From: Brachycybe producta
Taxonomy: Eukaryota; Arthropoda; Diplopoda; Playtdesmida; Andrognathidae
DNA: 64,000 nt
Reading direction: 5' to 3'
Assembly: GCA_036925085.1 (NCBI GenBank)
Contig: JAUPFP010000049.1
Location: forward strand, 806,001 to 870,000
Numbering within the stretch: position 1 is the stretch's first letter; each line of letters begins with the position of its first letter. The translations under genes and the position numbers were made by a program. Positions 1-64,000 of the stretch are shown one piece after another. The notes under the pieces were generated by a model. That model was given only the letters and a program-made list of their open reading frames with translations, did not search any database and was not told the DNA's origin.

Positions 1-3000
1 ATCTTCTTGCTTCTATATTACAATTGCTACTTGCAACAGAAATGTACACAAACATTTACTCTTGAGAAGAGTAAGAACGATAAGAGAGGCTAATAAAACC
101 ATTGAAAATCCCCCCCCCCACCACTACTACCACCACACACACACACACACACACACCGGATTGCTCACTGCTGCTAAGAAAAACGGTCCATTTAACAAGC
201 AGGGCCGATTCGAGGCGTAGACAACGTATAGGCGGTTGCCTACGGCGGCAATTTCCTTAAAGGCGGTATTTTGTGGAGCAAATTTTTTTTTTCTTCGAAA
301 AAGCCATTTCTAAAACTTATTTCTAATTTTATCACGGTTATGATTTAATATTTTTTTGGTTCACTACGCTAGTCAACATTTTTTAATTAAATATAAACCA
401 AAATTGTGTAACAAAATTTTTGGCTCGCTGCGCTCGTGTTTATGTATTTTAGAAAGGGTTTAACACACGTATAAGTCTTGTGCTGCACAGTTCTACTAAC
501 TTCCAATGTATTTAAATTCTAAAAAAATATCCTAAATAATTCCAAAAACTCAGGGCAAATAAAAATTGGTATTCAGTGAGAACCTTGTTAAGCTGACTTA
601 CAGCCGTAGAAGAAAATTGAAAATTGTTTTTAGAAACTAGAAGAGTAAATAAACCATGTTCGGAAATTTTCATGTTGATTTTTATTGAAATGAACTTCCC
701 ATGGCAGCTAAAAGCGTTTCAATATGTTGACGTATAATTACGATAAAATGTTATACACCTGTAGTTCAGTTTTGTTTTTGTGTTGGGGGGGAAGCAAAAT
801 TACATCTCGTCTACAAGTAAAGGTTTCACCAGAAAATTAAATAAATTAATAAATTTCACGATGTAAAAAAAAAAATAAACCGTGAGTCTGATACCCTAAA
901 TTGTTATCTTGTTATTAAGGGTACATATCTATTATTTTTATCCATTCTGATTTTTTACTTTATTTTTCAAACTACGCGTACTTTTGGGGTTTCATAACGT
1001 TTTAGAAATTCTAAAAGGGTTCCGTGGCCGAATTAATTTGGAAAACACCGGCCTAGACTATTCAGTATGCACATGCTGCATGATGCCATAAATGCAATGT
1101 TAAGTGAAATGTGATTTGTTCAAAACATGGTCTCCATTCTAACTAAATGGGCATTAAAGTCTGTCTACAAACTGTATTTAGTAATCGCTTCTTGACGTGT
1201 TGTGTGACCCCAGGTTTCAATCTCTTTTGATTGCAATATATTCCAAGGTGGTTTTTCTTTTTCATCGTTTTGAAAATTATGTTCATTTGCTTGACCCACG
1301 TCCCACGTTAAAGATCATTGACCTCAAAAGGATTACTTTGCCAACTATGGATATTCTTCTGGGACCGAGCTATTTTCGTGACGTTTCAAAATTGCCGCTT
1401 GGTTTGTTAGAGCAGCAGCTTTAGTAATTTTGGAACCGCAAAACTAAACACGTCTCACTGCACGTGCAACTCTGGAGTGTCTAAACTCAATATGGGAGCA
1501 ATGTGGAAGAACATATTAAAGAATGCAAGTAGTTTTTCTTCAAGCTAAAAGATGTTCATGAAGAATGAAAGTTAGACAGTATAATGGAACCTTTTTGATG
1601 TCAACGGCCTTTGAACAACCGGTCAAGCTAATTAGCATAATTCAAAAGGGAGTAAAATAAAAACCCCTTTGGAAATATCAACCAAAAAACCTTAAATCCA
1701 TGGCCACAACATTCAAGAAATGATTGCAATCTACTATAATTAAAAGGCGTTGGGGGATTTCAGTTGCGCCTATGCAGAAACAAACGTCTACACAACCTAC
1801 ATACCGGTACCAAATTATGGGTTTTCAACTGAGTTACCTGAAAAACATTAGAGAAAAGTCCCGTTAAAATCGAAAAAAAAAATAAGAAACCAGGTTTTCG
1901 GACACATGAAATCTCACTTAAGAATCTAGGTATAATCCAGAGTTTCACGTGCAGCCACGAGACACTGTCAATTTTGCGGGTCAAAAGTTGCCTAAATAGT
2001 TGCAGCAACGAAACGTTTAAACAGCAATTCGAAACATCATGAATTTACCTTAATACCTGTAGACGTACATGTTAAGGAATACACCTAACTTTCTTAAAGC
2101 TGAAAGATGGTTTAAAAAACTGAGCCGTGGCCTCCTAAATATAACATGTCTAATGTCATAAAAGAAGAAAAAATGAAGAAAAATCATTACTTACGGTAAT
2201 TTATAAATCTCGGTATATTGAAGCCAAGCGTTTACGACCTAAATCGGTTCAATTTTAGGCAAACATCATTTTTTGACTGAAAAATAAAACAAATAAATAT
2301 AAAAAAACTACGTTTTTTCGTACAAGCTTTTATTTCTACTAAGACTATGTTTTTTTGTTTTGTTTTTTGGAACTACAGGAGTGTCCTTTGTTTTATTTTG
2401 TTGAAAAGTACGTTTAATTTAAGGTACCCTCCCTCCTATAACGGCGGATCCTGGACAGGAGGGTCATTCGAGGATCCTCCGTCAAAATTTGATCGATGAA
2501 CAGGTCCCACTAGTAGAGGAGGCTGATGTGTACAACATTCATCTTTCTCTAAGGTTATGGGGGAAGTTGGTTAAAATAGGAGAAATACAGAAGTCCACGC
2601 AAACGGACAACCCTCTCATGTCAAGTTAAATAAAAGCTTCTAAAAAGCAGACTTGTGCCCGTCTCCATTAAGTACCAGGTGATTTTTCGTGATGCAAAAT
2701 AAAGAGATGAACCGTGCAGTGTGTGTGTGTGTGTGTGTGTGTTTCCAATTCTCTAATTAACTGTCCAGTCAGAGTATATATTTGTTGATGAATGAAAAAG
2801 AACATTTTTGCAACAAACCACAAAATAAAAACTGTCGAACAAACAAACACACGAAACGCATTTTGGATCTAATAAAAGCCAGAAAAAAAGAAGTGAATGA
2901 CCTTAATATAGAATCTGCTAAAAGGAGTTGCATGAAGATCTACATTAAATCTGGTTTCTATAGAACCTTGAAACAAGAAACAGCCCTGGGATCAATTCAT

Positions 3001-3542
3001 TTTTATTCAGATCATTTATCTGAAATATATAGTGTGTACCAAAAATACCTCAATTTAATCAAATGCAATAAATTATATTAACTAATTCAACGCCACCAAG
3101 TAGCAAATAGATTGAAAATAGAAACTAAAAATATTTCTTTATTATTTATTTCTAATTTTCTAATTTAGACAAAGAGTTTTTCAAGTGGACGTAAATAAGT
3201 CGCCACTTTAAAAAAAAAACACTAAGGTAGAAACGCGTCTAGTCATTGAAAAACAATTAACATTAGATTCTGCCTGAAAAAATTGTTGTCCTTCCTGAAA
3301 CAGTTTGGCGAAAAATGAATATCTATCACGAACACGATGCTTTAGAGGGTTCTGAGTTGATATTTAAAGAGACCATTACAACTTCAGAAATTTCTTGTCA
3401 AAATATTGTCAAGAATTATTCAACGATTACCAAAACGATTTTTAAAATTTAAAATAAGTCATTAATATAACTTAAAAAATTAAAAATCAGTTGACTTCAT
3501 GTAAAGTGAACTTTATCAGATAAATGCGCCACCAAACAACAA

Positions 3543-3576
<34 letters not shown>

Positions 3577-5156
3577 ACTCCTCTACTCGAATTCTGATGT
3601 GTTGTCACCAGCTCACATTACTTTCAGTTCAAAGTACTATGGATTTAGTATTTGAATTATTCCCCACAATGGAAGGTTGTATTGAGTGGAATATGAATAG
3701 GGAATACCTATATTTCATTAAGGAATTCTGGAAATGTGAGGTGACAACCTTTGCCACAAAAATGGGGTGGGGGAGGAGACTTTTGTTTTTGGAAATTTAA
3801 AATGGTGTTGTTTGGTGACTCAGGAAAAGTCACTTCGTTTTTAAGTTTTTTAATGGTTTTATTGACTTATTTTAACTCATTTTGACTCATTTTTAAACCA
3901 CCGTAAAGTTTTTATTTTAAAATATATCAATGTGAAATTTGTATTTTCTATCTTCATCTACTCTCATAGTTTCAAAAGAATCTTAAATTTTTCCCCTTTG
4001 AATCAATTCAAACGAGAATTTCAATTGTTTTGCTGCATCTCCTCCAAGCGCCATTATTCGAATCAAAAATTGAATACAAACTAAAATATTTAGGGCAAAC
4101 GGGCAAAACGTATTTTTCTTATAAAACATTCTAAACTAATTTATTTGAAGTCTAGAAGTAATAAAAATACATGTTTTTTTGTACTCAACTTTTTATAAAA
4201 ATTTAAAAAATATTAATTTTTACTTTCAAAAATGATTCTTTTCAAAACGCCATAAAAAAATCTAATTCAAGATACGAGTATATTGACATGAAACAAATTT
4301 TTAGCAATATATTATTCTAGTTTGTAACGAGTTTTTTTAATTTTTTCTTTAAAAAGTGGTGTGTTCTAACTTTATACTGTATGTTTTAGAAATATCTGTG
4401 TTGAGAAACGTTAAAAAGTGTTTAAATAGTGCTTTTGAGTCACTGTGTACAAATAATACAATATAAGGAGGATGCTAAAAAGCGACCCCTTACATTTTTT
4501 CTCTGCAGTACCCATAAAAGATAACATTGCAGGGTTGTGTCATTGACCCAGATAATACAATATCCGAACACACAAAAAAAGAAGCTAAAACTGATGTCAT
4601 CCATAAAAAATAAATATTGGCAGACTTTTCTCGCCAAAATATTTTTGTAAAGAGAATAATAAAAATGGAGTAATAAATATTTTCAATAAATGTCACTATG
4701 AGACCTTTAATAAAAATTGTTTCCACCTTTTATTTTTCATGAGGACCTCTTCATTTTTTTTAAAAAAAAATAATAATAAAGAGCTCTTTAGTGTTTGTAA
4801 TTTATATGTTCATAAAAAAAAGGTGTGCCCACAACTCAGTGAAATTTCATCATAAAAGGTCAAAATGTCTTTGTGTTGGTGACGTTGATGACGAACCTCG
4901 TCAATAAATGAAAGATTGTTCTTTTTTTTGTGTGTGTTTGTGATGCTGGTTTTCCCATTAAAATTGGGGTGGATTCAAAAGGATTGGGAGGAGGGTAGCG
5001 TTAAGACGATTGGAATTTAAGAGGAAAGAGATTCAAAGAGTGTTTATAAAATGTATACTCTATCCCTCCCAATCCACCCTTAAAATTTCATATTGGTGTA
5101 CTGATTGCCACTAGAAAATTGGCAAGAAGCCTAGTCTTTGTATACACTTAAAACAA

Positions 5157-5226
<70 letters not shown>

Positions 5227-6998
5227 AAAGAAAAGTACTGAAAGAAAATTTACTGATATGGATCCCAAGAGTCTCAAAATGAGAGATGGGGAGATGGGGG
5301 AGAGAAAGAGAGTATAAAAAGGCGGCAATGAATTTTAGCTTATTTTCTTTTTGCCTTTTATTTGATATCATTCCCCTTCTCCCCTTTCTTCTTGTAGTGA
5401 TCCCTTTTTTCTTTATATTTGAGGTGGACTTGAAAACTGTCAACAACAGATACAGCTTAATATTCAGTATAGACATTGTATTATTCCCTACTGCATTACA
5501 AGAAAAGAAGAACAAGAAAATTGAACCATATTGTTCCCTTTTCTATGTTAGTTTTAATATTGTGGTCAATATCTATCTTATTAAAAAAAAACTAGAATCT
5601 GCAACAAAATGGTGGCGCCACTACTGAAAAGTCAAAAAGGAAAGATATGATGAAAGGAGTGGCAAACCAAAAGATTGCAAAAAAAGCAAGGATTTAAATA
5701 ATTGTTTGACTAAAAATATACAATTTAAATATCTGTTTTTAAGGTTCAATAATAAATTTGGTTTATTTTCTATACAGCTATATTTTAATATTTTTTTAAG
5801 TTACGTTGCAAGGGATGAAGACTGGGAGAAGACAATTGCCCGGGCCTAGCCCTAAGGAGTAAAGCAGCGAATGACATTGGCAATCTTTATAGAAAGATTG
5901 ACTACAATGTGTCCTTGAATTAATTGCAATTGCTATTGTGACTTGAAGTGGTTTCTTGCACACCCCACCCCGTCTTACAGAAAATGCTGGTCTTTGTGTT
6001 TTTTTTTTTTTTTTTTGCAAGAAGCTCTACAAGATTCACAGCAATATTCGACTTATTTTTTGCACGGAATCTTGCGAGAAAAATAGCCAGTGTGATCGCC
6101 ACTTAAGAAACTCCAAAAATGCTTAGAACTCCACTTCCTTTAAAATGTGAACATATTTCGTTATCAAAATTTCACTTGGTTTTTATTTGAATTTTTGTCT
6201 ACACAGTAAATGTGTAGGATTACATTTATTTAGCTATTTTTCACAAGATTGAGTGCGAAGAAACCAACCAAAATTATTTTTTCTTCAAAGATTTATTAAA
6301 TTACAATAGGACATCATTCGCCAACCGCTTCCAGTCGACTTGAGTGGCCGTTTCGTCCAAACGTCAACCACTTTTTTTGCAGTCCATCTCGACCACCTAA
6401 AAGTCGCTCATCTGTACATTAAACGTCCTAAATTGATGAACAAACGCAAGCGACTAATATTTGCTGCGAGTGATAGGAATTGTAATCTTATTTGTAAAGT
6501 TCTGCAGCGTCTGTTTTATTGGATAACCATATTTGCATTCTGTAATTGCAGCTGTTTTCCATTTTATCACATCAAACATTCATTTCAAAAGTTAAGGAAC
6601 ATTTTTAGTTCACTCTGTATACATACATATGCCTTTTGCATTATGTCTATATAGAAGACTATCAAATATTATCGTTAAAATATGGCAATAAATTTACATT
6701 TTTACAAGACATTCAAGAAAATAAAAACGTTTTTATGATAGTAGAACAAAAACGTTTTTTTTTAAATAAAAACTATCATTAGTATACTGTCAAAATTTAA
6801 GTATAGGTAAGTATAAAAAATTGATATGACATTCAAATTCTGATAAGATCCCATGTAGTTTTTTTTTTTCTTTTTCAACTGTTTCTCAATTCACATTTGG
6901 GATTCAAATGAAACTACTACTTCTATTCAAAGAAATGAGAAAAAATATATTATAAAGAGAGAAATTTCACACATTTTTTTCTTCTCTCTTTCTCTTTT

Positions 6999-7050
<52 letters not shown>

Positions 7051-8782
7051 ATTTTCTGCCTCTTTAAATATACAGTCAAAATTTATGTGTGAATTTTTCT
7101 TTACAAGTTTTATATTTGGAAGAATTTTTATACATAATATATTATACAGTATATACTTGTACATATGTATGTGTGTGTGTGTGTGTGGGAGTGTCTAATT
7201 TAAAAACGTCACCATCATCATCAATAATAAACCAGACTCTATAATAGCGGCCTATAAAAAAGCATCAACTATGGATGAGGCAGAATTATTTTTTTTTTTC
7301 CATCTCTGGCCGTTTATAAACAGTAGGCCTATTTTATCATATTTAATTGAGTTCCATTAAAAATAAATCAATTATTCTTTTTAAGAACACTTCATTTTTT
7401 TAAAGAATATTAAAGTCCGTATTTTATTTGCATATATGTCATTTTAGTTATTACTGACAATTCTTAATATAATTGGCCCGTGAGGTTACTATGCGGCTAC
7501 GTAAAGTTTGGAACAATGGTAGACATACGCGGTTCAATTGAGAACTCTCTAGGTTTGTTGCAGCATTTATAACAACAGTATTAATAAAATAAATCTCAGT
7601 TGCTAATATAATCACTACAATAACACGTCTTCCTTCATCCTATCTCTTGGCCGGAATACAAGTAGTTCTAACATAGATCACCCTTATTCGGATTGTAATT
7701 GCTAAAAAAAATGAATGTCAAAAAATTAATTTCACTCTTGATTTCTGTATAAATTTGCAATATAAGATAAGTAATCATTTTTAAATTTCACGCAGAACAA
7801 GTACAATTGAAAAACGTATTTACATTCAATTAGTGATTGATAATTTAGTTGTCATCATAAATGATCAAATCATCTTCTTTCACTTCTAGACATACTGTAT
7901 ATTGAAATTAACAAACTCATCTACAGAATTCGAGCCTTGCAGTGTCATCGTTTGCATAAAGACAAGTGTTATTACGTACAGGGCTTCTATATATATATAT
8001 TTATGCACAGTACAGTAGATAAATTGTCAGAAATGCATCTAATTTAGATAAAAATTAAAAAAGGGGGAGAAAGAGAGTGAGTGAGAGAGAGAGAGAAAGA
8101 GAGAGAGAGAGAACATTATTCATATTCATTTTGCAATGACGAGTTTCGTGACTCTAAAACTGATATAGTTCTCTTAAAATGTCATATAGCAGAAGGTTCT
8201 TTATTTGGAAAGGAAGTGTTAAACATGATGATGATAATATAATATTGAGGTTATGAAAAAATGAGGCACCCCCCCTTTCCCGTCAAATTGGTAAATTAAT
8301 TAAAAGCTCTTCAATCATCAAATGTTGAAGTGTAATTCATGTAAATGCCAATTGGTGATTCCTATATCAGTAGAAAACAAGAATATTTAATGAATTTTAC
8401 TGTCACTTTTCAAAGGTATATAGAAACACACTCCTTGAGATGTTTTTTTTTATACATGCGTTAAAGTCAAACACAAATTACATTTAATGCAATGCAAACG
8501 CGTTTATCTAATTGTAAATCTGTGTATTCTCTCAATTTATGCTTCCGTTCGTGTGTGTGTGGGTGTGTGGGTTTCAATGATACTAAATGTCAACTAAAAA
8601 TTGCTGGTTAAGTTATTTAAATGAGAAGGCTCTTTCCATTAAGTTGTATTAAGAGAATAGAGAGTTTTCATTAACCTCGTAACACAGGTGCGAAATCTCT
8701 AAAGTAACGGTCTCTTGCTTATAAGCTTCTATGAGCCACTGTTTCATTGCATTCAAAATAGGGACGTTGGCAGTTGACAAAA
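1..8782. other. Gene-free AT-rich DNA with microsatellites and repeat arms
   Basis: I find no coding exon on either strand: the open frames are short, low-complexity and lack recognisable domains. The stretch holds simple repeats (CA near 134-156, GT 2719-2742, C21 at 3543-3563, TA then GA at 5159-5222, CT about 6981-7048, GT 7169-7187, GA about 8084-8112). It also holds arms of a foldback family (about 1290-1500 and 1934-2120) and one end of a short inverted-repeat family near 630. A sequence around 3715-3790 recurs at 62749-62800. It is probably intergenic, or an intron or upstream region of the RGS gene. Confidence 0.6.
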
Positions 8783-9120
8783 AAAGTCAACGTTGATTCG
8801 GTTTATTCACTTCTGATCGATTAAAAATCAATTCTGACAACTGCAATAATTACCATAATACGACGATGAATACATGAGTTATTTTTAATATTTCTCAATT
8901 AAAACATATTTTATTTTAAGAACGTTGTAAAGATTTCTTATAGAAATTAACATGTAAAAAAACCAAGAAGTTTAAAAATCAATAATAACTTTATTTTTGT
9001 TAATTGAGAAATGATATTAACTAATTACCTTGCGGTAACATTGCAGTCTTCATTGCAGTTTTCAAAATCGATTTTCATCGATCAGAAGTGATTAACCATA
9101 TGACTGAACGATTCAACTTT
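8783..9120. mobile_element. Foldback inverted-repeat element (about 75 bp arms)
   Basis: The left arm, starting AAAGTCAACGTTGATTCG, is matched by the reverse complement of the right arm ending near 9120. Both contain CACTTCTGATCGAT and AACTGCAATRA blocks in the same order. The unmatched centre is AT-rich and has no open frame. This is the structure of a non-autonomous DNA transposon (MITE). Target-site duplication was not resolved, so the exact ends are approximate. Confidence 0.65.
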
Positions 9121-12100
9121 TACCAAGTGCTTTTGTTAAGCAAAGCAGCCCCCATTTTGGAGGCTATAAAATAGGGTCCGTTAGAACCTCACCTGCACAA
9201 CAAGCACTTGCACCGCCGCTCTGTCTCAACCCATGTCTCCTGTTTAGTGCATAAGGACGAGTTCATTTTTCTCCACTCTCTAGCCTATTAATGCACAGAT
9301 ATAGGGCCTACAGGATAGAAGTTCATAGAACAAGTTAAGCTGGCATCTCACCACCACCAAGATGCAAAAAAAAAGAACAATATCAATCTGAGAAAAAATT
9401 GAAAGAAAAATTGTCAAAAAAAAAAATACGCTTATGAAAAGCCAAAATGGAATTTAACATTGTATATTTAGAAAACAATTGCACACACAATTGTAAACAC
9501 AAACCTAATTCTATATCACATTGCTCAAATAAGTATAAGTGTGCTCACTACTGCTACGTGCGCTCACATACGTGCATTGGCCGCCGCGTGCAGTTGTGCA
9601 CCAACAACCTCACCTGATGGAAAAAGCGCCATTTGGCGTTAAGTTAAAAAAAATCCTACAAAAAAATGTTTAGCCAATGGCAATGAGTGCTCCTTTACCA
9701 AGTCTTGGTTTTCTTTCTAAAGGATGGATTACATGATGCTTATTTTACTCACTACTAGCATGCTAGCTATGGGGTGGTTATGGGGCTATTCGGGTCATTT
9801 ATCATTTTTATGTGTCCAAAAAATTACATATATGAAAATTTTATATGACCTGATTGTCGCAATGGGGATTAGAAAAACACAAGGACTCAAGAATTTTTAA
9901 AATTCGAAAAAATGGGTCAAAAACGCAATCTATAGACTTGGCTTTTTTTTCAAAAAATGGCCAAAAGTCGAAAAATATTTAAATGCTCTAAAAGCTCTAA
10001 AAATGCCTCAGGAGCACTCAACTGACCCTAGAAGTTCCAAGGAAAAGCACAAGGAATTTTTAGAATTAAAAAAATGGGTAAAAAGCCAATTTATCACCAT
10101 AATTATCAGCCTATGTTCAATTTTTAATAAATTAGAAAACTTTAAAACAGAATCATATCCCTCTTTAGCCTTTAACGTGAAAATTAGAAATTTAAAATTG
10201 TGTTTCAGAATGGATTCTATACTATTTATATTTACCATTAAGATATATTGTAAATCCGTATTTAATACAGGGACGAATATAAGAATTAAAGTTTGACTAT
10301 TGTACACTGTATGTAATGTATGTTAGCTCGCTCTTCACTTTTTCCTAATAAACATAAACAAAGGGAAATATGTTAACTTAATTAAACATTAAAACAACAC
10401 AAATATTATTTCAGTTTGTGTCATTCAGTGAGTCTTGTTATTTACAGATAAGATTCAAATATATACAGTATATAACTTGTTTTAATTATTCACAATGAAG
10501 CTCATATAATGAAAGATTTTATTCAATCCTTGTAAAAATAAAAAAAGCTTGAAGCAATAAAATATTGTCAATGTTCAGCGCATAAACACAACGTACCATT
10601 ACAGTATACAATTTTGCTTAGACTATTTAAAAAGTGAACAAAAAAGCAAATTCAGTTCATAGTTGATAGTAAAATACATCGTTTGACGCACAGAAAACAA
10701 CTCAGAACTGTTTAAAAGTTAGACCTGAATCACACATACGTGAAGAAAATAGAAATAGTAATAACGGACGTGGATATATTATATAGAGGCTGTAATGAGT
10801 AAATAATTTTAAAAATGCCTAGAACAAACACCACACAACACTTTTTGCCTGCAATAAAATTGTCATTGATGTCATTTTCTGTTTTGTACTAACTTTCAGC
10901 GGGCATATGAGAATAATTTTTTTTTAAAAAATAAAAAAAATGCGCGAAACAAGCAAGAAACTTTTAATTATTTTTGTTCACAAACATTTGTCTTACTACT
11001 TTTTTGGTGTCTTTTTATTTAAAAAAAAAAACATCAGCTTTCTTTTCTTTTTATTCTACGATTTTAAAATTCTAATTGAGTTTCATTATAAAATTGGCCC
11101 TCAAACTAAGTGGTGCATCGTGATTGCTCGATAGACCAAGTACCCCACTGGCAATAAAAAAAAATCAGAAAAAAAATTCTGCTTCCCTTTGGGTTCAAAG
11201 GTTAAGGTAAAGCAATTTAGCGTATTGAAATAAAAAAAAAGTTTCAACAATTTCAGCTTTTTTTTTCTGCATACTTTCCGCCAAATACAATGGAATTAAT
11301 GAAATTAGATATTTTTTTTCAGTCAGTTTTTTCTGCATGTAGTGCCTTGGCATACAGCGATTTGTAGGCTATAACGATTTTCTCGTATAATTGAGAAATA
11401 AAGGTAAAGAAAGACAAATTTTGCTTCGAAATCTGGAATGTTTTCTGCGATATTCCGCGTGACACAAAGAAAGAATTTTCACCTTCTTTCTGTCTACTTT
11501 CCGTCAAATAAGCTGGCAGTTTGCTTTTGATGCATGTGTGATCCAGGCATGAGCTTAGAATTCTTAGGCAAACATTGCGTCGCTTTACAAAATCTATTTG
11601 TATACGAAGAAGGTATGAACATTATTATTACTAGCATAATATACAAAATAAGAACTGTATTGACTGATACAGAAATGTATTGAATTTCCAGCTTATGTGA
11701 TGTGGTTTCAAATTAGAATGAAGTTTTTTTTTTTTACTTTGTGTATACAAAAAAAAATGTAAAAGTAACACGATATTAGAATATAGAGGGAAAAAAAAAT
11801 AACTTCAAAAAACATGAAATTCTAGATTGTGTTTGAAACAAACATATGAAAGCATACTTCAAGTGAGATAAGAAGCCTACGTCAAAGGTTGTTATATATA
11901 TAATAATTCAAATGTGTCTCCCTTTTTTTAACTCTTCAAATAAACAATGTTGCCAAAATGCCAACTGACTGACAATTATTATTATAAAAATATCATTCCA
12001 ACTTTTATGTATCGGTATATACATTATATTGCCATAGTGTTCTCAAAATGTTTGACAAAAAATTTCTTGAATTACTTAAGACTTTTTTCCAATATCTCCT

Positions 12101-13894
12101 TTCATGTTAGGTGTTAACGCACATACAGACACATACAAAGATAGGTGAGATTCATGAAAGGAAATTCCTCTTTATAAAAGTTGGCAAGGCAACAACCATT
12201 ATAGTATTAGATTCTCATAAAGAATGACAGACACAGTGAAAACAACATATAAATCTAATAAATACTGTAAAAGGGATAGTAGCAGACGTAATTCTGTTAA
12301 CACAACTGGTTTACAGTTTCTCCATCAATTTCTTTGCATATTATATGCATTTTTCTAAGTCAATCTTTTTAGGTTGGTAAAGGTCTGGTAATATGTATAA
12401 TGTGTTACCGGCTAAAGTGAAAAAATCATTTAATCTGCTGAATTACTAGTTTATAATATATGCAAAAACAGCAAGTCAAATCGGTTGTAAATGTAGACCT
12501 TTTTAGGTAATGTGTAGAATGCCTAACCCAACAACCCAATATAGATAATTTCGTTGAATTCGTTTTGTTTGCTTTAGGCATTCTTGCAGGTTGTCTAAAA
12601 ATCTATTAATTGTGACCAATTTACTGTGCAATTGGTGACTTTTTGTGCTCTGGAATAAGACCAGGGTCACACATATGTGAAAAATATCAAAAAATACAGA
12701 TAGCATTAAAAAAAACATCTGTGCTTTTATTCTCGTTCGAGAGTTTTCACATGTTATAAACAGAAAACACTTCAAAATAAGAAACGGAGAGAAAGAATAG
12801 GAGGAGCCATATAAAAATAATGTTATTGTCCGATGTATTAATACTTGCTGATAACACATAACTCCGTGCGACAAAAAGCAACAATTTCACCTCTTTTTCT
12901 GTCTACTTTCTGCCAAATAAATATAGAATATTTTTTAAAAAAATTCAACATGTAGGCATAAATATGATTAAAAAAGCAATTTATGTAATATGAATAATAT
13001 TATTAATATACATATAATTATAAATATTATTATTTAAATTACAATAAATTCTTTTTGTTAATCATATTTATTTCTGCATGTGGGATTTTTTTGTTTAATG
13101 ATATGTTTCACACCTTGTCGGTAACATAGGCCTATAACACAAGCAGAGCTGAGAAATAAGGATACTTTTCCGAAACAAAATAAAAAAAAACATGTCTGAG
13201 AATCTCGAAAATTTCAGTGCATATGAATATTTTCTATACATTTCATTCAATCAAGTTCAAAACAGATATCTTGATTTTCTCGAAAAATACATTTGACAGA
13301 AATATTGTAAAAATGACAATTGTCAATGTTTTTACGTTGAAAAGCCGAAATTAATTTACTAATGGCTGTTTCCCCCTCAAAAATAACGATTTTTCCTACC
13401 GAATTTTCGTCTACCGAAATTCTCATTTTATGATTTCTGATTCCCAATCCCTTTCCAAATCCCTAGCCCTTCTTCCAAGCCCACAATGTATACGCAAAAG
13501 AATCAAATTAGAAAAGTAAAAAGTAAATAATCGAATGCTGTGGATGATGAAAGTAAACCAAATACGAGCGACTGAACACAACATATAGACCTACCGGTAA
13601 TATGAAAAAGATGAAAAACGGGCATCAAAAGAAAAGAGAACAAAAATCGAAAATAGACATTAAAATATGAATTTCACATTGAAAGAAACTCTTAAACTCT
13701 CAAACCATCAATCATATAAAGTATAAAAGGAAAAAAAAAAACGGTATATACACCTTTGAGTTTCTATAAATCAAATTGAATCACTATTTATTTACGTTAA
13801 TATAAACGCTTTAGTTAAATTTATCGATCTCTGTTCAATTTTCAATCCACATACAGCTATTATATTTTTTTTTGCTCTACTATTATAATGTCCA
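9121..13894. other. Gene-free AT-rich stretch
   Basis: No supported gene. A TATA-like CTATAAAATAG lies at about 9163-9173 but no coding frame follows it. A short phrase, TTTCTGTCTACTTTC followed by GCCAAATA or a close variant, recurs near 11487-11515 and 12893-12922, with a related form near 11270. A phrase with CACACATAYGTGAA recurs near 10730 and 12668. This suggests two old copies of one dispersed repeat. The longest open frame here (minus strand 12503-12874) has no recognisable domain. Confidence 0.5.
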
Positions 13895-14645
13895 TACAAT
13901 CGATTGATTTTTTTTTTCTTATTATTATTATTAATATAAAAAAGAAAAGAGTGTGTTCATTGAAAAGTCTAAAGCATTTGAAATGGCAAACAAAAAAAAA
14001 CCCCTAGAAGGAAGGAATCATTGCTAACATGTATGTCAGCAGTGATTGAATTATTACAAGGCAAATGTTTAGATTTTATTTTTAATAAACTGTATTTAGG
14101 CATAAATTTAAAAAGTATTCTGCGCATTTTTTTTACTTCAAACAATGTTGTATTCAAGTAACCTTAAAAAATAATGAATAACACATTCTGCTCAAAGTAT
14201 ACAAGTGTTCTTGAATTTCGGCATAAGTATCAATTGAAAATGACTGGTTGGATTATTTAACTATAATAATACCTTTACAGTCGATTGATTTTTTTTCTCG
14301 TTATTATTAATTTTAAAAAAATGCATGTGTTCATTGAAAATTTGAAAGCATTTTGAAATTACAAATGACAACAAGAGAAGAAGGCAATCACTAGCACTAA
14401 CAAATATGTTAGCAGTGATTGCCGTATCAAACGGAGAATATTTTTATTGTATTTTTAAAAACAGATTTACGCATAATTTAAGAAGTATTCTGAGCATTTG
14501 TATTAAAACAGTGTCAAGACAATGTTTGAAGTACAAATGTCGAGATATTCCAGAGATTTGTCTATTTTAGAACTTTGCTCGAAGTTTACAAGTGTTCTAC
14601 GGCCTATTTCGGCCTAAATATCAATTTAAAATAGCTGGTTGGAAA
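13895..14645. repeat. Diverged tandem duplication, two units of about 365 bp
   Basis: Unit 1 (about 13895-14260) and unit 2 (about 14278-14645) share an ordered series of blocks. These are CGATTGATTTTTTTT, GTGTTCATTGAAAA, an imperfect hairpin around AGCAGTGATTG, GCATAATTTAARAAGTATTCTG, ACAAGTGTTCT and AATRRCTGGTTGG. The copies have drifted by substitutions and small indels. No coding potential is seen in either unit. Confidence 0.7.
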
Positions 14646-17600
14646 AAAAAAGATAAGTCTTAAAGAGAGGTCGTCACATATTAAGTTCTAAATTACCAAT
14701 CAAAAGATTCTGAAAATAATTTTGATGCTACTAATTGAAATAGTCCAAAACAGTGATATTGAATCGATAACTGTTTGTCAATCGCAACTGGCCAACTACA
14801 ATGACCAAAAATAAAGGTCGCCACTGTGTCTTCCCCTCATCCTTCTATGAATATATTTTTCATGTTGAAAGTTATGTTTACTCAAATTCAAGTTATCTTT
14901 TGAACTTGAAACCATTACGAGCATATCCCGGGTATGCTTATAGCAGGGCTATAAAAGTCACAAAAATTTCAATAACTTTTTATGGCCAACAAACGTTAGA
15001 CTTTCTTCTGAAAATATATATTTCCCCTCAAAGTTCACAAAAGAAGTAAAAATTGTTTTTGTTTTTTAAAGAAAAAATTTAAGTCCAATTTATGTTGCTT
15101 AAACCAATTTTGGGTTGGAAAGGAAACTTGAGTTAATAAATAAAGTTGAATTTGTTGTTGAGGCTGGTTGGTGATTATCTCTTAAGTGTGTCTATGGTAG
15201 AGGGTCGTGGTCAGTGCAATGTTCTCAACCTCTCAGATTACACATAAAGTGTGTTTATAGCTTGTGAGTTGAAGAAAAAAATTGGTTTTATTACACACCC
15301 TGCTTCTATGATGTTGCTCTCAATCTTAAAAAGAATGTCTGAAAACATTTCAACCCTTTGTTTGATGGCATTTTTATGACATTTTCAAATTGCAAGTCAA
15401 ACTTGTATTTATTTTTCTTACAGATTGGAAAAACCTACTGCAGACTTTGAGATTTACCATTAATTACGTCAACTTATTTCGGTTATCTACATGCTTATAA
15501 CCCTATCTATGCATTAAAATTAGAAATAAATTGCATACACCAAAAAAAAAAACACAAAAAATGGTGTATATTTGTGTATGTTTGGCGGTCATTGCTTCAA
15601 TTAAAGGCGCATTACAGGGAAAAATACAGTATAATATATGCTGTATTTTTGCTATAATCTTAAATTGTAAATACCATTCAGGCAACAACAAAAAAAAGCC
15701 CGTTCCACTTACAGTATGTATACAATAGAGATTGTAGTTGGCTATCATCAATAAAAAATACAATACCATTTTACCACACATCATGATAAAACTAAACCAA
15801 GATAGATGGAACAAGTGAGACTGATGGGATGGATGAGCCCCATAGAACTGATGGGCCATGTTTAGATGGGATGAAACCCAAATGGAACGCGATGGGTATT
15901 ATCCCTATTTCATCTACTTTTGGTCTTCACTACCTACTAGTCTCTACACTAGTGATTCCCAAAAGGTATGCCATGAGTTGTTCCCGGTGTTGAACCAGTG
16001 GTTTCTAAAGGGTGACACACTGTGAATTTTTGGAAGGTAGGTCGCGATTTCTTGAAGCAAAAAAATACTGTGCCATGAAAAACAACAAAATTTGGAAAGC
16101 ACTGGTCTACACTGACTGGTCATTGATGACTATTTTGCAGTGACTAGTCTCCAAGTAGATTCAGTCTTTTATGATAACGATCAATACTAGAATGTCAAAA
16201 CTAACCAACCAAAATAGACCTAAACTCATTTTTTTTCTCTTTCTTTTTCCTTTTAATGAACATCAATGACCATATAATAACATTTGCTGAAAAAAAGAAC
16301 ATATCTTAACAAGCATCCTTAAGACAAAAGCTTACTAAGTTACACACACATGCTATTAAAAGTCTTGTAATTGAAGCTATAATAATAATAATACAGTGCA
16401 ACGTATGATCCAAAAGAGGTGTAACATTGTCCTAAAAGGGGTGGGCCACTCAGCAACTAAAAGTAACACACAACACAAACTAAATTGGACAACAATTAGA
16501 TCTATCCATCATAATCTAAAGGGAAGAAAGAAAAAAAAAAAACATTATGATGACTTACATGCAATGCATTATTTTTGCAATGTGAATCATTGGTAGCTGC
16601 AGCCTTAAGCTATAAATAATAAAACAACAGAGCTCTACTTATTCTCACATGAGTAAATTGAGTGACAGTGTTTGAAAATTAAAAGAAAAACACACAACAA
16701 CAACAAACCCTTTGGTTGATGATGTATATAATTACATTCCAAAAGACATTTGTTATATTTCTTATTGATGCAATTCTAGCCATCATTAGATTCATTAGTT
16801 TGTGCTCAAATGTTTGCTTTAATCCTAATCCAAACTATAAATACACATTGTAGAAAGACTATTAGACATTTTTGCAATTTAGAAAGAAAAAAAAAACAAA
16901 CAAAAACACAAGAGATATCAATCAAAAGCCACATTTTATATAATTAACTTGATAATTGCATCAGCTTGTTCTTAATTGGTTCCAATTTATTCAGTTAATA
17001 ATTAGGGCTTTTAGCTTAAAGCTGTGTCAATGTGAAAGTGTATTTCTCTTTTTTTTTTCTATTCTTGGAATTTTCTATCATTACCACATCATAAATTCGT
17101 AATGAAATCAGTGAAAAACCACACGTGAACACTAACTGGCTCATAAATGACGAGTAAACTTGTTAATTATTTAAGACAATTCTAGTTTAACGTGAAAAAT
17201 AGAAACAAAAAAAAATGACCTGTAATCATCAGTCATCACTGTGGAAGAGAGAACCAAAAAAAAAAAGTTCCCAAGCAACTTAACAGAGAATAACGTTACA
17301 ATTGATTGTTTATTGATAACAATAACAAGAAGAAGGAAAAAAAAATGCAGTCAATTTGTTATAAAATATTCAGTCACTTGAGTTTTGGGGAGTCCAAACA
17401 AACACCGTACATTAAAGTATTATTTGAGTTCTTCAATATTGATGGTCTTTCTCTACATTGATAGAAAGCAATTTACAGTCCTTTCTTGTACGCATTTTTC
17501 AAAGTATCATTAATCTTGCTCGTTTTAAAATAAAATTAAAAATTGATTTTAACATTAATTTAAAAACAAACTGATCTTTTAAAATATTATTTGATTGAAA

Positions 17601-20477
17601 ACTGTTCAATTTCAGATTTTCCATAAATACAAAATTTGCATTAATTATAAGGACAAATTACAAGACATTATTCTTTTGTCAAGTCAAACGTTTATTATTA
17701 TAAAAACTAAATACGAATTTAAGAAGAAAACTTAGTACTTGAACTTCAACTTGATTCTGGAACTGTCAAAATAGGGTTCTATAACACAGAAACAACCCTG
17801 TTTTATTGAATATTTCAGAAAAGATGTTTTTAGAATGTTAAATACACAGTGCAAGTTTTTTCTTCCTAAAAATTTAAGCCTAAAAACCGTCATTTTTTGG
17901 AGCATTCAATTTTGAAAAAACTTCCACTGCAATTAAAAGTTGCCCCCCCCCCCCAAAAAAAATGAATGACCATCATTTAAGACAATTTATAAACAACCAT
18001 TACAAAATATGCAAATGAAACAGTACAATGAAATATAACTCTACTAAGTCTGTCTTTTAGAAGTAACATAAAAATTAAAAGATTTTTAGAAGAAGAGTAT
18101 TTTCATTTTTATGGGAATTTGAAATTCTCCTTTTTGGTTTTTTTTTTTCTTTTTCTGAAAAATCGAATTTTGAAAATTTGCTCTGGGCGATCTAACTCCA
18201 GAATGGAACCACCACCCACCTACAATAATCAACTAACTATCTAATCGTTCTACACATTTCGAGGATGCTACCCATTAATTTTCATAATTATTTATTAATA
18301 ACTGGGGAACTATTTCTAATTGTTTAATATTAATTAATTTTATTTTTTAGAAACTGAATTTTCTCTACTTTCAAAAAAGGCTTTTTAAAGTAGGAGTCAT
18401 ATTGGTAGACTAGACTAGAACGAGATGAAAAGTGTGAAGTTTTTTGTTGTTGGTGCTCATAGCCTATGGCCTATTATATTAGGCTTTTAGCCTTTGAAGA
18501 GGACCATGACCTACTTTTGTATAAGAAATAAATATAATGAAAACAAACAATGCATCCCATAGCCGCAGATCGTTCTTCAATATCCCTAAGCAGCATACGA
18601 AAAAAAGCAATGGCCATAGAAATACTATTTTAAAATCTCAAAGAAAATACATGTATATAAGTATAGGGCCTATAGGCATACTATAATACATGCAGTTTTC
18701 AATAAAAGATCTTAACGAATGTTAAATTAATAGGATTTTTACGTCGTCATAAAAAACTGTTGTACTAGCAATAGCATAAATAATGCAACAAAGGTCCATA
18801 GGATTCCCAAAATCTCTTGATTCACTTAAAATTGGGACAAATGCTGCATAAAATCGTTTAATAAATTAAAACATTAAAAAACCGTGGTTATTTTCAAACT
18901 GAAATAAAAAGCTTATTTAAATAAATATATAACCAAAACATATCCTTAAGTAGGTTATAAAACCGTACTCTTTTTGAGGTGATAAAACAGCACTGTACTC
19001 TTACTTTTCACTGATCGAAGCGAAATGAACTCTTTTTGAAATGACAAAATGAAAAAAAAATCACATTATCTAACCTAACTTAATTTATTATTTTATGTTT
19101 ACTATTTATAAAAAAAAATCATGCGTGTACTCTTGTGGCTAACGATGTGTCAGTGACGACAAATCATTTTATTGCTTACAATTTTACAATTATTGTAGGG
19201 GAAACAAAAATTGTTTTAGCAGAAGTTCGAAGTAATTTATTTTATTGAATAGCTACTACATTTTAGGCACATAAAAAAATTATACCCGTACCCCTCCTCC
19301 GGCCGATCAGAGTGAAATTGTGTATTCCTTATGATCCAGGAATGGTAACCCTATCCTGTGAGTGACTCAAGTTACTCTTCTAAAATTTTTTATTAAAGTT
19401 GTTTTCCAAAAATTCAGAATAATCAGATTTTTAGTGGCCTTTTGACGTGAAATAAAGCGGATTTAGTAGTGCCCTTAAGAGCGCACTGAGTAATAATGTA
19501 CACTTTGTTGAACATATACACTGTGGCCACTTCGTGAAAACTAAACACTAAAATTAATGGTCATTGTTAATATGAATTAGCTCAAAGCTAAAAAGTACGA
19601 TTTATTATTAAATACGGGTCTTAATCTCGCTTACTAAAAATGATAATTTAGCTTTTAAAAACTGTTACAAGGCCCAGTTTTCATTGTGAAACTCATTCTA
19701 AATAAATGTCTCCACAGTGTGCTGTATGATCTCGTTAAAATCATTAAAACAATTGCTAGAATCTAAACATGGACGTTATTTTTTGTCATCCATATTCAAA
19801 TGGATCCAGGGCCTTTAAGGGCCGCTTTAGGTTGCTGAGGTCTTAATATAATAATGGTCGAAAACGTCTTAATTTAAAACAGCTGCTGCTTCTTTCTTCT
19901 TTTGTTTATTTCAAAATAAGCGTACAATTTTAACGATTTAACTAAATACATTCGACAATTATCATCTAAGAAAAAATCTTTCTCAAGAGAAAAAAAGACT
20001 TTTAATTGCTTATTCATGAATCATAAGACATTTTGCCAAAACTTAATATATGCATAAAAGATAACATTTACTATTTAATATTTTGCTTCATATATACTGA
20101 ATAAAAACAATTCTATAATTTAAATGCATACTAACATCTGCACTAAATTGCATCATCAATTCTCTTACAATGAAGAATATATCTTTATTAAATTGTAGTA
20201 AAATACAATACAACAAAAATAAAAAGGTCAGAAAATAAGACATCCAATCTATAAAACTGAACTTTGTTAGAAATAGATGTTTTTCTTAACTTTATTTTAC
20301 CGAAAAACTGTTTCGTATTTTATTTTTATGTTTGAATGTTGCCAGTAAACAAAAAAAAAACAAAAAAATATCTCTAAATTGCACTTTGTTCGAAAAAACA
20401 TATTTTACTGTAGGCCTAACTTTATATTTCTAAATAAATGTTCATGTAACATACAAATATATATTATGTCGGTAGTT
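14646..20477. other. Gene-free AT-rich stretch with old hAT-like ends
   Basis: No coding exon was recognised, although the 5' end of the RGS gene could lie here unseen. Around 16003-16102 a CAGTGGTTTCTAAAGGG end faces a TTGGAAAGCACTGG end, the usual look of a short hAT-type non-autonomous element. Poly-C occurs at about 17942-17954. The rest is AT-rich with A/T homopolymers. Confidence 0.5.
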
Positions 20478-21012
20478 TTCAAACCCCGGATCGCGACTAC
20501 AGATTGGGATTTCGGTTTACCCGAAAATCTGCGAAAACCGCGGTTTTCGGTTTTATGAAAAATAAAATCAAAGCCAATCACTAAAACAGAAATTTGCAAT
20601 GTTTAAAAAAAACGTGCCAAGAAAACGAAGAATGTTGGTCATTTTTATGCAGCACTTTGTACCGTATATAAATTATAACAATATCAACCGTCCTTTTCCT
20701 TTCGGCATATGTTGATGATCAACATATGCCGAAAGGACATTTTTGTTGAGTAGTAATTCTGGGCAAAACTTCGTTCACGATTATCTGATAAATTAGTAAA
20801 TGTAAATGCCATTGTTTTCCTAAAAGGTTATTATCTACAACTACTTAAAAAAATAATAAAAACTTTGTTCGTTATGATTGATTGTTTGTATCAAAAATTT
20901 TAAAATTTAAGGAGAAAAAAATACAAAACCAAAAAACCGCGGTTTTCAAAAATGAAACCCGAAAAACCTCGGTTTTCGAAAATATCACGGTTTCCCTAAA
21001 CTCTAATCTCGA
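20478..21012. mobile_element. Foldback element with AAAACCGCGGTTTTC arms and a central palindrome
   Basis: The left arm (about 20490-20565) and right arm (about 20915-21012) are inverted copies, sharing GATCGCGA/GATCGAGA, CCGAAAA and GAAAACCGCGGTTTTC blocks. Between them, 20697-20737 is an almost perfect 41-nt palindrome (arms TCCTTTCGGCATATGTTGAT). No coding frame for a transposase is visible, so this is likely a non-autonomous element. Confidence 0.55.
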
Positions 21013-21315
21013 TCATTTCTATGAAAACAAACTAGACCTGATGGCTTTTGGCTGTGTTTCGGTTTTGGCAAGCAAGTTTCTGAAACAACCACATGGGTTT
21101 CATGGGCCTCTGTATACTGGTGTTCTTGTGGACCTCATTAGCTTGGTGGGCTTTTACCAAAAACTCAGCTAATGAGCTTTATGAAATGTATAGGCTTGGT
21201 TGCCTGAGTTCACTATAAACTTTTGTGGCCTGGGCTGAGCTTTGTTTATTTTATACAATCTGTAGGTCCCTTTATCAAACATTATTTTATATCTTTATTC
21301 ATTTTTTTTTTTCAG

Positions 21316-23910
21316 ATGGAAAAGTTAGTTCGAGAAATGCAACATCCTGAGACTGGTGTTCCAGTACGATCACAAAAGACATTCTTGTCGTCTTTGCCTT
21401 GTGTTTTTATGGGTAAATTCTACTATTATTCCGATTTCTTAATTAATGCAATTCAAATATTTATATATTTTACATATACAGTGGAATTTGTTAAACACGA
21501 TGACATATATTTTTGTTCCGGTTCCTTAAAATGACATCAAACTTTTTTTAAGGTGTAAACAACTCATATTAATTAAGCAGAATGTTTAATAAACATATCC
21601 AAACACTTTTCCCATTTAAATACTCAAGAAATATTTACTCTAATATTTATAAGTAAAGTGTAGGCCTACATAAAAAATGCAAATTTGCAACTCATAAAAC
21701 TTGAAAACCAACTGAATGGAATGACTGCCCTTTTAATAAAAAAAGGTGCAACCATACTATCAGTTCTAAGCAGTGCCATCTTAATGGGGGCCAACTGGGC
21801 CCTGGCCCAGGGCCTCAGTCAGTTAATTGTCACTATTTTCTGTATTTTTAAATCTGTAATTTCAATTTATCCGACATCAAAACATTTTACTATTTTAAAA
21901 AATAGGCCTATTCACTTATGTGATTTACTTCATAAAAGTCCTGTTCCAATATATACAATGGAAATCATCATGGAATCATCAATACTTTTTATATATAGAA
22001 CACTGGTTCCTTGGGAAAAACAATGAGTTTATTTGTAAGGCATGGTTGGGGGCCTCAAATAAATCTTGTGCCAGGGGGTCCACAAAAGACTTAAAGACGG
22101 CCCTGGTTGGGGGCCTCAAATAAATGTTGTGCCAGGGGGTCCACAAAAGACTTAAAGACGGCCCTGGTTCTAAGGCCCTTTGGCACGCAGGTGACTTTTG
22201 ACAATTAACGACAAAATTATGCAAAGGTCACTGGACTGTCGTCTCAATGTATTTGTTTAGGGAAAGACACCAACCAACCTTGGCACACAGGCGACTTTAA
22301 CTGTGTGTTCCAAGATTGGCGTCTTTTTTTTATAGAACGACGCCGACGACAGCCTAGCGACCTTCGACTTCATTTTGTCACCGAAAAGTCTTTCAAAAGT
22401 CGCCCTGTGAGAGCGACTGGGGTGACACTGTGCAGTATGACTACCAAAGCATGTCCCCCAACATACACACGAGATTTGAGTGCAACAAGAGTATCACTTC
22501 TCTGTCAGGTAAATAACTTATCTAGTGCCCCTCGTATTACATGTGTTATTATTATTTTATTAAGTTCACATGTAACAAAAATCATATAAAGGTGTTACAT
22601 AAAAATCATACAAATCTGCAATCTTAATTTTTTCCCCACATCAACATGTGATGCCATAATGGTCTATAGTTTCTTGAATCCTTTCTTACCAACGAATATG
22701 CTGCCCCCTAAACAATTTCTAAACTGACGCTTCCTAGTTGAGGTATTTAAATGATGATCTGTTTCCTAAAAATGCAAATCAAAACAGTCAATTGTTTTAA
22801 GATAGCTCACTAGAAAAATAAAGACAAGAGGCAGAACTAATAACCTCACTAAGAAGTTAGTTCTACTTGACTATTCATCTTTTTAAGGAGAAACAAAAAT
22901 GTTTATGCAAATGAGACTACCGAGACAAAAGACAAAAACTTAAAATTGTCACAACTGGCATTAAATTATTTTTCTAAGATACATTTAAAGAAATCTAATC
23001 ACGTACAAAACAAAGATAACAGTAATAATTCTTAAATCCCAAAGTGATTGCAAACTTTAATTTAGTAACGTTATCGAGGGATAAGTTATCCCTAGCATAT
23101 CCGGAAGCATATTTCCAGAACCAATCCCATTTTGGCAACGAAAATACGTAAGATTGCATGGGTAACCGCAACTCGAACTATGCTTATTCTGTCTTTCACG
23201 ATCAAAATTAAGAGTGCATTGAAAGTGTTTTAGAAACTAGAAGAGTAATTCAATCATATAAGAATATTTTCATTTAGATATCTTTCAAAATAAGCTTTAA
23301 GCAGACGAATCTATAGAAATTCTATTTCAATTTGCGTCGTTTCAGTATGCATTGCGGTTTTAAATAACGCATCCTTGACGCAAAGTGACGGGGTCTGGTT
23401 CTTATTACTAATGATTTGCTTAGACAAAAAAACCCATATCTTTTTGTATAGAAAAGATCTTCAATTCACAGTCATTTTCAGTATGTTGTTTTGGAGATTT
23501 TTTATGATTTTGGAAAAAAAATTGTGTTGTTTGGGGGGAGGGGGAAGGGGTGGGTTACAATTTCACGTGTAGACTCTGTACTTGTAGGGTGAGAGATCGA
23601 TGCTCATTTTTCATTATCCATTCACCTATGAAGCAAGAAAAATCCCTACTTAATAATAAGCATTGATCTGAATATCAATTAGACTTATATTTAAATATCC
23701 TCTTAATTACCTATATTTCCTTTGCGATGATTTACCATTATTTACTTGCAGTCTCCCTCATACGGTAATTTTTTTTAAATTTACATAGATAAATGTTTTA
23801 AATATAGAAAGAACATACATGTAAATAGTGATGTGGCTCATTTAAATAATTCTGCCAGAAAATTTAAGTTGACAAACAATGTGAAATTTGAGAAAACTTA
23901 AGCAACACAC

Positions 23911-23958
<48 letters not shown>

Positions 23959-24570
23959 ATCATATTCTTTATCAGTTACTTAAACATTATTCTATTGTCT
24001 TTATGTTCTCTAATAAGTGTTACAGGTCCTCCTGCCGTTTGGCTATAGGCCTATTATACATCAGCTCTCTGTTCTCAGAATGGAGTACACAGTATGTCAC
24101 AATATGTCTTGATATGTCACAATATGTCGCATATGATTAAACTAGTCTAGTTAGTTAGGCCGATTTCTTCAGTCGGTACTGAAATACCGCTGCCAAGGCA
24201 AACCGCCGCAACTCAGCGCTTAACCGGCTGCCTTCCATGACCTCCTCTGCCTCAAATGGCCACTTGTGTCTACTCGCTGTTCTCAAGTTTGTTTAAAAAT
24301 GACACAATTTGGAGGACATTCTTGTTACAAATTCTAATTTAATCTTTTCAAATGTTGTGTACAAAATAAAAACTTCCAAATGACACACATAAAAAAAATG
24401 ATAGATACATGCTTCTGAAACATACTGTACAATGAAATGAAATTAATACTTTAGTATAGAGTCCATTAGATTAATATTAGTTATATTAGTTATACATCTA
24501 GCTAACTACCTAAGAAAATAATTTACTACCCGGTAATGAATTTTAAAGAGTTGGTTGAGTTTTTTTTACA

Positions 24571-24633
<63 letters not shown>

Positions 24634-27600
24634 TCTCCTTTTCTTTCCTTCATTTTTTTGCTAACATAAAATTTTATGTTTCTAGGATACGACTTAATCG
24701 AATGGCTAATAGAAAGGCTGTCCCTTGAGGATTCTGGTAAGTTTAAAAGAGTATTTCTTATCCACTTGAAACACACTTGCAATGCGAATGAAACTTATGC
24801 CAAAATAACGGTAACATTCCACTTGCAAAATTTAAAAAATGTATATTTTTCTTCTTCTTCTTCTTGCATTGTTATGATTAAACATTTTTTTAATAAAGGA
24901 ACTTTCATTATAACTTTTTTTTTTACTGCATATTCATTTTCTAAGAAATAAAATGTACGTTCTCAAAGTTTTCAACAAAAGAGACTCCAAGTCTGAAATT
25001 ATTACAGTAGAGAAAACGAAATGCGTGTCTCATTAGCTTGTGTAGGTTTGAGAAACTGTTGTTCTTAGAAAATAATACGGTTAGAAATAAAAACTGTTAA
25101 TGACATTTTATTTTTCATTGGAGAAGAAAAAATTGTCGCTAATTTACTGAAGATTATTTTTTTCTCCAACTAAGAGATTATTTAATTAGCCTAGTTATTT
25201 TTTTTTTACAAGTTTCTAAGAACTAAAGTATATTTTTTTTTTTTCATTTAGTGGTTCTATTTAGGTAAATAAGGAACAACTTCAAATATTAAGTAGCGAT
25301 TAGTGGTATTTCATTCATCAGAATTACTTACTAAGGCAACCAACCTAAAAGCATGTTTTTTTGTGCAGAGAAACGGATTCTTTTTTTTTTTTTTGCACTC
25401 CATTGTTGCCCTGGATCGAAGGTTGTTTCCAGGTCAAGCGATTTTTTTTTGTGTGGAACGATTCTAACTGGGAAAACACATAGGGTTGAAGGTGGAGGCT
25501 AGCAGTGACCTAAAGGTAACGGGGAAAAGTATACATAATTCAACGGTTAAATAGCAAAAAGCATAATTATGCAGTTCGTGCAGATTACAGAAGCAGAACG
25601 GAGCGCAAACAGGAATTTACAAAAGGAGCGGAGAGATAAAAAAAAATTCAAAATTAACTTAAGTATTTAAAATAAACTATTCTCAATTGAAATCCATTCT
25701 TTACCATTTGTAAATCTATTTTTTTCTTGCGCTCCATTCCACTCCAAATGCATATTATGCTATTTAACCGCTCGTTTGTTTGCCCCTTTTAGCGCCTTTC
25801 ATAGTCTCTTGAAGGCTAGAAGTGACTGCTAGCCTTCACCTCCAACCCTCGACGTCGTCCCAATTAGAATCTTTCCAGCTGGAACACACACCCAACTTAG
25901 CATAATTTAAAAGGGTGTGCAATAAAAATGAACCCCTTTAACGAACCCTTTGAGACCAAAAGAATTTTGTGAATAGGAAAAATTACATCTTGTGAGATGA
26001 TTAGAGTAGAATCCAAACAAGGCATATCCATGCTGCATTTTAACCGTGTTGTACATGTATGTAAGCATGGGGAAATGGGTATTTCATGGTTCACTTGGTT
26101 TCTTTGAGAATCCATTACTTATGTTGATTTTGGACAACATTGTCCCTCTGCCATGCGCCCTCTGGGCTGCTAATTGCTGAGTAATTATTCAAATTGAAAA
26201 CGTGACAACAGCATTCAAGAAGCGATTGCAACTTTAATTATTGTTCAAAACGCGGTTTGTTTCCACTAATACCTTGTACACACACATGAGTTAAATGAAT
26301 TCAAATTAAATGTGTTTAGGTAAATTATACGGAATCCAGTTAAGGACATGAACCAAATAAAAAATTGACTTTAATTATTAATATTTTAAATTGAAATACT
26401 AAATCAATATTTTAAATTGAAATACTAAATCAATATTTTAAATTGAAATACTAAATCAATATTTTGTCAATAGTTTCTATATTATATTTAAGTATTTAAG
26501 TACTTCAGATTATTAACTGAATAAACTGAATTCGACATATTGTTTGTTTGCCCTTCACAGAGGGCTCTGTAGAACACGTTTATTATTTAAATGCATTTAA
26601 GAGCCTAGATCCACGTCCATCTTGTTGTTTTGAGCAGACGACAACGAGACAAATGAGTGTTCTTATATAGTGTTACTAAAACTGAAAGAAATCGCTTCAC
26701 AATCGCTCAATTAAAATACAGTAAAGCGCAAAATGCAATAAAAAGTATTGTTCTTCACGTGCTCGATTTATATCATTTTTGAAAAGGTCCTTCGTTTTTT
26801 TAACCCCATGTTAAATCCCATTGGCCCCAAAACCGTCCCACAAACATTTGAAAAACTCTCGTTAAAAACGAGTTAGAACAATAACAAAATAATTAGCACA
26901 AACTGTCATGTATTGGCTTCACGATGTTTCTTTTTTAAAAATTTTGAAAAGGTCCTTCTATTTTTTTAATAACGTTTAAAATAGTACGTTTTTAACTCCA
27001 TGTTAAGTCCCATAGGACTAAAACACCGACCAACAAAAGTTAAGAGAACTCTCATTAAAATGATTTAGAGCAATCAGAAAAATTAGCACGTACTAACACG
27101 TGTTTATTGCCTTCAGGATTATTCCTTTTTCTAAATTTTAAAAGGGCTTTCTATTTTTAAATAACATTTAAAATCTTACGTTTTTTTAACTCCATGTTAA
27201 TTCCCGTAGGGCCAAAAAACCATCTCACAAACATTTGAAGAACTCCCATTAAAAACGACTCAGAACAATCACACAAAAATTAGCACGTGCATTGATCTAT
27301 TGGTTTCACCATGTTTTCTTTTTATAAGATTAGCACGCGAAATTATTTTTCTATTAATTATTATGTGACTTCGAACCTGGAGAAAAAAACGTTAAAAAAC
27401 CGTTTTTCCATCAACAACGATCGCAGCACCTACATTCGGAGAAATTTTGAAATAAACGCTATATCTAGGCTCTTAAATTATCAGGTGTACGGTGTATAAA
27501 GTGGCTAGAATCGAGAGCATGTTTTTGGCCACGTCAAATTTCACTTTAACATTGTGTGTCTATGGCGTTCTAAGCATCTTTGAATACTCCTCTCCCCCCC

Positions 27601-30600
27601 CCCTCCCCCTCCCAGTTTTTCACAAAAGACTGGCCACAGATTGGTTACCTATTTCAGGTTTGCTGTATTTGCAAATTAGCTAAAATGTATGAAATGCAAA
27701 TAATATCATAAAAAGTATAAAAAACATATTTTATCATTGAAAACCAGTTTTACACATAATTTAAGTAAAACGCATTTAGGCAATAATTTAAATAAGCTCT
27801 ACAGAAACTGTTAATGACTGTTAAGGTAACATAAAATTGAAAATTAGGCAACAATAATTAAATGCACATACAGTGTACATTAAAAATGCCTGTGAACGTT
27901 TTAAGTAGGCACTTGAAAAGCACTAAAAGCATGATTTTTCTATATGTTTTCACTTTAAAACTATTTTGCCTTAAATTTAAGAATTTTTTTTTTTAGAAAT
28001 ATAATTTTGGTAAGTAGTTTTTGCTTTTTGTCAATACTTATCAATATTGTATTCCCTCCAAACTTGAATAGTTGCAATGTTTTAAAAATATTCAAATCTT
28101 TTCAGTTTTTTTTTCCCTTGTTGGATTAAGACCTCATATATACCGTAAAATTAATTATGTTTTCATATTTATTTTGATAATATGCAATTTTATATTATCA
28201 AAATAAATATATATTTCAAACAAAAAACAATATAACATCAAAAAAATATATTTGCCTTAAAATATTTTTGGTTAATTACTTTTGGATGATTAAAAACGTC
28301 CATTAAGTATATGAAAACATTTATAACGCAATTTAGATAAGCACAACAGTTCTTTAATACACCTTGGGAAATTTTTTTTTTGGTTGAATGACAAATTTGA
28401 TCCTTTGTTTCAAGACACATTTTCTAAATAAAAAAAATTGTTATGGCAATTATTTTTATTTATGCAGTCGGGATTTCAAGATAGAGGTGGCTCAACTAAG
28501 AGCTCTGATTAATTATAGTAATCTACGTCATAGGTGTGTGTAGCCAATAGATGACGCACCTACTTAGAGCTAAATTCCAAGGTGCGTTTTATACAGGTTA
28601 CGTATTACGTAGACGTAATGTTAAAAACCAATATAAATTTATATATAAAGGTAAAGCGTTTTTAGAAGAAAAAAAAATGCCAAAAGTGAGTGAAAAATCG
28701 TCTGTTTTTTGAAGCTAGAAGAAGAAATCTTGCATAAAATTTCATACATTCTTTTTGTGCGCTCATTGAATCGTATTCTAACTGAAGCACTAAATATAGT
28801 TTGCGCCATCTATTGGCCAAACTCAAGTTTTGGCAAGAAACGCTCCATAGAAAAAGCTCTTAGTTAAGTTACCTCTGTACATTTATCTTTCCAATAATAT
28901 CCCACAAAGTTGTTTCCACTTATGCCAACCTACCTTGATTCTGTATGTAATAACTAAATCTATGCCACCATCGTCCTGTAGAACCAACCCCAAGATGTCC
29001 CATCCCACCGAAATTTTATGTATTCCATTTTTGCCCTACTTATTTTCAACACCCTTGATTTCAAGACCTTCCTAGTTTCCTAAACCCTCATTTTTAAATC
29101 TGTCAGGATTCACTAACTAATGCTATGTCCATCTGCAAACAGCATAGAAAAAGGAGAATCCTGCCTGACCTACCCCAGCCAGTAATTCATCCAGTACCAA
29201 AATGAACAGATATGGACTAAGTTTTGAACTTTGATGCACCCCAATTTTAACTCTAAAACTACTGGAGGTCCCTCAGGCAGTCCTGACACTTGCCCCTGCT
29301 TCACCCTACACATGTCCCTCACAATATCTATTTGGCCCATCGAGAAAATGCCCAAATGCCCAATAGGAGACCAGTTCGCCCCTGGATAAAAAGAATACTG
29401 AAGAGAGGCCATAAAAGTAAAGCTCATTCACTCATTACATTTGTCTCTCTAACATGAAGTTGAGCTACCGCTATGTATATATACGTACATCTTGGTTAAT
29501 TTAATTAATGAAAACCTTTTTTAATGTATATTTTTCAGCCGAAGCCCTACACCTCGCAAACCTTTTATGCCAATATGGTTACTTCTTTCCTGTGCCTGAT
29601 TCAAAAGCTTTGGCAGTCAAAGATGACGGATCTTATTATAGATTTCAGGTAAAATTTAGTTAGAATCATAAATATTTTTCAGTTTTGTATTTCTAAAATT
29701 TTTAAATTAGAAATTTAGAACCAGCTTCTTCAGAAATTTGAATAAAACAATTCTCTTGACTTTTAATCTTAATCTTTCTTGCAAAGTTATCTGTTGTTGT
29801 AAAAATGCTATTACCACCTACAATAAATGTAGTGTGACTCAAGTATGTTTAGTTCTTTTTCTCTTTTTCTGATTTCCCCCCTCAAATAAGCTAACTGCTA
29901 AAGTGTTTACTGTAGCATCAAAAAGCCAAATTTTATAGGCTACACACATAAAATCACTGGCGTAAACCAGATAAGCTATTTTCTAAATGTCAAGTAGTAC
30001 AATATACATACATTCACATGTGTATATATATATATATACAATGTTTATATATGCTGCAGAAGTAAAGCTAAACGTTTTTGCCTCATAAATTATTGTTGCC
30101 AAATCTACCCTTTGTGTAGTTGTAATGCAAAATGTAGATCTGACAATTTCACGTAACAGCCTAGTGTTAGAAATATTTCTTACAAGAATTACAAGACAAA
30201 ACAATTTACAGACTTTTGGTATAAAAGTTTTTGTAAAAAAGACTGTTTGCAAAATTGTACAACATGGATATTCAAAAACTTTCTAACTATAATAATATAG
30301 TATGTAATATATAGTGGGCGTATTTTCTGACTATACATTAACTGATGTTTTCAATAGCCAATCAAATTTTTAAAATGCGGTTCGCAATTACTTTTGTTCT
30401 CCTTAGATTCTGTCTTGGCTTGTACTGAATGGGCTCACTTAAACAAAAAATAATAGCAGTAAAAGAACGTATTCAAAATCGATTTATTTTTCCTATATGA
30501 TGCTTTGCATAAAACAAGTTGCCTAATTTATCTTATCTAATATGCCAAAAAAAATTCTCTCAAAAACTAAAAACTTTTATGGGCCCACTTTTGTTCAAAA

Positions 30601-33600
30601 GCAAAAACATAAAACTTTTCATCCACAATTTTTGCGCTGGCGGTATTTATCTCCGCCAATTTCATTTCTGTCTATATATGTGATCGCAACGAAAAAGGTG
30701 GGTTGAGTCACTGAATGTTGAAGGATAGCTAGTATGTAATATTAGACTCGAGCAAGGATTATGGATTCATTGATTGGAAACAAGCTGTTTGAAACCCCAA
30801 AAGTGGGTTTCGACCCTATGTCAAGGCCCAAAGCTAAATTTACACCTGGCAATGGTTGCTAACCACAACAAACTTCCTCTATTGAAAAACACCATGGTTT
30901 TTTCTTGCATTCCAATCCTCTGGCTGGAAGAGGTAACAACAAGACTGAAAATTGGCCCAGACAAATAGAGTGGCCCCACTCACTGGCAGGGCCAGCCCGA
31001 CTATTAAGCTAACTTAAATGATCGCATATCACGCAATTGTCCCAGGGGTGCATTTTAACAAAATGTAATTTTTAGTGTTTAAGAGCCTAGATCCACGTCC
31101 ATCTTGTTGTTTTGAGCAGACGACAACGTGACAAATGAGTGTTCTTATATGGTGTTACTAAAACTGCAAGAAATCGCTTCACAATCGCTCAATTCAAATA
31201 CAGTAAAGCGCAAAATGCAATAAAAAGTATTGTTCTTCACGTGCTCGATTTATATCATTTTTGAAAAGGTCCTTCTATTTTTAAACAACGTTCAAAGTCG
31301 TTCGTTTTTTCAACCCCATGTTAAATCCCTTAGGATCAAAAACCGTCCCACAAACATTTGAAAAACTCTCGTTAAAACTGATTTAGAACAATAACAAAAT
31401 AATTAGCACATACATTCATGTATTGGCTTCACGATGTTTCCTTTTTATAAATTTTGAAAAGGTCCTTCTATTTTTTAATAACGTTTAAAATCGTACGTTT
31501 TTAAATTCCATGTTAAGTCCCGTAGGACTAAAACACCGTCCAACAAAAGTTAAGAGAATTCTGATTAAAAATGATTTAGAGCAATCAGAAAAATTAGCAC
31601 GTACTTACATGTGTTTATTGCCTTCAGGATTATTCATTTTTCTAAATTTTAAAAGGGCTTTCTATTTTTAAATAACATTCAAAATCTTACGTTTTTTAAC
31701 TCCATGTTAAGTCCCATAGGAGCAAAAAACCGTCCCACAAACATTTGAAGAACTCCCATTAAAAACGACTTAGAACAATCACATAAAAATTAGCACGTGC
31801 ATTAATCTATTGGCTTCATGATATTTCCTTTTTATAAGATTAGCACGCGAAATTATTTTTCAATTAATTATTATGTGACTTCGAACCGGGAGAAAAAACG
31901 TTAAAAAACCGTTTTTCAACCAACAACGATCGCAGCGCCTACATTCGGAGAAATTTTGAACTAAACGATGTATCTAGCCTCTTAATTTAAACAGGTACAT
32001 ACAAATTAAACGATTAGTAATTTTTAATTCTTACAAAAATTGATTAGGCCAATAATAAGTATAAATAATTTACCTTAATTGCTATTTTTCTGGTTTTGTC
32101 CGGCATTTTTGCGCACTATTATTTTTATTTTGCGTTGTGGTGGGGCTTGGAATGGATAGACAGATGAATGGGTGTGAAAAGGTAAGCCTGTTGTTGGTAG
32201 GCAGGATGGTGGATAAGTAGACAGATGGAATGGTACAGAATACGACTGGGGCGCAAATTTTAAGTCTCGCTTAAGGTGCAGGAGCGCCAATTTTAAGCTT
32301 TCGCCATGGGCGCATCAAACTCTTTAGGAGGCCCTGGGTATCAGTCCAATAAAGTGTCAAATACTGTCAAAATCGTCAAAATTATATATTTACTTAAATA
32401 GTAAAATGGGATGAATGAAGCAAAACCAGTAGAAACATTTTTGAATAGACTGATACACACTATTGAACAGAATATTCGCTTTCTCAATAAATTCATACTG
32501 AAAATATATTATAGAAAATTCACTACCCATAAGATGCCATTTTTTAATTTTGAAATTGGATAAAAATATAACTAGATAAATTGCCTACTGCAAAAGCCAC
32601 TGCGTTAGCAATACTGTTAATGTTGTAATAAACATTGCCACATAATTTAAATTTTTTTCAAAATGAAATAAACCATTCGACCAAACTGAAATAATAAACC
32701 AAAAATACTCATTCGACCATGCAACTGACCAACATGACCAAAGCGATCCACAATCAACCTAACCGGTCTTTTCAGCTAGGTTCGTTTGGTTGAATGGGTT
32801 ATTGGATTGAATGGGTCAACAAATGAATTTTTTTTTAGCATTTTCTATAAATAGTCCCACATCCAGGAAATCTGCTATGGAAAATAAAAAAAAAATCACC
32901 TAACGGCCATTGACTAACAACCAACCATCTTGTTCTTTGATGAATGCCGGACTGACAATGCCCACCCACATCCTGAACAAGAAACTATTGTGGATCCTCT
33001 TAGTAAACATGTCATTAATCGTGGATTTACATTACAGACTTTATTTTCTATAATAAATGTACATAAACAAGTTGTTAGACAACATAACATGTTGTTAAAA
33101 CAGGCTATATACTTTTAACAACTTAAAACTAGTAACTTTTTCTATATTTTATTGCTTTCATGTCTACCGTGTGATTGATTTTTAGATAAATGTCCAAAAA
33201 CAACTCAAAACTTGTATTGAAGTCTGCTCGTACTGTAAAGTACCGCAACAGCTTTAGGTCGTACAAACTACTATTTAATTTGATTAAGTGTTGTTATATA
33301 AATGAATGACCTAGCAAATCAGACTGGCTTCACATGAACCACTTGTGGTGTTACTTTGTGGTGCAACAAAGTGATTGGCGCAGCTTGATTTACACGGATC
33401 TGCTGTTGAAAATAGTGGCTTCCTGTCAGTGCAGGCCACTGGTATGACCTTCATCATGCCTGAAAAACAGGAAGTGGTCGTCACTTGCGGCACCACTCAA
33501 GCATTCATTGCAATTGTCGTGCGAAAAAAAAAACGGTGGCAGTGACTGGTGTGAACACCTCCTATGTAATCAATGGTTTGCGCTAAAAACGATCACTTTA

Positions 33601-34081
33601 TTTGGCGACACAAAGTGGCTCGTGTAAAGCCATACCAGGCCAGGCCTTATTGTATTTCCTGGCCTAGTAAACTTTAAAACAAAAAAAAACAGTAGAACAC
33701 AATTGGTGATCTAATCAAATCACTGTTTTTCAATTCCAGCTTGTGATTAAAAACTAATTAAAAATCGGTTACAGAATGTGCTGTTGCTTCACATATTCGT
33801 ATCAAAATAGTTCAGTCTTAAAATCTCTCATATCCAATTTAGAAAATTAAAAGGGAGACCCCCTTAATTGTCAGTGAACTGTGGGCCTCTTTGAGAGTTG
33901 TACGTAACTCAAGATAATAATTACAGTTCTATTGCAATCATTATTGGTGGCATTGAAAGGTTGGAGATACACGCAAGACTCAGACATACAGAAAGAAGAA
34001 AAAAAAGCTAGAAGAACTATTTTTGTTGAAATCCAAGATGCCATCATAAAAAAGTGAAATGCTTCTTCTACATTGAAAAGG

Positions 34082-34143
<62 letters not shown>

Positions 34144-37100
34144 AAGGCAAGAAAAAAAGAAATGGCCACCAACCAAATAGATGAAATATTGATTTTTCAC
34201 TTAGACCAATAACATGTATAAGAAGAAATAAAATTTCCCATGTTGTTGACTACATGCATACTGCAGTAAAACTAGAAACAGCAGCAACATACACACACAT
34301 ACAGAGACAGACAGACAGCACTATCAATAAATAATTCATCTAGGAGTAAATTCATAGAGAAAGAGAAAAGACCTTGGGTGATCCTTTGATGTATTTTTGG
34401 TGGTTCCAGAACTTTACAAAGGAAGCCCCCCTCCCCCCTACATTATTTTATAAAATATATATTACTTTATATGTATGACATCTGAATAATCTTGTTGTTG
34501 TTTGTGTGTGTGTAAAGTCTCAAAACTTATGTGCATCAAATTGTTTTCACTTTTTTTTCAGACACCCTATTTTTGGCCATCACAAAACCATAATCCAGAC
34601 AGCACTGAATATGGTAATAATAATTACACGTTAAAAATTTGTTTCATTCATAGCATTATTAACGAAATGTTATACACGGAGCAATTTTCCAGCAGATATA
34701 AATCATAATGATGTCTAAAAATAGAAACTTCAGAGTATAAAATCCAACACAGGATGAAGAATATTGCTCACATTTGGAGTCTTGTGAGAAACAAAATAGA
34801 TTTTTGAAAATATATTTTTTATTATTATAGGAAATTTTCAAGAAACTAATGGTCTGATTCCATTTGGTTACTAGTCATCACTGCAAAATAATCATGAATA
34901 ACCAACCAGTCAGTGTAGAGACATAGGGGTTGCATTCTTTAATGATTGCTAATTTAAAACCTACAACTTTCAAACACATCAACGTTTACATAAAACTTCC
35001 CATCTTAAAGTTCATTAAGGTTACCACTACCTCTTACTTAATAATAATTAAGAATACAACCCTAACAGCCAATTTAATTTCTATGGTAAACTAACTAGTC
35101 TTCTGTAATGCTTTATTGAGCATGGTTAACTTATATACATCATATACAGTATGTCGCATCCATTTGATGAAATTGTCCATTACTCGAAATGTTTGTCCAT
35201 TTCGCGTTTTGCATTAGGCCAATTTATGTTCATTTCGTGTTATGGACAATTACGCCAATTGGACGCGACATATATACAATTGTATACATGTGTGTGAGTA
35301 CAGTCGAAACCGCTTAAAACGAAATGGAAGTTCGAATTCAGAAATTTAGGTTACCATATCCTGAGCCATATTTCACAAAGAAACAAGACTGACAAGTGTT
35401 AGGTGATTACTGATCAGTGGACAGTCTTTGACACATAGCATCTAGCTATGCCACTGTAAACAAGCTTCATATGAAAGATCCAATGTGTTGTACATTAAAG
35501 TTGATATCCTAAAGAATGACTGAAATAGTCAATAGATTAAACTCAAAACGTCTTGATGGCCACTATCACACAAGCAACTTTTGAATTAAATTTAGAAACG
35601 ATAAAACTTGCAATCAGACATGCATTTCAAGAGTTTGTAATGTGATTTTGACATTCAACTTAATGAAACTTTCTCTAAAACTTGTGTGAGGCCCAGACTT
35701 ATGGAGTTGCACATGTTCAATTTATGAGAGACTTTTTATTATATACTCAACATAAATAGTAGTTTGAATTTGCATGCCAATTTTTTAAATTTCATTTTAT
35801 GTTCTTTTATCTGATTGGTTGATTTCAGTAAACAACTAATGAAACTAGTTGTAAAATAAGTTTCATGATTGACTCACATTATCGCAACAAAAGTTCAAAA
35901 GTTGCTATGTTTTATTTACTACATGTATAAATTGTTTACAAAATCGCCCGATTTTGTAAACAATTTATAGTAAATAAAACATTCTAAAGCCTCTACAGGT
36001 AATTTAGTTGTCACCCAATATCCAGAAGATAGGCAAACTGCACCAAGAGACCCTTCTGGTATATGGAGAGCTCTCAAGCAACATTGCCAAATAATTAGAG
36101 TAATGTTCCAAAGTTGCATAGGAAGAGGAAGAGACCAGAGACGAAAAACCATTGCCATCAGTGACAATGATGTAAATAACATAAGAAAACTTAATGTACA
36201 TATTATTTGTTTTCTTTTTTCTTAAAAAAAAAACTTCAGCTATTTATTTGGTGAAACGTTCAATGAGGAATAAACAAAAACATGGATTAGAGGATTATGA
36301 ACAGGAAACGTTAAACAAATTAAAGAAGGTTTTGTCTCACAAATGGGAATTTGTGGTAATGCAAGCAGAAGAACAATTAAAGTAAGGGTCATTTACTACA
36401 ATGCCGTTGCATGTACGAGTTTGCTATAAAAAAATAATTTACTCCTCGTTTGAATCTATCTTTAACAATATTTAGGTTATCAAAAGAACGGAAAAAAATG
36501 GACAAAATTGTTGTGGACAGTCAAGAAAGAGCTTTTTGGAGGGTTCACTGGGCTCCGGTAAGAATCAAAAAGTTATAGTAAAAATGCAGTTACTCTAATA
36601 TACAAAATCAATTCTGGAGTGATATGTACCAATTAATCAGAATGCCTAAAACAACAAACCAATCTATGAGATTATGTTGTTAAGGAATTATGTAAATTGC
36701 GTGTGTTGTTGAAGTATTTATTTTTTAAATTACATAAAGTAGACGATCACAGCAACTATTCTCACTTCGTGTAATTCTACATTTCTACTGAGACTCATGA
36801 GTCTGTATACACTGACTCTGCAACATGACCTTCACAAAATTGTGTTTTCTTCGGACTAAAAAATGTTGCAAAAACGATTAAAACGTTTATGGGATCATGT
36901 TGCAAAGTTCCCGCTTCTAAAGCAAAAACTTTTGCTTTTTTTTTCCCATAAACAAAATGTGTAGAAAGAGGAAAACGAGTCAGTGCGCATACAGATAAGA
37001 GAAAACAAAAAACCTCGCCTCCCCTTAAAGACCTTATTCATTTGTTATAAATTATAATGATTGCAACCATGTTTTAGTGGAAACGCAAAAATCGTCGTAC

Positions 37101-40100
37101 ACATGTATATAGATTCATTTATACTAGTAAGCCAGTCGTGCAACTTGCACGGAATGAAAGGGACTTTTAACAAGGTGTTCTATAATTTCTATACTGGGCT
37201 ATATGCAAATACTACTATAGAAAATATGAAGCAATTAAGTATACATACATGGCGTCAAACACTATGAAATGCACAGTGTTTATATGCCATAATAATTGCT
37301 CATCCATGTAATGCAAAGAAAATCCCAGCCTGTGCTTTATTAGTGAAAACGTATGGAGGCGAGGGTTTTTTTTTTATACCTTTTTCATGACTTTTGCGAT
37401 TTTTCACAGAACATTTCTGTGGTGTTTTCAGGTAGATGATAGATCAGTTGAAAACCTTTAATTTGGCATTTACGTTGTGTCAAAGTTTGCTTTTGTAGTA
37501 TAGGCGCAATTGAAATCCCCCTAAATCTATTAATAGAGTGGATATTTTCATTAAAAATGTTTACATGAGCAGTCTGAGTGGAACCGTACCTTAACACGCA
37601 CAATCTAAACAGAAGCAACAAAAAAAAAAGATTTATAAAAAAACCCACAGTTCCAGACTTATCTAGTAAGAGTAGTTGCAAAGAAATCGAACACATTCAT
37701 AAACAACCATTCCATGGCTACAACTATGTTTTTATTACTACGAAATCAATATCTCGATAGTTTTGTCTGATGAAAGTCGAAATGAAAAGAAGAAAGAAAA
37801 AAAAAACCCTAGAAGATTGAAAGAAAAGTGAACCCATTGTGTTGAATGGTTAACCAAGCAAAACTTACAAGTCAACACTTGATAGCAAGATATTAATAGA
37901 GACATATATTGATCAACATTGCAATAAAATACACGAAATAAACGTAAATCTACGAGTAACCGAATGACGGCTCTCGTATAGTATGTATACAAAAACATTC
38001 ATATTTTCTCTTTTTTTTTATCTAACTGAAATGTTCAGCCCGGATGTGTTTCCAGTCTGGAATCTTGTCCCGTGCCTTTACGACAAAACTGTTCTCGGAA
38101 ACGTAAGAAAAGTCAAGAAGATTTTTATCGCGAGGTACAAAATCAACTGACTCGAAATATCTTATTTCGAAGACATTTTTCTTCTTCTTCTTTTTATCTC
38201 GTTTTTGTGTTACAGATAAACCATTTGAAAGAGTTGCTATCGAGAACAAGATTAAAAGTTTCACAAGCTGTAGAAAGGTATTTCGTTATTTTATTTCCTA
38301 GACATGTACAGTATGTATAATAAATAAATACATCGTGAAATGTTAATGTTGTCTCCCTCCATTCATTGTGCTGTTGAATTATAATGTGCATATATGAATG
38401 TGAATTAGTTTCATGAATTATTTCTTTAGTTTGATTCACCACTGTGAAGTCTATGCAGAATATGATCCTTTTGTTGTTGGAGTTCAACCATATAACCCAT
38501 GGATAACAGAGGATACAACTTTCTGGATACTTAATGAAACAGTGTAAGTCAATAATCCATCAATTAATTAATAATAACAATTACACATACAAAATATTGA
38601 AAACTCAAAGAACCCGGGGTGTGAGACCCTGACATCAAATCGCCACGTGTTGCGAAATAATGGCCATGAAAGTGTGTGTGTGTGTGGCCAATTTGATTCA
38701 CCCATATTTTGGTTCCTTTTTGACTTGACTCGTTCAAACTGTCTCCTATGGTAATTTTCCGCCTAGACGCACGTGGCGCGCGCGCCTAGGGCCTCCAGTT
38801 TGTTAGAGAGCCCCCAAAATTCAAAACTTTAGTCAGGTATATACAGGGTGTTCATAAAGTCCTTGCGCAGTGTTAATTTGTAATTTAAATTCACTTCTAA
38901 AATTATAACATATAAACCATCTGTAAAATGCAACTGAAAGGGACACAAAACCAAACTCTCTAAACAGTCTTTGTGCTAAGATAACAAAAGTGATTAGTGC
39001 AATAACTCAAACGTAGCTGTAGAACGTGTTTGATAAACTTGAGAAACGTGTTATTCTTTGTATCCAAAAAAATGGCGGATACGTCAAAAAGTTAAATATG
39101 CTAAATCCTCAATAAATTCCATTTCGGTCGCATTTTACAGATTGTTTCTATCTTATATAGAAGTGAAGTTATTAAAAATTAAAACTGTAAAAGGACTTAA
39201 TGAACATCCGGTATGTACATGTATATTTTTTCTTAGAAGAGTTCATATTTTTAATGGAAAAAATAAAGCAATTTATATTTGTAGGTTTTTTTAATTTTCC
39301 TAATGGATAACTTTATGAGACAAATAAAATATTGACATAATTATTTTTAATTTTTTTATTAATTGGAAAGAAATTGTCAAACACCAGGGTCACATATATC
39401 TCACAGCGCCCAGGGGAATCAAGAGATATATAAACGCGCCATTGATTGTGTTATTTTGTAAATTTATTGAGTGCGCAATGAATGTCTAAATATTTACAAA
39501 GTATGGCGAATTTCACTTCTTATTAGCCAAAACTATGGCTATATTGATACTGAAGTTGCCCACCCAGCCTGAGTGGGATTTGCGCCAGGATAACTCACGC
39601 TTCATATCCATATGAAGCAATCCATTTTCAAAGTTTTTCCGAAGAACGATCTTCTTGGGTCACTGCTGCATTAACTAAATTTGGATGTAATAACTTCATA
39701 ATTATTTAATTTTTTAACTTTCAAATTAGCAACATGTATGTTGACAACTTAAAATGAAGTATATGCTACCACTAGTAGTATATACTGAAGATAATAATAA
39801 TTAATAATTAATAATATTAAGCTCTAAACGTGGCGATTAAAATGAGATTGAAATTTTTCGAACACATTTTGTGAAAATATTGGTAGCTAGCGATTCGATT
39901 CTATTTTCTGAGAAATGTTTTAAAAAAAAAGGCTTTATAAGTAACAAAAAAATGCAAAAATGCAAAATGAAATAGAACTCTGGTTAAAATGCGTTTTAGA
40001 GTAAATGAATCACCTAAGTACGGTGACCAAGAAGTACAAACAATATAGAAAAACTTTATTCTTTACAAATCCATGACAACATGCAGTCTTCAACAACAGC

Positions 40101-43100
40101 AACAACACAAAGTGTCTGACAACACTAAAAATAGACCACAACAATACAAAATTTGACACAGCAATAACAAAATTTCACAACACAAAAATCCTAAAAAAAA
40201 ACTGTTTCACCTCAAAAATTTATTCATGATAAACATTCAAAATTTTGAATTTTATATACATATACTACATACATATGCTCTAAATGATAATATAATGAAT
40301 TCGCGTACTGTTCGTATTTAGGTTTACTATAAATGTTCGTATTACTAGACTAGCAAAATTGCATATACTGTAGTTGCACGGCAAATTTTGTTATTGTGGC
40401 GTATTTTGCACAGTATAGTTTGGAGAAACATACAATGTAGAGTTGTAGTGGATTTTGTATACTAAGCTTAATGAAGTGATTTCTAAAGGGTGTTATGTGG
40501 CGCACTAGTATGCTGTGCTAAGATTTTTTCAGGAAAAAAATACTGTGCCCTCAACCACTTTCCAGCCTTAATGTAAGTGAATGCACCTCTCAGACACAGT
40601 AAGTATGAGAAAATTGAAATGAAATATAAAGTTTGGTTGAAACAAAAAAAAATAAGTGTCTGACGACATCCAAAAATGACAAATTATTTCCAATTGCCAC
40701 AACAAAAATATATTTACCCTAATATGATTCACTTATACTGATTTTCCAAAATTTTCTTAAAAATTTTAAGAAAATTTCTAAACGCATTGTTTCATTAAAA
40801 CAGCGCTAATAAGTTTCTGGTACACTTTTTTTTTTACATCCCAACTCAAATTCAAGAAGAAAAAAACCTTGACATTTGAATATCAACTTGAACACTCTCA
40901 CTCAGTTGGGTTCCAACATAAAAACACTTTGAAGAGACTCGATATAACGGTTTTTTTATGGTTGGAATCATGTTTAGAGGGTTCAAGTTCAAGATTCAAG
41001 TGCCTAATTTCCTTCTTGAATTTAGGCCTATATTGATTATGGTTATTATGAGTGGTGCCGTGTTTATTACTATTGATTATTATTCAGTTTAACTCATAAT
41101 TATTGTTTTGAAAACGGCTTGTTTTTAATTTCGCTTGTTTTGTTTTTTATATGTGTATTTGGCAGTGTTGAGAATCCGACAGAGAAACGCGTGAAAAGAT
41201 GGGCCATTAGTCTGCACGATATGCTGTCAGATCCAAAAGGCATTCAGGAATTCGAGAATTATTTGCGCAAAGAGTACAGTCATGAGAATATTCGATTTTG
41301 GCAAGCAGTCGAATTCCTGCACGCAACCTCACGAGCAAACGTCGACAAAATAGTTAAGGAGATTTACGAGTGAGTTATAAAACTTCACAATAATTATTCA
41401 TCCCACACAATTCGTAGAAAAGCAAAATGATTTTTTTTTTCATTGTCAAGCAGCACCATACCTAAGTTCTATTACAAACAATCCATTTTTTGACTTTCAC
41501 AATGACCATTCTCCAATTGCAATTATATTTTTGCTTTACTCGTAACTTCATAAGTGATATTTGCTTTTTCAAATAAGAAATATATAACATGAAAAGCTTG
41601 CAAGGTCGATTCCGCATTATACCGAACGTCATCGTCGTAGAACATGCTGTCACCGACACGTCAATTAACCTTTCGTCGTCCATGAATGGCTGCAAAGGTC
41701 ACCACATATTCGTACTTTCAGAATTGGCCGTCAACGTCACGAACCGTCATGTCAAACTACTCTTTTCAAAATCGTCCACCGTCCCGTCATGTTGACGTTC
41801 CGTGACGGTCAGATGATAATATTGCCGTACTTAATGACTTAATAAATATACATCCTCGTTAGGGAAGACACTGGCATTCAAATTCTTTAAAAGGATTAAT
41901 GGCTAGACCTGGTGCATATTTTGGTCTTTTTTCCCAGAATGTTATTAGAGTATGGAATTCTCTTCCAGTTGATATTATTAGGAAGATTTCAAATTAACAA
42001 TGATGTCTTTGTTTTACCTGAACGACAATCATTTGTGATCAGATGTACTGAGTTGAGTTGAATTGAACGCAAACGATACCACATATAAAATACATTGTAT
42101 CATGTTTTGACGTGATGGTGACAGTACATTCCGTGACGGTGACGTTCCGGATAATGTGAATCGACCTTTAAACTTTAAGAAGTAAACAAGCTAATAATTT
42201 TTGTAACAAATTTTAAGAATAAAAAACTAATTAATTTTGACTTTACGTTTTTGTTTCCATTCTAAACAGAGAATTTCTAGTTGCCGGTGCTCCCTGCGAA
42301 GTAAACCTCGACAGTAAGACGGTGGAGGCGACTCAAAACTCAATGAAAAGCCCAACCCGGTTCACATTTGATGCAGCCCAATTACACGTTTATTCTCTTA
42401 TGAAGAAAGACAGTTATCCGAGGTTCATACGATCGGACGCATACAAAAATCTTGTGTCAAATGCAGTGCAACCATCTCAAAAGAAAAGGTTTCAACGCAA
42501 TTTTCAAATATTTAGCAAATGAATAATTCAAAGTAGATTTTCTACATGTAACACAGTTTTTATATAACTGTAGATTCATATAATAATTAAAGTAACGATT
42601 CTTACATAAAAGCTTCGTAAGTATCACCTGACTCATCCTGAGAAGAAGCTTGTGACGTAATACGGATTGACCAAACATTTAGAATTGTGACATGTTAGTC
42701 TGACAAAAAAAAATAGATGATATCAAACGTTTTCATGAAGGATTCTTGAATTCTATTGTCATTATGACACAATCCTAAATTGTTGTTAATCCTTATGATG
42801 TCACAAGCTTCTTCTTAGGATGAGGCAGGTATACTTTGGCATTTGTTTTTTATGTAACTTTTATACGTACTGTAATGTGTCTAAAATTGCAGTGTAACCA
42901 GTGCAAGCTTGCTAATAATTGTAAATTAAAATTTTAAGCAAAAGTCAATTTTTTTTTTGCAATTGATGTCGTTTTTCGTAATTTTCTGAAAAAAAATGAC
43001 ATATCTCTCTTATTTTCCAAGTGGGAATAATTCCTGTCTTCAGTGGCGTTAGCCACAGGGTGCTGTTTGCTCCCGGCGCCAATCTCCAAAAAGGCGCCTT

Positions 43101-44126
43101 CAAATAGCATTTTAATTACAGTATTAAAATTTTATTTCCAAGTTTCCTGATTAATACTTAATAATTTTATATTAATTAATTCGGTAACAAGACGAAGAAA
43201 AATGCACTTTCAGTAAAGAAAAGAATGTCATTTGAGTCTTGATTAAGCTATCTTAGATGTTAGTTTCGCCTCTAACCAGGTACTGCAACTGATAACACAT
43301 TTTTTGGTTTACTTACGAATTTATATTCTAAAGAATGTTTTTTGGGGGAGGGGCGCACGTTCTACACCTAAAGATTACTGTTGAGCCATCAACTTTAATG
43401 GATAGATGAATGAACCTTTTTTTTCTGATCAAAGATTGTTGTGTTGGTCAAACATAGGTTCTTCAACTTTGGAGTCGTCAAAAAGAAGAATTCGCCATCT
43501 GGAGGCAACAGTGGAGGAGCCAATGGTAAAATGCGTGGCAGCAATACCAATTTAAGTGGAAGTACTAGTGATCTTCACAACCAAAGAGAAGATACATGGA
43601 CAAGTGGGCCTCCAAATGTCATCGGTCATTCCCTCAGTGCTAGTAATTTGCACGACTTAGATGGCAGTGAAAGTCCATTCAGGTAAATGAAAAAAATTTT
43701 CTGAATAAGAATTTCTGAATATTTAACATTCAACCCATAATTCATGACAGGCTGGCTTCTCCAAAAGACAAAGGCAGTGGCTACTTCAAAGGTGGTACAC
43801 TGAACGTGTCCAAACCTAAAGCCTTGTCGACTGAATCGTGCAACACAACTCCTAGTCGTAACATGGATCTAACGCTCGAGGTGCCTAATCAGAAACGATC
43901 ATCACTGACTCCACCGGATACAAGACGATCAAGTGGAGGAAGCAGCCAAGAAGCTAGTCCAGTCGGAAGCCAAATTTGTATTTCTACCGAACATCTAGCT
44001 GTTAACATAAAAACAACAGGAGCTCCTGTCACAAAGACTTACAATGAAGTGTGTCCATGGGAGGATATGGAACTGCCTACAAAATCAAATGATGTTTGTT
44101 GCCCATGGGAAGATCAGTTAAAGTAA
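21316..44126 (+). CDS. RGS9: R7-family regulator of G-protein signalling, RGS9/RGS11-like (13 exons)
   Basis: GTPase-activating protein for Gi/o-class alpha subunits; R7 RGS proteins act as obligate dimers with G-beta-5. Coding exons: 21316-21412, 24686-24736, 29539-29648, 34562-34613, 36240-36381, 36476-36557, 38039-38134, 38216-38277, 38430-38543, 41166-41369, 42270-42488, 43458-43682, 43751-44126. All junctions are GT..AG and in phase, giving 609 codons plus stop. Order: DEP (residues 1 to about 90; MEKLVREMQ start, [16 protein letters not shown]), DHEX ([27 protein letters not shown]), GGL (about 190-265, with [12 protein letters not shown]), RGS (about 280-405; [34 protein letters not shown]). 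A Ser/Gly-rich tail ends in two CPWED motifs. DPKG, AIYLxKR and the tail favour RGS9/11 over RGS6/7. The ATG lies immediately after an AG acceptor, so an upstream coding or leader exon, or trans-splicing, is likely. AATAAA occurs at 44149-44154. Confidence 0.93.
21770..22166. mobile_element. hAT-like short element with CAGGGCC-type ends, one end duplicated
   Basis: The left end CAGTGCCATCTTAATGGGGGCC resembles the reverse complement of the right end (CAGGGCCGTCTTTAAG). CAGGGCC-type termini are common in hAT-like non-autonomous elements. The right 61 bp are tandemly duplicated at 22044-22166. It lies in the first intron of the RGS gene. No transposase frame is visible. Confidence 0.5.
23914..23957 (+). 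repeat. (CT)n microsatellite in RGS intron 1
   Basis: Uninterrupted CT dinucleotides of about 44 nt. Confidence 0.95.
24573..24627 (+). repeat. (CT)n tract just upstream of RGS exon 2
   Basis: About 55 nt of pure CT followed by T/C-rich sequence, ending roughly 60 nt before the acceptor of the 51-nt exon at 24686. It extends the pyrimidine-rich region of that splice site. CU-rich RNA is the known preference of PTB-type splicing repressors. Confidence 0.95.
26380..26465. repeat. 26-bp tandem repeat, three copies plus a partial
   Basis: Three consecutive identical 26-bp units beginning AATATTTTAAATTGAAATAC, plus eight bases of a fourth, in RGS intron 2. Identity between units implies recent expansion. 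Confidence 0.95.
26601..27472. mobile_element. TTAA-flanked non-autonomous element with internal tandem array, copy 1
   Basis: The ends are GAGCCTAGATC and ATCTAGGCTC (inverted), flanked by TTAA at 26597-26600 and 27473-27476, as expected for an insertion at TTAA (piggyBac-type target). The interior carries three diverged units of about 185 bp (from about 26776, 26943 and 27127). Each has CCATGTTAAxTCCC, AAACATTTGAA (AAAAGTTAAGA in unit 2), AACTCxCxTTAAAA and AATTAGCAC in that order. No protein frame is apparent. A second full copy lies at 31083-31981. Confidence 0.8.
28481..28880. mobile_element. Inverted-repeat element with AGAGGTxxCTYAACTAAGAGCT ends
   Basis: The left end (AGAGGTGGCTCAACTAAGAGCT) matches the reverse complement of the right end (AGCTCTTAGTTAAGTTACCTCT). 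The right half, including TTTGCGCCATCTATTGGCC, recurs at about 50455-50570 in EEF2KMT, so this is a dispersed family. No coding frame is visible. Confidence 0.6.
29110..29300 (-). pseudogene. Degenerate non-LTR retrotransposon reverse transcriptase fragment
   Basis: Read on the minus strand, the fragment has the RT block [19 protein letters not shown]. In another frame a little downstream it has [11 protein letters not shown], corresponding to the catalytic FADD region. Two defects are visible: a frameshift between the two blocks, and Gly in place of the second catalytic Asp (FADG). Stops follow. It is a dead LINE fragment in RGS intron 2, opposite in orientation to the gene. The clade cannot be assigned from this length. 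Confidence 0.75.
31083..31981. mobile_element. TTAA-flanked non-autonomous element with internal tandem array, copy 2
   Basis: Same family and orientation as the element at 26601-27472: identical start GAGCCTAGATCCACGTCC, TTAA on both sides (31079-31082, 31982-31985) and three internal units of about 185 bp starting near 31262, 31449 and 31635. The two copies are highly similar along their whole length. This copy lies in RGS intron 3, on the other side of exon 29539-29648. Confidence 0.8.
33324..33632. mobile_element. Inverted-repeat element in RGS intron 3
   Basis: The left end TGGCTTCACATGAACCACTT is matched by the reverse complement of the right end (TGGCTTTACACGAGCCACTT), with further matching blocks around CAAAGTGAT. 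About 310 bp with no coding frame, so a probable MITE. Confidence 0.6.
34084..34143 (+). repeat. (AG)n microsatellite in RGS intron 3
   Basis: About 57 nt of AG dinucleotides. Confidence 0.95.
35150..35271. mobile_element. Short inverted-repeat element, TATGTCGC ends
   Basis: The ends TATGTCGCATCCA and TGGACGCGACATA are inverted. AATTGTCCAT and CGAAATG blocks are also mirrored inside. Length is about 122 bp and a TA target is possible. It lies in RGS intron 4 (34614-36239). Confidence 0.65.
35908..35981. repeat. Long near-perfect hairpin in RGS intron 4
   Basis: TGTTTTATTTACT, a 5-nt insertion, then TATAAATTGTTTACAAAATCG on the left pairs with the adjacent reverse complement on the right. 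This gives about 33 paired bases and almost no loop. It lies roughly 260 nt upstream of the exon at 36240. Confidence 0.8.
36890..37380. mobile_element. Inverted-repeat element in RGS intron 6
   Basis: AAAAACCTCGCCTCC near 37008 is mirrored by GGAGGCGAGGGTTTTTTTTT near 37352-37375. Arms are short and ends unclear. It is a likely non-autonomous element; the outer limits given are approximate. Confidence 0.4.
38842..39213. mobile_element. Tc1/mariner-like short element
   Basis: The left end ACAGGGTGTTCATAAAGTCCTT matches the reverse complement of the right end (ACCGGATGTTCATTAAGTCCTT), and TA borders both sides. Termini of the form CAGGGTGTxxxxxAAGTCC are common in mariner-like elements. The roughly 370-bp interior has no recognisable transposase. 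It is in RGS intron 9. Confidence 0.6.
41602..42169. mobile_element. Inverted-repeat transposon in RGS intron 10 with nested LINE fragment
   Basis: The left end AAGGTCGATTCCGCATTATA matches the reverse complement of the right end (AAGGTCGATTCACATTATCC). Mirrored CGAACGTCA/GGAACGTCA, TGTCACC and CACGTCAA blocks follow, so the inverted repeats run for about 65 bp. The middle is a foreign piece of retrotransposon (annotated separately). It lies between the two exons that encode the RGS domain. Confidence 0.75.
41860..42000 (+). pseudogene. C-terminal fragment of a non-LTR retrotransposon ORF2
   Basis: An open stretch reads [20 protein letters not shown] then [12 protein letters not shown] and stop. 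The FSQRVVxxWNSLP-type block is the standard C-terminal tail of LINE reverse-transcriptase proteins. It sits inside the inverted-repeat element at 41602-42169. Only the 3' end is present, as expected for a 5'-truncated insertion. Confidence 0.65.
42621..42834. mobile_element. Inverted-repeat element, GTATxACCTGxCTCATCCT family, copy 1
   Basis: Ends: GTATCACCTGACTCATCCTG and, inverted, GTATACCTGCCTCATCCTAA, each followed by AGAAGAAGCTTGTGACRT. Size is about 214 bp. The same family occurs at 52681-52893. It lies in RGS intron 11. Confidence 0.75.
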
Positions 44127-45165
44127 CCTTTGGGACACAAAACAATTGAATAAAAGGGACCAAAGCGTGAAACTAACGAGAAAAACGCCCTTTCAACATA
44201 CTTGTTCTTACAATTATTGTAAGTAGTATAGGCACTTAACAGAAAAAAATTGTGCGAGTGGTGCTCAACTGTGCTATTTACAAGCTGCTCAAATTTCCTT
44301 CTTTAAAGGTGTCCATAGGTTTTTAGCTTCCTGTATTTCAATTAATGAGATTCAAAGCAACAAAATATTTTAGGCCAGTAGCAAATGAAGCAGCAGTTTC
44401 CTAAAATCGATCCTTATAACAGCTGAATGTGATCAGGTTCACTGTTGCTTACGGCACGTAAGCAGCACATTCTGCATTGCTTAGATCCAACCTACAATTG
44501 AATCCAGACAGCAAGTTGAAGCAAATCTGTGCATGTGCAGATCACAAAACGTTGACCTTCACATGCACTTAAAAATAAAAAGGTCATTTGCCAAAAAAAA
44601 TTGAAACCTGCTGTTTGAAAACGTGCTGCTTCGTTTGATAAGCAGCATGCTCGTTAGCTACTTAATTCTACACCTTTTTTATTCGCTAACTAGAAGCATT
44701 TACCTAAAAATGATCCCTTCATCAATATCATCCATACTTTGTAGCTACATTGTTAACTGAACAGCGAGCCACAACCCTATGGTTATTAGAACACCTATGA
44801 GCATATATAAAAATGAAGCAATGGCAAGAGAATGCACGTAGTAAACTACTCGACCCCTTTTTTTCTATGTAGGTGTCCTATATCACTTCACTTACTTAAT
44901 AACTAATATCCGTTTTTCGGGTGTAATTAGGTAATGATATAAACACAATACTGTTTCAGAGTAAATGCAGATAATTACAGCCATAATCCAAATGTATAAC
45001 TTGCAATTTACAAAATATGTAACTGATTTTGGATGAGTTTAGCATTATTCTATTTGCCACCAGAATGGACCATTATTCTAGTTCCTTTAATTCTTAGCAG
45101 CAATTTTATAATGATGGATTCTCATTTTGCAACGAATTTACATAAACTAACCTCGTCTGACAATT

Positions 45166-45446
45166 AGGGCCATTTCAATATCTCATTAGGGCCTAGGCAT
45201 GCCAAATTTTGGAAGCCCTCCTCCCCCTGCTCATTACATTCTAGTTAATTTCTATTTTCATTTGGTTTTTCAAATTACGCGCCATATGTTCCAACGACGC
45301 AGTAAACATTTAACATTTATTAAAATCAATTTTGTAGAATTAATTTGAATTTTTTATGTGCGTGTATAAAATTTTCATTGTCGATTAAATGCGCTTGCCT
45401 CTTAGGCACTCTGCCTATTGTATCTAATGGATAAAACGGCCCTGCT
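45166..45446. mobile_element. hAT-like element with CAGGGCC ends
   Basis: The left end AGGGCCATTT faces an inverted right end (CAGGGCCGTTTTATCC); GCCTAGGCA/GCCTCTTAGGCA blocks are mirrored inside. Only short termini match, and no transposase is visible. Confidence 0.45.
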
Positions 45447-47708
45447 GACAATGCATCTTATCAACTGATTTATACAGTACATTTTCTGTTTGGACAATGC
45501 AGTTTGACTGTTATCCGTCTGCCACAGGCTTGCATGGCTAACTTCAGTTGACGATGCATTTCACATGCTTCAATTGTACTTTGGTCCCACTGTCACAGGC
45601 CTTCTTAGATGCTTGCGGAGTAATTTTTCAAATTCAAATATACAATTTCATTACAAATTTGAGAGGACCCCCCTGTCCCCCTCCCTCATTTCGAAATTTG
45701 TTCAGCAAGTTTTCCTCAATTCCACAATTTATCTGATTTCTGTCATCTTAAAATTGCTTTTAATAAAAGATACTTGATGAAATGATCCAAACTCGTGGAC
45801 AAAATATGCATCATCCATCGCATTGATAAATAAAGTGCACATTATTATTATCCATATATATATATATATATATATTTCCAATCTTTAGAAACCAAATAAA
45901 TGTGACTGTGAGTAAATACGATTTGCCTTCCTCTTTAAAAAAAACCCCCTAAACCTAGCAACTAGTATTAGTAATCTGCATGAACCAACTTTATTATCTA
46001 AAATAATGACCAATTTTAAATCTTAACCACCGCACACACAAACACACCTTGAGTACTCTTATGTATATTCCAATGTATTCAATCACATTTTTTAATTACT
46101 CACAAAATCTATTCTCACGATAACCAATATAATGTTACTAAAACGTATTTAAATAGTACTGAGTGTGACCAAAATAGAAATGTACAGTAGCAGAAAAATG
46201 TAATGCCCATACTCTCTTATATAAGTGATGATAACTTGTTTCAGTGTTTTTTATATCTTCTTTCCCTGCATGGACCACGGTGGTCCCGCACTAAGCGGGA
46301 GGGGGGGGGGGGGGGGGGTCTGTCAAATGATGATGATGACGAATGGATGAAAGATGCGACATACAAGTCTAATTTGGCGAAATGTGTTTTACGAACTGTG
46401 TAATTCCTCCGCAATGACGGAGAAATTATGAAAGACAGACACAACAACCATGCCTCAAAACGGGATTCGAACACCGGACCCATTTCAGAACAAAATTGAT
46501 CATTTATTTAGACCGTTATAAATCCAGCAGACGTTGTTGAAATCGACTCCGAACTGCTTGCTGACTAACGAACGTCCTTTTTTTATTTTCACAACGATTA
46601 GCTTTTTAACCAGTGATGCCCAATTATTTTTTTTCCAAACAATGTTTTCACAAAACATGAAAGATTTGACTCATCTGAATAAAAAACAGTGGTGTGTCAA
46701 TTTTTTTCTCTGCCATATATTAAACGGCTTTAAATAAAATAATGATCGTAATGTTCAGAAACACATGTAATTTTACAAATCATAAAAAGAAAACATTTAA
46801 AAACAAGGTATCACTTAAATAAGAATTAATAGCATTACTTTTTTAGCACTACATGTATTTTGGAGCAAAATACGATATGTATTCTTGCCAAAGTCACGTT
46901 CATAATATTAACTAAACAGAAAGTAAGTTATATAATAATGTAAATAGAAACTTCACTAACGTTTTTGTATAATAGTAGTAAATATGGAAACAACAGACCT
47001 AATTGTAAAATAAAAGAAATTTTCTCACACTTTTTATCATTTAATAATTAATTAATGTGCAACCTCAATAAAAAAAATTGTATATAAAATAATGTAATAA
47101 AAATTTAGCTTGGAAAATCTGTTGATAATTCATTCTCATTTGAAGTCCATGAAGTTTCAACTTCATTCACCTATTATACGAGCATAAATGTGTTAAATTT
47201 TGACGAAAATTATGAAATTCACGTAATTTCATGATAAAGAGGCCTACTAGAACAGCATTCGAACTTCCTCAACAAACCTTAAACTGCATAATATAATTTA
47301 AAATTTAAATGTCAAACTCTTGACTTACTAAACCGAATCATCGAGATAACACTTAACTAGGCGAGTGCTAAACAGTTTTATAAATTGACCAAAAGCTATA
47401 CCCCTTTAGACAGAATGAAATTACACAGATACTAAAAATCTTAATAAACTTAAACAGGGCTAAACAATCTTACTAAACTTGGCACAATACATAAAAGGCT
47501 TATATTGGATAAGTAAAAAAAATAAACAACATTCGAAACAAAGGTTCCTACTTGCGCATTGTTGAATTTCCATTGTGGAGGGTGTTTAATGGGCGCGGCA
47601 TGTAAGAACTACCATGCCAAAGTTGTGAAATAAGGCACAATAGAGGCACACAGGGAGTACCATATGTTCTGCCTGTATACTCCCAGGGGCCAATTTATTG
47701 GAAACCAA

Positions 47709-48010
47709 TTAAGAGCCTAGACATGCACTCCAGAGTTTCACGTGCTATGAGAAACGGTCAATGTTGTAGCTCCGAAGTTGCTCAAATTGCTCTAGCAACC
47801 AAACGACAATTTGAAATATCATGAATTTTCCTTAATACTCGAAAAACATTAAGGAATACGCAAAAAAAAATTCTTAAGGCTAAAAGATGTTTATAAAGAA
47901 TCAAAAGGTGGCTAGCAAAAATTTTGCTGCAAAATGGACCTTTTTAGAGTCACTGATCTTTAACATGGGTAGAAGCAAATTAACATAATTCAAAATTGTA
48001 TAAAATTAAA
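47709..48010. mobile_element. Arm of the dispersed foldback family
   Basis: Blocks in order: CAGAGTTTCACGTGC, GTTGCTCAAATTGCTCTAGCA, ACCTT-rich ATCATGAATTTTCCTTAATA, TTAAGGAATACGC, AAAAGATGTTTATAAAGAA and AATGGACCTTTTTAGAGTCA. They match the left arm of the complete element in the ALYREF intron (55823-56322). Only one arm is clear here. Confidence 0.6.
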
Positions 48011-49135
48011 ATCCCTTTAACTATTGGCATATTGCAACCAATTTATGTTAATACAGTTACAATTACAAATTTACAATTAGTACTCTGCAAGCAGCCAAAT
48101 AGGCCTATGGCAAAGGGAGATAAAAGTCTAAGTGCAGCATTAAGCATTGTCAAGCACATATACATGCACATACATGTATATAAAAACAAAATGAATATAC
48201 AAATGTCAATCCCACAAAACAAAATTATCCACATTCACCGCCGCCTCGGAAAGAGAGTTCCGTTGTCTTATAACTCTAGGAAAAAAAGACCAATAATATG
48301 AATCTGTCCTAGCAAAAATCTCCCTAATTTTCTTAAGAGTGGTCAGCCCTGCCCATATATAGTGCTTTATGAATATATCACTGGACTGTGGTTTATGATA
48401 ATCACACCACGTGTAATTTTTCCAAACAATTTCAAACTTAACTCAGCCCTGTGATGTGCCAAACTATGCCATTGTAGCACTGACAGCATCTCAGTGACAC
48501 TTTCTGTAAATTTGTGCCTGCCACAAACAAACCTAGCGACCTTAATACCTGGAAACAACATTCTAGAAGAGATTGCAACTTCGATAATTAATTAATCGAT
48601 AAAAATGCAACTTAAAGGCGTCGAAACTAGCTAGATAGATTTGCAAGCAACCTACCTGAAAACACTAAAGATACGTCTTGGAAAAATCGCAAACGTCATT
48701 AAAAACGTAAAAAAAACCGCTACCCGCTGTTAGGTGCCATATGTATATACACTTAATTGCTTCAAAATCTTACCTTCTTCTACATGCATTCATCATATAC
48801 TGTATATGTATAGTAAGGAATGCTATATTTTGTATAGTAGTCCCTGCTTATAACTCAGTATTCAGTACAAACATTTGCTTAAGTTTTAATCCCTTTCCTT
48901 TAGTGCAAGTTGCATGACGGGTTTACTAGTCGATATTATTCGTAGTTGAAACAACTTTACACCTATACAAGAAAGGCAACATCTAATTATTTTTCACCCC
49001 AAAATTACAAGATAGTAAGAAAATCGACACAATAGGGGGAATTTCCAATTAATGTACCAGCTTTTCATAAATAATTGATATAATAATGAACAATAAAACA
49101 TTTTGAGTGTTTATTAGAAAAATCAAATGAGTCAT

Positions 49136-52100
49136 TTATGCTAATGGTGTTATTTTGTACAGTTTCACTTGATACAAGGGATCGTAAAAAAATAAGTTTC
49201 CTGTTTGATGTGTTACCTCGTTGCATAAAAGCCCTTGGGTTTCTAAAATAGCATTTCAAATAAAAAACTTAACTATGCAAATACACAAAAAAAAATTCAC
49301 AACAAGCGGCCAAAAGACAGCTAGGCTCTAGCTGAAGCTAAATAGTGATTCGTGCTGACACGAAACACACCCAAAACGAAAATAGCAAAAGGTAAAATAA
49401 AATAAAACAAACTTAACTGTAACATACCTGTTTCTGTAAGGAACTTCTGGATGGTTTCTTCATTACGTACAGTACAAGCAACGTATGCAACAGCATTTCG
49501 ATGCTCCGTAACTTTTGCTTGAGAATGGTTTTGCGAAATAACAATATTTTTTCCATGTAGAAAATGTGACAAACAGTTTATAAAGTGTGAAGTCAACTCA
49601 ACGTCATAAACAACATCTGAAAGGGAAAATATCAAACCAATAAATGAACCGTTCTCGAAGAGATTATTTAAGACAAGAGACACTCCAGCGTGCACTTGCT
49701 GTACGACGCTATAGATCTATGCAACGTTAAGTAAGATTTGACGTCACCAAAACCACAGTTTCGATTCTGTATACCTTATTTCCTTCAAACTGTGTTTAAA
49801 CAATAATTGAATATGCAATCACTTCTTGAATGCAGTGGCCATTTTTAAGGTAGTTTGGTTGCAATATTCAAAGTGGTATTTTTTATTTAATACGATTTTG
49901 AACTATGCTAATTTCCTAGACCCATGTTAAAGGCCATATACATTAAAAAGGTCCATTTTGCTGACAATTTTTCGGTTCTTCACAAACATCTTTGAGCTTT
50001 AAGTAAAATTATGTATCCAGTATGCTTTTTGGGTAGTCGGGTAATTTTGTAACGTTTCCAATTGACGTTTGGTTGCTAGAGCCATTGAAGTAACTTTGGA
50101 ACTGCCAAATTGACTACATCTCCCGTTAAAGGTCATTGCCCTCAAAAATGTACATTGTGCAAACTACCTTTCGTTCTTTGGGAACATCTTTCAACTTTAA
50201 GAAAAAAATCTTTGTATTCTTTAATATGTTCTTCAAGGTCTTAACATAAATATTTTCGTTACATTTAGAATCGCCGTTCGGTCCCTAGAGCCATTTGAGT
50301 AGCTTTGGAACCACAACACTGACAACGCCTCATGGCACGTGCAACACTAAAGAGTGTCAAGGTCAAGATAAATTTATAAAAGTAAATCAACTCCATGTTA
50401 GAACAAAAAATATGAAAAGTGAGCAAAGAATCATCTGCTTTTTTAAGCTAGAAGGTATACTGTTGAATCGTATTGTAACTGAAGCAGGTACAATTTGCGC
50501 CATCTATTGGCCACACTAACTTTTGGCACAACATGCATCATAGGAAGAACTCTTAGTTGAGTTACCTCTGTCTATTTACCATGGACAAGGTTCGTAACTA
50601 ACCAGCAGCGAGGATAACGTCCGCAATGAAAGACCCGCTGAGGTTCCAACTGCTCTCATTGCTCCAATCGATATTACCTATCAAAAAATCTGTTCCCACA
50701 AAACGAGTGCTTGCAACTGTTAAAAAATACGGCGTAAGACATATTTAAACAAATTTTTCGTACGTAATACTTTACCTGAATTGGAAATGTCCTCCTCCTT
50801 ATGCTGTCTGTTCAACTGCAAGTTGTAAAACAACTGGCCCAAAACTTCGGAATGATAATCGCTGTAAAAGTAAGAACGAGGCCTACAAACTTTGGCTATG
50901 TAAAATCCTGTGAGACCCAAACCACATCCCAATTCGAGAACCCTTCTGAAAGAAAACCAGATTTGAAAACGGTTAATCGGTTTACTTTTTCTTTTCAGTT
51001 TTTTTTTTTAAATGGTGCATGACAAAGAGAACGCGAAATAACTGAAATAAATCACTGAAATAAATGAATTCTCTACTAAAACATCAAGTTTGTTCAAAAT
51101 TAATTTAAAAATAAACTGAAAGAGTAGATACTATTTGTAATGATATGTTTAAAAATATTTTTTTTTCCTTTTTACGCCATGTTTGCTATTTGAAATCGTA
51201 AATTTGCGCTTTTAAATTGTTTTAAAAAGTTCCTTTTTATGAAGGCGTCTATTTCTGTCTATTTTTCTTTTCAAATAGCATTAGGATGGTTTTAAAGTGT
51301 AAAGACCTCTCTGTCTTTCAGGTGCAAAATGAAGAGAAACCTGAATGTGTTTTAAGAAACTAGAAGGGTAGCTCAATCACTTAATTGTATTTTCCTGTTA
51401 ATATCTTTCAAGCGGACGTTTTTGTCTATAAGAAATTTATTTTAAAAAATATCAACATGAAAATACGTGATTGAGCTACCATTCTAGTTTCTAAAACACT
51501 TTCTGGTTTCTTTCAATTTCGCTGCTGAAAAATATGAAAACCAGTGTTTTAAAAAGCAAAGTAAACCATCTTAATACTATTCTCCCTTTAGTGCACCATG
51601 TTTTGTTTTTGTTTTCAATTGAGAATAACACAGATTTACTTTTTACAGAACAATTCCTTGTTATGAATACAAAAATCGGCTAAGAACTTAGCGGCCTGAA
51701 AATAAAGAAACCGGACTTCACAAAAGATTTTAAAATCAAAGTAAAACTGGATCATATTTCACCTGCCAAGTAATTAAACCGGTAGAGCCTTGGCTTACGA
51801 TCGCTTCGTTCTCTCTTAAAATCACACAGTTTGAAATATCATCATCCTATCGGTAGAAGAAAGAAGAAGAAAAAAAACTCATTAAAAACTGTTCTTAATT
51901 GGTTATACATGTATAAAAAACAATAAACATCTTAAAATACAATAAAATAGATCTTGTGTCCGAATTTTGACTGATTTTGCTCCTCGTTTTCTCTTAGTAC
52001 GTTTGTGTATTCCACATACAATTCTTCACAGATTTCGATTCCATTGTCTTCCAACTGTGTCGAAAAACAAAATTAACATTTCATTAGAACGTGAATCGAG

Positions 52101-53229
52101 AGTATCCTTTCAAATAGGAGCCTACTTAAGGCCTCTAAGTTAAGGCTGTGGAGGTTACATCGGATATTCTTTTGATTAGCAGCCAAATATATCTTCTAAT
52201 CCAGTGGTCTCCAATATGGAGTCCGTGCACCCTTGAGGGTGTGCGAGATTGTCCACGGGGGAGTGCGAGATTTGCAATTCCACTTTTATTGATAATTGTG
52301 CTATGTTAGAATCTCGTCTGCACCAGAGAGTGCACTAAGCAAGTAACCGGTTATTTATTAAAGGGGTGCGTGCTTCGTTTTTTTTTTTAAGTATGAGTGC
52401 ACGAACAAAAACGTTTGAACTTCGGAGACCACTGCTCTAATCAAAGACTGTGGAGCTGTTATATATGTTGCATCGAAGACGCGAAATACGACGAAATACA
52501 GCGAAAAACTACACAATCTCCTGCATAGAGGCTTAGAGAGGCTTAGCCCGCTTAGGCTGATAATAATCAAATGAATAACCGTTGCGTCAAAGAAAGAAAG
52601 TACGGCGAAAAAGTTGTACAATGATCTCCTGAACACAGGCTAAGTGGCTCCTAAGAGAAAGAATTTTCCGAAATAGATTAGTATACCTACCTCACTGTAA
52701 GCGGAAGCTTGTGACGTCAGAGGGGTTGTCTAAAAATTTAGGATTGTGTCGTTTAGTCTCAACAGTTCTCAAAAAAAGGGTTCTTTGCGTTCTTTTGTAA
52801 TTATCCCTTTTTCATTAGACAAAATGACACAAGCCAGAACTTTTTGACAACCCCTCTGACGTCACCAACTTCATCTTACAATGAGGCAAGTATATTTTTT
52901 CTTTTTGAAACGAACCGTTTTCATGAAAAACTTCAAAAATGCTTTTCGATACGATGGCAAAACTGGAAATTTCTTCACGAGTGGATTTAAAACGGTTAGA
53001 TTAAGAATATTCTTTTGCCAATCAGTGTCTTTAAAGCGCAACTCGTCAACCTGATAATAAAAAGAATTAGAAACATGAATGAAAATCTTTCAAACCCCCC
53101 CCCCCCCCCCCAGCCAAAATGAACAACAGTCACAACTGAGTACTAGACCTTGAACTGAAACAACTTTAAAGGAACTCCGCAAAGAAATTGTCTCATAATT
53201 AAGACAATTTCAGGTTGAAATTCACTCAT
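49136..53229 (-). CDS. EEF2KMT: eEF2 lysine methyltransferase, FAM86 family (9 exons)
   Basis: The human orthologue trimethylates a lysine of elongation factor 2 using S-adenosylmethionine. Coding exons in transcript order: 53229-53149, 53050-52916, 52054-51941, 51846-51763, 51695-51640, 50945-50776, 50716-50603, 49616-49428, 49242-49136. Phases join exactly to 349 codons plus stop (human about 330). Seen: the FAM86-type N-terminal region (residues 1 to about 110), VSQGSTGLITWQAAKFLADF, the SAM-binding motif RVLELGCGLGLTGFYIAKVC (about 158-177), SDYHSEVLGQLFYNLQLN, the ADVILAADVVYD acidic loop, VAYVACTVRNEETI, and the ending FFYDPLYQVKLYKITPLA. An in-frame upstream ATG at 53259 would add 10 residues. 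The first donor (GTCTAG) is weak. Transcribed away from ALYREF. Introns carry several MITEs. Confidence 0.93.
49922..50342. mobile_element. Two tandem right arms of the foldback family in an EEF2KMT intron
   Basis: About 49922-50122 and 50124-50342 each contain TTAAAGGYCAT, AACATCTTT, TTGGTTGCTAGAGCCATT or its variant, and GYAGCTTTGGAACC/GTAACTTTGGAAC, in the same order. They match the right arm of the element at 55823-56322. The second copy runs into a fragment (to about 50570) shared with the element at 28481-28880. It is a composite of repeat pieces. Confidence 0.6.
51347..51499. mobile_element. Hairpin MITE, TGTTTTARGAAACTAGAAG family
   Basis: Ends TGTTTTAAGAAACTAGAAGG and, inverted, TGTTTTAGAAACTAGAATGG, each followed by GTAGCTCAATCAC, so inverted repeats of about 35 bp in a 153-bp element. 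Another copy is at 53489-53655, with single ends near 630, 23231 and 53799. Located in EEF2KMT intron 5. Confidence 0.8.
52202..52434. mobile_element. hAT-type MITE with 8-bp target-site duplication
   Basis: Termini CAGTGGTCTCC and GGAGACCACTG are perfect 11-bp inverted repeats of the hAT consensus form. They are flanked by TTCTAATC (52194-52201) and CTCTAATC (52435-52442), a 7/8 match to an 8-bp duplication, which is the hAT hallmark. The 233-bp interior has no transposase. It lies in EEF2KMT intron 2. Confidence 0.85.
52681..52893. mobile_element. Inverted-repeat element, GTATACCTxCCTCA family, copy 2
   Basis: Left end GTATACCTACCTCACTGTAAG and inverted right end TATACTTGCCTCATTGTAAG, followed by GTGACGTCAGAGGGGTTGTC in both arms. 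About 213 bp, with TA at the boundary. Each arm carries TGACGTCA (52712-52719, 52857-52864). Located in EEF2KMT intron 2, close to exon 2. Confidence 0.8.
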
Positions 53230-53259
53230 TTTAAGATCGGGATTGAGACTCAAAGCCAT

Positions 53260-54394
53260 TTTCCGATAATTTAAAGCAAATAAATGAGAAACAAACAGTG
53301 AAAATCGCTTCTGCAGCTGAGAAACAACGCCACACTTTTCATACTCGCCCGGGAATCTCAAAAATAGGCTGAAATGGCACAAATTGGGACACAAAATTAC
53401 GGCGCTCTATAAAACGCTTATTAATGAGTAGAAATTGTAGAAAGCGCCACCAAAAAAAAAATGAGCACAAAATTGAAAAGAATTGAATGTATTTTAGAAA
53501 CTAGAAGGATAAATTAAATAGCAATTTGGGCAATTTAGAAATGATGACATTTTTTTTACATCAGCAGACGAATGTTTTTTATTTCGCCCAAAAAAAAAAG
53601 TTTATTTTTTGAAGATAAAATTGTATTTGAGGTTACTCTTCTAGTTTCTAAAACATTTTCAATTTTTTTTTCTTAATGTTGCTTTTAGAATGCTGCAAAA
53701 AAAAGTTTACCTTAAAAGATAATAAGATATCGACATGGAAGTATATAATAATAATAATAATAATAGTTATTGAGCTACCCTTCTAGTTTTTAAAACACTT
53801 TTCTTTTGCTCTTGAAAAACAAAATAATCGAAAATCAAAAATCTACGGAAGCCCTTTTGGGACATTTCGCACCATAATATAAGGGGCGAAGGGTTTCGTC
53901 CTATTATCTAGTATCCTTGCATAAACGACATTATAAAGAGCGTTGTAATATAAATAAAAGCAGTCAAAATAGGGGCCATCTTGTGTCGTCATTCTGAGCA
54001 GCGTCTTTCAAGCACAAACCCCCCCCCCCCCTTCTTTCTCACTGGTGCTCCAATTGGGACATTTTAATCAATGTTTGTGCGCAATATTATTGGGAGTGTG
54101 TGCACAATATTTATTGAGCGCGTACGCAAATTATTTTGCGAAATGTCCCAAACGGGCTTCCATAAAAATCAGCTGTTCATAAGTTGAACACACAAAAAAG
54201 GGAATGAGCTAATCGATACAACAAGTCTATATCGATATACCTATGAATCGATTAATGATCGATCTTTTGATACCCGCCATTTTTCTTTTGTACGTGCGTC
54301 GGTTGGATTTCCTCTTCGTTCAATTCCATCTTTTTATTCGCGAAGTGCGACGTGATCGTTTGGTTATTTTTCCTACAAGAGACCGGTTTCAAGA
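53260..54394. promoter_or_regulatory. Divergent upstream region of EEF2KMT and ALYREF
   Basis: The two genes point away from each other, with about 1.17 kb between start codons. It contains a hairpin MITE (53489-53655), a further single end of that family (to 53799) and C12 at 54019-54030. Nearer ALYREF is a CpG-richer segment (about 54270-54370). A cluster of ATCGAT-type sites at 54222-54262 includes TATCGATA at 54230-54237, the form of the DRE core-promoter site known in flies. Transcription starts are not directly visible. Confidence 0.55.
53489..53655. mobile_element. Hairpin MITE, GTTTTAGAAACTAGAAG family, second copy
   Basis: Ends ATTTTAGAAACTAGAAGGAT and, inverted, TGTTTTAGAAACTAGAAGAG. 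The interior shares CAGCAGACGAATGTTTTT-like sequence with related fragments near 23300 and 51410. It lies upstream of EEF2KMT. Confidence 0.75.
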
Positions 54395-56558
54395 ATGACA
54401 GACAAAATAGATATGTCGCTAGACGATATAATTAAGTTAACTAAGAAGCGAGGCGGTAATCGCGGAGGTGGAGGAGGAAGAGGGGGCCGACCCAACAACA
54501 GAGGAGGGGTCGGAGGACGAGCGGGTGGAGGCGGCGGCGGCGGAGGAGGAGGAGGACTCAGAAAAACACGCGGTGGAGGAGTAGGAGGGGGAAACGCCGA
54601 TGGTGGACGACGGATTAGAGGACGAAGTAGTCGACCTGCACCCTACACAAGGGTTCGTATTTTGGCCCTTTGCGTTCTAAACTAAATATAAATGACTCAA
54701 AGCGTCGCTTTAGGCGGCAAGCGGCACAAAGAAGTTTTGTTTTCATACCTACTCATTAGATGGCGCTGTATGTTGTTTCTGTTTCTTTACAAACAAAATG
54801 TTTGAAACATAAAAAGTTAATTTTAAAAGTAATGTTTATAAAAAAAAATTTTGTAAGAAATTTGTTGATTTTTAGCCTCTATACAGGAGATTGTTCAGTT
54901 CTTTGGCGGCGCAACTCTATACAACAAATGCACAGCTTTTGCTTAGAGGCTGTTAATCGAAAGCAGTGTTGCCAGTCAAGTTTTAGAAATAATCTTTAGT
55001 TTTCCTTCTAAAAACAAATACCCAGATTATTTTATGCCTCAGATGCACGAGATAGACGATGCTTGCATAATTTTTTGCTGCTACTTTAGCACATTTAAGC
55101 TGTGTGCTACAAATTTTGACTAATTTCGTTTTTTTTTACCTCTGCATTGGCAAAAATTCACAATTATATAAAAATGATTTTTATTAAAATCTTATTGAAT
55201 TTTTTTTTTTTTTTGCAGCCAAAAGAATTGCCCGATAGGTGGCAGCACGATCTGTTCGATGGTGGATTCGGAGGAGCCAAAGGGCTTCGTTCTGGAACGG
55301 GTACAAGTAGTGTAGCAAAACTTCTCGTCTCTAATCTGGATTTCGGTGTTTCCGATTCAGATATTCAGGTGCATTTTATTGTTTCGAGAAACTCGTCGGC
55401 GGTCACTAATCGAACGCTGTCTGGGTTTGCAGGAACTTTTTGCAGAGTTTGGACCTCTAAAGAAAGCAGCAGTTCATTACGATCGCTCGGGACGTTCTCT
55501 CGGAACAGCCGACGTTGTGTTCGAAAGACAAGCCGATGCGATTAGAGCTATGAAACAGTACAACAACATCCCGTTGGACGGTAGATAAGAAATATTGACA
55601 TTGTCTATGAACTTCCGTTGTTTTAAATTATACTTTTATGTTTTTTTGAAAGGTCGGCCAATGAAGATCCAATTGGTGACTTCTGCTATTCCAGAAACGG
55701 GTGTCAGAAATAACAGACTTGGATCGATCGGAGGTGGCGGCGGTGGACAAGGTGGCGGTGGAGGAGGAGGTGGAATGATCCGGCGCGGTGGCGGCGGTGG
55801 GAGGTTTGTTGAATGAAACCTAGTGTTGCGCGTCCCATGAAACGCGGTTAATGTTGTGGTTCCAAAGTTGCTCAAATGGCTGTAGCAACCAAAGAGCAAT
55901 TGTAAACGTCATGAGTTGTGAATTTACCTTAATACCTGAAGAACATATTGGAGGAATATGCTCAATTTTTTCTTAAAGGTAAAAGATGATTTTAAAGATC
56001 CGAACGGTGACAAGCAAAATGGACTTTTTTGAGGTCAGTGGTCTTCAATATGGATTGAGGGAATTAGCACAATTCAAAATTGTATAAAATAAAAGGTTAA
56101 AGGTCATTCCGATCTCAAAAAGGTCCATTTTACTAACTTGACTTCTGTTCTTTAGAAACATCTTTCAGCTTCAAGAGAAATTTTGAGTATTCCTTAATAT
56201 TTCCTTTAGGTTTTAATGCAGTTTTAATAGCATTTTAAATTTCCGATTGGTTGCTAGTGCATTTGAGCAACTTTGGAACCGCCTAATTCACACGATTTCC
56301 TCTGGCACGTGGGGACTCATAACGGAACGTAATGTTTCAATTTGTTTGGTTTTTTTCGGCACAGGGGTCGAGGAAGACGTGTAGGAGGAGGGGGAGGAGG
56401 AGGACGAGGACGTGGGCAAAATCGTAAAGTACCAACTGCAGAAGAATTAGATGCCGAATTAGACGCTTACGTCAATAAGGTACTGTGACATTTTTAAAAG
56501 GAAAAAAAGTTTGGGTACAAATTCGTTTTTCTTATCATTTCAGATGGAAGTTGAATAA
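54395..56558 (+). CDS. ALYREF: THO/TREX mRNA export adaptor Aly/REF (6 exons)
   Basis: Nuclear RNA-binding adaptor that joins spliced mRNA to the export receptor through the TREX helicase UAP56. Exons: 54395-54652, 55219-55368, 55433-55580, 55653-55803, 56365-56479, 56544-56558. All GT..AG and in phase, 278 residues (human 257). The N-terminal UAP56-binding motif [15 protein letters not shown] is followed by a Gly/Arg-rich region (about 20-85). Then [20 protein letters not shown] and an RRM (about 110-190; RNP2 LLVSNL, RNP1 [18 protein letters not shown]). A second RGG region (about 200-240) leads to the C-terminal motif [19 protein letters not shown]. The start context AAGAATGACAG is the first ATG of the frame. 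Intron 4 splits the second RGG region and is mostly a transposon. The last exon is only 15 nt. Confidence 0.96.
55823..56322. mobile_element. Complete foldback element filling ALYREF intron 4
   Basis: The left arm (about 55823-56050) and right arm (about 56090-56322) are inverted copies sharing GGTTCCAAAGTTGCTCAAAT, TAGCAACCAA, TTAATACCT, AAAGATGWTTYTAAAGA and AAAATGGACYTTTTTGAG. The whole intron is 561 nt (55804-56364), so the element makes up about 90% of it. Arms of the same family occur near 1290, 1934, 47709 and 49922-50342. Confidence 0.8.
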
Positions 56559-58342
56559 ATACTTCTTCGAGAACAGAAATGTCATCGTGCGACTATTTTT
56601 TAACATCGCGACAGAACGAAAGCTTCGCTCCGTTCAAGAATTATTTGTTGCAACGTCGTTTTTTTCTTTCTTTACTAGCGTCTTTTTGTTTTAAATGTCT
56701 TGACAATGTGTTTCAGCAACAACTCTCGAAGCCGTTGGCATCGATATTTTCTCCCTTCGTCATTAAAACTGAAGCAATTGTATCGTGGTCCAGTTTTATA
56801 TTTTAAGAGCGAGACATTTTAATTAAAAAATGTATCTTATTACAAATCTCATCCATCACATTCATCATTCTTTCATTTTCATATTTTTTGCAAAATGAAT
56901 TTCAACGTAAAAATGTATAGTTTGTTTTTGAAAGTAGATGAAAATAAGAACCAAATTATGTTAAAAATTGGCTTTTAATTTCTTGTCTCGTTTGTTTAGT
57001 AAACTCGCGTTTTTTTTTTTTACAATATTCGTCTAAATGTGGTTGGCGGAATATTCATTGTAGTGCTCTCGCTATGTTCATGTAGCTAATGCACTGCATA
57101 CAGCATGACAGAAAAGTGACGTCACAGCTGGCGCCATGTAAAATGTCATGGTGGTGACGTCATTTTTCTGTAATGCTGTAAGCAGTACATTAACAGCACG
57201 ATCATAACGAGAGCATAATTATTCTTACCTCACTTTCCTTAACTTTACTAACTTTAAGTTTCCCAACTGGTGGAATATGCGCGCGCAGTGTTTTCACCAC
57301 ACTGTCATGACAGAACTATCGCTACTCTCAAGCCGTTTGAAGCCCTCCTATCATGACTTCCGTGGGTGAACTATCACAACTGTCGTGACAGCAACTCTTG
57401 ACGAAAGAACAATCGCCGTGTAAACGAAACTTTAGTTGAAATGCAATGAAACAGACCATAAAGGTAGAAATACACTGGTTGGCTATCACATATGTTGCGA
57501 TTGGTTCATTTCTAGGTATAGAGTGCACATCATTGTCTATTTTTGTGTTCATTTTTGCTACTACATTTTCCAATTTAATTTTACGTCACGATATAAAAAA
57601 AGTAATAACTAAAAAGTTCAAAATTCTGATCATTTTCATAAACGTCAGCCTCTATGCTTAATTATACACATAATCGAACAAAATTTTGATATTTCAATAA
57701 TTTAACTGAAATTTATTAAAACGAGTAGCAAAAATGAACAAAGTAAAACAACATAAACCACAAAAAAATCATTAGAGACAAGAATCAAGTGACCTAAATT
57801 ATGATTTAAATCACAGTCACCTTTGTTAACTATGAACCAAATTCTATTTTTGTCTCAAACATTAAGACTGAATACATTTTTTTTTGTAATTTAATCACGC
57901 CAAAAAAGGGAGCAGTAAATTTATAAAATCAAAAATCAAAATTGCAAGAATCGAATTAAAAAGCAAACTATTTAAAAAAAAAAAACAATTCATAGAGCCA
58001 TTTAAATTAAATCTGTTTTTCTTTCTCTGTCTCCCTACTTCAACGGTGCATAAAAACTTGAACTGAATCACATTACGGAACAAACACGAGACGACGACGG
58101 AAACAATCTAAAGTTTTATCCCTTCTCTCAGCCCTTGCCCCTCCCTCCCCCTCCCCAAATGCCATTTACGAACAAACCAGAGGTTAGTTACTACCATAAC
58201 TGTTATCTGGCTCTTTTAGCTTTGCACATCGTACAGAAAAATACAAGAGACGACGAAACTGTTGTTCGTTGTAACGAGAAGAAAAAAGTTCCGACCCGCA
58301 GTAGTTATAATGATAATTGGTAATGATAATAAACAGCTTACT
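56559..58342. other. Convergent 3' region between ALYREF and UBE2S
   Basis: Both genes end into this 1.8-kb stretch, so it holds both 3' UTRs. ATTAAA and AATTAAAA-type signals follow the ALYREF stop (about 56762 and 56820). It also contains a foldback MITE (57064-57215). No further coding exon is seen. Confidence 0.6.
57064..57215. mobile_element. Foldback MITE, TGCTCTCGxTATG ends
   Basis: Left GCTCTCGCTATGTTCATGTA and the inverted right end GCTCTCGTTATGATCGTGCT continue into TAATG.ACTGC.TACAGCAT.ACAGAAAARTGACGTCAC in both arms. The arms are about 65 bp and the element 152 bp. Each arm contains TGACGTCA (57117-57124, 57155-57162). No coding frame. Confidence 0.8.
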
Positions 58343-59274
58343 TCATAACCTTTTGAGAGTTCTTTTCTTATCTTTAGTTGTCTTCTTCTTGTCTTTCTCG
58401 GCCGTCGTCTTCTTGTCTCCAGCGTGTTTTTTCGTCATCGGTCCTTCCGTTCTCTCCTTATCGGACGTAGATGCCGCTTTATCTTCGAATCCAGTTCCTC
58501 TTTTTGTAGTCGGTTGTCTCGCGTGGATTTCAGTCATCATTTTTGCTCTTTGTGAATAGTCTTCGTAGCGTTCTAAGAGAAGTTTACCAGCTTCTTCGTT
58601 CAGAGCTGATTCCGCGTTCGGAACGATGAGAAGACATTTCACCGTCTTGAAAGTAAAAAGATTTAAAAAGAAAATCATTTTATACAAACAAGTCCATTAC
58701 AAAACATCCAACTGAAGGAAAACAATAAAATTAGTCATTTTTACGTTTCTATACTTACAAGAAGAATATGTTTGATTCCTAGATCTGATTTCCAGTCTCT
58801 TTTCAAAGTATTAACACAAATTTCTCCATTTTTTGCTACATTCGGATGAAAGATTTTTGTTACGAAGTAGCCTTTGGGAGGAGTCGATGGAAAATCTTTT
58901 CCCAGAACCAATTTTACTCTGAAAACTCCTCCTGCGTAAGGCGTTCCAGCTGTAAAAATGACCCCAAAATACACAGAATCAATTAGAAAAAAAGATTTCT
59001 CAACATTTTGATTGTTTTGAACCTGGCCCTTCGATGGTCGCCTGAATATCTGTCACGTCCTCATCGTTTATAAACACCTTTATTCCCTCAGGAGGATCAG
59101 AAATCAAATCCCCAAGTTCCTTTGACACTTGTCTTATAATTTGAGGCGAGAGATTTTCAACATTCGAACTCTTTTTAACCAAAGAAAATTTAAAGTTTCG
59201 TCGTTAAAACGGCAAAAACACATCAAAAACGGCCTTGAAGGCTTCATATCATTACAAACACTTACCGAGGACAT
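58343..59274 (-). CDS. UBE2S: Ubiquitin-conjugating enzyme E2 S (4 exons)
   Basis: E2 enzyme that extends Lys11-linked ubiquitin chains on substrates of the anaphase-promoting complex in mitosis. Exons in transcript order: 59274-59266, 59170-59023, 58949-58759, 58645-58343; phases join to 216 residues (human 222). The start is the 9-nt exon ATG TCC TCG, giving [21 protein letters not shown]. The UBC fold runs from residue 6 to about 150, with [26 protein letters not shown] and the catalytic cysteine in NGEICVN (Cys97; human Cys95), then [18 protein letters not shown]. The tail is Lys-rich with [10 protein letters not shown] and ends TLKRL, matching the hydrophobic C-terminal peptide that docks on the APC/C. 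Exon 4 encodes the whole tail. It starts away from ARL6IP1. Confidence 0.97.
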
Positions 59275-60546
59275 GTTAAGGAACCTCCCTTCTTCAAAAA
59301 CAACCGAAAAAGTCCCTTTTCGAACCGTTTTCGACCTAAAACGACGTTTTTTGGTCGTTTTTGGAAAGAGATGAAATCCTAAAAAAGGTAAATTAGAAAA
59401 AAAAGGGAGGGTACATTATGACATATTACTGAAGCTGACTTAGGTGTACTGAAAATGACGTTTATTCTATTCAATTGTATAGCATTCTGACGCCATATTG
59501 GAATACATTTAACTTATACTCCAAGGCAAACTTTGTGCTTCAGAATATCAATGGGACATAGTTGTTCATGACAACTTCTTATTGCTCTACATGTCTATTG
59601 AAAATTTAAACGGTTTCAGGGGGCTAAATTCAAATGGACCAATCATAAACTATTACAGTTTAAAATTTGAAAATTTGCCCATGTATTTTAAAACAAAATC
59701 ATAAAAATTGACATTCTCATAACATTAAATTTGATTTTTTATTATAATCAATAACATCGCTTTAATTATTTCCAACACAATTTAGGTCACAATTTTATGA
59801 CGTCATTGTGGTTTATTATAAGAATTACAATTGTGCTAAATAAAATTTTTCATGACGTCACAATTTTGAAGCTCAATGAGTCAGCAAATAAATGCACCAA
59901 AATGGCACACTTCACGTCGATTTTATCATATTAATGTACGCCATATTAGATCATCCTTTTTCTATTAACACGGTTTTCATTTAAGGCCTTCAAATTTCTA
60001 AACCACGCCTTATGCTTCAAATTTGAATTGACGTAGCTCAAATAATGGCTACAGTGACACTGATGATAAAATAAAATTTTCACCATTTTTTTGCATAAAA
60101 GCAACAATTAATTAATTATTATAACTGATTTTTAAGAACGCAAACACTCAATATAATATTATAAAACGTTATAATAAATGAAATATTTCAACAAAATTAG
60201 ATTGATTGTGTTAATTGACACAGTAGGGTAAGAACAAGAGGACACAAAATGGTAACTATCTCCATACACAGGCATCTGTAGACAGCGTCAGAATGTCTTC
60301 GGCTCCGCCCTTTCATGAGCGTCAGACCAAATATCAACCAATTAGAAATAAAAAAGGCCATCATGCCATGTGCCATCAAACCCAATAAAAAAACCAATTA
60401 GAAATTGATGACGCTCATAAAAAGGCGGAGCCAAAAAAATTCTGAAGCTGTCTACAGATACCTGTTCTCCATACAAACCTATGCTATTAAGAAGCCATCA
60501 GTGAGAGTTAATAGTTTTGTTTATGTGTTTAAAAAGGTAAACAACA
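59275..60546. promoter_or_regulatory. Divergent upstream region of UBE2S and ARL6IP1
   Basis: About 1.27 kb between the two start codons, genes transcribed outwards. It contains two TGACGTCA (CRE-type) palindromes at 59798-59805 and 59853-59860, both within CACAATTTT-rich sequence. A MULE-like element is at 60268-60465, close to ARL6IP1. No TATA box is evident near either start. Confidence 0.55.
60268..60465. mobile_element. MULE-like MITE with 9-bp target-site duplication
   Basis: Ends ACAGGCATCTGTAGACAGC and, inverted, ACAGGTATCTGTAGACAGC; arms continue through GGCTCCGCC and ATGAGCGTCA. Perfect 9-bp direct repeats TCTCCATAC flank it (60259-60267 and 60466-60474), as in Mutator-type elements. 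The 198-bp interior is non-coding. Confidence 0.88.
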
Positions 60547-63189
60547 ATGGCGGACAGCAGCAATGATATTCGCAGACAAGAGAAGGTAATTACACATTTT
60601 CTCCCTTCAAAGGTATAATGAATATTAGAACGAATGTGAAGTTTACAAATATGATTCAGGGAAGTCGGACATTCAATGTCTTTGCTTGAAATATGATATT
60701 AAAGCGCAGAAAAACACAATGAAAAGGGGGTGGGGCGTATCATCACCTTCATCTTAAGTGAATTCAATCAGCTGATTTCTGTTTTTTTTTTTGTTGTCAG
60801 AATAAGGATAGAATCCGTGTTGTGAAACGCAACTTGGAAGGATGGCGAGAAGTCCTGTTGCCTGTCAATTCTCTTCTGATGTGGGAACGTCCTTACGATC
60901 CAGGACTCTTGATCGGATTCATTCTCGTCGTATTTGCGTAAGTATAACTTTAAGGTGCATTCGAAAACGCATAGCTTTCTCTCTCACATAGTTATTGACA
61001 GCCGTCTAATAACAACAGAACGTATAATTGTCGATTGATGCTCTGGTCAAGTATATGCAGCTTACGGCAGACTAATTAGTGACGTCCAATGGGTTTAAAT
61101 GACGGAATTTCGAAAGTCCCTGTCATTGTGTACCAGATTTATACCCCACATCACAAATCCAAACAAAGTTAGCTGTGATGGGATGTCAGTCGATACTTGA
61201 CCAGAGCTTATAAGCTATTCAGGATATAATTTCCATAATGGAGACCCTGTATGCAATTCCATAACCACCTTAAAGCTACGAAACCTTACAACAAGCATTG
61301 CAAACTCAAAGGTTACATGTTCCAAATAAACAAGGTCTTAAGTTTATGTGGGCCGCAAAAAAAAAATACTTCAATTTTTATAGAAACGTAGGTTTATTTC
61401 CAAAAGTACAGTAGAAAAAATAGATATACTTACATTAGGAATGTAATAACGGCAGCACAAAATGAGAATTATAATATATTTCAAAGGTGTTACATACTGT
61501 TATATTGGCTGGGGCTCAAATATATTCATTGTGGGCCGCGAGTTGGACATGCTTGCCTTACAACTATTACTATAACAATATTAGAATCACTTGTAGCCAT
61601 CTTACGCTAATCAAATTACGAAATTAGTAGTTTATTTCTTTACCTCATCTTACGGCAGTGGTTTCCATATTGTGTGCTGCGAAATTTTACATGTTGCATT
61701 GAATATTTTAATATTATTTAACTCCTTTTAAGATGTTTTGCAAAAGAAACAAAATGTATCTATTATACTTAAGCACGAAATTGCAAACACGTCCACAAAA
61801 ACTTCTGCTCCGATTGAAGAGAAACTGTGTGCAAGTGCAATTCTCCCTCACACAACTGTAGTGTTGTTTACTTGAGTTGGTTACGGAGTTCATTTTCTTC
61901 TAACATCAACGCGTTATTGTCATGCAGTCGCCTCAGTGTTGACGTAATTGCATAATGATATTATGCAACATCAACGTTTTCTGTAAAGAGTAAATGAAGG
62001 TGCATATTTTTTTTTACGGCTAAATCTAAATTTAGCAACGATACATTATGCAGTGTGATTGCATGCTTCTAAAAAGCAAAATGACCTCACAATATAGATT
62101 TAAGTAAAAGAAATTCTTCCGGTTATCTGTTTAGTAACCTGTGGTACTTCGATCCTTCCGTGCTGACGACTTTCTCTATCTTGGGCATCGTCGCTTGCGT
62201 CATCGATTACCTCGTTCCCACTTTGTCAGCCAACTTCTTTGATCCCGAGAAATGGTATCTTTCGTGATTGATTTCAAACGGTTACATCATTTAAACCATC
62301 TTCTTACGCAGGACGGCTGCTAAGGAACGTAAATACGAAGACATTTGCAAAGGAATTGTCAAGACCTGGGAATATGTCGAGTCGTTTCATTCGACGATGT
62401 CGCACCTCAAGGAAAACAAACCAAAGATTGTTAGTATCGATCACAATCACTTCTATATATTCTTTTACGTACTCCAAAAGTAATTTTGTTTTTCTAGTAT
62501 TTTGTTGCGGTTTTGTCGATTTTGGTCTTCTTTGCTTGGTTGGGGAACCTAATGGACAACTTGTTGCTCACTTTCTTATTGGGTAACGAACGGTCTTTTA
62601 ATATGTAGTGAATTGTAGTCATTGCAAAATACACATGAAGTGTTTTCATGTTTATAGTTGCAGTTCACATGCTTTATATATAATATTATCACGGAGGGAC
62701 CAATACGTTTTTAGTTATAAAAAATGCTCATATAAATACATGTATTTGATTAAGGAATTATGGAAATGTGAGGTGACAACATTGGCAACTCAGTAGAGGG
62801 GTAGAGTTTCGTTTTTTTTTTTTAAATTTGAAATACAGTTGGTGTTTGGTTTTTTTATGATTTTAATGACATTTTTAATTTTAAAAATTTTGTTGGCAAT
62901 CGGTTTGGGTAAGTCTTGATAATATTTCAACAAATACTTCTTTGGGGTTATGGTCACCTTTTAAGAAGTGCAAAGTGATAGCCAACTATAAATGCAACAT
63001 GATGAACGGGCGTTATGAATCATAATCACAGCTGGTGATCACTTTTGTTTTTCTTCTTCTTCTTCTCTAGTTTGTTTTGCCATTCTCTTGCCCGGTTTGA
63101 AGCATCACGGTATCTTAAAACAGTATTTGGCGCGTTTGGCCGTCGCCGTTTCGCAAGCGATCGGAATAAAGAAACAAAAGAAAAACTGA
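60547..63189 (+). CDS. ARL6IP1: ADP-ribosylation factor-like 6-interacting protein 1 (6 exons)
   Basis: Integral ER membrane protein; hairpin membrane segments in this family shape tubular ER. Exons: 60547-60585, 60801-60937, 62135-62254, 62312-62429, 62498-62582, 63071-63189. All GT..AG and in phase, 205 residues (human 203). Landmarks: NLEGWREVLL and WERP before the first hydrophobic pair (about 46-90; GLLIGFILVVFANLWYF, DPSVLTTFSILGIVACVIDY), YLVPTLSANFFDPEKW, the conserved loop YEDICKGIVKTW, ENKPKIYF, and the second hydrophobic pair (about 138-172, ending LLPGLKHHGI). A Lys-rich C-terminus (KKQKKN) follows. ATG context is AACAACAATGGCGG. The large second intron (about 1.2 kb) contains hAT-like repeat ends near 61660 and 61540. 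Confidence 0.95.
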
Positions 63190-64000
63190 ACAATCTGGAT
63201 CCAGTTTTCAAATCGATGTCTTGCGTGAATTTTTTTGTCGCTCTCTATTTCTATATTCGAATGTTTGCTACCTTTTAAAAGAAATTAATATTTAAATGTG
63301 TTGTAAATTGTAGCATATTTTAAACAATTTTAATCGTTTATTACACTTTTAACAGTAGCTATAGTGTATTTTCAACATTAATTTTCATCGTTTCTTACCA
63401 TTTTTGCATTGTAATTTATAACTCATAGCATATTTTACAATATTAATGAACAAACTGTTATTATTTATATTCATTTTTAGTATTCTGTGTAAAGAATTGA
63501 TTTGGAATTTTAATGTTTGTAAACTGAATTTTACGATACGATAGTCATTTCAGTGAAAGAGTGAGTATAAATTATTTTAAAGTCAAAACACGAATTCCGG
63601 GGAAACTAATTTTAACTATATTTTTAGTTACACTTTATTTGCACTCCAAAAATTAACTGCAATTACATAACCAACGTTAAAGTTAACTGCAGACAAGATA
63701 GAAGTTGTATAGTTGTGTGTTTCCATTTTTAAAACACCTGTGTTGAAATTATTTGGTGTCACTTCCTGTTTGGCTTTGCTTTCTATTAAACAGTAGTGCA
63801 TTTTGTGAACTGATTCATTCAAAAAAGTGAGGGCTCTCACTATCCGCCATGTTGTTTGTAGGTTAAATTTGTTTGAATGAAGGAAGTGACATATTTGACC
63901 ATTCAATAATGTGGTTGAGCACATTGTGTCAATGCATTTGAAAATGTAACAGTGGTTACTGTAACCACATTTGTTCAAACTAGAAAGTTAACTATGGTTA
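63190..64000. other. ARL6IP1 3' region
   Basis: AT-rich, presumably 3' UTR then intergenic. A 116-codon open frame on the minus strand (63628-63978) shows no recognisable domain. CACTTCCT near 63768 and AGGAAGTG near 63880 are inverted, hinting at a repeat. Nothing else can be supported. Confidence 0.5.

Follow-up and report, generated by a model that had tools for sequence, protein, structure and literature searches.

Two CPWED motifs at the C-terminus of an invertebrate R7-family RGS protein

The window analysed here, a stretch of 64,000 nucleotides, contains an R7-family RGS gene (Table 1). The gene model yields a protein of 609 amino acids, and all of its introns (12/12) are of the GT...AG type with fitting phases. 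The model is weakest at two of its donors, GTACAA in exon 7 and GTTTCA in exon 11, and a further first exon may lie upstream of the modelled gene. Exon 13 (43751-44126) is a single open frame up to its TAA. Read-through of the weak exon 11 donor (42488-42522) leads to a short alternative C-terminus, and a short isoform resembling RGS9-1 is possible. Within an intron of the same gene we observed two repeat blocks (26596-27480 and 31078-31989), which lie about 4.5 kb apart, are 83-97% alike in their matching parts and contain internal repeats of about 194 nt.

Three further coding stretches were found in the window. On the minus strand, positions 58744-59052 contain an exon of a ubiquitin-conjugating enzyme (Pfam UQ_con, 8.8e-23), presumably UBE2S, and positions 50723-51007 a lysine methyltransferase-like exon (Methyltransf_16, 1.1e-5). 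On the plus strand, a glycine-arginine-rich frame (54356-54682) gave only a sub-threshold FYTT match in Pfam; it resembles the N-terminal part of an mRNA-export protein of the ALYREF/THOC4 kind.

Table 1. Features of the RGS gene in the window
Feature	Position	Strand	Basis or remark
R7-family RGS gene (putative RGS9/11 type)	21316..44126	+	13 coding exons modelled; phmmer and Pfam
Exon 10, N-terminal half of RGS domain	41166..41369	+	exon model, Pfam
Exon 11, C-terminal half of RGS domain	42270..42488	+	weak donor GTTTCA
Exon 12, begin of the polar tail	43458..43682	+	acceptor ATAG, donor GTAAAT, phases match neighbours
Exon 13, last coding exon, carrying both CPWED copies and the stop	43751..44126	+	open frame
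CPWED copy 1 (VCPWED, residues 585-590)	44052..44066	+	TGTCCATGGGAGGAT
CPWED copy 2 (CCPWED, residues 601-606)	44100..44114	+	TGCCCATGGGAAGAT
AATAAA, polyadenylation-like signal just past the stop codon	44149..44154	+	sequence pattern only

The encoded protein combines, in this order, the domains DEP, RGS_DHEX, GGL and RGS, all above the Pfam cut-off. The presence of the whole set in one protein bears out the assignment to the R7 RGS proteins that had been made from the sequence alone. The narrower claim of that sequence-only reading, namely a protein of the RGS9/11 type, is backed by the distribution of shared sites but not by overall likeness. In the phmmer search (RGS7, 4.2e-122; RGS9, 2.9e-109) the bits favour RGS7, and in a comparison of 267 columns the window protein is 51.3% identical to RGS7 and 44.2% to RGS9. 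The exons of a second R7 gene of the genome, located on contig C2, share 69.3% identity with RGS7 over the 267 columns. When these four sequences were compared, without RGS11 or an outgroup and with the exon ends of the C2 gene placed by eye, the grouping of the window protein with RGS9 (and of the C2 gene with RGS7) was favoured by 14 sites, and each of the two alternative groupings by 3. RGS9 looks fast-evolving, because its identity to each of the other three sequences is only 44-45%, and the site pattern is therefore preferred over plain identity as a guide.

According to one report (PMC5795056), RGS9 and RGS11 probably diverged in the second of the vertebrate genome duplications; an invertebrate gene on the RGS9 side would therefore be co-orthologous to both. 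For Ciona a single R7-type protein has been reported, which is closest to human RGS7 (PMC2752167), and the worm protein EAT-16 shows no clear closeness to any single human R7 protein (PMC3357403). An invertebrate RGS9/11 class is therefore not established by these two reports. A search with residues 1-410 of the window protein gave no match in viral_contigs; in genome_contigs it gave seven pattern matches, one of which was confirmed at 27% identity in a bacterial MAG and is not informative.

An invertebrate origin of the protein, also proposed from the window sequence, agrees with the mitochondrial code of the genome, which fits table 5. The mitochondrial COX1 gene (contig C442) contains four in-frame AGA codons, and eight AAA codons are found at sites read as lysine. 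The vertebrate mitochondrial code, where AGA is a stop, is ruled out by these codons. The AGA sites are usually occupied by serine, with which the tunicate (Gly) and echinoderm codes misfit and table 5 fits. Tentatively, the COX1 protein suggests a protostome, perhaps a lophotrochozoan. Additional COX1 matches are located at C1:12697416-12698753 and at four places on C17; these are either nuclear insertions or the result of misassembly.

The 13-exon model gives both motifs the same residue numbers as before, in the last exon ahead of the stop, and both copies are read in the exon 13 frame; the earlier claim that the motif is duplicated within the RGS protein itself holds. The motif tryptophans are W588 and W604, spaced by 16 residues. 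They lie in a tail of about 200 residues after the RGS domain, in which 72% of the residues are polar or disorder-promoting (56% in residues 1-406) and which, judged by this composition, is probably disordered. The CPWE core is identical to that of the Trp70 segment of PDE6-gamma and of the GPR158/GPR179 motifs, as had been suggested. We confirmed the segment, TVICPWEAF, in chain C of crystal entry 1fqj, which contains a PDE-gamma fragment together with the RGS9 RGS domain, and in other chains. In 1fqj, Trp70 of PDE-gamma is reported to contact active transducin next to switch II of G-alpha. The motif is of a known docking kind, placed here twice on an RGS protein. A phmmer search with 32 residues of the tail gave no match in PDB, and the PDE6-gamma family PF04868 is absent from the four Pfam families that match the RGS protein with E no higher than 1.

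The two copies differ in their surroundings. Copy 1 reads VCPWED and agrees with the pattern [VI]CPWE, whereas in copy 2 the core is preceded by C instead of V or I. The 8-codon units N-[ED]-V-CPWED are alike at 20 of 24 bases if an indel of one codon is allowed, as would be seen after a local duplication. This likeness, the V found before the core in copy 1 only and the single CPWE of the PDE6-gamma chain make it possible, at a clearly lower probability than the reading preferred below, that copy 1 alone docks G-alpha, with copy 2 being a tandem duplicate without a separate role and the biology being that of a single motif as in RGS9-2. However, a comparison of the 48-base repeats without an indel gives just 22 identical bases out of 48, and copy 2 retains the whole CPWED with two silent differences from copy 1 in the core, a count that is biased by the choice of the stretch for protein likeness. 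The intact core with silent differences suggests that copy 2 has been held.

A different partner of the motif was considered as well. According to one report, GPR179 carries the sequence EVCPWEVTE, which is given there as a match to the TRAF6 motif xxxPxExx[FYWHDE] (PMC11291154). This pattern is also matched by copy 1 (EVCPWEDME), and by nothing else in the tail. Nevertheless, docking of TRAF6 or something else in place of G-alpha is improbable, since copy 2 misfits the pattern and the residues C, P, W and E held in common with PDE-gamma exceed what the pattern demands.

Two CPWE strings in such a tail are very unlikely by chance. The expectation from the tail composition is 0.00035, and when the 199-residue tail was shuffled 200,000 times, at least one CPWE arose in 62 trials and two in none. 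That the CPWE strings are coincidental, or that the terminal exon lies outside the mature RGS mRNA, as the weak exon 11 donor with its short alternative end on read-through might suggest, is very unlikely in view of these shuffles, of the fitting phases of exons 11, 12 and 13, of the 124 open codons followed by a stop and then by AATAAA, and of RGS9 being a class where a CPWE-type motif is expected.

The genome assembly (295 Mb, 442 contigs) was searched for codon patterns of the motif. The search finds the exact spelling within one exon, so that an intron-split motif would escape, and simple repeats or highly frequent words may be passed over. With the 18-base VCPWED pattern three matches were obtained, one of them in the window, and none with its reversed control. 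For the 15-base [VIM]CPWE pattern there are 15 matches (control 11), and for the bare 12-base CPWE pattern 123, against 409 in the reversed control, which is of another composition and therefore rough. Single CPWE strings elsewhere are thus not clearly enriched. Places were obtained for the first 100 of the 123 matches, contig by contig up to C45 and including C2, C6, C24 and C36. We read 15 of the 123 strings: two in the window, ten on C35 and one each on C24, C26 and C36; the genome may thus encode additional CPWE proteins.

The VCPWED at C24:1121923 stands in an open stretch of 33 codons; no gene was recognised by eye in the surrounding 9.9 kb and the place looks intergenic. The one at C26:1774792 lies within a frame of 73 codons and may belong to an exon. 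The ten CPWE-type strings at C35:910226-914564 belong to a repeat region and were discarded, as CPWE occurs there only in other frames of up to 126 codons. This region (C35:909800-915200) has an open frame of 1788 codons with low-complexity repeats of the GDVSQLVPGN type.

Further RGS-domain matches are found on contigs C13, C46, C7 and C30, and presumably represent other RGS classes. CPWE, [VIC]CPW and PWED are absent from both strands of the RGS stretches examined on C46, C7 and C30. In the R7 paralogue on C2, neither PWE nor CPW was found in forward frames of at least 15 codons over 49.5 kb (C2:5700100-5749600), and among the matches listed the sole CPWE string of this contig is about 4 Mb away. 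An exon-by-exon profile search of the genome for PDE6-gamma (PF04868), which could miss a gene split into small exons, gave nothing above the cut-off (best E 6.4).

Seven-helix exons similar to GPR158/179 are located on C6 (5.7e-9 to GPR158), C24 (5.2e-12) and C36 (8.7e-4). The three loci stem from six of 21 class C receptor matches, which were chosen by eye and compared with PDB. In an exon-level search, no CPWE codon string was found in a plausible exon up to 90 kb from them. Among the matches listed, more than 1.7 Mb separate the receptor loci on C6 and C24 from the closest CPWE strings. A CPWE at C36:1220928, 95 kb downstream of the GPR158-like exon and on the same strand, was rejected, with stops 9 codons before and 4 codons after it.

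At a probability of roughly 0.6, we read the C-terminus of the window protein as a built-in PDE-gamma-like affinity tail, as it has been postulated for RGS9-2, with a putative docking site that is duplicated. To our knowledge, the high affinity of the RGS9 class without PDE-gamma has no settled explanation. One report contains the postulate that the long C-terminal extension of RGS9 does the job of PDE-gamma (PMC5795056). A mechanism for the affinity tail can be outlined as follows. The RGS domain would grip the switches of a GTP-bound G-alpha-i/o, and W588 or W604 would sit in the groove beside switch II, at the place that Trp70 of PDE-gamma takes on transducin. Docking of the tail in cis would then let the protein bind the active subunit more tightly, so that no separate effector adapter is needed; hydrolysis would be accelerated by the RGS domain while the tail tryptophan holds the active subunit. 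Two copies may provide a higher local concentration of docking sites, or a grip on a second G-alpha.

With its many polar residues the tail is probably flexible, and the nearer motif follows nearly 190 residues past the end of the RGS domain; reach should thus not be limiting. A G-alpha-i-like gene on contig C5 contains the usual switch II stretch, DVGGQRSERKKWIHCF, and the exon after it appears close to mammalian G-alpha-i.

A more far-reaching version is speculative and rather doubtful: the RGS tail might be the ancestral home of CPWE, with PDE6-gamma and the vertebrate receptors having gained it later, and the two copies might allow one RGS complex to keep two active G-alpha subunits or to pass them on. 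If this were true, an effector-mimic would reside in an RGS tail without PDE6-gamma and beside GPR158/179-like receptors lacking CPWE. None of the literature matches listed was seen to describe an invertebrate RGS protein whose tail has a doubled CPWE. Two intact motifs of the PDE-gamma type where no PDE6-gamma is recognised allow the affinity-tail idea and the origin of the motif to be tested in a simple way, and the doubled motif is a useful lead on how the PDE-gamma-like tail arose.

The affinity tail proposed here can be compared with several known systems. PDE6-gamma has one CPWE, which is followed by A, whereas in the window protein D follows; PDE6-gamma is also a separate effector subunit, whereas here the core is built into the RGS protein. 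RGS9-2 has the R7 domain order and a long tail after the RGS domain in common with the window protein, but carries one CPWE (in the human protein a single ICPWE immediately before the stop) in place of two CPWED. Proteins of the RGS6/RGS7 type, including the C2 paralogue, belong to the same family, and the C2 gene is without CPWE in the stretch read. GPR158 and GPR179 are described as partners of the R7 RGS proteins in PMC8611064. In GPR179, the residues EVCPWE are identical to those of copy 1 (EVCPWEDME here, EVCPWEVTE there, the latter from PMC11291154). For GPR158, a review says that two conserved VCPWE motifs regulate the interaction with Go (PMC9027133). This arrangement is like the doubled CPWED of the window protein, but it is located on the receptor and not on the RGS protein.
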